Source: Primulina eburnea (Eukaryota > Streptophyta > Magnoliopsida > Lamiales > Gesneriaceae). Taken from it: a DNA stretch of 64,000 nt. A program made the position numbers and the translations under genes. Of the stretch, positions 1 through 64,000 are shown in pieces (positions within the stretch are counted from its first letter, which is position 1; each line of letters begins with the position of its first letter). The notes beneath the pieces are model-generated. The model made no database searches. It was not told the DNA's origin and saw only the letters and a list, made by a program, of their open reading frames with translations. The stretch is from NCBI RefSeq assembly GCF_022965805.1, contig NC_133101.1, positions 16,587,054-16,651,053 on the forward strand, read 5' to 3'.

Positions 1-1437
1 GACAAGGAAACCACCCAGAAACCCATAAACGACGCAACTCAGCCAACAAGCAAACTGGCCGAGAAACCTAGTGACGTAGGACTCCAGTTTGCTTCCCAAC
101 CATGACCCAGCGAGCCCAGCCCTTGAAACCTCTCTCGTGCGCCCTCCTAGGACTCTAGTGCAACGTCCCAACTCGACCTTATAACCACAGAGAGAGCGCC
201 CAAGCCCGTGCGAAGCACAGAACCCTGCACTCGTCCTCCTTAATTCTCGGGCGGGAGTCCTAGCTTGCTAGGACTCCTTCCCTTGCTTAGGGTGCGAGAC
301 CTAGCGTGCTAGGGCCCTCCACCGTGACTCCCTCGTGGCCTTGGCTAGCCCCTGGAACTAGCCAACCAAGCCCCCAACCCCTGAACCACAAAACCGAACA
401 CCCTTAAAAGTTGACAGCAGCTTTGCTGCTTCATGTTCTGGTTTTTTTTTCTATTTCTTTCTTCATTGCTTACTATGGCCGATTTATATGTGGTGTGTGG
501 GACTCAAACAAGTGTAACCCTTACTTACTGCACCTAGACATCATGGCAGCCCCCTTAACCAAGCCTTGAACCGAATAATTACAAATAAACAAGGCATGAA
601 ACCGAGTACACATGCACGAAAAAAAACAGAACTTGCTCAAAGTTTTCGTGATGATCATGCATATTAAAATCAAACATAATACGATATAATGGATGAGCAA
701 AGGAGATTAGGGTGTGCCTTTGCGTTATAAACGCTCGGATAGACGACGAAGAAGAACGGAGGAACGACGAGGCTAGAACCACACGTGACTGCCTTCCCAA
801 AGCTGCTGCCGATTTTCTTATTCCCAAAGGAAGAGAGTGCCGTGTGTGGTGTCGTGTTGGAGAGAGTTTTTAAAAGATAAAATAGAGTGGCCGATTAGGT
901 GATTCTAGAATTGTGGCAAAAATACACTTTATATACTAATATAATTATCTAAATAGGCTTAGGCCTATTAAGCCATAAATTAAAGCCCAATTAAATTAAT
1001 TAGATTTTAAATAAAATAGAAACAAGGTTTTCTTTTAAATAAAAATGTGAATTTAATAGCCGGGTTGCTAAAAAGCTCGCATTTTTTTAAAAATCCAATA
1101 CCGATAAAATTTACATCCCGGCGTATAAAATCATCTCAAAACTCTAAAATTTTCGAAAAATTTTAATTAAAAACATCGACCGCATTTTAAATAATTAAAA
1201 ATAATTATTTAATAAAAATCCTTTAAATTTTTAGCCCTCGGTCCCCGTTCCTCGATCGTCACTTGAATATTCCTAAAAATAACATTTTAATACAATCATG
1301 TAGAAAAATATATTTTAAACATGCAATATGCACCACATAAATAATTAATGCTATTAAAACAATTTAACTAAAGTACAAAGAATTTAATAATTGCATGCAT
1401 GCGTTTTGCGTGGACTTTAAATTTTCGGGGCGTTACA
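1..1437 (-). mobile_element. LTR of a Ty3/gypsy-like element, incomplete at the left edge
   Basis: Read on the minus strand this begins at 1437 with TGTAACGCCCCGAAAATT, a common start of plant gypsy LTRs. A TATA-box-like TATATAAAG lies at 927-936 in the same orientation, so transcription would run toward position 1. The first 540 bases are much more GC-rich than the rest and may be U5 or internal sequence. No TG/CA end, PBS or coding domain was found before the window edge, so solo LTR and intact element cannot be separated. A decayed relative is present at 62972-63380. Confidence 0.6.
254..277. repeat. Perfect inverted repeat (hairpin) in the left-edge element
   Basis: GGAGTCCTAG and its exact reverse complement are separated by CTTG, giving a 10-bp stem and 4-base loop. 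A second, weaker copy (CTAGC-GT-GCTAG) follows at 301-312. Confidence 0.6.
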
Positions 1438-2125
1438 GTTGTAAATATTGAAAATTAGTGTGTGATAATGTATGTAATGATGTATTTATTTTTGGATTAT
1501 TTCCAAAGAAATTTTATAACTAGGCATCTCAATTTGAGAAGAAAATCATAGTTGAGTAGAGAGAAAATTTTATAAAGTGTGTATTTTGATATATTTTGTG
1601 AATTTGAAATTTTTAATTTTTACCGTAAATTTTTACTTTTAACACAAATTATGTTTTAGAGTTGTCTTAAAAAAATTGATTCTTATTCAAAATTATCGAA
1701 TTTGAACACGATCTTTTGAGCAGAATTAGAGTCAAAATTATTTAATTGATAATTTGTGAGACGCTCAAGATCTTTAATATTTTATTAGTACAACATAATT
1801 ATTTATTAAATGGATGTAATTTGAATTGTTATTTCGAATTTTGAATCGAGCCAGAACTTGAGATGAAACTTTTTCTTGATATTTGACTAGATTCCATTAA
1901 TTTAATTTAGGGCCTTAATTAAGAAGCCTTGATATAGCATCAAAATAATTGATTTAATGAGAATTTAATGATGTAAATGGTGGGAAGTCATGTCTATGTC
2001 CATTCAACGTATCATTCCAATTTTCAAAGTGATAATAATTGAAAAAGACGCAAAAATTTACCAAACAATTTTCTCCATATATGAAGTGAGAGAACTTACA
2101 TATCATGATTATAATATTTAAATAT
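1438..2125. other. AT-rich spacer without recognisable genes
   Basis: Low-complexity AT-rich DNA between the left-edge LTR and the Tat element. No coding domain, TIR or repeat was recognised. It continues on the far side of the Tat element at 12148. Confidence 0.6.
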
Positions 2126-2130
2126 ATTAT

Positions 2131-2761
2131 TGGTGATACTCCCATTAGGATCCGGGTCATGAATGACCCGAGTTGATTAAGTGGATAGCCCAGATTAGAG
2201 CCAATATACCGGTTATTCTCCTCATCAGCCGAGCATCTCTTCTCTTCTCGGGCAATCAAGAGCCCGGGCCATCCTTACGAGCTCCCAGGTACTCTATACC
2301 TGGGCTGTCTCGAGATTTGCTCCACACTCGAGTGTGATTGATATGGGCAATCTTATCTGTCAGAACAACATGAGTTTGGCGTGTGAAAAAAGTCATCAGA
2401 AAGTATGGGCAGCCGACTTACCATACTTAGCAGGTGGCACTGAAAACTAGGTAGTGATTGGACTTACTACTATAAATAGCAAGTATATTTCTCATTTAAG
2501 GATTCTGGATTTTCGAACTCTTAAGCATACACATTTACTCTCACATATATTGCTTGTGTTCTTCATTTTTATAACATGCTGACTTTAGCATCGGAGTGGC
2601 TACGTCGGACATTCCTCCGGCGCCCATTCAACAGTTCATTTCATTGTTTGCAGGTGTTTTTGAAGCCATTATACCTACTCCAATTTCCTAAACACTAAAC
2701 TACTATTATTATCCGGTGGATTGCCCGCGTATCTCACAACCGATTCACATGGATTCTATCA
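2131..2761 (+). repeat. 5' LTR of the Tat element
   Basis: 631 bp. It aligns end to end with 11512-12142, including the shared block around ATCCGGGTCATG and the tract CGGCGCCCATTCA. A TATA-like ACTATAAATAG lies near 2470, about 290 bp before the LTR end, consistent with the U3 promoter. Confidence 0.93.
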
Positions 2762-2762
2762 T

Positions 2763-2780
2763 TGGCGCCGTCTGTGGAAA
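2763..2780 (+). other. Primer-binding site of the Tat element
   Basis: TGGCGCCGTCTGTGGAAA begins two bases after the 5' LTR, the expected position of the minus-strand primer site. The matching tRNA was not assigned. Confidence 0.75.
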
Positions 2781-2800
2781 ATTGAGTCTGAGGCATTGAT

Positions 2801-4482
2801 ATGGCTCCAACAAGAAGAAGTAATCAGGACACTTCTCGGGCTCCTGGAGATGGTGCACATACTTTGGGACACGGTGGTGTTCCTCCCACACGACTTACCA
2901 AGAAAGCCTTCTCATCCGGTGGTTTGAGGGATTGGCTCCTAAAAGTATTCATTATTTCAAGGACTTCTAGAAGGTGTTTTTACACCATTTCAGCAGCAGC
3001 AGCAAGAAATACAAAAAGAATACATTTAGTCTTTTTGAAGTCAAGCAAAGCCCAGAGGAGAGTTTGAGGGCTTATATCAGAAGATTTAATAGAGTGGCTC
3101 TGGATGTTCCCACCTGTGCCACCGAGAAAAAGACAACTGCCTTCACCCAGGGCTTGAGGGAGGGTGAGTTTTTTCAATCTTTAACCAAGAAAGTTCCCGG
3201 GGATTTTGAAGATTTATTGTCCAGGAAAGAGAAGTATATCAACATAGAGGAAGCACAAAAACAGAAGAGAGAGGCAGAGAGGAAATAAAGGGGAGACCAG
3301 GTGGCTATGCCCGAGGAGAGGGGACAAAAGAAGACTAGCCAGGGGCACTTTTCTCATCATGTGCCCTTGAAGATTGTCCGGGACCGGGAGGTCCAGGAGT
3401 GTAGTAGGGATTTGCTGCCATCCCAGCAGTTCACAAGGCCTGAGAAGAATGGATTTCATACTCTCCACGGGATGTGTTATCATAACACTGAAGATTGCAA
3501 AACATTAAAGAGAGATTATGTCCCGCCCACCGCCCAGGGACATAGTCAATCCAATAAGAAGCCGAGAGGTCCACCTTGGACACCTCGACAGCCAAGACCT
3601 AGTGCCCGGGGAAATTCAAGGAATGCCCCGAAAAGTGACCTCGGAAGGAGGAGAGGGCAAGAGCCCGAGAGGAAGAAATCTTCACCCCATGCTGTGGGGT
3701 TAATAAAGATGATATCGGGAGGCTCTACTGATGGAGATTCCAATCGGACGATGAAATCAAGAAGTAGAAGAGATTGTATGGAGGTGGAAGGGATGAGGTG
3801 GAATGAAGCAGTGATCAGTTTTGGCCCTGAAGATTTAAAAGGTGTAAATTTGCTCCACAATGATGCCCTGGTCATCCAAGCGCGGGTGGCCAATTATGAT
3901 TTTCTGAGAGTCTTTGTGTACTCCGGTAGTTCTGTAAATGTCATATTCAAGGAGGCTTTTGTCCAAATGAATTTAAAAGGATATCGACTAGAGACAGTGG
4001 ACACAACGCTTTTTGGTTTTGCTGGCCACGCTGCATATCCTGAAGGGGAGATTATTCTGCCCTTGACTTTAGGAGCAGGGGAGTTGAAGAAGACAGTGAT
4101 GACTATTTTCACCGTGGTGGATTCCCCGTCATCATATAACATTATTTTGGGGAGCCCAGCCATGAATGAATTAAAGGCTGTTTCATCCACCTACCACCAA
4201 AAGATTAAGTTCCCTGTGGGAAGTCAAGTTGGTGAAGTTCTGGGAGATCGGCCCTCTTCCCGGAAATGTTATGTGGAGGCAGTTTGGGTGGACCAGAGTA
4301 AGGCCAGGAAGGAGGGGAAGAAAGCAAGAATTGGTGAGGTAGGAGGGAGAGCAGTTGAGAAGGGGGAAGTGCATTTTGTAGCTGAGGAAGTGGAGGTTAT
4401 TATAGAGATTGGACCAGGCCAGCAGATCCGGGTGGCTCGGGATCTCAGTGCATCCACTCGGGTAAGTTTGATTGATTGTTAA
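2801..4482 (+). pseudogene. gag and aspartic protease of the Tat element, broken
   Basis: Gag starts at ATG 2801. The N-terminal stretch shifts frame after a Gln-rich-looking run near 2990, and the expected long gag middle appears deleted. From 2974 the frame reads a retro-gag segment (LRAYIRRFNRVALDVP, then RKEKYINIEEA). It meets an in-frame TAA at 3286-3288 and continues in the same frame to 4482. A zinc-knuckle remnant CYHNTEDC lies near 3475-3500. The protease follows, but its active-site motif reads YSGSS: the catalytic Asp codon is TAC at 3919-3921. The flap-side motif ILGSPAMNELKAV is kept. This copy cannot make active protease. Confidence 0.85.
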
Positions 4483-5721
4483 AAACTAATATTCATGTTT
4501 TTTCCTGGTCCCAACAGGAATTGACAGGTATATCAACCCTGATAGCCGAGCATCACTTAAATATTCTCCTGGGATCTTACCCGGTGAAACAAAAGAAGAG
4601 GCACTTTGGTCCTGAGAAGGACAAAGTTATTGATGAACATGTGAGAGATCTGCTGAAAGCTGGCCACATTCGGGAAATTCAATTTCTTACCTGGCTCTCG
4701 AATGTGGTGTTGGTTCCAAAGTCTAGCGGGATGTAGAGAATGTGTGTGGATTTCTTGGACCTCAATAAAGCATGCCCCAAAGATCACTATCCCCTGCCCA
4801 GGAATGATCAATTGGTAAATTCCACCTCGGGCTATGATTTGATGAGTTTCATGGATGCTTACCAGGGGTATCAGCAAATTCTCTTGGCTATAGATGATCA
4901 AGATAAGGCCAGCTTCATCACCTTGGGGGGCACGTTCTGCTACGTTGTTATGCCTTTTGGGTTGAAGAATGTCGGGGCCACATATCAGCATCTTATGAAC
5001 AGAGTCTTTGAGAGGCAATTGGGCAGGAATGTGGAGTGTACATGGATGATATTTTGGGTAACTCTAATGAGGTTGATGATTTCATTTCTGATTTGAAGGA
5101 AACTTTTGCCACTCTGATACATTATGGAATCAAGCTCAACCCGGCCAAGTGTATCTTTGGCGTGAAGAGTGGCAAATTTTTGGGCTTTATAGTGATAGAC
5201 TGGGGAATTAAGGTGAATCAGGTGAAGGTTAAGTCTGTATTATGCATGCTATCTCCCCGATCTGTCAAAGGGGTGCAAAAGCTGATCGGGAGGATTGCTT
5301 CTCTCTCTCTCGATTTATATCCCAGTCAGCACACAAAAGTTACCTTTTTTTCCAAGTCCTAAGGAAGGCCCGAAAATTTGTATGGATTGAGAAATGTGAG
5401 CAAGCCTTTCAGGATTTGAAGAGTCATCTTCCAGAACTTCTTGTACTGGTAAAACCGGAGCCCGGGGAGAAATTGTATGTTTACTTATCTACTACAAAGT
5501 ATGTTGTTAGCTCAGTACTGATAAATGAAGAAGGCTCTGATCAGAGGACTGTCTATTATGTCAGCCATGCTCTAAGAGGGCCCGAGCTTCGGTACAGTGA
5601 AGTAGAGAAGATAACTTTGGCTTTGGTTATGACTGCTAGGAAGCTACAGCCATATATCATGTCACTGCTAGGAAGCTACAGCCATATTCTTGTCACATCA
5701 GTTCATAGTGCTCACCAGTAG
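4476..5721 (+). pseudogene. Reverse transcriptase and first RNase H of the Tat element, broken
   Basis: RT fingers and palm are recognisable (LKAGHIRE, CVDFLDLNKACPKDHYPLP, FMDAYQGYQQI, VMPFGLKNVGATYQ). A TAG at 4734-4736 replaces a conserved Trp codon. A one-base deletion near 5036 shifts the frame immediately before the catalytic motif, which reads YMDD at 5039-5050. A further frame change near 5300 leads into the RNase H-like connection segment (YVSHALRGPELRYSEVEK). A 24-bp block is duplicated at 5632-5655 and 5664-5687 with period 32, causing one more frameshift. The catalytic residues survive but the frame does not. Confidence 0.88.
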
Positions 5722-6310
5722 TTCTTTGGGGAGGACTATGACTCACTCAGAGGTATCCGGGCAGATGATCAAGTGGACAGTGGAGTTGGGGGAATATGAT
5801 ATTGAGTATAAGCTCCGGGTTGCTATCAAAAAACAAGCCTTATCAGATTTTTTATCCGAGATGGTTCAGCCCGATGAAGAAGAAGTGTGGAGAGTTTTTG
5901 TGGATGAGGCTTCTAGCCTTGCTGGATGTGGAGTCGGGGTTGTGGTAATAACTCCTCTTGGAGAGAAGATTAAGCTGGCATTGAGAATTGACTCATCGGT
6001 CACTAAAAATGAGGCAGAGTATGAAGCTGTTCTCGCCGGCATCCGAGCTGCCCGAGAAGTTGGAGCTTCCCAGATTATTTTTTACTCTGATTCACAGCTG
6101 ATCACTCAGCAGATAAAAAGTGTTTATGAAGCTAAGAATGACATGATGCTTAAATATTTACAGCTCATAAAAGCCCAGTCAGAAATTTTTGTGGATTGGA
6201 GTATTGAACAAATACCCCGGGAAGAGAATGAGGAGGCAGATGCTTTAGTAAAGATGGCAGCATCTTTATCAAAAGTCAATACCTGGGAAGTACTGCATGT
6301 TTCCCGTTAG
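5690..6310 (+). pseudogene. Second, archaeal-type RNase H domain of the Tat element
   Basis: Reads an RNase H fold with motifs VFVDEASS, NEAEYEAVLAGI, DSQLI and EENEEADALV, which are the four acidic-residue blocks of type-I RNase H. In plants an additional domain of this kind between RNase H and integrase marks the Tat lineage, and is thought to have been acquired separately. The stretch is open from the frame-entry point to TAG at 6308-6310, where the parent polyprotein should continue into integrase. The true domain start is upstream in another frame because of the 5.64-5.69 kb duplication. Confidence 0.85.
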
Positions 6311-6440
6311 TCTTATCTACAGAAGAAAAAACAATGCAGGCATCTGGGATTCCTGGATGACACCTTTAATCAAATTCATTGAAAGCAATGAGTTACCTGA
6401 AGACAAAGCCCAGGCCCAGAAGTTATAGAGAAAAGCTCCC

Positions 6441-7575
6441 ATGTTTGTTCTCTTAAATAATATATTGTACAGGAGATCATTTCAGGGACCCTTCTTGAAG
6501 TGTTTATCTGCGGGGGAGGTGGATTATGTCCTCCGGGAGATTCATGAAGGATGTTGTGGTGAGTATCTCGGACGAATATCTCTGACCCGGAAAACAATCC
6601 TTGCTGGATTCTGGTGGCCAACTATTAGCTAGGACTCTACTCCAATAATACGAGATTGTGAGGGTTGTCAACCTCACTCAAATTTTCAGCACAGTCCGGC
6701 CACTCCCATGAAGCCCTACTTGGCATCTTGTCCTTTGATCAATGTGGTATGGACATTGTCGACCCTTTTCTAATTTCTCGGGCCAAAAATAAATTCTTAC
6801 TCGTGGCTGTGGATTATTTTTCTAAGTGGGTAGAAGCTGAGCCCTTGGCCAAAATCACTGAAAAGGAAGTCTTAAAGTTTCCGTGGAAGAACATAGTATG
6901 CCGATTTGGAGTCCTCAGAAGACTAATCTCAGACAACGGGAGACAATTTCAGGGAAGAAAGATTACATCTTGGTGCCAGGAGATGAAGATCACTCAGTCT
7001 TCAACCTTTGTTGCCTATCCTCAAGCTAATGGCTAGAAAGAAGTTGTAGATAGAATTATCGTGCAAGCCTTTAAAACTAGGTTGGAGGGCAAAGGTAAAG
7101 ACTGGATGGAAGATTTGCCCAATGTTCTCTGGGCATAAATAATTACTCCCCGGGCACCTACTCAGGAAAATCCTTTCAATCTGGTGTATGGTTCTGAAGC
7201 CGTTCTTCCAGTTGAATTCGGACAATCTTCTTCCTGGGTAGTATCTTACCCGGACAATAATGATCAAAGTCGGGCAGTGGAATTGGACCTTGTAGAAGAG
7301 AAGAGAGATCAAGCATTAATTCGAATGGAAGCATATAGATTCCGGGTTATGAAGTCAAATAACAAAAAGTCCGAATCCGAGACTTCCAAGTAGGAGATCT
7401 GGTTATGAAAAAAGTTAATCCAGTGGGAGATGTGGGAAAATTGGAAGCTCGGTGGGAAGGACCTTATAAAATAACCCGGAAAGTTATCTCGGTAGCTTTT
7501 TATCTTGAAAATGCTCAAGAACATGCTCTCAAAAGACCTTGGAATGTTTTTCATTTAAAGAAGTATTATGTTTGA
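6441..7575 (+). pseudogene. Integrase of the Tat element, broken
   Basis: The N-terminal zinc region (HEGCCGEYLG) has Tyr where the second His is usual. The core shows the first Asp in GMDIVDPF, the second Asp in SDNGRQF and the Glu in KEVVDRI. A TAG at about 7035 sits just before that Glu, and a TAA follows near 7137. The C-terminal part reads LVYGSEAVLPVEF, then after a frameshift near 7380 EARWEGPYKI and RPWNVFHLKKYYV, ending at 7575. Domain order and length are normal for a gypsy integrase. No chromodomain is visible, as expected for Tat. Confidence 0.88.
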
Positions 7576-7674
7576 CAGATGTAATTATTTGTTTGAAGGT
7601 ATAATGAAAGGTCTATTCACATAGAGAAATATTGTATGATTGTTATATTTGGATCCGGGAGGTACGAAGCCCCG

Positions 7675-8497
7675 GTTATTTATAAGCCCAGGGCACTACA
7701 CCCTGGCTCGGGGTACCACACCTCGACCATTCTCAAGTCCCGGGACATGCTCCCCGGCCCAAGGCCTCGTACCTTGGTTATTTAATAAGCACAGGGCACT
7801 ACACTCTGGCTTGGAGCACAACACCTCAATCATTCTCAAGTCCCGGGACATGCTCTCCGGCCCAAGACCCCGTGCCTTGGTTATTTAATAAGCCCAGGGC
7901 ACTACACCTTGGCTCGGGACACCACACCTCGATCATTCTCAAGTAACGGGACATGCTCCCCGGCCCAAGGCCTCGTACCTTGGTTATTTAATAAGCTCAG
8001 GGCACTATACCCTGGATCGGGCACCACACCTCGACCATTCTCAAGTCCCGGGACATGCTCCCTGACCCAAGGCCCTATACCTTGGTTATTTAATAAGCTC
8101 GGGGCACTACACCCTGGCTCGGGACACCACACCTCGACCATTCTCAAGTCTCGGGACATGCTCCCCGGCCCAAGGCCCCGTACCTTGGTTATTTAATAAG
8201 CCCAGGGCACTACACCCTGGCTCGGGACACCACACCTCGATCATTCTCAAGTCTCGGGACATGCTCCTCGGCCCAAGGCCTCGTACCTTGGTTATTCAAT
8301 AAGCCAGGACACTAAACCCTGGCTCGGGGCACCACACCTCGACCATTCTCAAGTCCTGGGACATGTTTTCCGGCCAAAGACTTCGTACGTTGGCTATTTA
8401 ATAAAGCCCAAGGCACTACACCCGGGTCGGGGCACCACACCTCGACCATTCCTAATTCCCGGGAGATGCACCCCTAGCTCGGGGTTCTGCACTCTGG
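7675..8497 (+). repeat. Minisatellite, 8 units of about 103 bp, inside the Tat element
   Basis: The phrase TTATTTAATAAG (or a close variant) recurs at 7675, 7778, 7881, 7984, 8086, 8189, 8292 and 8394, spacing 102-103 bp. Each unit also carries GGGCACTACACCCTGG, CACCACACCTCGA and GGGACATGCTCCC. The array is GC-rich and lies between pol and the antisense gene. ORFs read through it on both strands by chance of period and are not proteins. Confidence 0.93.
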
Positions 8498-8843
8498 TTA
8501 TTCATACAATACGACGAATATTATTCGGGTTTAGGGTTTATCATCCCGATTACTTACTAAGGTTCCCGGCTAACTCTCAACACCTATAATTTTTTGTGAT
8601 CATTCATACACAAGCAGTTCTATTATTCAGGTTTTTAAGATAAATTGAAGACATTATTAAAAGGCAATAGATGAAATAAATGGAGTTTCATTAAATAAAA
8701 AGCCCGAAGGCAGGAATTACAAGAAAGAGTAAAGAAAAATTACAACCCTACTCTACGTCCATCTGCTCGGACCCTGGCTAGTCTCCTTCTTCCTCAGAGT
8801 CTTCCTTCTCCTCCTCACCATCCTTTGAGAGTGATTCAATGGC
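8498..8843. other. Non-coding stretch 3' of the antisense gene
   Basis: Between the minisatellite and the stop of the antisense gene. On the minus strand it would be that gene's 3' untranslated region. No further domain was seen. Confidence 0.4.
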
Positions 8844-10851
8844 CTATCTAAAATCAGGAAAATTTGTCTTATCCTGGGGTAGGAGCCAGGCTTCTTTAAA
8901 TTGCGACCGGCATTTGTAAAAACCTATCTCGAAGAGAGGATAAGCCCGATCTTTGACTGACGCCTTGAATTTGGGAGATGAGAGTAAGGTGGTCTGGAAT
9001 TGTTCCCTGTTTTGCTCAAATTCAGTCAGGGCATTCTCAGCTTTATTGGCCCGGGACATCTGCTCATCCATGCCCTCCATCAAAGATTTGTTCTTTCCTA
9101 CAAGGGTCTCTTCCCTAATAAGGCCTTCGATCATGGCACCTTGAGCCTTGGCCAAATCTGCCTGGGCCAATTCCACAGAAGCACGGAGGACGGCCACCTC
9201 TTCTCCATGAGCACCCTTAACCCGGGCAAGCTCGACTTGTAGTTGCTCGTGGAGCTCTTGAAGAACCCGAGTTTGGTTATTCTTTTTAGTGGCCGCCGCA
9301 TCCACCTCCTCAAAAGCTGACACCAGCATGTGCATGCCCTGTTTCAAAAAAGGATTAAAAAAAAGAAGAGAAAAAAAGGAGACAGGGAGACTTACAGATA
9401 AGAGATGGTTCGAACCGTCGATAAATTTGGCAGCCGACCGGAAGCTCTTCAAAAAAGCCTCCTCAACAAGAATGATCATCTGCTTAGGGAGTTGAACTTC
9501 GATTGGAGTAGAGCCTGTCGAAAAAATACTAGACAGGGTGGGCTGTTCAGTCAGGAGAGGATCTTGGAGAGGCTCTTGAGTAGACTGATGGTGGGGAGAA
9601 GTAGTCGATTGGTTACACGGGAGGTACCTTGGCCTCCTTCTGGGTCATCTTCCACCAGTATCAGCTCGGGGCTTGTAGAAGCCTTTCACTTCCTCTGGAT
9701 AAGAGGAACATGGTCTTCAGAGGTTGAGGATTCCACCATGGGCTCCTCCCGACCCTCTTCAGTATATGACCTGACTGTGTCTTTTGCCCGGGCCATCTCC
9801 TCTTCGGCTTGCCTCTTCTTCTCCTCAACCGCAGCCTTCCGAGCTGCTATCCTCTTCTCCTTTACTGCCCTCTCAGCCTCCCACTTCTTCAAAAAAGGCC
9901 TCCTTCATCTTATATGCATAAAGAGAAAAAAGGGTTAATATGAGTTACAAATATAAACAAAAGGTAAAATGTTGAAGATACAGAAGAAAGAAGAATTACC
10001 TGGTTGAGAGCCCGAGCACTCAACCCATAGGCACACAAGTTGTCATCAGAAATAAGGGTGGAGGAGGAGTATTTACGGTCCTCTACCAATTTCTGACTTG
10101 AAGGGATAACACCAGTAAGACAAGGGAGGGGACCTGAGAGTTGAATAAAAAAGAATCGTCCTTTCCATCCCTTCTGAGATGAAGGGATGTTACCGTTGAA
10201 CTGGACATTTAATCGGGCAGTCAGGGATAAGGCATTATCCCCGAGCCTGCAAGAGAAGAAGTAGTAGAGGATGAGGGGGTTGATGATAAAATTGTTCATT
10301 TTGAAGAGGACATAGGCCGAGACCATAATCCTGAAGGAGTTGGGGTGAAGTTGGTTAATAGGCACCCCAAAAAACTTGGCGACCTCGATGTACAAAGAAG
10401 AGAGGGGGAACCGGAGACCATTTCTAAGTTGGCCTCGGAAGAATGTAGTGTAGCCCGGGATAGGGTTGTCTGCCCTATCAGAGGGGCCATGAATCAAAAT
10501 GGAAAGGTTCGAAGGGATATAACCCAGGACTCGGAGTTCCTCGTCCGCCCCCGAGATCAAGATGCTACTCATTGAGGAGAACCAAGGAACCCCCGGGGCC
10601 TCGGAAGCAGGAGCGTCAGAAGCCCGGGCTTTGCCTTTACCCTTGCTCTTTTTTAGAGATTAGGAGAGGCCCGAGGAAGTGGGTTTTGAAGAAGATGGTT
10701 TGGTTTGATGGGCTGAGGCTTTTTTGGAAACTTGGGTAGAAATTCGACGGTGAGGGGGAGATGGGGGTGAATCAGAGCGCAGCGCGGTGAACTCATCAAT
10801 AGGCGAGCCTCGCGCATTGGCCCCTGAAGTGGAGGAGGTTGAATCAGACAT
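8844..10851 (-). pseudogene. Antisense spliced gene of the Tat element (gypsy-type putative transposase domain plus coiled coil)
   Basis: The minus-strand ORF starts at ATG 10851 with a Ser/Pro-rich leader. TAA at 10660-10662 interrupts it, but the same frame continues through a globular domain (FPLSSLYIEVAKFFGVPINQ, then LHPNSFRIMVSAYVLF). That domain matches the plant putative gypsy-type transposon domain (Pfam Transposase_28 pattern). Likely introns are 9909-9999 (donor GTAATT, acceptor ATAAG) and 9339-9395 (donor GTAAGT, acceptor ACAG). Downstream exons are Lys/Glu/Ala-rich coiled coil (AARKAAVEEKKRQAEEEMAR and ELARVKGAHGEEVAVLRASV), ending at 8844. A T-run near 9889 shifts the frame. Antisense ORFs of this kind are known downstream of pol in Tat elements; their function is unknown. 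Confidence 0.78.
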
Positions 10852-11511
10852 GATTTAAGTAATAAGAGAATAAACTTGCGTGTTTTGTGGAGAAAAGTGG
10901 GTGTTGTGCGAACGGAAAAGATGACCCTGATGGGAAATCGCCGGAGTAGGAGAGAACTGGCACGTCGGAGAGTCGAGGGAAAAATGGCAAGAGTTTGGGC
11001 AAGATTTTGAATTTGTGAAGTGATTTTAAAAATCTGGTTTGCTACTATATATAGGGGTGGAGAGTTAATCTCCACCGTGGATATGAAAGAATCGGACGAT
11101 CGAGATTGATCTTGGAAGTTTTGCAGGTATGTGAAATGACGTGCACGGATATCGGAACATGTCAGACTTATCTGGTTCTTGGAATAAGGAATGTTTCCGA
11201 CCATTGGAATACTAGGTCATGCATAATTGTGACACTGTATTAATTGCCCATGAACACTTAGCGGCATTTATTTAAAGTCCAGGAGACATGAGGCTCCGGT
11301 ACATTATTAGAGTTGAAAGACCGGGAGATATGAGGTCCCGGTATCTTATTCAAGGCCTGGGAGATGTGAGGCCCAGTATCTCGTCCCATATCTGGATATT
11401 TGAAGCCCCCGATGCTCGTATAATTTTGTGATAATTATCTTTCTCTGAAGTCCAAATATGACTGATCAGGACAGCGAGTAAAGACTCTAGCTCGACTATT
11501 TTTAGGATGGG

Positions 11512-12142
11512 TGGTGATACCCCCATAAAGATCCGGGTCATGGATGACCCGGGTTGATTAATTAGAAAGCACAGATTACAGCCAATATACCAGTTATTCT
11601 CCTCATCAGCCGAGCATTTCTTCTCTTCCGAGGCAATCAAGAGCCCGGGCCATCATTACGAGCTCCTGAGTACTCTATACCCGGGCTGTCTCGAGAATCG
11701 CACCACACTCGAGTGGGATTGATATGGGCAATCTTATCTGTCAGAACAACATGGGTTTGGCGTGTGAAAAGAGTCATAATAGAGTATGGGCAGCCGACTT
11801 GTTATACTTAGCAGGTGGCACTGAAAACTAGGTAATGATGAGATTTACTACTATAAATAGCAGATATACTTCTCATTTAAGGATTCATGATTTTCGAACT
11901 CTTAAGCATACACATATACTCTCACATATATTGCTTGTGTTCTTTATTTTTCCAACCTGCTGACTTTAGCATTGGAGTGGCTACGCCGGACATTCCTCCG
12001 GCGCCCATTCACGAGTTCATTTCATTGTTTGCAGGTGTTTTTGAAGCCATTATACCTACTCAAATTTCCTAAACACTAAAATATTATTATTATCCGGTGG
12101 ACTACCCGCGTATCTCACACCCGATTCTCCTGGATTGCATCA
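11512..12142 (+). repeat. 3' LTR of the Tat element
   Basis: 631 bp, equal in length to the 5' LTR, with scattered substitutions. It is preceded by a short purine run (AGGATGGG) as polypurine tract and followed by the target duplication ATTAT. Confidence 0.93.
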
Positions 12143-12147
12143 ATTAT

Positions 12148-13214
12148 AATATTAATTCAAATGCTAAAAGCTACCTTTGATGAATTGAAGTACAATAGTG
12201 AGTCTCTATGCACATGATACAAATATGATGTTATTTGTTAAGATAGTCTAGATCTACATATACTATGATGCCTCCAATTTATTGGATTATCACGTTTTTT
12301 TTTGGATTATCACGTTTTTTTACCCATTTCATTTGTCGAGAATCCAAAGAATATATGTTCATATTATAGGGAGAGAGATAGGCGGATACAATTCTATATG
12401 GGGAGATCATCATATTTCTCATGTCCTCAATATTATTTGATGAATTGAGTCATGGTAAAATTTTAAAAAAAATTCCTTATAAGTTGATTTATTTTAAATT
12501 TTGGTTATTGAAATAGTCAAAATTTGCTATTATTACACTAAGTTCATGTCTTTGCACGTTTACTCAGTTCTCCGACGAAAAAAACTAATTAAAAGTAAAT
12601 AAATTTTGGACATGAAATTTATAACACAAAGATCAATTTATAACACAAAGATCAATTTTTTTGGCGGCTTTAAATACATAAACCTGAAATATAGTAACTC
12701 ACATGGTATTTGGGATTTTTTTCCCCCGAGCCACTCATATTTGTACGAGTGTCAAAGATTTATTATCTCTTTTACATGGGATGAAATTTTGGACAAAACC
12801 TAAAAAATGTAATGGTTTAATTTCATCTACTGTTTTAAAAACCGGACGAGATCGATCATCAGTTCGACCGAAAATCCGTCACGAGTCTGATCTAAAATAC
12901 CCCAAAAGACCGTTTTAGCGATCAAAACAGATTTAAACCCGTCAAAAACCGGTCGAACCGACTATGAACTAGAAAACTTGTTTTTCTATTTTTTATTTTT
13001 TTAAAAGAAATTTTTTAAATATTAAATTTTATATTTTGTTATATATATATACATAATTATTTAGAATTTTGACTTCATTAAAAATATTATTTTAATGATA
13101 ATATAATTTATTTAATTTATGGTTTTTCTAAAAAAATATATAACTATAATTAATATTTTGAATATATGTGTATAGTTATTTTGTTTTTAAAATTTGGTAA
13201 ATATATTTTTTGGT
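12148..13214. other. AT-rich spacer with short tandem duplications
   Basis: Between the Tat and Athila elements. TGGATTATCACGTTTTTTT is repeated in tandem near 12282-12320, and ATAACACAAAGATCAATTT is repeated with period 19 near 12621-12658. No gene was recognised. Confidence 0.5.
12828..12990. repeat. ACCGG/GGTTCGA-rich MITE-like repeat, short copy
   Basis: The segment begins GTTTTAAAAACCGGAC and ends with ACCGGTCGAACCGACTATGAACTAGAAAAC. The same motifs occur in a longer repeat at 58996-59610, so the two appear to be members of one family. Terminal repeats are imperfect and no target duplication was confirmed. Confidence 0.35.
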
Positions 13215-13219
13215 ATATT

Positions 13220-14626
13220 TGATAGAGGTGGATTTGACGTGTTTTTGCGTATCATGTTGTGTCACATTGTGTTGCATTTATCATTTAGATTTCATGCATA
13301 TTGTGTTATTTTAGCATAATTTATGTTTCTTGTTACTCATGAGTTTAAGTGGTGAAAATGCAGGTGAGTCGAGAATAAAAAGAAAATTTAAAGAAAAAAT
13401 TCGAAAGCAATCCGCCCGGGCGCACATTGCCATCCGCCCGGGCGCTCCAAGGTGATAAAAATTCGACATCTGTGCAAGTCATCCGCCCGGGCGGAAACTT
13501 ATGTCCGCCCGGGCGCATCAAAGAAAATGAAAATACTGAATCTACGAAAGTCATCCGCCTGGGCGGAAACTTATGTCCGCCCGGCGTACATGTATTTTTG
13601 GAAAAAATTATGGACGATTCCTTATCTTAATTCTGAATGGAGAGGATATGGAAGGGGGTAGAGGCACGAAAAGGGAGGTATTCAGACTTCATTGGAGAGC
13701 CGCCGCAAGCTTTGGAGATAATTTTGTGCTTGGATTGAAGATTTGAAGATTTCCGAGCATCGCTCTACGTGTTTTTCGTCAATTCTAGTATTTCTAATCT
13801 AGTTTTTATCATTTAAACTTAGTGTTGTTTATTTCGAACATGAATTCGAGTAGCTAACTTTACATATTTGTTGGGATTTAAGGGGATCCTACCCCGAACT
13901 TTGATTTGAATTAATTCACATTTCGATAGTTGCGTTATTCTTGATTATACTACTGTTTTATCGCGTCGTTAGAGCGTAGCTAACTTAAACAACGTTTTTT
14001 ATATCGCAAGTGAGTTCGAGAGAATAACTTGTGATAGGAACGAGTAGTACAATCCGTTGATCTACAATTTACATAGATATATGAAATTGGATATGAGCCA
14101 ATAGTCATAGTCCTAAGGGTCGAAAACTACGGGATTTCACAAATCGACATGTAATTCACTCTTGATAAATAATTAAAGACATTTAATTACTTTATTGAGT
14201 AGAATTAGTTTGGCATAGCTCGAGAGAGTGTGTTCAATTGAATATGAAATCATGTCGGAAACATAAAATCAATATCGAACGAATTAATAAATTAACAAGG
14301 GGTAGGTGAACCGATATTCCCAAAAAATTTATTTCTCTTTGAATTTTAAATCAACCATTTTATATATTCTATTTCATTATTCAATTCTTTGATAATTTTA
14401 TTTGCGTGTTTATTTGATCATAGTAGTAATAAAAGAACCAATCAATTTTCATTGTTAAAGATTTAATAATTAAAAATAATAATTGTCAAACACAGTCTCC
14501 AGTGGAACGATACTCGTACTCATGTACATTATACTATTACTTGACATCGTGCACTTGCGATTAATTTTTTAGCACACAAAATCATATTTTTATTGAGGAT
14601 TCTACGGTGCAAGTTTTGCTCGGTCA
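13220..14626 (+). repeat. 5' LTR of the Athila element
   Basis: 1407 bp, highly similar to 22793-24170. It contains three GC-rich doublets of the CCGCCCGGGCGG type at 13412-13587. It ends ...TTTTGCTCGGTCA directly before the primer site. Confidence 0.93.
13412..13587. repeat. CCGCCCGGGCGG palindrome doublets in the 5' LTR
   Basis: Three doublets, each two CCGCCCGGGCG cores joined by a linker of about 10 bases such as AAACTTATGT. The core is a 12-bp perfect palindrome. The first doublet is half lost in the 3' LTR (22985-23140). Confidence 0.85.
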
Positions 14627-14632
14627 AGTTTT

Positions 14633-14650
14633 TGGCGCCGTAATCGGGGA
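14633..14650 (+). other. Primer-binding site of the Athila element
   Basis: TGGCGCCGTAATCGGGGA lies six bases after the 5' LTR. The family form complementary to tRNA-Asp is TGGCGCCGTTGCCGGGGA, so this copy differs at three positions (TGC to AAT at bases 10-12). Confidence 0.8.
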
Positions 14651-14749
14651 CTGTTAATTCACAATTTTATTTTTAGTTATTTTTTTAGCATTGTTTCATT
14701 TTTATTAAATTAATACTCCATATTCTGTTACAGAAATCTTGTACAGTGC

Positions 14750-16293
14750 ATGCCAAAGTCACTTGATGTGGAGCTTGAGCAGTTCGACCCTGAAATTGAA
14801 AGAACTTTCCGCAGGAAAAGACAACAGCAGAGACTGAAAGAACTGATGGAGAGGCACGAGAACGATCGTGAGGAGGAACATCGTGAAGATAGACATGTTG
14901 AGATGCCATGCCACATACCAATGCTAGAGTATGCCCAGCCTTCTTTGGATGGTGCACGCCCTAGCATTGTGAGGCCTATTGTGCGGGCAAATCACTTCGA
15001 AATCAAGCCAGCTATAATTCAGATGATTCAGAACACAGTCCAATTTGGAGGATCTGCAGCAGATGACACACGCACATCGGAGATTTTCTTTAAATATGCG
15101 ATACTTTTAAATTTAATGGAGCATCTGATGATGCTGTTAGGCTGCGTTTATTTCCTTTCTCTTTACCTGATAAAGCTAAAGCATGGTTAAACTGTTTACC
15201 TGTAGGTTCGATCACTACATGGGAGGACATGGCGAAATCATTTATCATTAAATACTTTCCTCTATCTAAGACCATGAAGCTGCGGGCAGACATCACCACA
15301 TTTGCTCAATTCGACCAGGAGTCTTTATATGAGGCATGGGAACGCTTCAAAGATTTGTTAAGAAGATGTCCTCATCACGAACTTCCACTTGGGTTAGTCG
15401 TTCAAACCTTTTATTATGGCTTGCTTACTCCTATGATAGATGCTGCTGCATGTGGAAAACTATTGAGGAAGACTGCTGGAGAGGGATATGAGCTGTTGGA
15501 GGATATGGCTGCTGGCAGCTATCATCCTCAATCTGAAAGGACAACCAGCGGAGAAGTGCACGAGTCCACCAGGTAACTGACCTTTATGCTATTACTGCAC
15601 AACTTGATGTGTTGAACAGGAAACTAGATGGCTTGAACATGGGTGGCACAGCTATGCGTCTTCAAGAGATATTCTGTGAAAAGTGTGGAGGTGAACATTA
15701 TGTTAAGGACTGTCAAGATGGAAATCCCTTTTATGTGCCAAAAGGGGCACCAGTGAATCAAGTGGGAGTCCAAAACCGTCCAAGGAATGATCCGTACTCC
15801 AACACATATAATCCTGGATGGAGGCAACATCCCAACTTCTCATGGGGTGGTCAAAACAGTTAGAATCGACCACAAGGAGGACAACCATACGGGAAACAAC
15901 CGATGTACAGATCTGATCCTCCTAGAGAAGAAAAGTCCAATTTGGAGCAGATGATGTCTAAGTTCATCTCATCTACCGAAACTAGACTCCAAAATCAAGA
16001 TGCATCGATAAAGGGGCTAGGAATCAGATTGGACAGTTAGCAAAGATGATAGCAAGTAGAGAGCCAGGCACCTTGCCAAGCAACATCGAGACCAATCCAA
16101 AAGAGCAAGTGAAGTCCATTGAGTTGAAGAGTGGAAAAATTTTAGAGCCAAGAGAAAAAGAAAAAAATCAAGTGTCGGATGAACCGACTGAGACATCTAA
16201 AGGTAAGTCTTCTAACTCTACACCAGCACTCACTGCACAATCTAAAATTATTATTCCTCCACCTTTCCCTGCAGCACTGAAAAAGCAAAACTA
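14750..16293 (+). pseudogene. gag of the Athila element, broken
   Basis: The frame opens at ATG 14750 with a charged N-terminus. After a frameshift near 15070 it reads the retro-gag core (WEDMAKSFIIKYFPLSKT, LYEAWERFKDLLRRCPHHEL). A zinc knuckle CEKCGGEHYVKDC lies near 15676-15715. Stops occur at about 15574 and 15861. The tail is Lys/Glu-rich and leads toward protease. The start was chosen because it is the first Met after the primer site with family-like sequence behind it. Confidence 0.82.
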
Positions 16294-17055
16294 GATGCAC
16301 AATTCGGTAAGTTTCTTGAGGTATTCAACAAATTGCATATCAATATTATTTTTGCCGATGCTTTGATGCAAATGCCTAGTTATGCTAAATTTTTGAAAGA
16401 CATATTAGCTAACAAGAGGAAGTTGGAGGATCACATGACGGTGAATTTAACAGAAAATTGCTTTGCTTTGGTGTAAAACAAAATCCCACCGAAACTAAAA
16501 GATCCAAGGAGTTTTTCTATTCCTTGCATGATTGGTGATGTTGTTTTTCACAAGGCTTTATGTGATCTTGGTGAAAGTATTAATCTTATGCCCTTATCTG
16601 TATTTAGGAAGCTCGGATTAGGAGAACCTAAACCAACAAGGATGTCCTTGCAACTAGCAGACAGATCTGTCAAATACCTGCGAGGGGTCATAGAGGACGT
16701 CTTGGTAAAGGTGGACAAATTCATATTTCCTGCAGATTTTGTGGTACTTGATATGGAGGAGGATGTGGAGATGCCCTTGATTTTGGGGAGACCATTCCTT
16801 GCGACTGGCAAGGCCCTGATTGATGTTCAAGAAGGGAAGTTGAGATTGAGAGTGGGCGAGGAAGAGATTACTTTTGATGTTTTTAATGCACTTAAGCACA
16901 CACTGCATTCCGATAGTTGTTATAGAATTGATGCTTTTGATGCTCTTGTGTCTAACTATGTTCAGGATGCTCCTAGGGACCCGTTGGAAGCAACTCTCAC
17001 TACTGAATTGAGAGAAGATGAATTGGATGCAGAGAAGGCCGAAATAGTGGCATAG
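16294..17055 (+). pseudogene. Aspartic protease region of the Athila element
   Basis: The linker QMPSYAKFLKDILANKRKL is followed by a TAA at about 16476, then an open stretch with the Athila-type protease motif CDLGESINLMP (Asp present, Glu where Ala is usual). ILGRPFLATGKALIDV follows as the second conserved block. It ends at TAG 17053-17055. The local sequence is well preserved, but it is not continuous with gag or RT. Confidence 0.85.
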
Positions 17056-17091
17056 CTCAATGCCAACCAACCATGGAAGAGGCCAATAAGG

Positions 17092-18530
17092 ATGAGATTA
17101 GAGGACTTGGGAGATCGAAGGGACTTGATCCCACGGAAGTCAAGCCTGGAGGAGCCACCGACACTCGAGCTCAAACCATTGCCTTCACACCTAATGTACG
17201 TATACCTAGGTGAGAATAACACTTTACCTGTCATTATTTCTTCTTCTTTGACAGATGTAATGGAGGACAAACTGCTAGAAGTTTTAAAAGCACACAAATG
17301 TGCATTTGCATGGAAAGTGGCGGATATAAAAGGAATCAATCTTTCAGTCTGTATGCACAGGATCTTGATGGAAGATAAGTACTCACCTCTTGTGCAACCT
17401 CAGATAAGATTAAATCCAAAGATGCAAGAGGTAGTAAAATCAGAAACTATAAAACTCCTTGATGCAGGTATTATCTATCCTATATGTGATAGTGCATGGG
17501 TAAGTCTTGTTCAGTGTGTGCCGAAAAAATATGGGATTACTGTGATCACGAATGAAAAAAATGAATTAATACCCACTAGGACAATTACGGGATGGCGTGT
17601 GTGCATTGACTATAGGAAATTACATGATGCTACTCGTAAAGATCACTTTTCACTTCTCTTCATTGATCAAATGCTTGAGAGGTTAGCGGGTCATGAGTTT
17701 TACTGCTTTCTAGATGGGTATTCGGGGTATAACCAAATCATGATTGCGCCTGAGGACCAAGAGAAAACCACTTTCACTTGTCCTTATGGCACTTTTGCTT
17801 TCAGACGGATGCCTTTTGGCTTGTGTAATGTCCCTGCCACTTTTCAACGATGCATGACCGCTATATTTCATGACATGATAGAAACTTTTCTTGAAATTTT
17901 TATGGATGATTTCTCAATTTTTGGCCCTTCTTTTGATGACTGTTTACAGAATTTGAAGGTGGTGTTGTTGAGATACGAGGAGACAAATTTGGTACTGAAT
18001 TGGGAGAAGTGCCATTTATGGTGCAAGAAGGCATAGTATTGGGGCACAAGATATCAGGGCATGGAATAGAGGTGGATAAGGCAAAGGTTGAAGTTATCAA
18101 GAACTTACCACCTCCGGCATCCATAAAGGTAGTTAGAAGTTTTCTAAGCCACGCCGGTATTTATCGGCATTTTATCAAAAAAATTTCTAAAATTGCCAAA
18201 CCTCTATCTTCCTTACTTATGAAAGATGTGCCCTTTGATTTTAATTATCACTGTTTACAGGCATACAAGGATTTGAAGGAGCGCTTGGTGACGGCTCCTG
18301 TCTTGGTGGCACCAGATTGGGATCTACCGTTTGAGGTCATGTGCGATGCAAGTAATACTGCGGTGGGAGCTGTGCTTGGCTAGTGGCAAAACAAGGTATT
18401 TCACAAAATTTACTACGCAAGTAAGACCCTAGATGAGGCTCTATTGAATTATGCGGCAACTGAAAAAGAATTACTTGCAGTAGTATTTGCTCTTGACAAA
18501 TTTCTTGTTACAGGCTCACCCCCCCCCCCC
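17092..18530 (+). pseudogene. Reverse transcriptase and truncated RNase H of the Athila element
   Basis: RT is open from 17092 to about 18034. It carries WRVCIDYRKLHDATRKDHF, FLDGYSGYNQI, MPFGLCNVPATFQRCM and the catalytic FMDD at 17899-17910. The thumb and connection follow after a frameshift (VRSFLSHAGIYRHFIKKISK). RNase H shows its first acidic block CDASNTAVGAVLG, a TAG at 18381-18383, and ATEKELLAVVFALDKF. It then stops at a run of 25 C residues. The rest of RNase H is missing and the sequence resumes in the integrase N-terminal region. Confidence 0.9.
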
Positions 18531-18543
18531 CCCCCCCCCCCCC
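18519..18543. repeat. C25 homopolymer at an RNase H deletion junction
   Basis: Exactly 25 consecutive C residues join the middle of RNase H (ALDKF) to sequence belonging to the region before the integrase zinc finger. About 100 or more residues expected in between are absent. Confidence 0.9.
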
Positions 18544-19713
18544 GCAATTTAACATTTCACCAAATAAAGAAATTCATTTCAGACGTGAAATATTATTTTT
18601 GGGAGGAACCCTTCTTGTTCAAAATTTGTCCAGATACCATGATAAGAAGGTGTGTTGCAGAGGAAAATTTGGTCAAATTCTCAATCACTGTCATGACCGT
18701 GAGGTAGGTAGTCATTTTGGACCAACAAAGACGACGTATAAGGTACTTGAATGTGGCTTTTATTGACCAACCCTTTTTATAGATGCTCGTTCTTATGTGC
18801 TAGCATGTGATAGATGCCAACGGACAGGTAACATCTCTAACCATCATGAAATGCCATTGAATAATATCATTGAGTGTGAGGTTTTTGATGTGTGGGGGAT
18901 AGACTTCATGGGACCGTTCCCCAGTTCGTTCACGAAAAAGTATATTTTGGTGGCGGTTGACTGTGTGCCTAAGTGGGTAGAGGCAGAAGCATTTGCCACT
19001 AATGATGCTCAAGTGGTCCTGAAATTTTTAAGGAAAAATATTTTTAACAGGTTTGGGACACCACGAGCAATCATTAGTGATGGTGTCACTCATTTTTTCA
19101 ACAAACTATTTGAAAAACTTTTGAGCAAATATGGTGTTACACATAAGATATCTACTCTCTATCACCCCCAGACGAGTGATCAAGTGGAAGTGTCTAACCG
19201 GCAGATCAAGCAGATTCTTGAAAAAAGTGGTGGGTGTTAGTAGGAAAGATTTGTCAGTGAGGTTAGACGATGCTCTTTGGGTATATAGGACTGCTTTTAA
19301 AACACCTATAGGCACTACACCATATAGGTTACTTTTTTGGTAAAGCAAGTCATCTACCTGTAGAGTTAGAGCATCGTGCATACTGGGCAACAAAAGTATT
19401 AAACTTTAACTTTACTGATACATGTAAACGATGTCTCCTTCAACTGGATCAGTTGGAGGAGTTCCGGAATCTGGCATATGATCTTGCACTGTCATACAAA
19501 GAAAAGACAAAGAAATCTCATGATAGACGGATAATCGAAAGAGAATTCAAAAAAGGTGACAATGTCCTGCTTTACAACTCCGGGTTGCGATTGTTTCCCG
19601 GAAAATTGAAGTCGCGATGGTCTGGTCCATTCGTGATTTCTAAAGTTTACCCATCGGGAGCTGTAGAATTGCACGACGGAAAGGATGGGACCTTTACGGT
19701 CAATGCCCAGTGA
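18544..19713 (+). pseudogene. Integrase of the Athila element, broken
   Basis: Begins with the pre-integrase stretch (KKFISDVKYYFWEEPFLFK). The zinc-finger Cys pair CDRCQR follows, then the core: GIDFMGPFP (first Asp), ISDGVTHF (second Asp) and [14 protein letters not shown] (Glu). After a frame change near 19225 it reads [21 protein letters not shown] stop at about 19342 and further shifts precede the C-terminal domain (FKKGDNVLLYNSGLRLFPGK, KSRWSGPFVI), ending at 19713. All three core acidic residues are present. Confidence 0.88.
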
Positions 19714-20483
19714 CTGAAAAACTACATGGGTGGCACTGTTGAGCCACAACTTGGAATCACCCGGTTCCAAGACAATCCAAACTAAAACTGACTGACAGTC
19801 CAGCTCTCGACTATAAATTGAGAACTATCTCTCTCCCCTTTAACTTGCATTTAATTCGATTTTTGGTTTATTTTATTTTTGTTTACATTTTTTTTAAAAA
19901 AAAGGGGAAAAGCTGTGAAGCTTCTGCCCGGGCGGACATTTACATCCGCCCGGTTGCATTCTTTTTCAACAAAATTTTTTTAAAAAAAGTCGTGAGTTTT
20001 CCGCCCAGGCGGATGTGTATGTCAGCCCGGGCGCGTTCCTTTTCAAAAAAAATTCAAAAAAACCGTGAGTTTTCCGCCCGAGCGAATATTTATGTCCGCC
20101 CGGGCGCGCCCCTTTTTCAGAAAATTTTTAAGGCCGAGAGTTATCCTTCTTGCCGGATCGTGCAGATTTAAGAATCTGCAACTTTCTTTTCTTCTTTCTC
20201 ACTTGAAACCTAGCCTCCCCTTAGAATTTTTTCGCCCCTCCTCTCTCAATCTCGCTCTAATCTCTTGTCTTGTGTAAATTTCAGGTACAATTAGGTGTCT
20301 CCACCTTTACTAAACATCAAGACATCAATTTTCCGGTCACCACGTTTGTTTTTCGACCACCTCTGAAAAACTCTGGCCACCGATGCGTTACTCCGGCCGC
20401 CGCCTCCGAGTTTCGGCGAGCAATCTCTCGGCGACACACCCTCATACTTCGGGCTTATTGTTCTTCAGAAACCATCTTCAACA
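19714..20483 (+). other. pol-env spacer with three GC-rich palindrome doublets
   Basis: Non-coding spacer. Doublets of CCGCCCGGGCG type lie at 19925-19957, 20001-20033 and 20073-20110, separated by A/T-rich runs of about 40 bases. They match the LTR doublets in core and linker style. The spacer ends in a pyrimidine-rich leader before the env-position ATG. Confidence 0.75.
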
Positions 20484-21648
20484 ATGGCACCAAAAAAGGC
20501 TCGGGTAAGTCACACCGCCTCTTCATCTTCATCCCGTAACTCTCAGTTATTTGTTAATGATACCGCTAGGGAACGCTACGAAAATGCAAAAATACATAGA
20601 GCTCCGCTTCGCGAACGTGAAAATACATAGAGCTCCGCTTCGCGAACGTGGTTTCCAGCTTGAGCAATACATATTTATTATCAATCAAATTGAGAGTAGA
20701 GGCTGGGTAAAATTTTGTCGCCAACCGCAAGCCGCGGTGGTACCAGTGGTGAGGGAATTCTATGCCAATGCAGCTGAGAGAAGCGATGGTAAGGCATTTG
20801 TGTGAGGGAAGTTGGTCGATTTTAGTTCATCGGAGATTAATAGGGTGCTTGAGACACCGACGGTGGATGACTCGGTGTATGTGGCATGGGTAGCGAAACC
20901 CAACTTGGACTTAATGATGCAAAGAATCTGCTATCCGGGGTCTCCGTGGAAGACACCTGGCTCGCGCACTTGTTTTGCAGAGAAATATTTGTTAGTCCCG
21001 GATGCGCTGTGGTATGCATTTTTGGCCACTCATTTGATGCTAGTCGAGAACACTAGTGAAGTCCGGAGGGAGAGGGGGCTGCTGCTCTACGCACTGATCA
21101 CTCACATGCCACTCAATGTGGGCAGGATAATCCATTCGCAGATCCAGCTGAGCATTCATAATCAGAATGTGGCATTGTTCTTCCCCCACATTATCACAAA
21201 GCTATGTGCTGGCGCTGGGGTCATCTTTCAGGATGACGATGAGTGGTTGCCACCGACCAAGGCCCTCGATGACGCTAGTTGGATACAGAAAATAGCAGTG
21301 CGGCGGAAGGCTTTACCGCAGTTTGGCCCCATCTAGTACGGTTTTACTTTTGATCCCGTGCCACAACAACCCCCACCACCGGCCCCGCGACCTCGACGTC
21401 GCCTTCTTCAGGAGAGGATGGATGAATTTGCTGATCATCAGCTCCAACGGTAGGCTATGAGTCAGACTTATCAGACCGCTACTAACGTCATGCTACGTCT
21501 GTCCCTGAGCCACAGTGGTATTGACCCAGCCCTTATGCCACCGCCTATGCCAGCTTTCCCGCCACCGTTTCAGTTCCACTATGCCGATTCCCCAAAGTCG
21601 GATGCTGGTGTAATTCCCCCAGAGGCACGCGAGGAGGATGATCTTTGA
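20484..21648 (+). pseudogene. Env-position ORF of the Athila element (plant transposon protein domain), broken
   Basis: ATG 20484 opens a basic, Ser-rich N-terminus. A 31-bp tandem duplication (20589-20650) shifts the frame. The main part reads RGWVKFC, VVREFYANAAERSDG, FSSSEINRVLETP, RERGLLLYALITHMPLNVG and AGVIFQDDDEWLPP. This is the pattern of the plant putative transposon protein found in the third ORF of Athila elements, sometimes called env-like. Stops include TGA at 20803-20805 (an Arg codon position), TAG at 21334-21336 and TAG near 21452. The C-terminus is Pro-rich and acidic, ending at 21648. No convincing transmembrane segment was seen. Confidence 0.78.
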
Positions 21649-22792
21649 GAGGGGAGTCACTTCTGTCCCATCTTTTTTATTTCTTGCATTTCGTTTAGAT
21701 CATTTCACTTATTTCTGTTTCTGTTGCATGCTTAGGTTATATTACACCTATTTTGTTATGCACTATCTGTCTCTTTTTCTATCGTCTGTTGCATTGGGGA
21801 CAATGCTCGACTTTAGTATTGGGGGGTTGATGGGTTTTGTTTTATGTGTTCGTTTTTTGTGTTTTGTTGGTTATTTTTGTTGGCATTTAGTGTTATTCAT
21901 GTTTGCATTGGTGTGTGTCAGCCGACAGTGATTGAAGTAGTACTTGTTAGCCAAGGATGATTAGGAAGTGATGAGACATGCCCTGTCTGTCATGTAATCG
22001 CACTCCTTTCGCACATATTGTGGTAAAGACATAAAGTTTTATTTAAAACATTGAATTCTCTTTGCACAAATGTTAGAACTAGAAGCATACATGATAAGAT
22101 GTTGAAAATTTAAAACTAAAGTGGGGAACGAAGATGGTTGAAGGTGTTTATTGAGCTTGACTATATTCTCTCGAATCGAGGTAGTTATCAACAGCGAAAA
22201 AAATATATATATGAAAAAAAAAGATAGATGGAGATGTAAAGGTGTGGGGGAGCCGAATAAAGTAATGGAATCCTATTCATGGCTAAAGTTGGAGATGTAA
22301 GGTGTTGAAGAGCCGAATGAAGGAATGCAATCCTATTCCTGGCTAAAAATGTAAAACACATGGATTTGAATCTGAGATGAAAGGTTCTAATATAGTCATT
22401 TATTACTGTATTCTAATTCAGTCGAATAAAAAATGATAGAAAAATGGGCGCTGCTGGTGATTACTGAGTGCAGAGGAATTAAGGAGAGTAAGATTTACAC
22501 TAACAAGATTATTTAAATCTCTGACAATGGTTGAGAATGAATCCCTCTGTCTTTTATGATACTAGGACTAACAACACACACATACACGTTCAGGTTTTAA
22601 TTGAAACAATGTCTACAGCAAAGAAAGTGCGAAGAGTTGTGTTTTTACATTGATCGACGAGGGAATATGTTGAGTTTCGCTGAGACTAGTTGATGACTAT
22701 GAATTCACTATTGAGCTACATCGTGTCATATTCCTTTTTTTTCCTGTCACTTGTTTTGCTCAAGGGCGAGCAAAAGGTTAGTATTGGGGGGT
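21649..22792 (+). other. 3' non-coding region of the Athila element
   Basis: T-rich sequence with the motif ATTGGGGGGTTGATGG at about 21819, resembling the real polypurine tract at 22783-22792. A 60-bp imperfect tandem duplication lies at about 22235-22350 (GCCGAATAAAG at 22252, GCCGAATGAAG at 22312). ORFs here are uncharacteristic and not supported. Confidence 0.6.
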
Positions 22793-24170
22793 TGATAGAG
22801 ATGGATTTTACGTGTTTTTGCGTATCATGTTGTGTCACATTGTGTTGCATTTATCATTTAGATTTCATGCATTTTGTGTTATTTTAGCATAATTTATGTT
22901 TCTTGTTACTCATGAGTTTAGTTGGTGAAAATGCAGATGAGTCGAGAATAAAAAGAAAATTTAAAGAAAAAATTCGAAAGCAATCCGTCCGGGCGCTCCA
23001 AGGTAATAAAAATTCGACATCTGCGCAAGTCATCCGCCCGGGCGGAAACTTATGTCCGCCCGGGCGCATCAAAGAAAATGAAAATACTGAACCTGCGAAA
23101 GTCATCCGCCCGGGCGGAAACTTATGTCCGCTCGAGCGCACCTGTATTTTTGGAAAAAATTGTGGACGGTTCCTTACCTTAATTCTGAATGGAGAGGATA
23201 TGAAAGGGGGTAGAGGCACGAAAAGGGAGGTATTCAGACTTCATTGGAGAGCCGCCGCAAGCTTTGGAGAGAATTTTGTGCTTGGATTGAAGATTTCCGG
23301 GCATCGCTCTTCGTGTTTTTCGTCAATTCTAGTATTTCTAATCTAGTTTTTATCATTTAAACTTAGTGTTGTTTATTTCGAACATGAATTCGAGTAGCTA
23401 ACTTTAAATATTTGTTGGGATTTAAGGGGATCCTACACCGAAAGTTGATTTGAATTAATTCACATTTCGATAGTTGCGTTATTCTTGATTATACTACTGT
23501 TTTATCGTGTTGTTAGAGCGTAGCTAACTTTAACAACATTTTTTATATTGCGAGTGAGTTCGAAAGAATAACTTGTGATAGGAACGAGTAGTATAATCCG
23601 TGGATCTACAATTTACATAGATATATGAAATTGGATACGCGCCGATAGTCATAGTCCTAAGGGTCGAAAACTAGGGGATTTCACAAATCGACATGCAATT
23701 CACTCTTGATAAATAATAAAAGACATTTAATTACTTCATTGAGTAGAATTAGTTTGGCATAGCTCGAGAGAGTGTGTTCAATTGAATAGGAAATCCTGTC
23801 GGAAGCATAAAATCAATATCAAACGAATTAATAAATTAACGAGGGGTAGGTGAACCGATATTCCCAACAAATTCATTTCTCTTTGAAGTTTAAATCAACT
23901 TTTTTAGATATTCTATTTCATTATTCAATTCTTTGATAATTTTATTTGCGTGTTTATTTGATCATAGTAGTAATAAAAGAACCAATCAATTTTCGTTGTT
24001 AAAGATTTAATAATTAAAAATAATAATTGTCAAACATAGTCTCCAGTGGAACGATACTCGTACTCATGTACATTATACTATTACTTGACATCGTGCACTT
24101 GCGATTAATTTTTTAGTACACAAAATCATATTTTTATTGAGAATTCCACGGTGCAAGTTTTGCTCGATCA
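22793..24170 (+). repeat. 3' LTR of the Athila element
   Basis: 1378 bp, nearly identical to the 5' LTR except for about 30 bp lost at the first palindrome doublet and scattered substitutions. It is followed by the target duplication ATATT. Confidence 0.93.
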
Positions 24171-24318
24171 ATATTCATATTCATCTTATATGTATGTTCA
24201 GATTTTAAACTTGGATAAATTGTTTTTTTATAAACATATTGTTAATATTTTAAATATATTTATTTCGAGAATATTAAATTATTTATTTTTAGTTAGGTTG
24301 AACCTTGTTGGATTTAGG

Positions 24319-24329
24319 TGTGTATATAT
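24319..24329 (+). promoter_or_regulatory. TATA box before the proline-rich pseudogene
   Basis: GTGTATATATAACC lies about 70 bases before the ATG at 24397, a normal plant core-promoter distance. Confidence 0.35.
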
Positions 24330-24396
24330 AACCGCGCACCATTCATCATCCAATATCAAGTCCTACTCCAATATTTTTGAAGGCATTAGCATCAAA

Positions 24397-24768
24397 ATGC
24401 CTTCTATTAAAAGCATAAAGTTTGCTTATCCATACTATTCTCCACCACTACCTTTGCCACCTCCTCCGTCGCCGTAGCTAGGTGTTCCATGTGAGCTACC
24501 CCCTCAACCGCCACATTCACCCCTCCTCCTCCGCCGCCACCACCTTCGCCGCTGCCAAGTGTTCCATGTCATCCACCTCCTTCGCCCGCTCCTCCTCCAC
24601 GGCCACCGCCACCACCTCTATCGGTTCCATGTGACACACTACCTTACCTCCCACACTGCCTCCACTTGTTCCATCTAGCCCGCCACCTCCTCCACCACGT
24701 GACACAACACTGGTATCACCTTCTCCTCCGTCGCCACCATCGCCTCAGCTTTGTCACGACAAATAACA
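24397..24768 (+). pseudogene. Proline-rich (extensin-like) protein remnant
   Basis: ATG 24397 reads a short leader ending in YYSPPLPLPPPPSP and a TAG at 24475-24477. Past it, and after a frame change near 24525, Pro-rich sequence continues with a recurring VPC motif (LGVPCELPPQPP, SVPCHPPPSP, SVPCDTLP). The end is near SPPSPPSPQLCHDK and TAA. The composition suggests a cell-wall type Pro-rich protein, but it is broken in at least two places and lacks a clear signal peptide. It lies in about 700 bp of host DNA between two retrotransposons. Confidence 0.4.
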
Positions 24769-24889
24769 TTGTGGGTACTTTCTGTTAGAGTAGTAGTCTA
24801 GCGACCCAACTTGTGGCTTATGTTTTTTTACTCTTATGTAGAAAAAAATCTTTATTTTAATAATATTTTAAAATTTTAGCCAATTATGT

Positions 24890-26442
24890 TGATACAACTT
24901 TGATTGTTGCACTCCCAAGAGCAGGTTGTATAATTCGATGAGTCCGAATATCGTAACCACATAGAAGCTAAGGTAATTACAAGTCAACTACAATGTCTTT
25001 TTGTTTTCTTTTTTTTTTTTCTTCTACTTCTTTGAATCTTTAATTGGTAATTTTTAATTGTTCAAATTTTAATTTAAGCAGTTGAGATTAAATAATCAAC
25101 AATTGGTATTTTAATAAAGTTAACAGTAATGAATATTATTGAAATCCATTTGATAAAATGGTTCCAATATATTAAATAATCATATTTATATTATGTTATA
25201 TATTATTATCTTATAAATATATACACCAAAACTTATAAATGTTGTCAAGTATTTATTGTGCTATTTATATATTTTTAAACACTAAATCAAGGTTCCCAAT
25301 TTAAATGGTTGGTAAAACCAAACAAACATTTAAATGGTACCAAGAAATTAATATTATGATATATTCATATATAATAAATCAATGCATCCACTTTAAATGG
25401 TTGGTAAAACCAAACTAACATTTAAATGTTACCAAGAAATTAATATTATGATATATGCATACATAATAAATGAAGGCATCTACTTTAAATGGTTGGTAAT
25501 ACCAAACTAACAGTTAAATGGCTCCAAGAATTTAGTGTAATATATAACAACAATAAATCAAAACTCTCACTTATAAGTAGGGTATAATAATGCTTAAATA
25601 AATAAATATAACATAAACAATAAATAATGATTAAATAATATAAAACATAGATTCTTACCTTTTAATAACCTTATTATCATGCCAAGAGTTTCACCTTTTC
25701 ATCTCAACTTTAGGAAGTTAGCTACTCATTATTCAAAGTGTAAAACTTTGAATATGAAATTAACTTGCTAATTATATTTAAATGAAGAAATAAAAGAAAA
25801 ATAAAGAGAGAAAATTATGAACTCAAAGGCTTGTTCATAAAATGAGGGATATCTCAATACATTACAATGCGCTCTTATTTATAGCCAAATTTGGGGAGAC
25901 AACCACAAATAAAATATTATTTTTTTACACATAAGTCTTTGTAGGTGTTCCAAGATATTATATAATAATACACATCACTTTTGAAAATCTTCACATCCGA
26001 ATTTTCTTTTCCACATAAAACAAAACATGTAGATAATTGAGTTGTTTGAATTGTGATATTTTTTTTAACCATTTGACCAAGTAATTTGAGATATATGGTA
26101 AAAATGCTGGAGCATGGTAAAACTGACACTCCTTAGGTAACTTTATTTGTAGCTTAATTTGATCCCAATTATGAGAAGATTTTTATCTCATGATTGTCAC
26201 CAATATTGTAGATATTATCATCAATTTTCTAAAGGTCCAATAATCATCTTAATCTCATTTGCAACGCCAAGGTTATTCTTGTTTAATCGAACCTGTAAAA
26301 AAGTAAAAACTTATAATTACACAACAACTTATTTTTTATACAATTCATTATAAAACATATAATATTTAAACATTTAACAAAACAAAAACAATATATTAAT
26401 ATTATAAAACATTTAATTAATGTACAATTTTTATGTTTATCA
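24890..26442 (-). repeat. 3' LTR of the 27-kb Athila-like element
   Basis: Aligns along its whole length with 50485-52038. Internal tandem-like segments (TTTAAATGGTTGGTAAAACCAAAC, three copies near 25300-25520) are shared by both LTRs. On the minus strand it is preceded by GGTTGGGAGATG, a plausible polypurine tract. Confidence 0.88.
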
Positions 26443-27690
26443 CATCTCCCAACCAGCTTATTGCTAGTCCCTAGCAGTTTAAGCATAATAGCATACAAAA
26501 CATATTGATTAATTTAAATAGAAATGTAATCAGAACTATCCAAGTGTTTAAATTAAATTTAAAAACTGTCAAAGTTATATCAAGATCATCATAATTATAA
26601 TTTATGAAATAATCTGAGCTGATCAATTCAAAGCTTATTTTCAGGTAATTAAATGTACACGGCCTTCAGAAATTCTTAGTAAGAGTCTCAACTCCATATC
26701 TTCACTGGTTAATAAATGTTTCAATTCATGGGAACGATTTCTCTTATGGAGTTGGAATACAGATAAATGCCCGGGAAAATGGTTTACAGAATGCAGACAG
26801 ACAAATGAGCCAAATTAATCAAAAGATAGGAAATCTATTGATTCAAAATCTAGTTATTCTTATTATATATATTTTTTCCTAATCTTTTTTTTTCATAACA
26901 TTAGAATCAGACTAAGTTTATGCTTCTTGACCAAATGTTTATTTAATTTGTACAATAAATTTCTCTCTTTCTATTTTTATCTTTTTTCTTTTTTTCCTTC
27001 TTTTTTTTTTATGAGAGATAAATAAGTCGTAGCATATAATTTTAAAATTACATAGATCTTCAACACATTTTTTTTTATAGGAAATATCATTTTTTTCAAA
27101 ATAAGAACTCAAGATCTAAACAATAGATAGCCTCTTTCATTATCAATAAAAGCTCGCAAGCTGTTTTCTCAATCCTCTCCACTCACTCACAAAATATTTA
27201 TGAGTTTAAAAATTTTAGACACTCTTATCAGGTATATCTTGGGTCATATACTTTAATAACTGATTTTATCAAAATGGTTAATCACTCAAAAAGATTTTCA
27301 TAAATCATATTTTTATAGTGATCAGAATATTAAAATTGACTTTTTTCAAATAAAATTTAAACAACCTTAGATAGATTAATAAATTTTCTAATTTAAACCT
27401 TTCAAACATGTAATGTAATGATATTTTTGTAAAAAATACTAAAATACAAATAATAAACATGGTTTTATTTTAAAATAATAATAAAAATTAATTTTTTTTG
27501 TAAAGTTTGTTCTCGATCCAATCAGAATATGACATTGTCCCTAATTTCAAAATAACTATGAATAAAGAGTAAATAATGAAAGAGATATCACCTGGAATTT
27601 TATTGAAGATAACAAACTGAAACAAACGCAAACCAATCTACGACTTTTGAATCAATGATCCAACTTTATTTTCTTACTGCTTGATTGCGA
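26443..27690 (-). other. Non-coding stretch between the LOG-like cargo and the 3' LTR
   Basis: AT-rich. An AATAAA signal on the minus strand at 27598-27603 lies about 90 bases after the LOG stop codon. No other coding remnant was recognised. Confidence 0.5.
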
Positions 27691-28242
27691 TCAATTGGTC
27701 TTTGTTATCATCGAATCATGATTATGAACAAAATCTTCCAAATTATCAATTAATTTGTCGGCAGTAGAAGCAGAGATGAGCAGCCGTTGTGAATTTTCTG
27801 AAATGAAATTCTGTTCCACAGCTTTATCAAGAAATGTCAAAAAACTGTCATAATAAATATTGATATTCAACAAACCCACGGGTTTATTATGAATATTAAT
27901 TTGTGCCCAAGAAACAGTGTGAAAAATTTCTTCTATTGTACCAAAACCCCCTGGTAGTGCGATAAAAGCATCAGATATTTCTCAATCATTTTGGTGATTC
28001 TTTCACACATAGAAGAAACTTTTAATTCATCCCCAATCGTAACACCTGTAATATTTCCTTCAGCTAAGGCTATAGGAATAATATCCAAAACCTGACTACC
28101 TCCAAGATGAGCAGATGTTGAAACAGATCCCATTAACCCAATATGACCTCCCCCATATACTAAGTGAATTTTTCTCTCAGCCAATATCTTTCCAAGATTA
28201 TTCGCTGCTTCTATAAACACTTCATTTTTTTCCAGAACTCGA
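27691..28242 (-). pseudogene. LOG-like: LOG-like cytokinin-activating enzyme, 3' part (about 184 codons)
   Basis: LOG enzymes release active cytokinin bases from their riboside monophosphates in the cytosol. The minus strand reads NEVFIEAANNLGKILAERKI, LVYGGGHIGLMGSVS, GITGVTIGDELKVSSM-type sequence, then the catalytic LOG motif PGGFGTIEE (27928-27954), SWAQINIHNKPVGLLNI, FLDKAVEQNFIS and a short tail. This is the whole enzyme apart from its first 19 residues, which lie at 38813-38868 on the far side of a copia insertion. No intron interrupts it. A 7-A run at 28225-28231 and an indel near 27975 each shift the frame, so it is non-functional. It lies in the env position of the Athila-like element, same strand. 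Confidence 0.88.
28238..28242. other. Target-site duplication of the copia element (left copy)
   Basis: CTCGA here and at 38813-38817 flank the copia element exactly. The duplicated bases are part of the LOG-like coding sequence. Confidence 0.9.
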
Positions 28243-29281
28243 TGTTGGAGATCGATATAGAGTTTAGAGGGGGGTGAATAAATTCTTTCATTTGACGGTC
28301 GATTTTTCAAAGGGTGCTAGAATCCTGTTAGAGATTATAGTTATTCTTGTTTGAGAGTAAATCTAGCAGATCACAATAAATAGTGCGGAAACGATCCAAT
28401 GGAGTACGGTGAAACACAATAAAACAGCAAGCAGTAGACAATGGTTGTTTATGGAAGTTCGAAGATAAAATCTTCTATGTCTCCCCTTCTTCTGTTTGCA
28501 GAAGATATCACTAAAAAACTTTGGTTTTTACCGTACAACACTTGTACACACCCACTTTAATAGGACTTATCCTTTGCCTTCTGAATCTATTAGTTTCTCA
28601 ACACAATAAAACGAATACAGAATGTTCTGGAAAAGACTCTTTTCCAGATTACAAACTCTTCTCAAAGATATAGTAACGTGAATATGTTTGTAGAGAGAGT
28701 AAGAAACAGTCAGCACATTATAATCTCAAAAGATCAGATAACTGATATAAAGCGTGTGTTTCTTTTCTGTAAATTGAGCTTCAAGATGATAAGTAGTTCT
28801 GAGTGCTCAAATCGACGTTAGTATGTTAAAGAATACGCTCGTAGTTTTTTGCAACTTATAAACGTCGTTGATTTTGCATATATATAGAAGTCTTGAATCC
28901 AACGTCTATAAACAAAACGGATTCTTTGACTTCTGATAAAATCAGCTTTATTACCTAAATATGTTCCTGCAAAAAGCTTCAGAACAATCAGTCTTGTTTC
29001 ATACCACATTTGGTAAAACGTATTAAGTTACTTGTTCAGCATTTAATGATGCATTAAATACTCGTACTTGGTAAAGTAACGGTAACATTTAATATAAGAT
29101 CGTTAGGTTCTGATTCAGTAGAAGTCAAGTTCTGCTTCTGTTTTTCTAAATTGATAAGTACTCGAAGAGTAATACTTAGTTAAGGCGATACATGAACTTC
29201 TGCTTTTATACTATCTTGTGGTTTTACTAACGCGATCTACTGGTTTTGACTATCATCACCACAATTAAATTAAGTCTACCA
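28243..29281 (-). repeat. 3' LTR of the copia element
   Basis: 1039 bp, identical in length to the 5' LTR and closely similar throughout. On the minus strand it is preceded by the purine-rich AAAGTAGGAAA. Confidence 0.92.
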
Positions 29282-29654
29282 ATTTCCTACTTTGCGGTGA
29301 TACCAAAACCTAGAAGTTAGTAAAAAGAAGAAAATCGTTAAATCAAAAACAGATAGCAATAATAACCAAATATTTGAAAAGTAAATAAGCGGTAAGAAAA
29401 AGTTCAAGAGAGTATTAATCAAAAGATTAATCATCAGTCTCAATATCTTTGAATAGTGCATCATCATCATCATCATCTTGAGGATCTTGGCTTCTGAAGG
29501 ATGATTCTGCTTGATGATGTCCTCAAGATCTACCTTCCTCTGTCATTACATCTGTCCTCTGTTCTACCCGTACTGCTTCCCCCTTTTTGGCATCAAAGCG
29601 AGTAAGCAGTTCATCCATTCGTCCAGATAGGCTGATAATGTTGTCATTCATCAT

Positions 29655-31410
29655 CTACAAGAATGGGACTTGATTCAAAACACGATCATTCAGGGTCTGA
29701 AGAGATTGAGATTGGGACTCAATCTTGGTATCGATGGATTCCAGTTTGAAATCAGTAGCCTCCATTTTAGTTGAAATTGAGCGTAGAGACGACTCATGAT
29801 CAGCGATAGTTTGTAGAACATCAGATTGACCAAGAACGACGTCGGCGTGACTGGCCAAAACATTCTTCCTTAATAGTTCGGATTCAACTTCAAGTTTAGC
29901 CAACAATTCTGCCGTTTTAGTGACATTTTTCATCATGTGTTCTCGGAAGAATTTGGTGACGTTGACTTCACCAGCATGTTCAAAGGATATCTGTTTCATG
30001 ATCTTTGATAGTCTGTAAATATTTCATTTCAGCATATCAATCTCAAATTCAAGGTTGAAGCGCTCTTCATCTAAGGACGGACTTCTATCGAGCATACGTT
30101 CTGAGATTTCAGCTAGATGCGCAATGTGAGCAATGCGAGTTGGTGACTCATTAAGAAGGACGACTAAGGCAGTAAAAGGAGTAGGATCTGTTGGACCAGT
30201 ATAAACAGCAGTAGTTTGTTCAGCAGAAGATCTGTCAGCAGCAGCAGTGGGTTCAGGAAGTGTTCTTTCTTCTGGTTTCTCGGCTTCCTTGGCCTCTAGT
30301 GTTGAGCTGCTGGATTTTGATCATTCAAGATGGCTACCATATCTTATTGATGTTCTGCAGAGAAAATCTCTAAGTTTGGCAATGATTGAGATGGGGTAGC
30401 ATCCGATTCTTCCAAATGGTGTTCTGCCGGTAGAACTACTGGTTTGACCAAGTCATCACCCTGAGCGGCTTCTGATGCAACAGAGACACTAACAACGATA
30501 GACTAAATGACTTCATCCACTAAATCCAATTCACAAACAGATAGGAGAGAAGAAGACTGAGTAGGCTGCTTTGGGGATGCAGGAGTACTAGAGACTTTAG
30601 CTTCTGCTGGAGCTGTAGTCCTTTCCTCAAATGGCTTAGTCTGGGCAAAGTCTAGACGAAGCCTATTGAATATTGAATAGGTTCTTCAAACGTCTGTTCT
30701 TGAGCAAGAAGTTTCTCATTTATCAATCTTAGTCTCTCGGCCAAAAAATGGATCAAATTTTGATCTTGAGCAGCTGTTGGAATCATAGCATCAAAATTAG
30801 ACTGAAGAGTCTTTAAAACAGATTCCAGCTTTTGTCGTTTCAGCTGCTCAAGAATGAAAACTCGGCGTTTCATAGCTTCAATCACATTTTCAGTTCTGGC
30901 AAGTTCAAACACCTTTTCTTCATTTTTCACCATTTTACTGAATGCACCTCGTGTTCTGAAGAATGTGAGAGGATGGAAAACTCGAACCTTATGCCATTCA
31001 TCAAAGAAAGTCATCCCTTCATTGGCAGATCTCTCAATCTATTCTAAATGAAGATCAATACCAGTTAAAACAGATGATTTGGCGCAATGAAGTTGTGGTT
31101 TTGCAACGAGTTTCCCTTTGACTTTATCTGAAAATGAATCAGGCAACACGGGTCAAAAAGCAAAAAACACTGCAGTTGATTCACGAATAACAACTCCAGA
31201 TAAGGGTCTAAAGGTTGGAGCAGTAGAAGAGGTGGTAGCAGCAGTGACTGCTGGTTTAGTGAAAGGAGCAGAAACTAGCAAAGAATACGTGGCTTCTGGA
31301 AACACTTGTCTTAACGGGACATTGTCCAAATCAGCAATGGCTGCTATTTCCTTAATGTGAAGCACCGTGTGAGCCTTCTTCCTTCTTATTGCCGGGGAGG
31401 GAAGGGACAT
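29655..31410 (-). pseudogene. Coiled-coil tail ORF of the copia element (env-position), broken
   Basis: Downstream of RNase H on the minus strand, separate open pieces read RRKKAHTVLHIKEIAAIADL, FFDEWHKVRVFHPLTFFRTR, LKRQKLESVLKTLQSNFDAM and, at the end, a heptad-rich region (HESSLRSISTKMEATDFKLE). The pieces are colinear but separated by stops (for example near 31045 and 31155). They look like one former protein of 500-plus residues with a coiled-coil C-terminus. Sireviruses commonly have an additional ORF here. No enzymatic domain was recognised, and the role is unknown. Confidence 0.6.
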
Positions 31411-32560
31411 ATGCTTGAGTAGGAGCAGAAGACTCCTCAGAAACTTTTTTATCAGAAAATAAAAGATGGGCTGTCCAAAGCGGTTACTAAAAAATCAGAA
31501 AAGAGTTTTTCGTCTTATGATAATATCTACTGGAAGTTATGGAGTGCTGAAATATTTTCAGCATCTGGATAAAAACCAGTAGACACATTGTTTTATCGAA
31601 AAGACAAACCTTCTTCTGCTTCTGATAAAGCACGGAAAAGGAAAAGACAGAATAAAATAATATTCTCCCTCAATTAATGCAACTAATAAATGCACAAGAT
31701 ACTATATCTGAGGGAATGATAGATACTCTTGATATTCGTGCAAGATGTGACCGATTGGACGTCTCTTTAGCTTCCCCAAGACTCTATATAAGTACATGCA
31801 ATCTCACAAGTTAAAATAAGTACTCAAATAATAACAAATCTCAAATGGATGAAGCAAGCATTCTCTCGGAGTCTTCTCTAGAGACTGATTCAGCAGAGAA
31901 ATTGCAAGGACACTTTCTAGCTTCTCGTAAACTGATGTCTGAAGACATCCTTTTTCAAGATATGAAGTTTTGAAAGATCATTGGCTTGTAATATGAACAA
32001 TCAGTTAGATTGTTCTTTTTTATTAGGGCTAACTATGGAATCATCCCGTTCAGCAATCACGATCATGCAAAGAGAGGAGATTCCAGCAAATCATAGTTAG
32101 GCTCCTGCTGATGTACTTTGCAATACTCCAAACTGCTAATATCAACAAAATGTAATAGATAGGACAATGTAATGCATCTAGTTTTATGAATGAAATATTC
32201 CATTTTGTCATATATCTGTTTATCTGATGCTTTTTACTAAATGCAAATAAATAAGTAGATAAGCAGAATAACAAGAAATAAATAGAAGAAAGGATGAGAA
32301 AAACTTAGTCTGGATAATTTAATGCTCGATGACTCTTGGTCTTCCTCAAATCTTGTTTATAAAAGAAGATGACTTCTTCCCGTAATGATATTTTTTTCCA
32401 GTTGTAAGACGTCGATTCTATTCTTAATGAAACATCAGTAGTTGCCACAAATTGTCTCTTTTTACTTATAAACGAATTTCAATGAGTTGAATAACATGCA
32501 ACTGAAGACATCAATATACTCAAGTTAAATCAATTAAGCCAAGAACATTTCAAAAATAAG
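31411..32560 (-). other. Copia internal stretch without recognisable domain
   Basis: Between the RNase H end and the tail ORF. It may hold the truncated N-terminus of the tail ORF; no long frame or motif was identified. Confidence 0.4.
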
Positions 32561-35500
32561 AAAACTTATTCTCAGGCAGAGGCTTTGTAAAGATTTATGC
32601 TGCTTGTTGATCAGTAGAAACGTATTTCAAACGGATGTCCTTCTTCTGCACATGATCTTTAATGAAATTATGTACGATATCTATGTGCTTCGTTCTGGAA
32701 GGAAGTACTAGATTTTGCGTGATTGTTATAGCACTGGTATTGTCACAGAAGATGGTTGATTCAGAAGCTTGAACTCCGTATTCTTTAATTTGCTGTTGTA
32801 TCCAAAGAATTTGAGAGCAGCAACTTCCAGAAGCAAGGTACTATGCTTCTGCAATAGACGTAGCTATGGAAGTCTGATTTTTACAAAACCAGGAGATCAG
32901 CCTATCACCAAGAAATTGACAAAAACCACTTGTGTTTTTTCTTTCAAACTTGCTACCTGCATAATCAGCATCTGAATATCCAATAAGATTGAAAGATGAA
33001 TCATTAGAATACCATAAGCCAACATTTTGAGTGCCCTTCAAGTATTTCAGTATGCGCTTAGCAACAATGTAATGTGATTGCTTCGGGTTAGATTGAAATC
33101 TTGCACAAATACAGACAACAAACATAATATTAGGTCTACTAGCAGTAAGATATAACAATGAACAAATAAGACCACGATATTGAGTTAGCTCTACTGAAAT
33201 TCCATTTTCATCCTTGGCAAGTTTAGTAGATGAGCTCATAGGAGTAGAAGCAGCAGAGCATGTTTCTATGCCAAACTTTTTCAGTAGTTCCTTAGTATAC
33301 TTGGCTTGATTTAAGAAGATTTCAGTATCAAGTTGCTTGATCTGTAGTCCTAGGAAGAATGTTAACTCTCCCATCATGCTCGTTTCAAATTGTTCCTGAA
33401 TCAATTTGAAGAAATTTGCACATAATTTGGGGTTAGTTGACCCAAAGATAATGTCATCAACATAAATCTGTGCTAACAGAATGTGCTTATTCTTAACTAA
33501 ATTGAACAGAGTTTTATCTACTGTGCCGATAGTAAAATCTTGATTAACAAGAAATTGTGAAAATGTGTCATACCAAGCTCGATGTGCCTGTTTTAAACCG
33601 TACGGGCTTTGTGTAATTTAAATACATGATTTGGTAATAAATGATCGACAAAACCTAGAGGTTGTTCAACGTAGACCTCTTCTTGCAGTAGACCATTTAG
33701 GAAGGCGCTTTTCACGTACATCTAATAAAATTTGATATTTTTGAAAGCAGAAAAGGCTAGGAATATTCTGATTGCTTCAAGCCTTGCTACTGGTGCATAG
33801 GTTTCATCATAGTCTATTCCTTCTTCTAATCTGAAACCTTGAGCTACCAGTCTTGCTTTATTTCTGACCACAGTGCCTTCTTCATTTAGTTTGTTTCTAA
33901 ACACCCACCGTGTTCAAATAACAGCTTGATGAGTTGGTCTAGGTACAGGAAACCAAACTTCATTTCTTTTAAATTGATTCAGTTCATATTTCATAACTTT
34001 GATGCAACTGGGATCCAAAAGAGATTCTTCCATTTTCTTTGGTTCATCCTGAGAGATAAAGACAGCATGTATATATTCATTAATCATTTGCCTTCAGGTT
34101 CTTAATGGAGCTGCAGGATTACAAATAACCAAATATGGAGGATGGGATTTCCTCCAAACAAAAGGGTTTAAAGAAATTTCTTCCTAGTTTGATGGATTTG
34201 AATCGGGCTCAACTAAAATAGTAGCAGGTTCTGGCAAATCTTTTGTCTGAACAATTGGTTCTACTAGAGGAATGTCTGGTTCTGGATTTTGAGCATCTTT
34301 AACACTAGGTTCTGCATCATATTCACTAACCAGTTCCAGATGAATCCTGTCTAACCTGTTACATAAATTTGACAAGTTAGATATTCCAGGAGCGCTGCTA
34401 ACTTCATCAAAGAAAAATGAATAGATTCTTCAACATTAAGAGTTCTATTATTAAAAATCCTGAAAGCTTTGCTTACTGCTGAATAACCAAGAAATAGTCC
34501 AACATCTAATTTTGAATCAAATGTAGACAAATAGTTTTTACCATTATTGTGAACAAAACATCTGCAACAAAATACATGAAAATAAAAAACGTTAGACTTA
34601 CTCCCTTTCCATAATTCATACGGAGCCTGATTGTGCCTTTTTTTGATCATTCTTCTGTTTTGTGTGTGCCAAGCTGTGTTGATTGCTTCTTCCCAGAAGC
34701 GCTGAGAGATATCTACATCTGCTAGCATTGTTCTAGCAGCTTCTTTAAGAGTTCTGTTTGTCCTCTCAGCTACTCCATACTGTTGAGGCATTCTAGCAGC
34801 TGAATATTCATGATGAATGCCCTGTTCATCCAACTATAACTCAAGAATCTTGTTAGTAAACTCAGTTCCCCGATCACTTCTGAAGTTAATGATAGAAATT
34901 GATTTTTCGTTTGAATTCTTTTCAGAAGCTTGATCAGTAGGCAACTGTTTTGATCTTTTCCAGCAAGAAATATTACCCAAGTAAATCTGGAAAAGTCATC
35001 AACAACAACAAGTTTATATTTCATTCCCCCTAAGCTCATGATATGGATGGGACCAAACAAATCCATATGCAACAATTCCAAATACCTTGAAGTTGATTTA
35101 CTACCTTTATTCTTGAAGCTAGATCTGACTTTCTTACCAAGTTGACATGCAGAACAAACATGATTCTTAACAAAGTTTATATCAGGCAAACCATCAATTA
35201 TGTTCTACTTCTTGAGATTATTGATTGACATTGAAATTTTGATGGTTTAATCTCTTATTCAATAGCCAATGTTTATCACTAAGAGAGACAACTAAACACA
35301 TATGAACATTAATATGATCTATATTCTATCAAAACTTTGTATGTGTTGCCTTCTCTTTTTCCAGTTAATACAGTACACTCATCAGCATTTTTAACTGTGC
35401 ATGTGTGCTTCTGAAAAGCCACAGGTGAACCATTATCACATAGTTTACTAATGATAATTAAATTGTAACAAAGATTTTCAACTAATAATACATCATTGAT

Positions 35501-35700
35501 AGTAATGTTACAATGGATAATCTTACCTTTACCCACGATTTTACCATTTGAGTTATCTCCAAATGTTATCTTTTGTCTAGTACAACTCATTACTTCTGAT
35601 AATAGATTTTTCTGTCCAGTTATGTGTCTGGAACATCCACTGTCCAGATACCATGTGGAGCTGCTGATTTTGGCTTTCCTCTCCTGTTCCTACAAACACA
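32561..35700 (-). pseudogene. pol of the copia element: protease, integrase, RT, RNase H
   Basis: In order on the minus strand. Protease WYLDSGCSRHITG (about 35640-35680) retains the catalytic Asp. GAG-pre-integrase has CSACQLGKK. The integrase core has HMDLFGP and VAERTNRTLKEAARTML (Glu). The RT entry block reads [11 protein letters not shown] and [20 protein letters not shown], with the catalytic YVDD at 33453-33464. RNase H has YLTASRPNIMF, YSDADYAGS and a C-terminal KHIDIVHNFIKDHV. Frames change at several points and there are stops (for example TAG near 32840 and after FKNIKFY at 33722), so the polyprotein is dead although its catalytic motifs persist. Confidence 0.88.
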
Positions 35701-35723
35701 AATTTTAGTATCTGGTACCCAAT

Positions 35724-37705
35724 CTATTTAGGTCCACTCCTTATCATTTCTTTAGGAACCCACATTTGCACAATTCTAGGTGACCTTGTACTTCGGGTAT
35801 CCAAAGCGGCGTGTGCGACAGAAGGTCTGCTATTTCTAACAGAATGCATCTTAGAATGTTGTTCTTCCGTTATGTTTTTGTTGTTTGATCTGTATCTCTT
35901 CTGAACAGGTCTAGAATTATAGTGCTGGTAGTTTTTAACTTTCATGGGGGTTGTCCTCCTGAGTTGAATCCTCTGCTGGATCCAGGACTCTGGTGAACTC
36001 TTCCCTTAGGTTCAATATAACCCAGACCATAATGCTTCTTTCTGTTAGTCTGATCTACATTCTTTTCAATTCGAACAATTGGTACTTCAGGTTCATATAC
36101 CACACTGAATTTGACAAAGTGAATGAATTTCCCATTGCCTTTATATATCTCTAGCTTTGCACTTGTTTCAGAAGTGTTTTCATTATTGCTGAATCTGAGA
36201 CCATTACTGTCACAGGATTGCTTCTGCAATTCTTGCATCTTCTCTAAGGAAACAGAAGACTTGTTCCATGCATTTACAAAAACATATAGCTTTTGGTTTT
36301 CAGATCTCATTGTTTGGTAGACTGCATTCACTCTTTCATTCTCAGTTCTTAACTTACTCATCTCAAATTTTGAATCATTGCAGCTATTTTCTTGCAAGCA
36401 AGTGAACTTACTGACTTGATTCTTTAAGTCTTGATTTTCAATCTTAACTTCCTCGAATGATTGAGAAAGTCTCGAGTACTCTTCCATCATGTTATGCAGT
36501 GCTTTAATAAAATCAGTTCGTGTAAATTCGTCAGATTCAAAGTCAAGTACCTCTCTAGATGTCGAGGTTGGTTCAATATCTGCCATGAGACATTTGATAT
36601 CTTCTGCATCACTTTCGCTGGAATGACTTTCTGAGTCAGAAGACTCAGAGCTAGAGTCCGCCCATTAGATTTGCTTTCCTCAGCAATCATTGCTTTGCGG
36701 TCTCTTCTGTATTTGTTGTCATTCCTTTTGTATTCCTTTTTCTTTGGTCATCCTTCTTGGGCTTTGGACAACCAGCAACAAAGTGACCGATCTTTACACA
36801 GTTAAAGCACACCATGTCACCAGGTGGTGAATCTTTCTTGAAGTTCCGATTAGGGCTTTGGTAGGCTCGGTGATTCTTCTTCATGAATCTGGAGAATTTC
36901 TTCACAAAGAGAGATATAGCATCATTGCTGATCTTTTCAGCAGTCTTTTCACAAGTGCTCTCAATGATGGTAGCAGGACATGCTTGCGGAACAGCTACAG
37001 CAGCAGCAGCAACAACAGTAGTAGTAGTAATAGCAGCAAGAGCCTTTGTAGGTAGATTTGTTGAGGGCTCTTCTCCGCTTCTCACTTCCAGTTCGAACTC
37101 ATAGGCTTTTAAGTCAGGGAACAAGTCATGTAGCTCCAACTTGTTTAGATCTTTAGAGACTCTCATAGCCATTGTTTTAATGTCACATTCCCTGGGTAAA
37201 GCTCTCATCACCTTGAGTGATATTTCCCTGTTGACATACTCTTTACCAAGAGCTGCTAGTTCATTAACCAAACCGCTGAAACGTTCATCAAATTCATTAA
37301 GAGTTTCTCTAGCTTTCATTTTGAGATTCTCGAATTTCTGCATTGCTACAGACAGTTTATTCTCTTTCGTATGCACATTTCCTTCACAGATTTGGATGAG
37401 CTTCTCCCAAATCTCTTTAGCAGTAGACACATCTTGATCTTGCTGAAGGTATTTTTGTCGAGGGTTTTGTAAAGAATGTCATTTGCAACATTATCAATAT
37501 TGGCTTTCTTCTTATCTTCGCCAGTCCATTCACTTCCGTGCTTTTCAACAATTTGAAGCGCTCCCTCGGTAATGGCAACAGCAGTGTTAGATTTTAATAT
37601 CTTCAAAGGAACATCTGTGATGTCATACCACATGTCATCGTCTTGGGCTGCAAGAAGAGCTTGCGTCCAGATCTTCTAGTCATCAAAGTCTTTTTTTGAG
37701 AACAT
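35724..37705 (-). pseudogene. gag of the copia element, broken
   Basis: The likely start is ATG 37705 (MFSKKDF), chosen because it lies about 50 bases after the primer site and leads into the family sequence. A stop follows soon after. The UBN2/retrotran-gag core reads STAKEIWEKLIQICEGNVHT, KLSVAMQKFENLKMKARETL and DERFSGLVNELAALGKEY. The zinc knuckle is CFNCVKIGHFVAGC (36760-36800 region). A coiled-coil stretch follows (36586-35942: YSRLSQSFEEVKIENQDLKN). One-base indels and stops near 37430, 36690 and 36600 separate the pieces. Confidence 0.85.
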
Positions 37706-37757
37706 GTGAACCTTGATGAAGTGTGCCTAACTGTTGTAAATATAGAACAAAAAAAAC

Positions 37758-37773
37758 CTGCTCTGATACCAAT
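37758..37773 (-). other. Primer-binding site of the copia element
   Basis: The minus strand reads ATTGGTATCAGAGCAGG directly after the 5' LTR. This matches the initiator-methionine tRNA 3' end used by plant copia elements. Confidence 0.9.
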
Positions 37774-38812
37774 TGTTGAGGATCAATATATAGTTTAGGC
37801 AGGGTGAATAAACTCTTTCCTTTGACGGTCGATTTTTCAAAGGGTGCTAAAATCCTGTTAGAAATTATATCTATTCTTGTTTGAGAGTAAATCCTCCAGA
37901 TCACAATAAATAGTGCGGAAACGATCCAATGGAGTACGGTGAAACACAATAAAACACTAGGCAGTAGACAATGGTTGTTTATGGAAGTTTGAAGATAAAA
38001 TCTTCTACGTATCCCCTTCTTCTGTTTCCAGAAGATATCACTAAAAGACTTTGGTTTTTACAGTACAACACTTGTACACAACCACTTCAATAGGACTTAT
38101 CATTTGCCTACTGAAAATATTAGTTTCTCAACACAGTAAAACGAATGCAACAAAGTTCTGGAAAAGACTCTTTTCCAGATTACAAACTCTTCTCAAAGAT
38201 ATAGTAACGTGAATATGTTTGTAGAGAGAGTAAGAAACAATCAGCACAATATGATCTCAAAAGATCAGATAACTGATATGAAGCGTGTGCTGCTTTTCTG
38301 TAAATTGAGCTTGAAGATGATAAGTAGTTCCGAGTGCTCAAATCAACGTTCGTATGTTAAAGAATATGCTTGTAGTTTTTGGTAACTTATAAACGTCGTT
38401 GATCTTGCGTATATATAGAAGTCTTGAATCCAACGTCTATAAACAAAAAGACTTCTTTGACTTCTGATAAAATCAGCTTTATTACCTAAAAAGGTTCATG
38501 CAAAAAGTTTCAGACCAATTAGTCTTGTTTCATACCAAATTTGGTAAAACGTATTAAATGACTTGTTCAGCATTTAATAATGCATTAAATACTCGTACTT
38601 GGTAAAGTAACGGTAACATTGAATATAAGATCATTAGGTTCTGATTCAGTAGAAGTCAAGTTCCACTTCTGTTTTTCTAAATTGATAAGTACTCGAAGAG
38701 TAATGCTTTGTTAAGGCGATACGCGAACTTCTGCTTTTATACTATCTTGTGGTTTTACTAACGCGATCTACTGATTTTGACTATCATCACCACAATTAAA
38801 TTAAGTCTAACA
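37774..38812 (-). repeat. 5' LTR of the copia element
   Basis: 1039 bp. A GTATATATAG TATA-like motif lies around 38408-38418 (antisense of the printed strand). It is bounded on the right by TSD CTCGA (38813-38817). Confidence 0.92.
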
Positions 38813-38868
38813 CTCGACCCACAAAATACACAAATATTTTTCAATGTTTGTGCAGAGGATCCAGCCAT
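38813..38868 (-). pseudogene. LOG-like: LOG-like enzyme, 5' part (first 19 codons)
   Basis: ATG at 38866-38868 on the minus strand opens a short basic leader, then ICVFCGSSS, the N-terminal phosphate-binding strand found in LOG enzymes. The reading frame runs directly into the copia target duplication. The other side of the insertion (28242 downward) continues the same gene. Together the two parts give about 200 residues, the usual LOG length. The stop of the preceding cargo ORF is only about 210 bp upstream, so the two may once have shared a transcript. Confidence 0.85.
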
Positions 38869-39076
38869 GTTTTTACTTTCTTTTTGGTCTGTGAAAATAG
38901 AGAGAAAGATGAGAGATTTTATCGGGGTAATATATTATCATGACAAAACTATGGGTCACAGCTGTAAACAGAATAAACAGTAAAAACAATAATGACACAC
39001 ATGCATATAAACAGTAGTGTGATTGTGGCTCACAATTTTCCTCTAGTTTTACGTCCAGAAACAGCTTCAACGCCTT

Positions 39077-39728
39077 CTATGAGTCGAGGATATGCTTCCC
39101 ATCCAATTTTCTTATAAATTGGCAAACAGGGTCTTTTTTAGTCGGATTCTCAAGACTATTAAGTTGACGCTCATCTTGGAATTGTTTCCATAAACGGAGA
39201 AGTTCAATATGCACGTGTCCACTAAAATGCATCTCAAGAGTCAATAAGATGTTATCTGAAGACTCCTTACTCAGCCCATTCTTAATGAAACCATATTTAT
39301 CTTCTCTATTATTGGAAACATATCCCAAAGATCTACATCGTTTGTCACAAGTCCATCTTGCACACTTATGACAAACCCTTAACCTTTTGGCCCTTCGTTT
39401 TTTGGCATAAGTGCTTTTTCCTAATTCAGGCAAATACTGAATGAGCAATGATTGTGGAACTTCTCCTCTTAATTGGACTTTAGCTTCTATTACAAGACGA
39501 ATATCTTCTGGAATTCTTTTTTGCATTAGCAATCTCAATCTTTCACACCTACCTACATAAATTTTTCTTATAACATTTTCAGAAACAGAGGGAAAATATT
39601 TACAAATTTTTAAGAGAATTTCATTCATTTTGAAAAGAAAACAAATGATTTTTTTAATTTTTGTATCAGCAATTGTGGGAAACTGATTTAACCGACTGTG
39701 AGAGTCACGGAGTACCGTTATCCGCCAT
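39077..39728 (-). pseudogene. Unrecognised cysteine-containing cargo ORF in the env position
   Basis: An open frame with a likely ATG at 39728 (one-base frame slip shortly after it) and stop TAG at 39077, about 215 residues. A leucine-rich N-terminal half (MNEILLKICKYFPSVSENVI) is followed by a strongly basic patch and a compact Cys cluster (KKRRAKRLRVCHKCARW, then TCDKRCRSLG; C-x2-C-x4-C-x3-C). A polar tail ends WKQFQDERQLNSLE and FIRKLDG. The patch-plus-Cys arrangement recalls small nucleic-acid-binding proteins such as the cysteine-rich proteins of carlaviruses, but the spacing differs and I do not claim homology. It is not gag, pol or a standard Athila env. A splice-acceptor-like TTTATTTTCCAG precedes it. 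Confidence 0.55.
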
Positions 39729-39733
39729 TTAAC

Positions 39734-39746
39734 CTGGAAAATAAAA
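39734..39746 (-). promoter_or_regulatory. Candidate 3' splice site before the cargo ORFs
   Basis: The minus strand reads TTTATTTTCCAG with its AG at 39735-39734, six bases before the candidate ATG at 39728. Athila env-position ORFs are thought to be expressed from spliced RNA, so the site may serve that purpose. Confidence 0.4.
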
Positions 39747-39797
39747 ATATTAAGGAAACATGAAATAAAAACAAACAAAATTAAATGCAACATAAAA

Positions 39798-41860
39798 TTA
39801 AGGATCGGAAAGTAAAATAAACTCTTCTTGAAAGATTTCATTTTCAAAAAATGGTTTAAGCATTTGTCCATTTACTTTAAAAATATCGTCATTTTTAGGA
39901 TTTTCAATATCCACAACTCTATAAGGATACACATTCTTTACAGCATATGGACATGTCTATCTTGATCGTAATTTTCCTGAGAATATGTGAAGTCGAGAAT
40001 TACAAAGCAAAACTTTTTACCAATCTCAAAAGATTTTCTAAGAATTGTTTTATCATGAAATGATTTGATTTTTGCTTTATAAATCCTTGAATTCTCATAC
40101 GCGTCATTACTGAGTTCATCAAGTTCATTAAGTTGTAATTTGCGCAATTTATTGGCATCATCCATGCTTGAATTAAAAGTTTTGATCGCCCAATAAGCTC
40201 TATGTTCCAATTCCACAGGCAAATGACAATGTTTTCCGTAAACCAACCTATAGGGAGATATATTCAATGATTTTTTAAAAGCTGTTCGATATGCCCAAAG
40301 TGCATTATAAAGTCGTAGAGACCAATCTTTTCTATTTGGGTTAAGAGTTTTTTCCAAAATTTGTTTTATCTCCCTATTAGCTAATTCAACTTGTCCACTT
40401 GTTTGAGGATGATAAAGAGTAGTTATTTTGTGAGTAATACCATAATTTTTCATTAATGAAGAAAATTGTTTATTAACAAAATGAGTTCTCCCATCACTTA
40501 TCATGGCTCGAGAAATTCCAAATCTAATAAAAATATTTTCTTTCAAAAATTTGATGACGATTTTATGATCATTTGTTCGACATGAAATTACCTCTATCCA
40601 TTTGGAAACATAATCAACTGCAACTAAAATATACAAATATCCAAACGACGATGGAAAAGGTCTCATAAAATCAATTCCTCAACAGTCAAAGATTTCAATT
40701 TCAATGATAGGATTCAAAGGCATCATGTTTCTTTCTGAAACCGCACTCAATTTTTGACGATTTTCACAGATCTTGCAGATTTTGTGGGTGTCTTTGAACA
40801 AAGTGGGCTAATAAAATCCACACTGCAAGATTTTTGCAGCCGTTTTCTTTGTAGAAAAATGTCCTCCGCATGCTTCTGAATGACAATTTTAATGACACTA
40901 CTTACCTCATTGTCGTGTATGCAACTTCGAAAAATTTAATCTGTACAATACTTGAACAGATACGGATCATCCCAATAAAAGTTTTTTACATCATTCAAAA
41001 AATTTCTTTTATCTTGGGAACTCCATTGCGATGACATTTTTTCGGCCACAAGAAAATTTACTATGTTAGCAAACCAAGGTGTAGTAGTAACTGAAAATAG
41101 TTCATCATGAAAATTATCGTTAATTGGTGTCATTTCACAAGATGATCCTATTACTAGTCTCGATAAATAATTGGCTACTACATTCTCGATTCTTTTTTTT
41201 ATCTTTGATCAAAATATCAAATTCTTGGAGCAACAAAATCCATCGTATCAGTGGTGGCTTTGCATCCTGTTTGGTCAATAAATATCTAATAGCAGAAAGA
41301 TCAGTAAACACAATAGTCGTTGATCCAATCAAATAAGAACGAAATTTATCTAATGCAAATATTACAACTAGTAGTTTTTTTTAGTTGTAGAGTAATTCAT
41401 TTGAGCATTGTTTAAAGTTCTACTTGCATAATATATCACATAAGGCTTACCGTTTTTTCTTTGACCCAATACTGCATCGACTGCATAATCACTCGCGTCG
41501 CACATGATTTCAAATGGTAAAGATCAATCAGGAGGTTGCATGATAGGAGCCGATGTTAAATGTCGAATGATTTTATCAAAAGTATTTTGACATTCTTGAG
41601 TCCACTCAAATGTAGTGTCTTTTGTTAAGAGGTTACAAATGGGTTTAGAGATTAAACTAAAGTCCTTTATAAACCTCCTATAAAATGCAGCATTTCCCAA
41701 AAATGAGCGAATTTCTTTAATGGTTTTTGGAGGGGGTAAATTGGCAATGATATCAACTTTTGCTTTATTAACTTCAATTCTATGAGATGACACGACATGT
41801 CCCAAAACAATCCCAGAAGTAATCATGCAATGACATTTTTCTCAATTTAAAATAAGACCT
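39798..41860 (-). pseudogene. RNase H and integrase of the Athila-like element, 3' copy of a tandem duplication
   Basis: The minus strand reads the post-RT segment (SGIVLGHVVSSHRIEV, IKEIRSFLGNAAFYRRFIKD), RNase H ([20 protein letters not shown]), the pre-integrase YWDDPYLFKYC and the integrase core (YVSKWIEVISCRTNDHKIVI, ISDGRTHFVNKQF, SGQVELANREIKQILEKTLN). The C-terminus continues in another frame to TAA at 39798. The segment 39938-41860 is repeated almost identically at 41861-43781. Stops and frame changes are shared by both copies, so they predate the duplication. Confidence 0.88.
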
Positions 41861-43781
41861 TTACAACATATGGACATGTCTATCTTGATCGTAATTTTCC
41901 TGAGAATATGTGAAGTCGAGAATTACAAAGCAAAACTTTTTACCAATCTCAAAAGATTTTCTAAGAATTGTTTTATCATGAAATGATTTGATTTTTGCTT
42001 TATAAATCCTTGAATTCTCATACGCGTCATTACTGAGTTCATCAAGTTCATTAAGTTGTAATTTGAGCAATTTATTGGCATCATCCATGCTTGAATTAAA
42101 AGTTTTGATCACCCAATAAGCTCTATGTTCCAATTACACAGGCAAATGACAATGTTTTCCGTAAACCAACCTATAGGGAGACATATTCAATGATTTTTTA
42201 AAAGCTGTTCGATATGCCCAAAGTGCATTATAAAGTCGTAGAGACCAATCTTTTCTATTTGGGTTAAGAGTTTTTTCCAAAATTTGTTTTATCTCCCTAT
42301 TAGCTAATTCAACTTGTCCACTTGTTTGAGGATGATAAAGAGTAGTTATTTTGTGAGTAATACCATAATTTTTCATTAATGGAGAAAATTGTTTATTAAC
42401 AAAATGAGTTCTCCCATCACTTATCATGGCTCGAGAAATTCCAAATCTATTAAAAATATTTTCTTTCAAAAATTTGATGACGATTTTATGATCATTTGTT
42501 CGACATGAAATTACCTCTATCCATTTGGAAACATAATCAACTGCAACTAAAATATACAAATATCCAAACGACGATGGAAAAGGTCTCATAAAATCAATTC
42601 CTCAACATTCAAAGATTTCAATTTCAATGATAGGATTCAAAGGCATCATGTTTCTTTCTGAAACCGCACTCAATTTTTGACGATTTTCACAGATCTTGCA
42701 GATTTTGTGGGTGTCTTTGAACAAAGTGGGCTAATAAAATCCACACTGCAAGATTTTTGCAGCCGTTTTCTTTGTAGAAAAATGTCCTCCGCATGCTTCT
42801 GAATGACAAATTTAATGACACTACTTACCTCATTGTCGTGTATGCAACTTCGAAAAATTTAATCTGTACAATACTTGAACAGATACGGATCATCCCAATA
42901 AAAGTTTTTTACCTCATTCAAAAAATTTTTTTTATCTTGGGAACTCCATTGCGATGACATTTTTTCTGCCACAAGAATATTTACTATGTTAGCAAACCAA
43001 GGTGTAGTAGTAACTGAAAATAGTTCATCATGAAAATTATCGTTAATTGGTGTCATTTCACAAGATGATCCTATTACTAGTCTCGATAAATAATTGGCTA
43101 CTACATTCTCGATTCTTTTTTATGTTTGATCAAAATATCAAATTCTTGGAGCAACAAAATCCATCGTATCAGTGGTGGCTTTGCATCCTGTTTGGTCAAT
43201 AAATATCTAATAGCAGAAAGATCAGTAAACACAATAGTCGTTGATCCAATCAAATAAGAACGAAATTTATCTAATGCAAATATTACAACTAGTAGTTTTT
43301 TTTAGTTGTAGAGTAATTCATTTGAGCATTGTTTAAAGTTCTACTTGCATAATATATTACATAAGGCTTACCGTTTTTTCTTTGACCCAATACTGCACAG
43401 ACTGCATAATCACTTGTGTCGCACATGATTTCAAATGGTAAAGATCAATCAGGAGGTTGCATGATAGGAGCCGATGTTAAATGTCGAATGATTTTATCAA
43501 AAGCATTTTGACATTCTTGAGTCCACTCAAATGTAGTGTCTTTTGTTAAGAGGTTACAAATGGGTTTAGAGATTAAACTAAAGTCCTTTATAAACCTCCT
43601 ATAAAATTCAGTATTTCCCAAAAATGAGCGAATTTCTTTAATGGTTTTTGGAGGGGGTAAATTGGCAATGATATCAACTTTTGCTTTATCAACTTCAATT
43701 CTATGAGATGACACGACATGTCCCAAAACAGTCCCAGAAATAATCATGCAATGACATTTTTCTCAATTTAAAATAAGACCT
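41861..43781 (-). pseudogene. RNase H and integrase, 5' copy of the tandem duplication
   Basis: 1921 bp, about 99% identical by eye to 39938-41860 (1923 bp, offset 1923 then 1921). It carries the same RNase H, pre-integrase and integrase core. The integrase ends at the junction, lacking its C-terminal tail. Copy-specific differences include TAATTGGAACAT against CAATTGGAACAT near 42135 and a 2-bp deletion near 43122. Confidence 0.88.
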
Positions 43782-44535
43782 TTTTCCTCACATCTTTTTA
43801 AAACATTTTCCAAATTTTCAAGACAAGTATCAAATGTATTCCCAAAAACAGTTAAATCATCCATAAAAATCTCCAAACAATTTTCAACCATGTCGCTAAA
43901 AATTCTTAGCATACATCTTTGAAATGTCGTTGAGGCATTTCATAATCCAAATGACATTCTTCTGAATGCAAATGCTCCAAAAGGACATATGAATGTAGTT
44001 TTATCTTGATCTTCGAGTGCAATGGAAATTTGATAATAGCCTGAATATCCGTCAAGAAAACAGTAATAGGGATGACCTGCTACTCTTTCTAAAATTTGAT
44101 CCAAAAATGGAAATGGAAAATGATCTTTTCTAGTGGCGTCATTTAATTTTATATAATCAATACACATCCGCCAACTAGATGAAACTCGACTTGTTAACAA
44201 TTCACCTTTTTTTCATTTTTTATCAGTGTGATACCAGATTTTTTTGGAACTACTTGTGTTGGGCTTACCCACTTACTATCAGAAATAAGGTAGATAACTC
44301 CAAGATCAAGTAGTTTGAGAACTTCAGTTTTCACAACATCTTTCATGTGTGGATTTAATCTCATTTGTGGTTGTTGAGATTTTTCAGCATTTTCTTCTAA
44401 GTGAATTTTGTGAGTGCAAATTAGTGGATTGATGCCCTTGAGATATTTTAGTGTCCAACCAATTGTATTTTTATGTCTTTTAAGCATATCAAATAATTTA
44501 CCTTCTTGATCACTTGCTAGTTTGGAAGAAATCAC
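43782..44535 (-). pseudogene. Reverse transcriptase of the Athila-like element
   Basis: The minus strand reads LFDMLKRHKNTIGWTLKYLKGI, IHLEENAEKSQQPQMRLNP and WVSPTQVVPKKSGITL. A frame change near 44195 follows, then WRMCIDYIKLNDATRKDHF, FLDGYSGYYQI, FAFRRMSFGL with a stop, and the catalytic FMDD at 43856-43867. It continues into the duplicated block. The motif order is standard for gypsy RT. Confidence 0.9.
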
Positions 44536-45572
44536 CGGATATGTTTCACATACTTCAATTCTTCTAGCAAGGGTTTTAACTCCAACATGGGTGGTTCGTC
44601 TTTTTTATCATATTGTGCCTCGAATTCTTTCTCTGATCCTGGTAACGAGTGATACCTGATAAAATCATCAAGATCAATTTCAATATTTTCTTTAACAGTA
44701 TCACTTGAACAAATATCTAATTTGTCATGAGTACTCCCTTTTTGAATGTTTTCTTTCACAAGAGTTTCAATAAGATTTTCATCTTCACTTTCATCTCCTT
44801 TGTCATGTGGTTGCTTACAAAGATTAAAAACATTAAGCTCCAATGTCATGTTACCAAATGGCAACTTCATTATTCCATCCTACAATTTATAAGAGTATTA
44901 GAAGTTGCTAAAAATGGACGACCCAAAATTACAAGAATTTCATTACAAGCTTTGACAGGTTGTGTGTCTAAAACTTTGAAATCGACAGGATATACAAAGT
45001 TATCAACTTGGACCAAAACGTCTTCTACCATACTTATTGGCACTTTAACAGATCTATCGGCAAGTAAAAATGTTACTGAAGTAGGTTTTAACTCGCCTAA
45101 ATTGAGTTCTTGATAAACTGAATATGGAAGTAAAATTCACACTAGCTCCAAGATCAAGCAAGGATTTTTTAATTTGTTCTCCAATAATACATGAAATAGT
45201 AGGACAACCAAGGTCTTTATATTTCAAAATATTATTATTTTGAATGATTGCAGTTACTTGTTCAGCTAAAAATGCTTTCTTTTTCACATTCAATTTTCTT
45301 TTCACAGTGCACAAGTCTTTCAAAAATTTGGCATATGATGGTACCTGCTTTATTGCATCTAATAAAGGAATATTAACTTTTACTTGTTTAAAAATATCAT
45401 ATATATCATAATTCAAATTTGTTTTTTTTTTTTTTGTATTTTTCAATGCAAGAAGGAATGGTGGTAACACTGTCTGTTGATCCTTCTCTTCGCAAGTTAT
45501 GGGTTCCACTTCCTTACCCGTTGGAGTTGATTTATCATCATCTTCACAAGGTTCAAGAATGGATTTTTCCAC
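44532..45572 (-). pseudogene. Protease region of the Athila-like element
   Basis: The minus strand reads VPSYAKFLKDLCTVKRKLNV, GCPTISCIIGEQIKKSLLDL and GASVNF (protease DLGAS motif, Asp kept). After a frameshift near 45115 it continues as the second half (VDNFVYPVDFKVLDTQ-type sequence, ILGRPFLATSNTLI). The linker to RT begins at ATG 44870 (KLPFGNMTLELNVFNLCKQ). The linker is acidic and open for 112 codons. Confidence 0.8.
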
Positions 45573-46227
45573 AACCTTATCACTACAAGGGTAATAACAG
45601 ATTTTACCTGAGCCATTGGTTGAGTTTCAGAAGTTCCAGTTTGTGAATGATGATCCTTGGGATTAGCCTGTGGTTGTGAAGGAAATTTACCTTTTTCATG
45701 AACATTAAGTGCAGATGCAAAGTTAGCAAGAGTATCTTTCAGATCTGTCATGGTTTGAGCAGTTTGAGTATTGATGGACTCTTGCTTTGCAATGAAAGAA
45801 TTCAATGTATCTTCCAAATTTCTTTTAGGTGGAGGAACATAAGATGCATAATTTTAAAAAATTTGTTGATTTTGGAAATGTGGTTGTGAAAATTGTGCAG
45901 CATTATCATAACTCCAACTAAAATTTGGATGATTTCGCCAACCTGGATTGTAACTTTGAGAAAATAGTTCAAAACATTGGCTTGTTCATGGAGACATTCT
46001 TTAAAAGAGGACAAAGTGGGACAATTTTTTGTAGAATGATCACTTGTATCATAGATGTGACACACAATTTCTTGAACATAATTGATCATTCTTTTTCAAT
46101 TCGAGTGCTTCAACTTTTCTTGCCAAAGAGGTAAATCTAGCTTGGAGATCATGTTCATCTTTGAGGGTGTACATACCTCCACCATATGTGGGATATTGAA
46201 CCTTGTTTGATGGTTCGATTGTACCTA
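45573..46227 (-). pseudogene. gag C-terminal part of the Athila-like element
   Basis: From the CACTA junction downward: YPTYGGGMYTLKDEHDLQAR, the knuckle remnant CHIYDTSDHSTKNCP (second Cys replaced by Tyr), WRNHPNFSW, and a Gln/Asn-rich tail (KFPSQPQANPKDHHSQTG). Several one-base frame changes are present. Confidence 0.8.
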
Positions 46228-47542
46228 CACTACAACAAAAATGGCTTTCCGCAGCGCGCATATGGGCTTTCCGCAGCGCGCATTGCACGCTGCAAAGTTA
46301 CAAGCGGTTAAAAGTTCAAGATTATCCGCGGCGTGCAATGCACGCTGTTCATAATATTATCAACGGCGTGCATATGGATGTTGTCAATACACCTTTTCCA
46401 CAGCGTGCATGCGTACGCCGTTAATAGTCGTAAAAAAACAAAATATTAGCGACGGTTTTGGATAAATTCGTCGCCTCTTAGCGATGGTTAAGAAATGAAA
46501 TACCGTCGCTAATATAGCGACGGTCTTAAAATAAAGCGACAGTTTAAAATTTCACGACAGTTCTAAAGTCTGTCGCTAAATTTTGCGTAAATATAGAAAA
46601 AAATTTACTTTTATAATTTAATAAATTTGAATAAAAAATACAATTAAAAAATTAACCAAAAATTGAAACAAAAACAAGTATCTAAATCGAAATTAAAATC
46701 ATATAAATATAGAAAAAGTTTAAGTGTTGTTAAATGGTGTGGAGGACAATGGAACGGAAATCGGGTTTAAATAGATAATTTGCGATTTGGTGCGACGGTT
46801 TATTATTAAACCATCGCCGATGTATGTCTATTAGCGACGGTTATTTTTTAACCGTCGCAGATGTAATCGGCGACGGTTTTAAACAAACCGTCGCTAAATG
46901 TGGCCTTAAATCGAAAGTCGAACTCATTTTCCGCAGCCGTCGCCCATGTAAGTGCTAAATGTGGCCTTAAATCGAAATTCGAACTCATTTTCGGCAGCGT
47001 GCTAATAATATGCATGCCGTGAATAATACTATTAACGGCATGCGCTTAATGTACGCCGTTAATATCTGAACACGATTTTTTTTAAAAAAATGATTTATTT
47101 TTAACAGCTTACATAAACTTGTACGTCGTTAATAATACTATTAACGGCGTGCGTTTATTGTGCGTTGTCGTTTATATAATTTATTATCAGCGCACAAAAA
47201 GGCATGCTGCAAATATTACTATCCGCAGCGTGCGTTTAATGCACGCCAGTCCATAGTAATATCCGCAGCGTGCGTTTAATGCACGCCGTCCATAGTAATA
47301 TCCGCAGCGTGCTTTTAATGCACGTTGTTAATAGTATCAAGTTACTATCCGCAGCGTGTTTTATATGCACGCCGTCGATAGTACTATCCGCAGCGTGCTT
47401 TAAATACACGCCGTTAATAGTATCAAGTGCAACACTATTAACGGCGCATAGGTGGGTGCACGCCGTGAAAAGTAATATTCGCAGCGTGCTTTTAATACAC
47501 GCTGTTGATGACGTGCTGCGGAAAGTCGTTTTTCTTGTAGTG
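46228..47542. mobile_element. Non-autonomous CACTA transposon (1315 bp) inside gag
   Basis: The ends are CACTACAACAAAAA and the inverted TTTTTCTTGTAGTG, about 28 bp of terminal inverted repeat including CTTTCCGCAGC. They are flanked by the 3-bp duplication CTA (46225-46227 and 47543-47545). Subterminal regions hold many direct and inverted copies of CCGCAGCGTGC...GCACGCCG. The centre holds inverted GCGACGGTTT...AACCGTCGC repeats. No transposase is encoded. Confidence 0.92.
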
Positions 47543-47545
47543 CTA

Positions 47546-47711
47546 AAGTGTCCCAATTACGAGCATTTTCAGCTAATGAATTGAGATACTCAATTGCCTC
47601 ATTTGGATCTTTATCTTCAAATGTTCCATTACACATAAATTCAACTATTTTCCTATCTTGAAGTGTTAAGCCTTCATAAAATTGAGAAAAAAACTCTCCA
47701 CATTTCAAAAC
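47546..47711 (-). pseudogene. gag middle fragment of the Athila-like element
   Basis: Reads FYEGLTLQDRKIVEFMCNGT, FEDKDPNEAIEYLNSLAENA and NWDTLAL. The fragment lies between the solo LTR and the CACTA element and is colinear with the gag pieces on either side. Confidence 0.85.
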
Positions 47712-47852
47712 TGTAATGCCCGAGAATTAATCACTGTTAATCAAGGATTATTGACTTATAATTTAACGTGATTACAAAAGAGCCAACTGAGACACGAGTT
47801 AAGAGAATGTGCAGCTATTTATTTAGAATTTCAGCATGTGTTGCCGAAGCAA

Positions 47853-48084
47853 CACCGCACCTGCGCTCAGGAATATACCGCACCCGCGGTGCAATTCCAG
47901 TAGGGTAGCAATTTTTGAAAAACTGAGACCGCACCTGCGGTGAGAACAAGACCGCACCCGCGGTGCAGGACCGCACCCGCGGTCTCAACATGTACCGCAC
48001 CCGCGGTCGTGCAATTTCGGAAAATGGAAATTCTACCGAACCAAGAGCGCACCCGCGGTGCATCAAGGACCGCACCCGCGGTGT
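47853..48084 (+). repeat. ACCGCACCCGCGGT array in the solo LTR
   Basis: Eight copies of a CCGCACCCGCGG-like motif, one degenerate, at irregular 16-45 base spacing upstream of the TATA-like sequence. Confidence 0.85.
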
Positions 48085-48978
48085 GACGTGCAGTGCAAAG
48101 AGCTATGCCACGTCTCATGTTATTGCATGGATATATATATATATGTTGAGCCATTCGTTTCCTTCATATTTTAGCAACAAGGAACCGAGAAAAGGGTTCT
48201 GGAAAAGAGTTGAAAATCCTTACGCCTTTTGTGAGAAATCCGTCCGTCTGATTTTGAATCCGACTTCGGTATTGAGTTCCTGGCAACGTAGGCTACAACT
48301 GGACGTAAGTTTTACTACGTTTTGACATGTTTTAGAATTATGATATTGTCATAATTGAATGGAATTCATATATGATGTTCTTGACATATTAGACATCATA
48401 GAATCGAAGTCAGATTAAGAAACGGACTGATTATGGAATTGTTATGAATTTTTAGGGTATATTGATTTATACCAGACAGATTTGAATTGTGATTGGATTA
48501 CGGATTGTATTGGATATGGGTTATGGATTGTAACTGTTATCTGGTGATATGGTATTGACGGGGATACTGAGTTTGTACCGTTATGCTGTTGATTTTGAAT
48601 TAAATCAAGATTGATCAGATTGTTAATGATTTGAAAGGTATATTGACATGAGATTATTGATATTGTCATTGCCAGACAGACTGTGAATTCAGGACTTCGA
48701 CTGAACCGGAACCGGCGAAAGAAAGTTATAAGTCAATGTGGTATTGGGAGATCGACTTGAGTCGGTTAGACTTGAGTTTCCCTAAATCACATAATTTACT
48801 TTATTGCATTGATTGGATTGATATACTTGTTCTCTTGATTATAGATAGCAGGTATTAGACGAGTAGTCTTATGACAGAAGTGCCTGATAGTGGTGGATCA
48901 CCACGGGCACATTGCACGATGTCATGAGATATTGTGTTGGCCGAAGTGCCATAGTCTGCTACTGGATAATTGGCTATC

Positions 48979-49233
48979 GATGTGGATAGAATTATAGCTC
49001 ATTCTATTACTGGTGATCAGTATTGTATCAATGTGGATAGAATTATAACTTCTTCTATTACTGTTGATCGATGTTATATCGATGTGGATAGAATCGGAGT
49101 TTCTTCTATTACTGGTGATCGATACTATACTGATGTGGATAGAACCAGAGCTTCTCTATTACTGGTGATCGATACTATATCGACGTTGATAGAACTGGAG
49201 TCTTTTCTATTACTGTGGATCGATATGGAATGC
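48979..49233 (+). repeat. 51-bp tandem repeat, 5 copies, in the solo LTR
   Basis: GATGTGGATAGAA recurs at steps of 51, 51, 51 and 50 bases, with TCTATTACTGGTGATCGAT in each unit. The period is divisible by three, which keeps a spurious ORF open. Confidence 0.85.
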
Positions 49234-49770
49234 CAATGTCTGGAAACCGGGATCCCTAGGCTAGGATTGAGTCTAATCTGAGTCGTGGAGTCACGAGCAT
49301 TGTCGACAGTTTGATATTGATTATGTTTCAGATATTGATACATATCTTTGTTACCTTATTACATGCTTTATATTTGTTTATATGATTGCATGTTTCGTTG
49401 ATTTATACTGGGATTATATTCTCACCGGAATTATCCGGATGTTGTCTTGTCTGTATGTGTACATGACAACAGGTGGGACAGGTTCAGGGTTGAGGAGATG
49501 AAGAAAGATCGTGGTTAGAGTGGAGATTCCGGACTTTGATTATGATGTATAATAGGGTTGGAACACTTGACATTAGTTGTTAAACCTTAGTTTAGTTTGA
49601 ATGCATTCAGTACATGACTTGTATTGTATTTTATATACTGAGATGTATATATGTTTGATTTCACTACGTTCCGCATTTTAAAATAAAAAATAAAAAATTA
49701 GACCCTGTTTTTAATTGATTAATTAGTCCCAATTATGATTAAGAACTTGATTAGCGTCCGGGTCCCCACA

Positions 49771-50214
49771 AAAACCATGATGTAGACAAAGATTAAGCAA
49801 TTCTTTGTATCTATCCAAACACTGATAAAAAGTTTCTCCCTTTTTTTGAGTGTAAGTGATTATTTGTCTTTTGAAAGAATTTGTTCTATGAGATGGAAAA
49901 AACGTTTTCAAAAATTCTTGTTGCAATTCATCCCAAGTTCGAATGGATCCCGATCTAAGATTTTGTAGCCAAGTTTTAGCTTTATCTTTTGAAGAAAAAG
50001 GAAAAAGCTTAAGTCGAATGGTGTTCATGCTACAATTTAGATAATTATATGTGTTGCACACTTCTTCAAACTCTCGTAAATGCATGTATGGATTTTCAGA
50101 ATCTAAGCCATGAAAGTTGGGTAAAATTTGGATAATACCAGGCTTAAAATTGAAATTAGATTCATCAAGTGGAAAAACTAGACATGAAGGTGCACTAGTA
50201 CATGGAGGATTCAT
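49771..50214 (-). pseudogene. gag N-terminal part of the Athila-like element
   Basis: Starts at ATG 50214 and reads GIIQILPNFHGLDSENPYMH, FEEVCNTYNYLNCSMNTIRL, FPFSSKDKAKTWLQNL and TWDELQQEFLKTFFPSHRTN, the retro-gag core. It continues to HHGF, where the solo LTR interrupts. It is fully open, and is the best-preserved coding part of this element. Confidence 0.88.
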
Positions 50215-50460
50215 GTGATCTCTAAGTGTTCTCTGTCTATCATGATCATGTTGAGATTAGATTTCATCTTCATTTTCTTGGATGGGTTCTTCCGCCATGT
50301 TTTATTAAAATAAAGGGTTATTTCGAATGAGTCGACCACTAAGTGTACGTGACCAAATGGTCATGCAAATGCAAAAGAACAACACACAAAAGCAATAAAA
50401 ATTCAAATAAAGAAAAACTAAATATAAAAAAATTAAATAGACTTGAAATTAAATTATACT

Positions 50461-50478
50461 TCCCCGGCAACGACGTCA
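50461..50478 (-). other. Primer-binding site of the Athila-like element
   Basis: The minus strand reads TGACGTCGTTGCCGGGGA a few bases after the 5' LTR. It differs from the tRNA-Asp type TGGCGCCGTTGCCGGGGA by two transitions. Confidence 0.85.
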
Positions 50479-50484
50479 AAAACC

Positions 50485-52038
50485 TGATACGATTTTGATT
50501 GTTGCACTCCCAAGAGCAGGTTGTCCACAAGTAGTATAATTCGATGAGTCCGAATATCGTATCCACGGAGAAGCTAAGGTAATTACAAGTCCACTACAAT
50601 GTCTTTTTTTTTGTTTTGTTTTTTTCTTTTACTTGTTTGAATCTTTAATTGGTAATTTTTAATTTTTCAAATTTTAATTTAAGAAATTGAGATTAAATGA
50701 TCCACTCTTGGTATTTTAATAAAGTTAACATTAATGAATATTATTGAAATGCACTTGATAAAATGGTTCCAATATATTAAATAATCATATTTATATTATG
50801 TTATATATTATTATCTTATAAATATATATACCAAAACTTATAAATATTGTCAAGTATTTATTGTGCTATTTATATATTTTTAAACACTAAATCAAGGTTC
50901 TCACTTTAAATGGTTGGAAAAACCAAACAAACATTTAAATGATACCAAGAAATTAATATTATGATATATTCATATATAATAAATCAAGGCATCCACTTTA
51001 AATTGTTGGTAAAACCAAACTAACATTTAAATGTTACCAAGAAATTAATATTATGATATATGATTAAATGAAGGCATCCACTTTAAATGGTTGGTAATAC
51101 CAAAATAAAAATTTAAATGGTTCCAAGAGTTTAGTGTAACATATAACAACAATAAATCAAAACTCCAACTTATAAATAGGGTATAATAATGCTTAAAAAA
51201 ATAAATATAACATAAACAATAAATAATAATTAAATAATATAAAACATAGATTCTTACCTTTTAATAACCTTATAATCATGCCAAGAGTTTCTCTTTTCAT
51301 CTCAACTTTAGGAAGTTAGCTACTCATTATTCAAAGTGTAAAATTTTGAATATGAAATTAACATGCTAATTATATTTAAATGAAGCAATAAAAGAAAAAT
51401 AAAGAGAGAAATATTATGAACTCAAAGGTTTGTTCATAAAATGGGGGATATCTCAATACATTACAATGTACCTCTATTTATAGTCAAATTTGGGGAGACA
51501 ACCACAAATAAAATATTATTTTTTTACACATAATTCTTCATGGATGTTCCAAGAAATTAAATAATAATACACATCATTTTTGAAAATCTTCTCATCTGAA
51601 TTTTTTTCCCCACATAAAACAAAACATGTAGATAATTGAGTTGTTTGAATTGTTATATTTTTTTTAACCATTTGACCTAATAATTTGAGAGATATAGTAA
51701 AAATGCTAGAGTATGGTAAAACTGTCACTCCTTTGGTAACTTTATTTGTAGAATAATTTGATCTCAATTGTAAGAAGATTTTTATCTCATGCTTGTCACC
51801 AATATTGTAGATATTATCATCAACTTTCTACAAGTCCAAGAATCATCTTAATCTAATTTTCAATGTCAAGGTTATTCTTGTTTTATCGAACTTGTAAAAA
51901 TAGTAAAAAACTTATAATTACACAACAAATTATTTTTTATACGATTTATTATAAACATATAATAAACATTTAACAAAATAAAAACAATAAATTTATATTT
52001 TAAAACATTTAATTAATGTACAATTTTTATTTTTATCA
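50485..52038 (-). repeat. 5' LTR of the 27-kb Athila-like element
   Basis: 1554 bp. It is noticeably diverged from its partner at 24890-26442 by substitutions and small indels, suggesting this is one of the older insertions in the window. Confidence 0.88.
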
Positions 52039-52103
52039 TATATCATTTAATATATATGTATATCCATGCAAGCTGAATAGATAAAGTCTTTAAATATACA
52101 TGA

Positions 52104-53147
52104 TGTTAGAATTAAAGTTTCGGAGTTTGACAAATCAACGCTTTTGAAGGTTGCAGAACTGATCGGTTCAACTGAACTTATTCGAACTGAAACTACTTTA
52201 ACTAAAGTTGACCGAACTGATTATTAATGAGTTAAAAATACGAAGGCAACCAAACTGAATTTTTGAAAGTAACTGTAATATCAGTTGAAACTAAAGACAA
52301 TCCAGCTGATCGAAATATTGTCAGCTGAAAGTCAGGTTGACACGTCATCAGTTAAGTGCGGCTACCAACCGACAGATTGTACACGGCAGACTCTATCGAT
52401 AGTGGGAGCGCCGCATATCAGACTGCAACAGTGTACTATTGTCAGAAGAATGTTGACTCATGCAGAAAGGGCAAATCAACGGATATGAGTCATTTAATGC
52501 AATTAATGTGACCGTTGAAAGCAAAGCCTATAAATAGCCGAGGATTTCAGCTAAGACAAAAAACTTTTAGAAAAATACTCTGAACAACCTTTGAATTCAG
52601 ATATACTCTATCAGTTACGATATTCATATAAAAAAGCTCACACTTCGCAGAAATATTCATAGCTTTCAGGCTATCACTTGAGCTAAAATTCTAAGCACAT
52701 TAACTATTGTATTTGATCTTCTAAATATTAGTTGTGCTAAGAAAGAGATTCAATTGTATACTGAAAAGTTGTAAAGAAACTAAGAGTTTCAGTTTGGCAG
52801 TGTTTAAGTCCAAAATGAAGTGAGCTATTACAGCTTCTTTATTTAATCAAAGTCTTTTAGTGAAAATCATATCCTTGTAATAGAAGGGGTGAGGTAGGAG
52901 CATTTAAAATCTCTGAACATCCATAAAATCTTCGAATCCTTTATTTCAATTATTCGCTTAGTATTCAATCTATCAGTTAGTTTATTTCCGCACTTAAACC
53001 AAGTTAATTTTCTGTTATTGACAACAAGATTCTTGAATCCAGTTTATTAATAAACTGATTCACTATTATCGAAAACAGTCAAAAATCCGTAAATTTTTAT
53101 TCAACCCCCTTTCTAAACATTTAACCCCTGGAAAACTGATCTTAACA
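52104..53147 (+). mobile_element. Solo copia-type LTR (1044 bp)
   Basis: Starts TGTTAGAATTAAAG and ends GATCTTAACA, flanked by the exact 5-bp duplication CATGA (52099-52103 and 53148-53152). The TATA box CCTATAAATAGCC lies at about 52528-52540. The U5 end TTCAACCCCCTTTCTAAAC is a common copia LTR tail. No internal region is present. Confidence 0.9.
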
Positions 53148-53152
53148 CATGA

Positions 53153-55319
53153 CATACATGAGGTCTGTCTCGCAACATAAAATCATGAAAATCATTAGAA
53201 AGTGTACCATATCTTTCAAACTTTAGAAGTCTTTTGGCATAGTTAATGTAGTTCACACTTGGTGAATGGAAAGCTAATTGAAATTCACTTAAGTGCTGCT
53301 AGAAAAATGTGATGCTAAATTGCAGACATGTAAGTACGCTTTTATTGGTCAAGATGAATATCATGTGTTGGCTCCACATACATCTTTTGTGGTTCTCATT
53401 AGGATTGAGTTATTGTATTAGTTGAACTCTTAGTATTGGGTCGATAATGATGAGGTCAGTGTTAGGAATCATAAACAAACAAATATACAACTTTACCATT
53501 TTCAGTGAGTAATTTTTCTTTCTTCTAATATAAATTTTCCTAATTTTTAATGTTTGCATAGAAAATTGTGTAGGCGTTCCAGACACAAAATCATACCAGA
53601 TGAATAATTTGACTTTTATTATAAAGTGACACATTTATTGATATGGTGTTAATTCTAACCCTTTAGTAAGCTACAAAGTTACGAATTTAAACGAAAAATA
53701 TGATGAAATTTGTAAAAGAAATCCATGAACTAATCTAATTATGTTATTATGGATTGAAATAACATTTTTACGATTATAAACATAAAAGTTGTTCAGGAAT
53801 ATGCTAAGAAATTTACGATAAACTAAAAGGAATGAAGATAAAATCGAAATTTGCAGAAGCTTTTGTTGTAGATATTTTTGTGTTGATGAGTTTGTGTAGA
53901 GTCTGTTTTTTTTAATTCTTCTTTCTGCTTCTGTTCGATACTCATCAACGGTTGATGCTCGGTTTTTGCACGATCATGTACATGTGATAGTGGCCTCTTT
54001 CATGGTCCATAACTTAGTCAATCTTGCAACTCCTCAAAATTTCAGACGCCAACTCTCTTTTAACCTAAAGGGCTTGAAATGTTTTCTTTCTATTGGGATT
54101 CTACTTCATATATTTCCTTGGATAATAGATTTTATGTTATTTCATTTTTCAAGACAAACAAATGTCCTCAGTAGACAATTTGGCCAATAAACTATTTTGG
54201 CTATTTATATAAGCCCAACCCTATTGTCACAACCCATTTACAAGTATTGGGCCCAAATTTTAAAAAATAAATGCTTTCTGGAAGAAGAGGGAAAGACAGA
54301 TAAAATTGAGTATTCCTCTTCTAAATCTACGATAAAACAACATATAAAAAATTTCACTTCATCTTCTTCCTCCAACTTGTCTAGGAAAAAAATTCTACAC
54401 AACACTGAATTTCCCATCAAATTTCCATCATCTATATATCCTAATTTTATTTCTCTTCCTCAAATACACCTCATTCATGCATCTAGGCATCGCTTTGCTT
54501 CACAAACCACTTGCCGTTGACGCTCATCGGGCCCATTTGCCGCTTTTCCCTTTGATTTTTGGTTTCTCCGATTCCGGCAATATGGCATTTTTCTAATTCT
54601 TCATAGCACAAATCATTTAAATTTTATGTGGTCTTCATGCTCGTACTCAAGATGTTTGAGATTTGGTGTGGATGAGGTTTGTGTGTTTAGCTTTATGACT
54701 TATTTTAGAATTTGTTGATTCAATAACTTTGAAACCTTGAACAAAAGGTGATGAATTACTGATTGACTTCATTTTTTCTTGAATTGAATCTCTTTCGTAT
54801 TTCTCTGAATCTGAAAGCATGTGTACAAAGAATGCGAAATATTTATTTTCAAAAAAAATTCATACATGAATATCTGTTGATTTTCTCGAGCTCATGGCAT
54901 TTCCTGCTAATGTTATGCTCAATAATGAACTTTATTATTGATCTATTTGCGATCTTGCATCATGTACACCTAGAAAATTAGGCCAAAAATAATATTGAAT
55001 AAAATTAAGTTAATTATTTGGCAACTTTATACAAATTTATGTTTATAGTAGCCAAATATTTCAACTACTACACCATTCTTTGGTCGTGTTTCATTTTTTT
55101 TTTCATTATTATTTAAGCATCTGTGTTGCCATTCCCTTGATTTATCATCTGGTTATAATTTTATTTAGCAGGAATGATCAATTGGAGAAAGAGATGATTT
55201 GGCAATTTCAAAGGTAAATACAGAAAAAGTACCTTAAAGACTAATAAAAATGAAGAAGCTTGTCTTATAGGAGTGTCACTGGCCAATTTCAAAGAAAATG
55301 ATCAATCCTAGATGGTACT
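53153..55319. other. AT-rich region without recognisable gene
   Basis: Several ORFs of 60-107 codons lack family resemblance. A pyrimidine-rich stretch around 54340-54560 with a TATATATCC looks like a possible promoter/leader, but no coding exon follows that I can support. Confidence 0.5.
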
Positions 55320-56815
55320 TGTTGGGATCGATTAAAGGGGTAAATCATTGAGCTACAATAGCTCGGTTTTTGAAATATTGAACACTGATTAATTAAATCG
55401 AGTTTGTTATTCAAACAAAGTGGAAGATACTCGAAATAATCTTTCGTAGAAATCGATTAAATATTTTGTAAAATATTAAAAATATATGCAAGTTGAATGA
55501 GTAAAAATATTTCGATTGAAGCATTTTATCAAACACTTTATATGCAATATTTTGGTATTTGAAGAACACGTACAATGCTTCAACAATGCATCTTTAAATA
55601 CAATGGAAATGATAAGTAAATGAAATAAATAAATAGACACGAATTTATTTATGGATGTTCGTAGATTAACAACTTCTACGTCACATCTTCTTCCCCTTGG
55701 AAAGGATCCACTAAAAGACTTTGATTTATACAACACCATGTACAAACTCATTTCAACTTAGGACTTATCTCTTTTCTAATTGTAACTCCTAGCATACTCT
55801 CGATTGTAGGGCGCAACCTCACAATCCGCATAATGTTTAACGTCTCTTATGCCAAGACTACAAACACAATCTTTAATGTCTTTTCTGTGAAGACTCACTC
55901 AACTAAAATTTGAAGTTCAACTCTTTTGTATATTTTTGAGTGATTGTGTGTGAGAAATTTATGCTTTAAAATATACATCTCAAATTTATCCTCACACAAG
56001 GGCTTGTGCTCTCAAATATCAGATTTCTTCATGCTAGCTGCTCATGCTTTAAAACCCCTTCAAAAGCTCTTGTTTGATCTTCAAGATGTTGTATCTATAG
56101 GCCCCAACAATGATATATATGTTAGACACAAGAATATGACCGTTTGAAAATTTTATGTACTGTTTCTGAAATTGAAACGGTCAAATTCGCCTTGCTGGAC
56201 ATTTTCCCGAGCTTAAACTGGTTCGTCAACGGTTCAAACTGGTCAGCGGTTGAAAACTGGTCAGTGGTTGAAAACTGGTCAGCGGTTCAATCTGTTCAGC
56301 ATCTCAACCGCAGCTCAACAACAGCTCAATTGGTGTGCTGCAGAATCAGTAGCTTCATCGCCATTTATCATCATCTTAAGCTTCGATTCAGACTTTGACT
56401 TCTGAAGATGTTTTGTAGATGATTGGCTTATCTTTTTAACGCATACTTAATCGCTTCATTCCAATAAGCGAGCTCGTTTTGAACTTTTTGCAGAATCCGA
56501 AATGTCTTGTTTGAAATTCAATCTGCGGTTTGACCTAGATAAAATTCGAACTGTCCGACCGGCCTGAGATATGACTTGTAGATAATTGAATTGGCTTTTC
56601 AGCCATTTTGGCCTTAGGTAATTTCAATCCCTGTTTTGTAAGATATGCTCAAAATATTTCACCTCGCCAGAATTCAACCGGTTGTGAAATTGAAGTTCCA
56701 GCTTCCAACTTGATGTATCAATTTCACACTTGAGTAAATATGTTAGAAATACAATAACAAGTTTTGTTATCAACAAAATCAATATTGCTAGTGTTTCTGC
56801 AACCAACAGAACTTT
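55320..56815 (-). mobile_element. Copia-type LTR, antisense, boundaries approximate
   Basis: Starts TGTTGGGATCG on the printed strand and shares with the intact copia LTRs the order of a TTCGTAGATT-like primer-poor stretch, ACTAAAAGACTTTGATTTATAC, ACAACACCATGTACAAACTC and TAGGACTTATC. A TATA-like CCTATAGATAC in antisense lies near 56092-56102. The right end is probably near CAACCAACA (about 56812); no target duplication was confirmed. Short repeats GAAAACTGGTCAG occur near 56240-56285. Confidence 0.5.
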
Positions 56816-57999
56816 TGCCAGTGGCTGAGCACATACCTCAGTAATGTCGCACACACTGGGAATAAAAAACATAGACTATGAATAGTAGTTGTATTAATAT
56901 AATCTTTTGTTTTCCTTTCAAGTCTCAAACTTGTTTTGATGATATTTTTTAAGAGGGAATGCGGTCTTGCCGGCCAGCAAACTAGTTGAGTTAGCTTTTA
57001 GATGGTGTTGAATTTCATTTCGTATTCTTGTACAAATAAATTGGTCGTATCAATGAATGGTAGCTGACCTAAGGCTTGATTTGTTATGGAATCTCTTTTG
57101 ATTTGTGTTGTTTAAAATAAAACTATCTTAGTTGATGACATGAAAATTTATTACATTTGAGTTGATTAAGATTAATCAAAACCTTCTAATAGGAGGAAAG
57201 TAATTAAAGAATACTTTTTTCTATAATAAATTAAATAAATAAAATGGATTATTATTAAAAAATTTATGGAATATAAACTAAATACCTTGTGCACGAAAAG
57301 AATCATAAATTTTTGGGGGCGTCTACAAGGCCGTTGTGTTATTAAGGATATTGTTGTTGACATTATGATTAATATGATATGTCTTATCACTAATATATAA
57401 TATATGAAAGAAAAATTCACTAATAATATACGAAAGAAAAATAAATATTATTTTAACTAAAACTATAATTATTACTATAATTATCGTTGAGTCAAGCGTA
57501 CATAAACGTCATTTGATTTTTGGTTGGCTATGTGGGCAATAAAAGAGTGACGCCAGATCTTAACGGGTAATATTGTCTCTGCATGTTACAGGGCCGACAC
57601 TTAAAAAATAGTGTTGTGCATTGGATAACAGTTGTAACTTTTGATCTAGTGGTAAGCGCTTGATTCTAACAATTATTTTTATTTTTATGACTTTTTTATA
57701 ATATTTTTCTATTGTTATTAATATTTTAATTAATGCTTATAATAAAAAATTATTAATATTTTAATTAAAATAGTTACGATAAATATCTTATTATTTATTG
57801 ATTTTATTAATGTATTGTTATAGTTAATATTAATATTGTAATATGATTGAATAATTATGAGTTTGACTAATATTAATATAATCATTATTAACTATATTTT
57901 TATTATAATAATAATATTTAATTGGAAACAATAATATCTATAAGCCGGCCCAATTTGTAAAGGTAGAGTTAAACACCGATTATCTGTAATTCCCATATC
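56816..57999. other. AT-rich region without recognisable gene
   Basis: Long A/T tracts and simple ATT/TTA runs. No domain, TIR or LTR was identified. Confidence 0.5.
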
Positions 58000-58400
58000 G
58001 ATTATTGGAAACAGTAATTTGTTCTTTATAATTCTGTTACCCGCACTCTCACTTTGCCGGGCTCAGTAGCGTGGGCCTGTAACCTTAGCAGGGGCAATAA
58101 AGGTTGAGGGAAATGAATAGTGGGCGTTATCTTCGAACTGGAGTTTGACTCCGGAGTCCTACTCCCGATGACGGGCTCAGCCAGGCCACTCGATGACGGG
58201 CTCAGCCGATAGTTTGTGTGACGGAGGCTTTCCGTACTCAGGACTTAGATCGATGGCCTTCTGGGGGTCCTCGTCAAATGTCTTGACGCTGGCTTTGCAG
58301 AGCAGCGGCTATCATCCTGTGCAGAGCACAGCTGCTATTTCTATACGGTGAAATACTGTAATAAGAGTTGGTCCACCTCATTCCACTCGACCTTTTTGGT
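58000..58400. other. GC-rich island, origin unknown
   Basis: Markedly more GC than its AT-rich surroundings. It contains the direct repeat CGATGACGGGCTCAGCC (about 58168 and 58192). The composition suggests a transferred segment (organelle DNA) or a remnant of another element. I could not match it to any organelle gene. Confidence 0.3.
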
Positions 58401-58995
58401 TTTACGATTTCTTGGGAAAAAAACCCATCCACGGATCCACGCTCCTCTATGTTGCTTGCAAGATGATTCTGTGTGAATCTTGATTTTCATTGTCCTCCAA
58501 TCTTGATTGCATGTGTTTTGAATTTGGTTCTTTCTTTTTACATTTGATGGAGGAAAAAAATAAATCCACGATGGAGTGCATGCACGAGGGTAGGTTGTTC
58601 TCAAAAGAAGAAAATATTTGTTTTCCCTATATGCAAAGCCGAGGTTGGGTGCCTCTTACCCTTCCCGAGATGGAATATTTTATTCCGGGACCAACACTAC
58701 ACAAGGCTCTCTCTTGGATATGCCATCTTTTTCATTGATCAAGTGTCCATACAAACACAATTTGTTTGTTATTGAAATTAGGCTCTTCGATTATTTCAAA
58801 TATTCATATGTTGTTGTCCTTATTGCTAGCATATATCAAAGTTAGTGTTTGTCTATGAGATATTAGATGTTTGGTAGGGAGATTGTTTTAAGATCCAATT
58901 TTTTAAATTCGATCTAGAGGCTAAAATTCTAATGTATACTGAATATGAGTCAAAATTTCTTTATTATTGTAACTTAGATCCAAACAATGAAATCT
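58401..58995. other. Spacer with weak ORFs
   Basis: ORFs on both strands (58341-58604 minus, 58490-58738 plus) overlap and have no recognised motif. Confidence 0.35.
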
Positions 58996-59610
58996 ATAAA
59001 ACAATGTTTTCATAACTAGATAGTTGATCGAACCAATTTACTTTGAAAAACGGTTCAATCGGTCGGATCGATTGAACCGACGGTCGGACCGAAAAACCGT
59101 TATATTATATAAAGTAAAAATATTAATATATTTTAAATTATAAAAATTTAAAATATGTATATAAATAATAAAAAATATATATATTTATCCAAATTTAAAA
59201 TATAAACAGACATATAATATGTATATAATATGCAAACAAATATGTTTACCAAAATTTAAAAATTAAATAACTATATACATAAATTTAAAATACAAATTGT
59301 ATTTTATAAAAATAAAATAAATTATACTATTACTAAAATAATAGTTTTAAATAAATTTAAATTTCTAATAATCGTGTATATATATAATAAAATATTAAAT
59401 CTAAGATTTATTAAAATTAATTTTCATAAAAAAATAAAAAATTTCGGAAAATCGGTTCAAATGTTGCAACCTGTTTTCTATTTTATAATTGGTTCGATAT
59501 GTTTTTATTGGTTTTGATCGATTTTGACCGATTTGACCGCTAAAATAGGTTTTAAGTTGTTCCGGACCGGACCCATGACCGGTCCGATCCGATTTTGAAA
59601 ATACTTCTCT
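58996..59610. repeat. ACCGG/GGTTCGA-rich MITE-like repeat, long copy
   Basis: The edges carry GGTTCAATCGG, GGTCGGACCGAAAAACCG and, at the other end, CCGGACCGGACCCATGACC. An AT-rich core of about 350 bp lies between them. The ends are imperfect inverted repeats around GTTTTCATAA / TTTTGAAAAT. It is related to the short copy at 12828-12990. Confidence 0.4.
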
Positions 59611-60766
59611 AAAATAATAAACTATCGTTCATGATAAATATTTTCTACTATAGATTATTTTTTCCATCATGATAAATATTAGTGTAATATTTTTCTAGAT
59701 TTTTTGTGTTATTCTATTGTGCATCATAAATAGGGACAATATTGTCAAAATAAATAACAATATAATTCATTATGTGGATTATAATTTCTTCAGTAGTTAC
59801 CACTAGATTTATGGAACCATTATCTCAACCAATCAGTAACTATCATATTCAAATCTATCGAAATCTATAATATATGTGCAAAAATATATATTTGGTAGAA
59901 TATTATTTTTTTTTTCTTCCCAAAATCACATGTCAATACTTCAACTTTAAATCTATTTATATAAAATGTGTAATACCTAAAATAGGAGTAATTTAATTAT
60001 AATTAGGATGCATAATACATATAAAATCATATTCAACAAAAAAATATTGAAATTTAACGTAATTCAATATTTCATTTACAAATTTAATGTGTAACTCTAT
60101 TTTAATTTTTCCAAAAAATATTGAAATTTAACGTAATTCAATCACCCGATGATCGATCGATGCTCCACTCCTGATTATATATGATCAAAAATGTATTTTT
60201 CTTTATATTGATATCATTGTCGCTCAAAAGCTTGTTTTTGTAAGCTCCTTCATTTCTCTGAATTCTTCTGGATTACTTTATGTTTTAAATTTTTTTATTT
60301 ATTTTAGTCTTTGGTTTTATTTTTTTTTATTTTAGTCTTTGGTTGTGTGCCCTGTTGGTGCTATCTTTCATTTTTTTATCAGTAAAATAAAACAAATAGT
60401 TACCGTTTGGTCCGCTATATTATTTATCCACATTTTTATCCAATCTAATATCATATTTCATGTACCATATCATTTAGCCATCTACCAATCATTTACATCA
60501 CATCAATCAAATCATTGAATTGAAATTATAATATTAACCTTAGTAAATAATATTATAAATATTTTATTAATATTTTCAAAAAAACAAAACAGTGATATCA
60601 CATTATCTCAAAATTAATTAAATTAATCAATCAAATCAAACATTATATTCTATCATTTTTATATAATTTATTATTAAAAAATATTACTTATCTTCATATT
60701 ATTTGTCTAATATCACGAACCAAACGATACCTAAATATATAGATCGATAGTGTTCAATACAAATAC
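59611..60766. other. AT-rich region without recognisable gene
   Basis: Includes a 28-base direct repeat (AAAATATTGAAATTTAACGTAATTCAAT type) near 60042-60070 and 60114-60142, and a TTTTAGTCTTTGGTT repeat near 60300-60350. No gene was seen. Confidence 0.45.
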
Positions 60767-60861
60767 ATGACATCACTGGACAAAGTCATGTTTGATTATA
60801 TGAAAATGGAGGAATTTCTTGTTAATAAAATTATAAAAACTAATTATTATAATGATAATTA

Positions 60862-60877
60862 TATTATTATTATTATT

Positions 60878-60913
<36 letters not shown>

Positions 60914-60914
60914 A
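60862..60914 (+). repeat. Compound microsatellite (ATT)n(GTT)n
   Basis: About six ATT units followed by about twelve GTT units. The ORF through it (Ile/Val run) is an artefact. Confidence 0.9.
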
Positions 60915-61024
60915 TCATTATAAAAAACTATTGTGGGGCAGATCTCCAACGACTAGTCTCATAAAAAAAAATTATTTTTATCTCAAAATATTATTTTTTT
61001 ATGATAAATATGAGTTGGATTGAC

Positions 61025-61078
61025 CCGTCTCGTGGATATATATATATGTGAGACGGTCTCACAAGAGACCTACTCATT
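61025..61078. repeat. MITE-like terminal repeat fragment
   Basis: CCGTCTCGTGGATATATATATATG followed by GTGAGACGGTCTCACAAGAGAC. The GAGACGGTCTC palindrome recurs in short asterid repeats that I recall; the full element was not delimited. Confidence 0.35.
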
Positions 61079-61180
61079 TTAAAATATAGATAAAAATAGG
61101 ATTGAAGATTTAAAAAGAAAGAATACTTCAGAAAAATAAAAAAAAAAAATCAATAAAGTTATATAATTATGGTATAATTG

Positions 61181-61790
61181 TGTTAGGATCGAGTTTAGAG
61201 ATTAGAGAGGGTGAATAAACTCTTGAATCTCTTTTCGAATTATTTTAGCTTGAGATGATTATCAAACCGGACTCATAAAAATTTAACTGTAAAATTCGTT
61301 TTCTTGACAAGATAGATGCGGTTGAACCCCTTAAAATTGATTTTTAAAGTACGAAAGATCCTGTTGAATCTGGATAATAATATAATCAAATTACTAAACT
61401 TTTAACAAAGTAAATTGAATAACAGTAAATGTGGTAATGTAAACAACACAATAGAATTTTATATAAGTTCGCAGGTTTAATTCTTTTACGTCTCTCATTC
61501 TTCTACTTAGGAAAGAATTAACTAGAATACTTTAGTTTTACTACAGTTTATACAAAATCACTTCAATTTAGAACTTATTACAACTTCATGTGATTCAGAA
61601 AAATATTTGTTCTTATTCGGGCTCACACTTATTAGTCTCATTCTTTTCATCAACCAATTAATCAAGAATATCAGAACTCGAGTCTGATTGCGCCCATTTG
61701 ATTATGATAAGAGCGTCTAGAAGCATCGTCCAATAATACCCTAAGTATCACTGATAGTGCCTGCAAGAACCTTGAGTTATTATTTGTGTA
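61181..61790 (-). mobile_element. Copia-type LTR fragment, antisense
   Basis: Begins TGTTAGGATCGAGTTTAGAG then AGAGGGTGAATAAACTC, matching the opening of the intact copia LTR at 28243 (GAGTTTAGAGG...GGTGAATAAA). It shares CTTTAGTTTTACTACAG and TTATACAAAATCACTTCAA further on. The distal end is missing or unrecognisable. Confidence 0.5.
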
Positions 61791-62079
61791 TAGTATGAAC
61801 CCTTCAACTCATATATCCCGATCGGATTTGTAACCATTAGATATCAAGGGTTTTAAATGAATTTGATAACGATGTGATATATCATCGAGTAACAACAGTG
61901 ACATGGTATCTGCAACTGATAAAACACCTTTCCAAAATGTTCATGTCTTACTATGACTAGAGATTTTTTGCATTATTAACTAATCAGATCACGTATGGTG
62001 CTGAACCCACAGCTAACTATAGAGACACTTTGAGGAAATAATCAATTCTACCGGCATTCGAATGCACACACAAGATTTG

Positions 62080-62960
62080 TATGGTGCTGAAACTCAAATA
62101 GTGTTGCACACTAATTTCACGAGCTCATGACTACATACATGCAAGATAAGACATCTGCCCATGAATGTGTTGCACATATGATTGGGCTTATTAAGAAAGT
62201 AGTTGGCCCATAATCAATGATTCCCAGTGAGCTCCATGTTGACATCATCTTGTTATCATTCATTCCTCGTTTGACGATCTATTCATTTGGAACGAAAAAC
62301 GCTTCAAAATAATGGAAAGAATCGTTCTGCGCCTTTAAAGAAAAACAAGCGCAATAAGAAGCCGAAGACTATTTAAAAGGACCACAAAGCCCGATAAGAC
62401 GGAAAAAATTTCTTTCACCGCAAGAAGTTTGTACATAAGAAGTTATATGGGCCACAAATATTTTGGCAATGATAAGTGAATGTTCAAAATCTTTCAAAAA
62501 CAAACAAAAGAAAACAAAATAGTTTAAATCATGCACACAAATGGTACGCTAGACTATAACATATTTCTTAAAGAATGATGCACAAGCTAGTAGGAGAGTG
62601 CATGTTTAACTTGTCGGATATAAACACTCTTAATACATGTGAATCTTATCTAAAACGAAAGATGACTAAACCACTTTCCCTAAGTGGAGCGTACACATGA
62701 TCTATTAGATTTGATCTATACATATGTGTGTGGCCCGCTAAGTGCTAGCACAAGATATGGGCAATGTTATTTCATTACCTATACTGATGACTTCTTGAGG
62801 TATGTATGTGTATTTAATGAAATACAAATATGAAGCATTTGAAAAGTTCAAATAATTCAGAGCTGAAGTAAATAAATAATTAAGAAAAAGTATTAAAATA
62901 CTTCGATCTGATCGAGACGAATAATACTTAAGTACTCACGAATTTCATACTACTTAATGA
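62080..62960 (+). pseudogene. Copia gag and integrase remnant (Tnt1/Retrofit-like)
   Basis: The plus strand reads, across several frames and stops, KMIGLIKKVVGP and MIPSELHVDIILLSFIP (gag), a Lys-rich KKNKRNKKP linker, TCESYLKRKMTKPLSL (GAG-pre-integrase), and FLRYVCVYLMKYKYEAFEKF with KSIKILRSDRDE (integrase core). Protease and the remaining parts are absent. It is heavily decayed and truncated on both sides. Confidence 0.6.
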
Positions 62961-62971
62961 GAATGTGATTA

Positions 62972-63380
62972 TGTAAGGTTCAAATGCGATAACGTAATCC
63001 AACTGCATGCAAATCTAAGATAAATGAAAAATGTCTAATTAAATTATTTTAATTGTATTAATTAAATGTGGTAGGCATGCTTACATTTTAAAATATGGTT
63101 TTCTATTAGAATGCATAAAACATTGTTTTTTAAGGGTTATTCGAGACACGATCGATGAACAGAGACCGGGGACCATAAAGGAAAATATTTTTATTAAATG
63201 ATTATTTTTAATTATTTAATATATGGTATTTTTTATACAGTATTTTCGAAATGATGTCTTTTGAGGTGTTTTTATGCGCCGATTTGTATTTTAGACTGAC
63301 AATCAATTTTTGAAGAAAATAAGGGCTTTTTGGAAGCTCGGCCAATATTTTCAAAAACTTGAATTTTCATGCTTTTAAAT
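62972..63380 (+). mobile_element. Decayed gypsy LTR fragment related to the left-edge LTR
   Basis: Starts TGTAAGGTTC and then follows the reverse complement of 1437 downward: GCATGC, ATTAATTAAATGTGGT, TTTAAAATATG, CGATCGATGAACAGAGACCGG, TTATTTTTAATTATTTAA, TTTATGCGCCG. It truncates against the copia fragment at about 63380. Confidence 0.55.
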
Positions 63381-64000
63381 TCATTTTTTATGCACTAAGG
63401 GGCTGCCATGGCACACCATCCTCTTATAATAGACAATATGAAATATTTCTTTAATGATATAATCTAAAAGCCAACATGGTGGTCTTCTGTCTCGAGTTGA
63501 CTGTCTCATATTAAAAACCTCCGACTCAAAATGTTTTTGTTCTTCGTGCTCTGGTACTGCTTCACAAGAAATTTGCCCTTCGTCCGTCTTATTTTCCACC
63601 TGAAATATAGTAGTTTTTGAATTCAGTGAGCCTTTGTGTCCTTTTACTTTATCTTCCTCGAAGATAACATCTATGCTGATGACAATCTTGTGAACATTAA
63701 GATCACACAAGAGAAACCTCTTTATTCCATCAACATAACCCAAGAAGATACATTTTCTGGATATCGAATCTAACTTCGATCTTTCTTGCTCATTGTACAG
63801 AACGTACACAGGACTTCCAAATGCATGGAAATAAGAATAATCTGCCGGCTTCCCGTCCACATCTCCATCGGAGTTTTCTAGACCCGCAGTCCTCAACATA
63901 GCTCTTGTTATGTCCAACAAGGTTTTGTTCATCCACTACGCCACTCCATTCTGTTGAGGTGTGTATGTCATCGTGAATTGTCATTTGATGCCTTCATGTT
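63381..64000 (-). pseudogene. Copia pol fragment (integrase to RT linker), continues past the window
   Basis: From the right edge inward the minus strand reads TYTPQQNGV (before the integrase Glu), NKTLLDITRAMLRTAGL, a deletion where the central integrase C-terminal part should be, GKPADYSYFHAFGSPVYVLY, LDSISRKCIFLGYVDGIKRF and HKIVISIDVIFEEDKVKG. The linker toward RT ends RQSTRDRRPPCWLLDYI. A stop after QNGV and a frame slip near the deletion show decay. RT itself is absent. Confidence 0.75.

What the first reader, a model, noticed from the sequence alone, without database searches (positions are those of the whole stretch)
27691..39728. LTR retrotransposon carrying host-like gene cargo, including a LOG cytokinin-activating enzyme
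Inside the minus-strand Athila-like element (24890-52038), the span between the pol stop (39798) and the 3' LTR contains no typical env ORF. It holds two unrelated sense-strand ORFs: an unknown Cys-containing protein (39077-39728) and an intronless LOG-like gene (38868-38813 joined to 28242-27691, with ICVFCGSS, VYGGG and PGGFGTIEE). LTR pairing and near-matching target duplications (TATGT/TATAT) bracket both. The simplest reading is transduction of host cDNA into a retroelement, giving a mobile cytokinin gene. I know of no described Athila element carrying LOG, but I could not search.
Basis: partly seen in the sequence, partly recalled or inferred. Interest (0 to 1): 0.88.

Follow-up and report, generated by a model that had tools for sequence, protein, structure and literature searches.

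The report
Jumping gene carrying cytokinin-activating enzyme
A family of plant retrotransposons, with at least 150 copies in this genome, carries two passenger genes side by side, one resembling a plant-virus zinc-finger protein and one a cytokinin-activating (LOG-type) enzyme, so the hormone gene really is mobile; LOG in such elements was reported before, but its pairing with the virus-like gene looks new.

Summary
The LOG-like ORF lies between pol and the 3' LTR of an Athila-like Ty3/gypsy element and moves with it. In 40 of 40 other copies fetched from the same genome (probably Primulina eburnea), LOG sequence follows the Cys-ORF; 38 keep at least 88% of it. Four share an identical LOG coding sequence but have different 3' flanks: recent independent insertions. 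The genome search scored 150 of 1,307 LOG candidates; 147 lack internal stops. The 'unknown Cys protein' matches Pfam Viral_NABP/Carla_C4 (carlavirus-type nucleic-acid binding). Relatives of both proteins occur in several eudicots. Element LOGs form one clade apart from sampled host LOGs (100/98), so the capture is old, not local. 99 of 120 element-type LOGs end in an LxLxL (EAR-like) tail; 0 of 120 canonical LOGs do. The window copy is dead: split by a Copia insertion (TCGAG duplication), two frameshifts, an early stop. LOG in Gypsy elements is already in print (PMC9289625, citing Steinbauerova 2011); my searches listed nothing on the paired gene or the tail. Function (spliced accessory genes that raise cytokinin and dampen silencing) is inferred.

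The parts
50485..52038 (-). 5' LTR of the outer Athila-like element
   Evidence: LTR pair found by repeat search and borders set by script
49723..50214 (-). gag fragment
   Evidence: PF03732 Retrotrans_gag E 2.5e-14
39936..43415 (-). pol region with a roughly 1.92 kb direct duplication (integrase found twice)
   Evidence: repeat families D3/D4; PF00665 rve in 39938-40666 and 42134-42589
39798..39800 (-). pol stop codon
   Evidence: read from sequence
39734..39775 (-). pyrimidine-rich stretch ending in AG before the NABP-like ORF (splice acceptor-like)
   Evidence: TTTATTTCAGG present in 35 of 40 other copies, altered in the window copy
39077..39730 (-). accessory ORF 1: NABP/cysteine-rich zinc-finger-like protein; the Met that aligns with homologues' starts is at about 39628
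   Evidence: PF05515 and PF01623 above their cut-offs; 292 homologues at E<=1, 120 listed; alignment A1
38889..38910 (-). pyrimidine-rich stretch ending TTTTCACAG, splice acceptor-like, just before the LOG ATG
   Evidence: in other copies a strict pattern (pyrimidines + TTTTC[GA]CAG) is found in 25 of 40, the core TTTC[GA]CAG in 33 of 40
38813..38868 (-). accessory ORF 2: LOG, first 56 nt (MAGSSAQTLKNICVFCGS...), including the TCGAG target duplication
28243..38812 (-). nested Ty1/copia element inserted in LOG (LTRs 38812-37774 and about 29281-28243, K2P 0.074)
   Evidence: copia-type gag, SH3_retrovirus above and RVT_2 below cut-off
27691..28242 (-). accessory ORF 2: rest of LOG, with a frameshift in the A-run at about 28231-28225, a second at about 27980-27971, and a premature stop at 27693-27691
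   Evidence: LOG homology
27529..27541 (-). GGGACAATGTCAT block of the element's 3' region
   Evidence: found in 35 of 40 other copies
26443..26456 (-). purine-rich stretch before the 3' LTR (putative polypurine tract)
   Evidence: read from sequence; the exact pattern GGTTGGGRGA was found in 0 of 40 other copies, so the assignment is unsure
24890..26442 (-). 3' LTR of the outer element

Best explanation
The window holds a decayed copy of an Athila-like Ty3/gypsy LTR retrotransposon family that carries a two-gene accessory module between pol and the 3' LTR: a carlavirus-type nucleic-acid-binding (NABP-like) zinc-finger protein and a LOG-type cytokinin riboside-monophosphate phosphoribohydrolase. 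Shown: the module is repeated and mobile in this genome; relatives of both proteins occur in several eudicots; the element-type LOGs are one clade, with a tail of their own. Inferred: the LOG came from a plant LOG mRNA captured once, long ago, and has since been inherited with the element. The two proteins are made from spliced sub-genomic RNAs, as env is in retroviruses (an acceptor-like site precedes each). LOG releases active cytokinin in the cell where the element is transcribed and so favours division or meristem identity, and with it transmission of new copies. The NABP-like protein binds RNA or DNA and weakens silencing or alters host transcription, as carlavirus cysteine-rich proteins do. 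The LxLxL tail of many element-type LOGs may also bring the protein to a TOPLESS-type co-repressor.
For: Order pol end-NABP-spacer-LOG-3' region in 7 loci outside the window, two of them with LOG cut; 40 of 40 pieces of other copies (6 of those 7 loci among them) have LOG sequence after NABP, 38 with at least 88% of LOG. Of these 40, 20 have a 212-aa LOG ORF, 32 a NABP ORF of at least 170 aa, 16 both. 150 of 1,307 LOG candidates were scored: 147 without internal stop, 93 tied at 324.7 bits. 150 of 1,872 NABP candidates were scored, all matching. Four identical LOG coding sequences lie at sites with different 3' flanks. Pfam Viral_NABP in 31 and Carla_C4 in 29 of 36 aligned members. Clade test 100/98. 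PGGxGTxxE in 105 of 120 element-type, 18 of 20 open Primulina and 108 of 120 canonical LOGs. LxLxL end in 99 of 120 element-type against 0 of 120 canonical. In a Rhamnella protein, P0083, an integrase-like stretch (judged by eye) is fused to the NABP. LOG and NABP hits share contig lengths 8723 and 4511 with overlapping source labels. Carlavirus CRPs as silencing suppressors, with nuclear localisation and uppL induction: passages in PMC8839810.
Against: No enzyme, expression or splicing data exist here. Selection inside this genome is weakly shown: variants shared by three or more copies give N/S 0.28 of neutral for LOG (12 sites, p 0.03) but 0.47 for NABP (14 sites, p 0.13), and two-copy LOG variants go the other way (1 synonymous, 10 nonsynonymous); singletons look neutral, and the median pairwise dN/dS is 0.65 for LOG and 0.48 for NABP. 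Of the 20 open Primulina LOGs only 14 keep YGGGxxGLMG, so some open copies may be inactive. The NABP Cys spacing (C-x2-C-x4-C-x3-C in 92 of the 99 proteins in which the pattern could be read, of 120) differs from the carlavirus C-x2-C-x12-C-x4-C quoted. The AlphaFold model of NABP is poor (pLDDT 56.8), so no fold comparison was made. The copies fetched were chosen from the best NABP hits, which favours complete ones. The Primulina LOG itself lacks the LxLxL end.
Confidence: 0.72

Rival explanations
1. Passive passenger: LOG and the NABP-like ORF hitch-hike in the element with no effect on its spread, and are kept only because recent bursts copied them.
For: Singleton substitutions are neutral and median pairwise dN/dS is about 0.5-0.65 within the genome. 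In the window and in 20 of 40 other copies there is no full 212-aa LOG ORF.
Against: Full-length open LOG and NABP proteins at about 55-75% identity from several eudicots, most with motif and tail kept, are not expected of a neutral passenger.
Confidence: 0.15
2. The LOG copy is an ordinary host gene or processed pseudogene into or around which elements inserted, and the two LTRs belong to different insertions.
For: In the window alone, LOG is cut by a Copia element and the outer target duplication matches only 4 of 5.
Against: The same order recurs in 40 of 40 other copies on many chromosomes and identical LOGs have different flanks; LTR K2P is only 0.070.
Confidence: 0.02
3. The NABP-like ORF is a plant or retroelement zinc-finger protein that resembles the carlavirus family by convergence (basic stretch plus Cys cluster), not by descent.
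For: Moderate E-values (2.5e-6 for the window ORF), different Cys spacing, no viral relative found in IMG/VR, no usable model.
Against: 31 of 36 members match PF05515 and 29 of 36 PF01623 at E<=1e-3, best 1.1e-8; the PF05515 match runs over about 90 residues, not only the finger.
Confidence: 0.25
4. The LOG lineage reached the element from a non-plant source (virus, fungus or bacterium) rather than from a plant mRNA.
For: Its branch is long and lies outside the canonical plant clade sampled.
Against: The best solved match of P0122 is Arabidopsis At2g37210 (2a33, E 1.8e-63), ahead of the other LOG entries, e.g. 5zbj at 3.2e-51 and 5ajt at 2.5e-34; a Trp near the C terminus aligns with 2a33. No LOG relative in viral contigs.
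Confidence: 0.08

Closest known systems
LOG (YgdH)-domain Gypsy/Athila elements of Citrus and Populus (Alvarado-Marchena 2022, PMC9289625; Steinbauerova 2011)
   Same: Ty3/gypsy elements with a LOG domain as an extra ORF
   Different: Section 12 of PMC9289625 (read) names no second gene beside it, and NABP, Carla and 'viral nucleic' do not occur in its main text. Here LOG is paired with an NABP-like ORF, occurs in another plant group, in a large recent burst, and its relatives share an LxLxL tail. Steinbauerova 2011 is not held; recalled only.
Phalaenopsis Gypsy elements with an AlkB-type m6A demethylase (PMC9289625)
   Same: Plant Gypsy element that fixed a host-type enzyme as an extra ORF, with a proposed role against host control
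   Different: Different enzyme; activity shown in vitro there (abstract), not here
Carlavirus/betaflexivirus cysteine-rich nucleic-acid-binding proteins (PF05515/PF01623)
   Same: Basic stretch followed at once by a Cys cluster; Pfam match above cut-off
   Different: Longer in this retroelement family (about 182 aa; the carlavirus protein in PMC8839810 is 11 kDa), Cys spacing 2-4-3 instead of the 2-12-4 quoted there, encoded by a retrotransposon
Canonical plant LOG (LOG1/3 type; PDB 2a33, and LOG8-type 1ydh; the LOG numbers of these two entries are recalled)
   Same: Whole-length homology, PGGxGTxxE and YGGGxxGLMG motifs
   Different: P0122 is about 53% identical to the host LOG1 P0316, in a separate clade; basic + LxLxL tail in most relatives; one uninterrupted ORF

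Membership tests
Ty3/gypsy LTR retrotransposon, Athila-like | Two LTRs, gag, pol with integrase | tested here: met
   LTRs; PF03732 and PF00665; the reverse transcriptase region is decayed, only weak RT_RNaseH_2 matches below cut-off
Ty3/gypsy LTR retrotransposon, Athila-like | Place in the Athila lineage by RT/INT phylogeny | not tested
LOG (cytokinin phosphoribohydrolase) | Lysine_decarbox/SLOG domain over the whole protein | tested here: met
   P0122 (86% identical full-length relative): PF03641 132.5 bits against 27; 2a33 E 1.8e-63. The window fragment alone stays below the Pfam cut-offs
LOG (cytokinin phosphoribohydrolase) | PGGxGTxxE motif | tested here: met
   18 of 20 open Primulina copies, 105 of 120 database element-type proteins, 108 of 120 canonical
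LOG (cytokinin phosphoribohydrolase) | Release of active cytokinin base from the riboside monophosphate | not testable with these tools
   Needs an enzyme assay
Betaflexivirus NABP/CRP | Pfam match above gathering score | tested here: met
   PF05515 28.1 bits (cut-off 23), PF01623 21.9 (20.9)
Betaflexivirus NABP/CRP | C-x2-C-x12-C-x4-C finger (as quoted in PMC8839810) | tested here: not met
   C-x2-C-x4-C-x3-C in 92 of the 99 readable of 120 homologues. So it is called NABP-like, not a member
Betaflexivirus NABP/CRP | Silencing suppression / nucleic-acid binding | not testable with these tools
   Needs bench work
EAR-motif proteins | LxLxL motif | tested here: met
   99 of 120 element-type LOGs end in LxLxL, 0 of 120 canonical; the Primulina family itself does not
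EAR-motif proteins | Binding to TOPLESS-type co-repressors | not testable with these tools
   Motif name and meaning recalled, not from a call
Transduced host gene | Uninterrupted copy in sense orientation with several mobile copies | tested here: met
   One 636-nt ORF in 20 of 40 copies; different flanks
Transduced host gene | Host donor gene has introns | not tested
   The search with host LOG1 did not complete

The most novel reading that the evidence does not exclude
A widespread lineage of plant retrotransposons has evolved a virus-like accessory module: a silencing-suppressor or transcription-factor-type zinc finger shared with carlaviruses, and a hormone enzyme that has gained a nuclear, TOPLESS-recruiting tail. 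It manipulates the host cell (cytokinin, division, silencing) to promote its own transmission, and gene exchange took place between RNA viruses and retrotransposons.
Probability: 0.3. Interest if true: 0.9.

Novelty: new variant of a known kind. Interest (0 to 1): 0.7.

Why it matters
A plant hormone enzyme carried as cargo in probably hundreds of retrotransposon copies changes how LOG gene families should be counted: some database proteins named LOG or LOGL10 (for example Populus P0138) have the tail and sequence of the element type. If the proteins work, it would be a rare case of a retrotransposon that edits host hormone state. The NABP-like partner would link plant RNA viruses and retrotransposons and offers a directly testable silencing-suppressor candidate.

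Tried and rejected
Rejected: a plain LOG gene interrupted by chance, since the same arrangement recurs in 40 of 40 fetched copies; recent capture of the Primulina host LOG; an intact LOG in the window; 'unknown host-like' origin for the Cys-ORF.

Led nowhere: structure prediction of the NABP-like protein (pLDDT 56.8), so no fold search was run. PDB and PHROGs searches with it gave nothing. Viral contigs gave no relative of NABP or LOG. Those for LOG + retrotransposon + transduction, carlavirus/Athila (19), Betaflexiviridae EVEs (24), the Pfam names (26), silencing suppressor + retrotransposon (71) and LONELY GUY/Athila (88) listed no paper that, by title and start of abstract, pairs the two genes; the lists are cut (15 of 16 and 15 of 448 shown) and subscription papers are mostly not held. 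led to the prior art; one search listed aORF reviews; (1,156 papers, 10 listed) led to PMC8839810. The link of NABP and LOG in other plants rests on equal contig lengths read by eye from the 120 + 120 rows: 8723 and 4511 look real, 2128 may be chance, and 905, 950 and 1006 are too short to hold both. A first, stricter acceptor pattern before LOG was met in only 25 of 40 copies; the shorter core in 33 of 40. A polypurine pattern taken from the window was met in 0 of 40. A donor test by host introns stayed open because the host-LOG search did not complete.


Full report
WHAT IS IN THE WINDOW. The window is G000:C1:16587054-16651053 of an 812 Mb plant genome. Two contig lengths, 65783404 (C1) and 47997621 (C2), equal those given for Primulina eburnea proteins P0150 and P0316, so the species is very probably Primulina eburnea. 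On the minus strand lies an LTR element, 52038-24890: LTRs 52038-50485 and 26442-24890, both TG...CA, K2P 0.070 over 1539 sites; flanking 5-mers ATATA and ACATA, 4 of 5 equal. Gag and two integrase stretches match Pfam; pol holds a direct duplication of about 1.92 kb. It is Ty3/gypsy-type by domains and layout; its place in the Athila lineage was not tested.

THE LOG. Its first 56 nt (38868-38813) and the rest (28242-27691) are separated by a Ty1/copia element, 38812-28243, with its own LTRs (K2P 0.074 over 1038 sites) and a perfect TCGAG target duplication. The window copy has two frameshifts and a premature stop; it is dead. Similar LTR divergence of host and guest elements means that they inserted at about the same time within error. 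With a recalled rate of 1.3e-8 per site per year this would be around 2.7 million years ago (rate not from a call).

THE OTHER ORF. Its 217 residues (P0001) match PF05515 Viral_NABP (28.1 bits, cut-off 23) and PF01623 Carla_C4 (21.9, cut-off 20.9, over 28 residues). A database search gave 292 proteins at E<=1, the best 120 listed, with named sources Populus, Xanthoceras, Rhamnella, Acer and Orobanche. Of 36 aligned members (P0001 included), 31 match PF05515 and 29 PF01623 at E<=1e-3. One Rhamnella protein (P0083) has an integrase-like stretch, judged by eye, fused to it, so it follows pol in another plant too. The Cys spacing is mostly 2-4-3 (92 of the 99 proteins in which the pattern could be read, of 120), not the 2-12-4 quoted for a carlavirus in PMC8839810 (passages). 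I call it NABP-like, not a member.

MOBILITY. The NABP-like ORF has 1,872 candidates in the genome; 150 were scored and all 150 match. LOG (read with X at the second frameshift) has 1,307 candidates; of the 150 scored, 147 have no internal stop and 93 tie at 324.7 bits (counted by hand). Only the best are scored, so this sample favours good copies. In the first loci outside the window (L002-L008) pol end, NABP, spacer, LOG and 3' region follow in order, with LOG cut short in L002 and L003. I then fetched 40 pieces of about 5 kb chosen from the NABP list; 6 of them (L009-L014) are the places of L002-L007. 40 of 40 have LOG sequence downstream of NABP, 38 of them at least 88% of it. L009 and L015 keep only the last 106-119 nt, and in L010 most of LOG lies about 3 kb further on. 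LTR sequence is found in 36 of 40 pieces (not in L009, L010, L015, L028; inverted in L034; only 61 nt in L016). 20 of 40 have a 212-aa LOG ORF, 32 a NABP ORF of at least 170 aa, 16 both. L021, L022, L027 and L031 have identical LOG coding sequences (0 of 636 differences) and unlike sequence beyond the 3' LTR: recent independent insertions.

EXPRESSION SIGNALS. TTTATTTCAGG precedes the NABP ORF in 35 of 40 copies. Before LOG a strict acceptor pattern is met in 25 of 40 and its core TTTC[GA]CAG in 33 of 40. These look like plant splice acceptors; splicing itself is not shown.

SELECTION. Among 16 distinct of 20 open LOG copies, variants shared by three or more copies have 6 synonymous and 6 nonsynonymous sites against a neutral N/S of 3.55 (ratio 0.28, p 0.03); two-copy variants run the other way (1 and 10), singletons (19 and 58) are neutral. 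For 26 distinct of 30 NABP copies: shared 6 and 8 (0.47, p 0.13), two-copy 2 and 4, singletons neutral (21 and 53). Pairwise dN/dS, pairs with fewer than 8 differences dropped: median 0.65 for LOG (165 pairs), 0.48 for NABP (400 pairs). So constraint inside the genome is only weakly shown. The stronger argument is that open proteins with mostly kept motifs occur at about 55-75% identity in several plants.

ORIGIN. A tree of 34 element-type LOGs, 40 canonical LOGs, Arabidopsis 1ydh and one bacterial LOG puts the element type on one side of a branch (100/98), 1ydh with the canonical side (99/91, long branch). Rows were thinned by similarity and length (32 of 120 and 38 of 120 kept, plus a few forced rows); long proteins, including two odd Xanthoceras ones, were left out. 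Named element-type rows in the tree are from Populus, Diplodiscus, Reevesia, Melia, Parasponia and Primulina (names; that these span several eudicot orders is recalled). Host LOG1 is 52.6% identical to the element type P0122. Hence one old lineage, not a local capture. The canonical sample holds mainly LOG1/LOG3 types, so a nearer plant donor subfamily may be missing. Lists of LOG and NABP hits share contig lengths 8723 (P0126/P0022) and 4511 (P0165/P0015) with overlapping source labels, which suggests that the pair is linked elsewhere too.

TAIL. 99 of 120 element-type LOGs end exactly in LxLxL, as in KKRKLDLSLRL; 0 of 120 canonical ones do. A basic stretch in the last 16 residues is found in 105 of 120 element-type and 3 of 120 canonical. 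LxLxL is the recalled EAR motif. The Primulina family itself ends in KKRKLDH.

PRIOR ART. PMC9289625, section 12 read in full: a screen of 121 angiosperm genomes found a LOG (YgdH) domain in Gypsy consensuses of two Citrus species and, without a filter, Populus trichocarpa, citing Steinbauerova 2011 (not held). NABP, Carla and 'viral nucleic' do not occur in its main text. The review PMC7264820 (passages) has no word beginning with 'LOG'. Passages of PMC11728184, PMC11963269 and PMC6317226 showed neither gene named as LONELY GUY or carlavirus-like where those words were asked for. Searches listed nothing that pairs the two genes, by title and start of abstract.

VERDICT. Mobile LOG cargo: shown. 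Paired virus-type gene and derived LOG clade with EAR-like tail: shown as sequence, apparently not described before. Function: inferred.

Noticed in passing
window 7608-8407: Tandem array of a roughly 103-bp unit
   Followed up: no
window 13219-14042 and 22792-23586: Direct repeats 95-97% alike about 9.55 kb apart, probably the LTRs of another element
   Followed up: no
window 2131-2430 and 11512-11811: Direct repeat 89% alike about 9.4 kb apart, perhaps another LTR pair
   Followed up: no
window 29655-31014: Two ORFs (114 and 120 aa) downstream of pol inside the nested Copia element, only weak Pfam matches below cut-off; perhaps an extra or env-like ORF
   Followed up: partly
window 25267-25541 and 50872-51146: Short tandem repeat with a 92-bp period inside both LTRs of the outer element
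   Followed up: no
P0150 (database protein, Primulina eburnea): A second element-type LOG lineage in the same species, 66.7% identical to P0122, annotated as LOG3-like
   Followed up: partly
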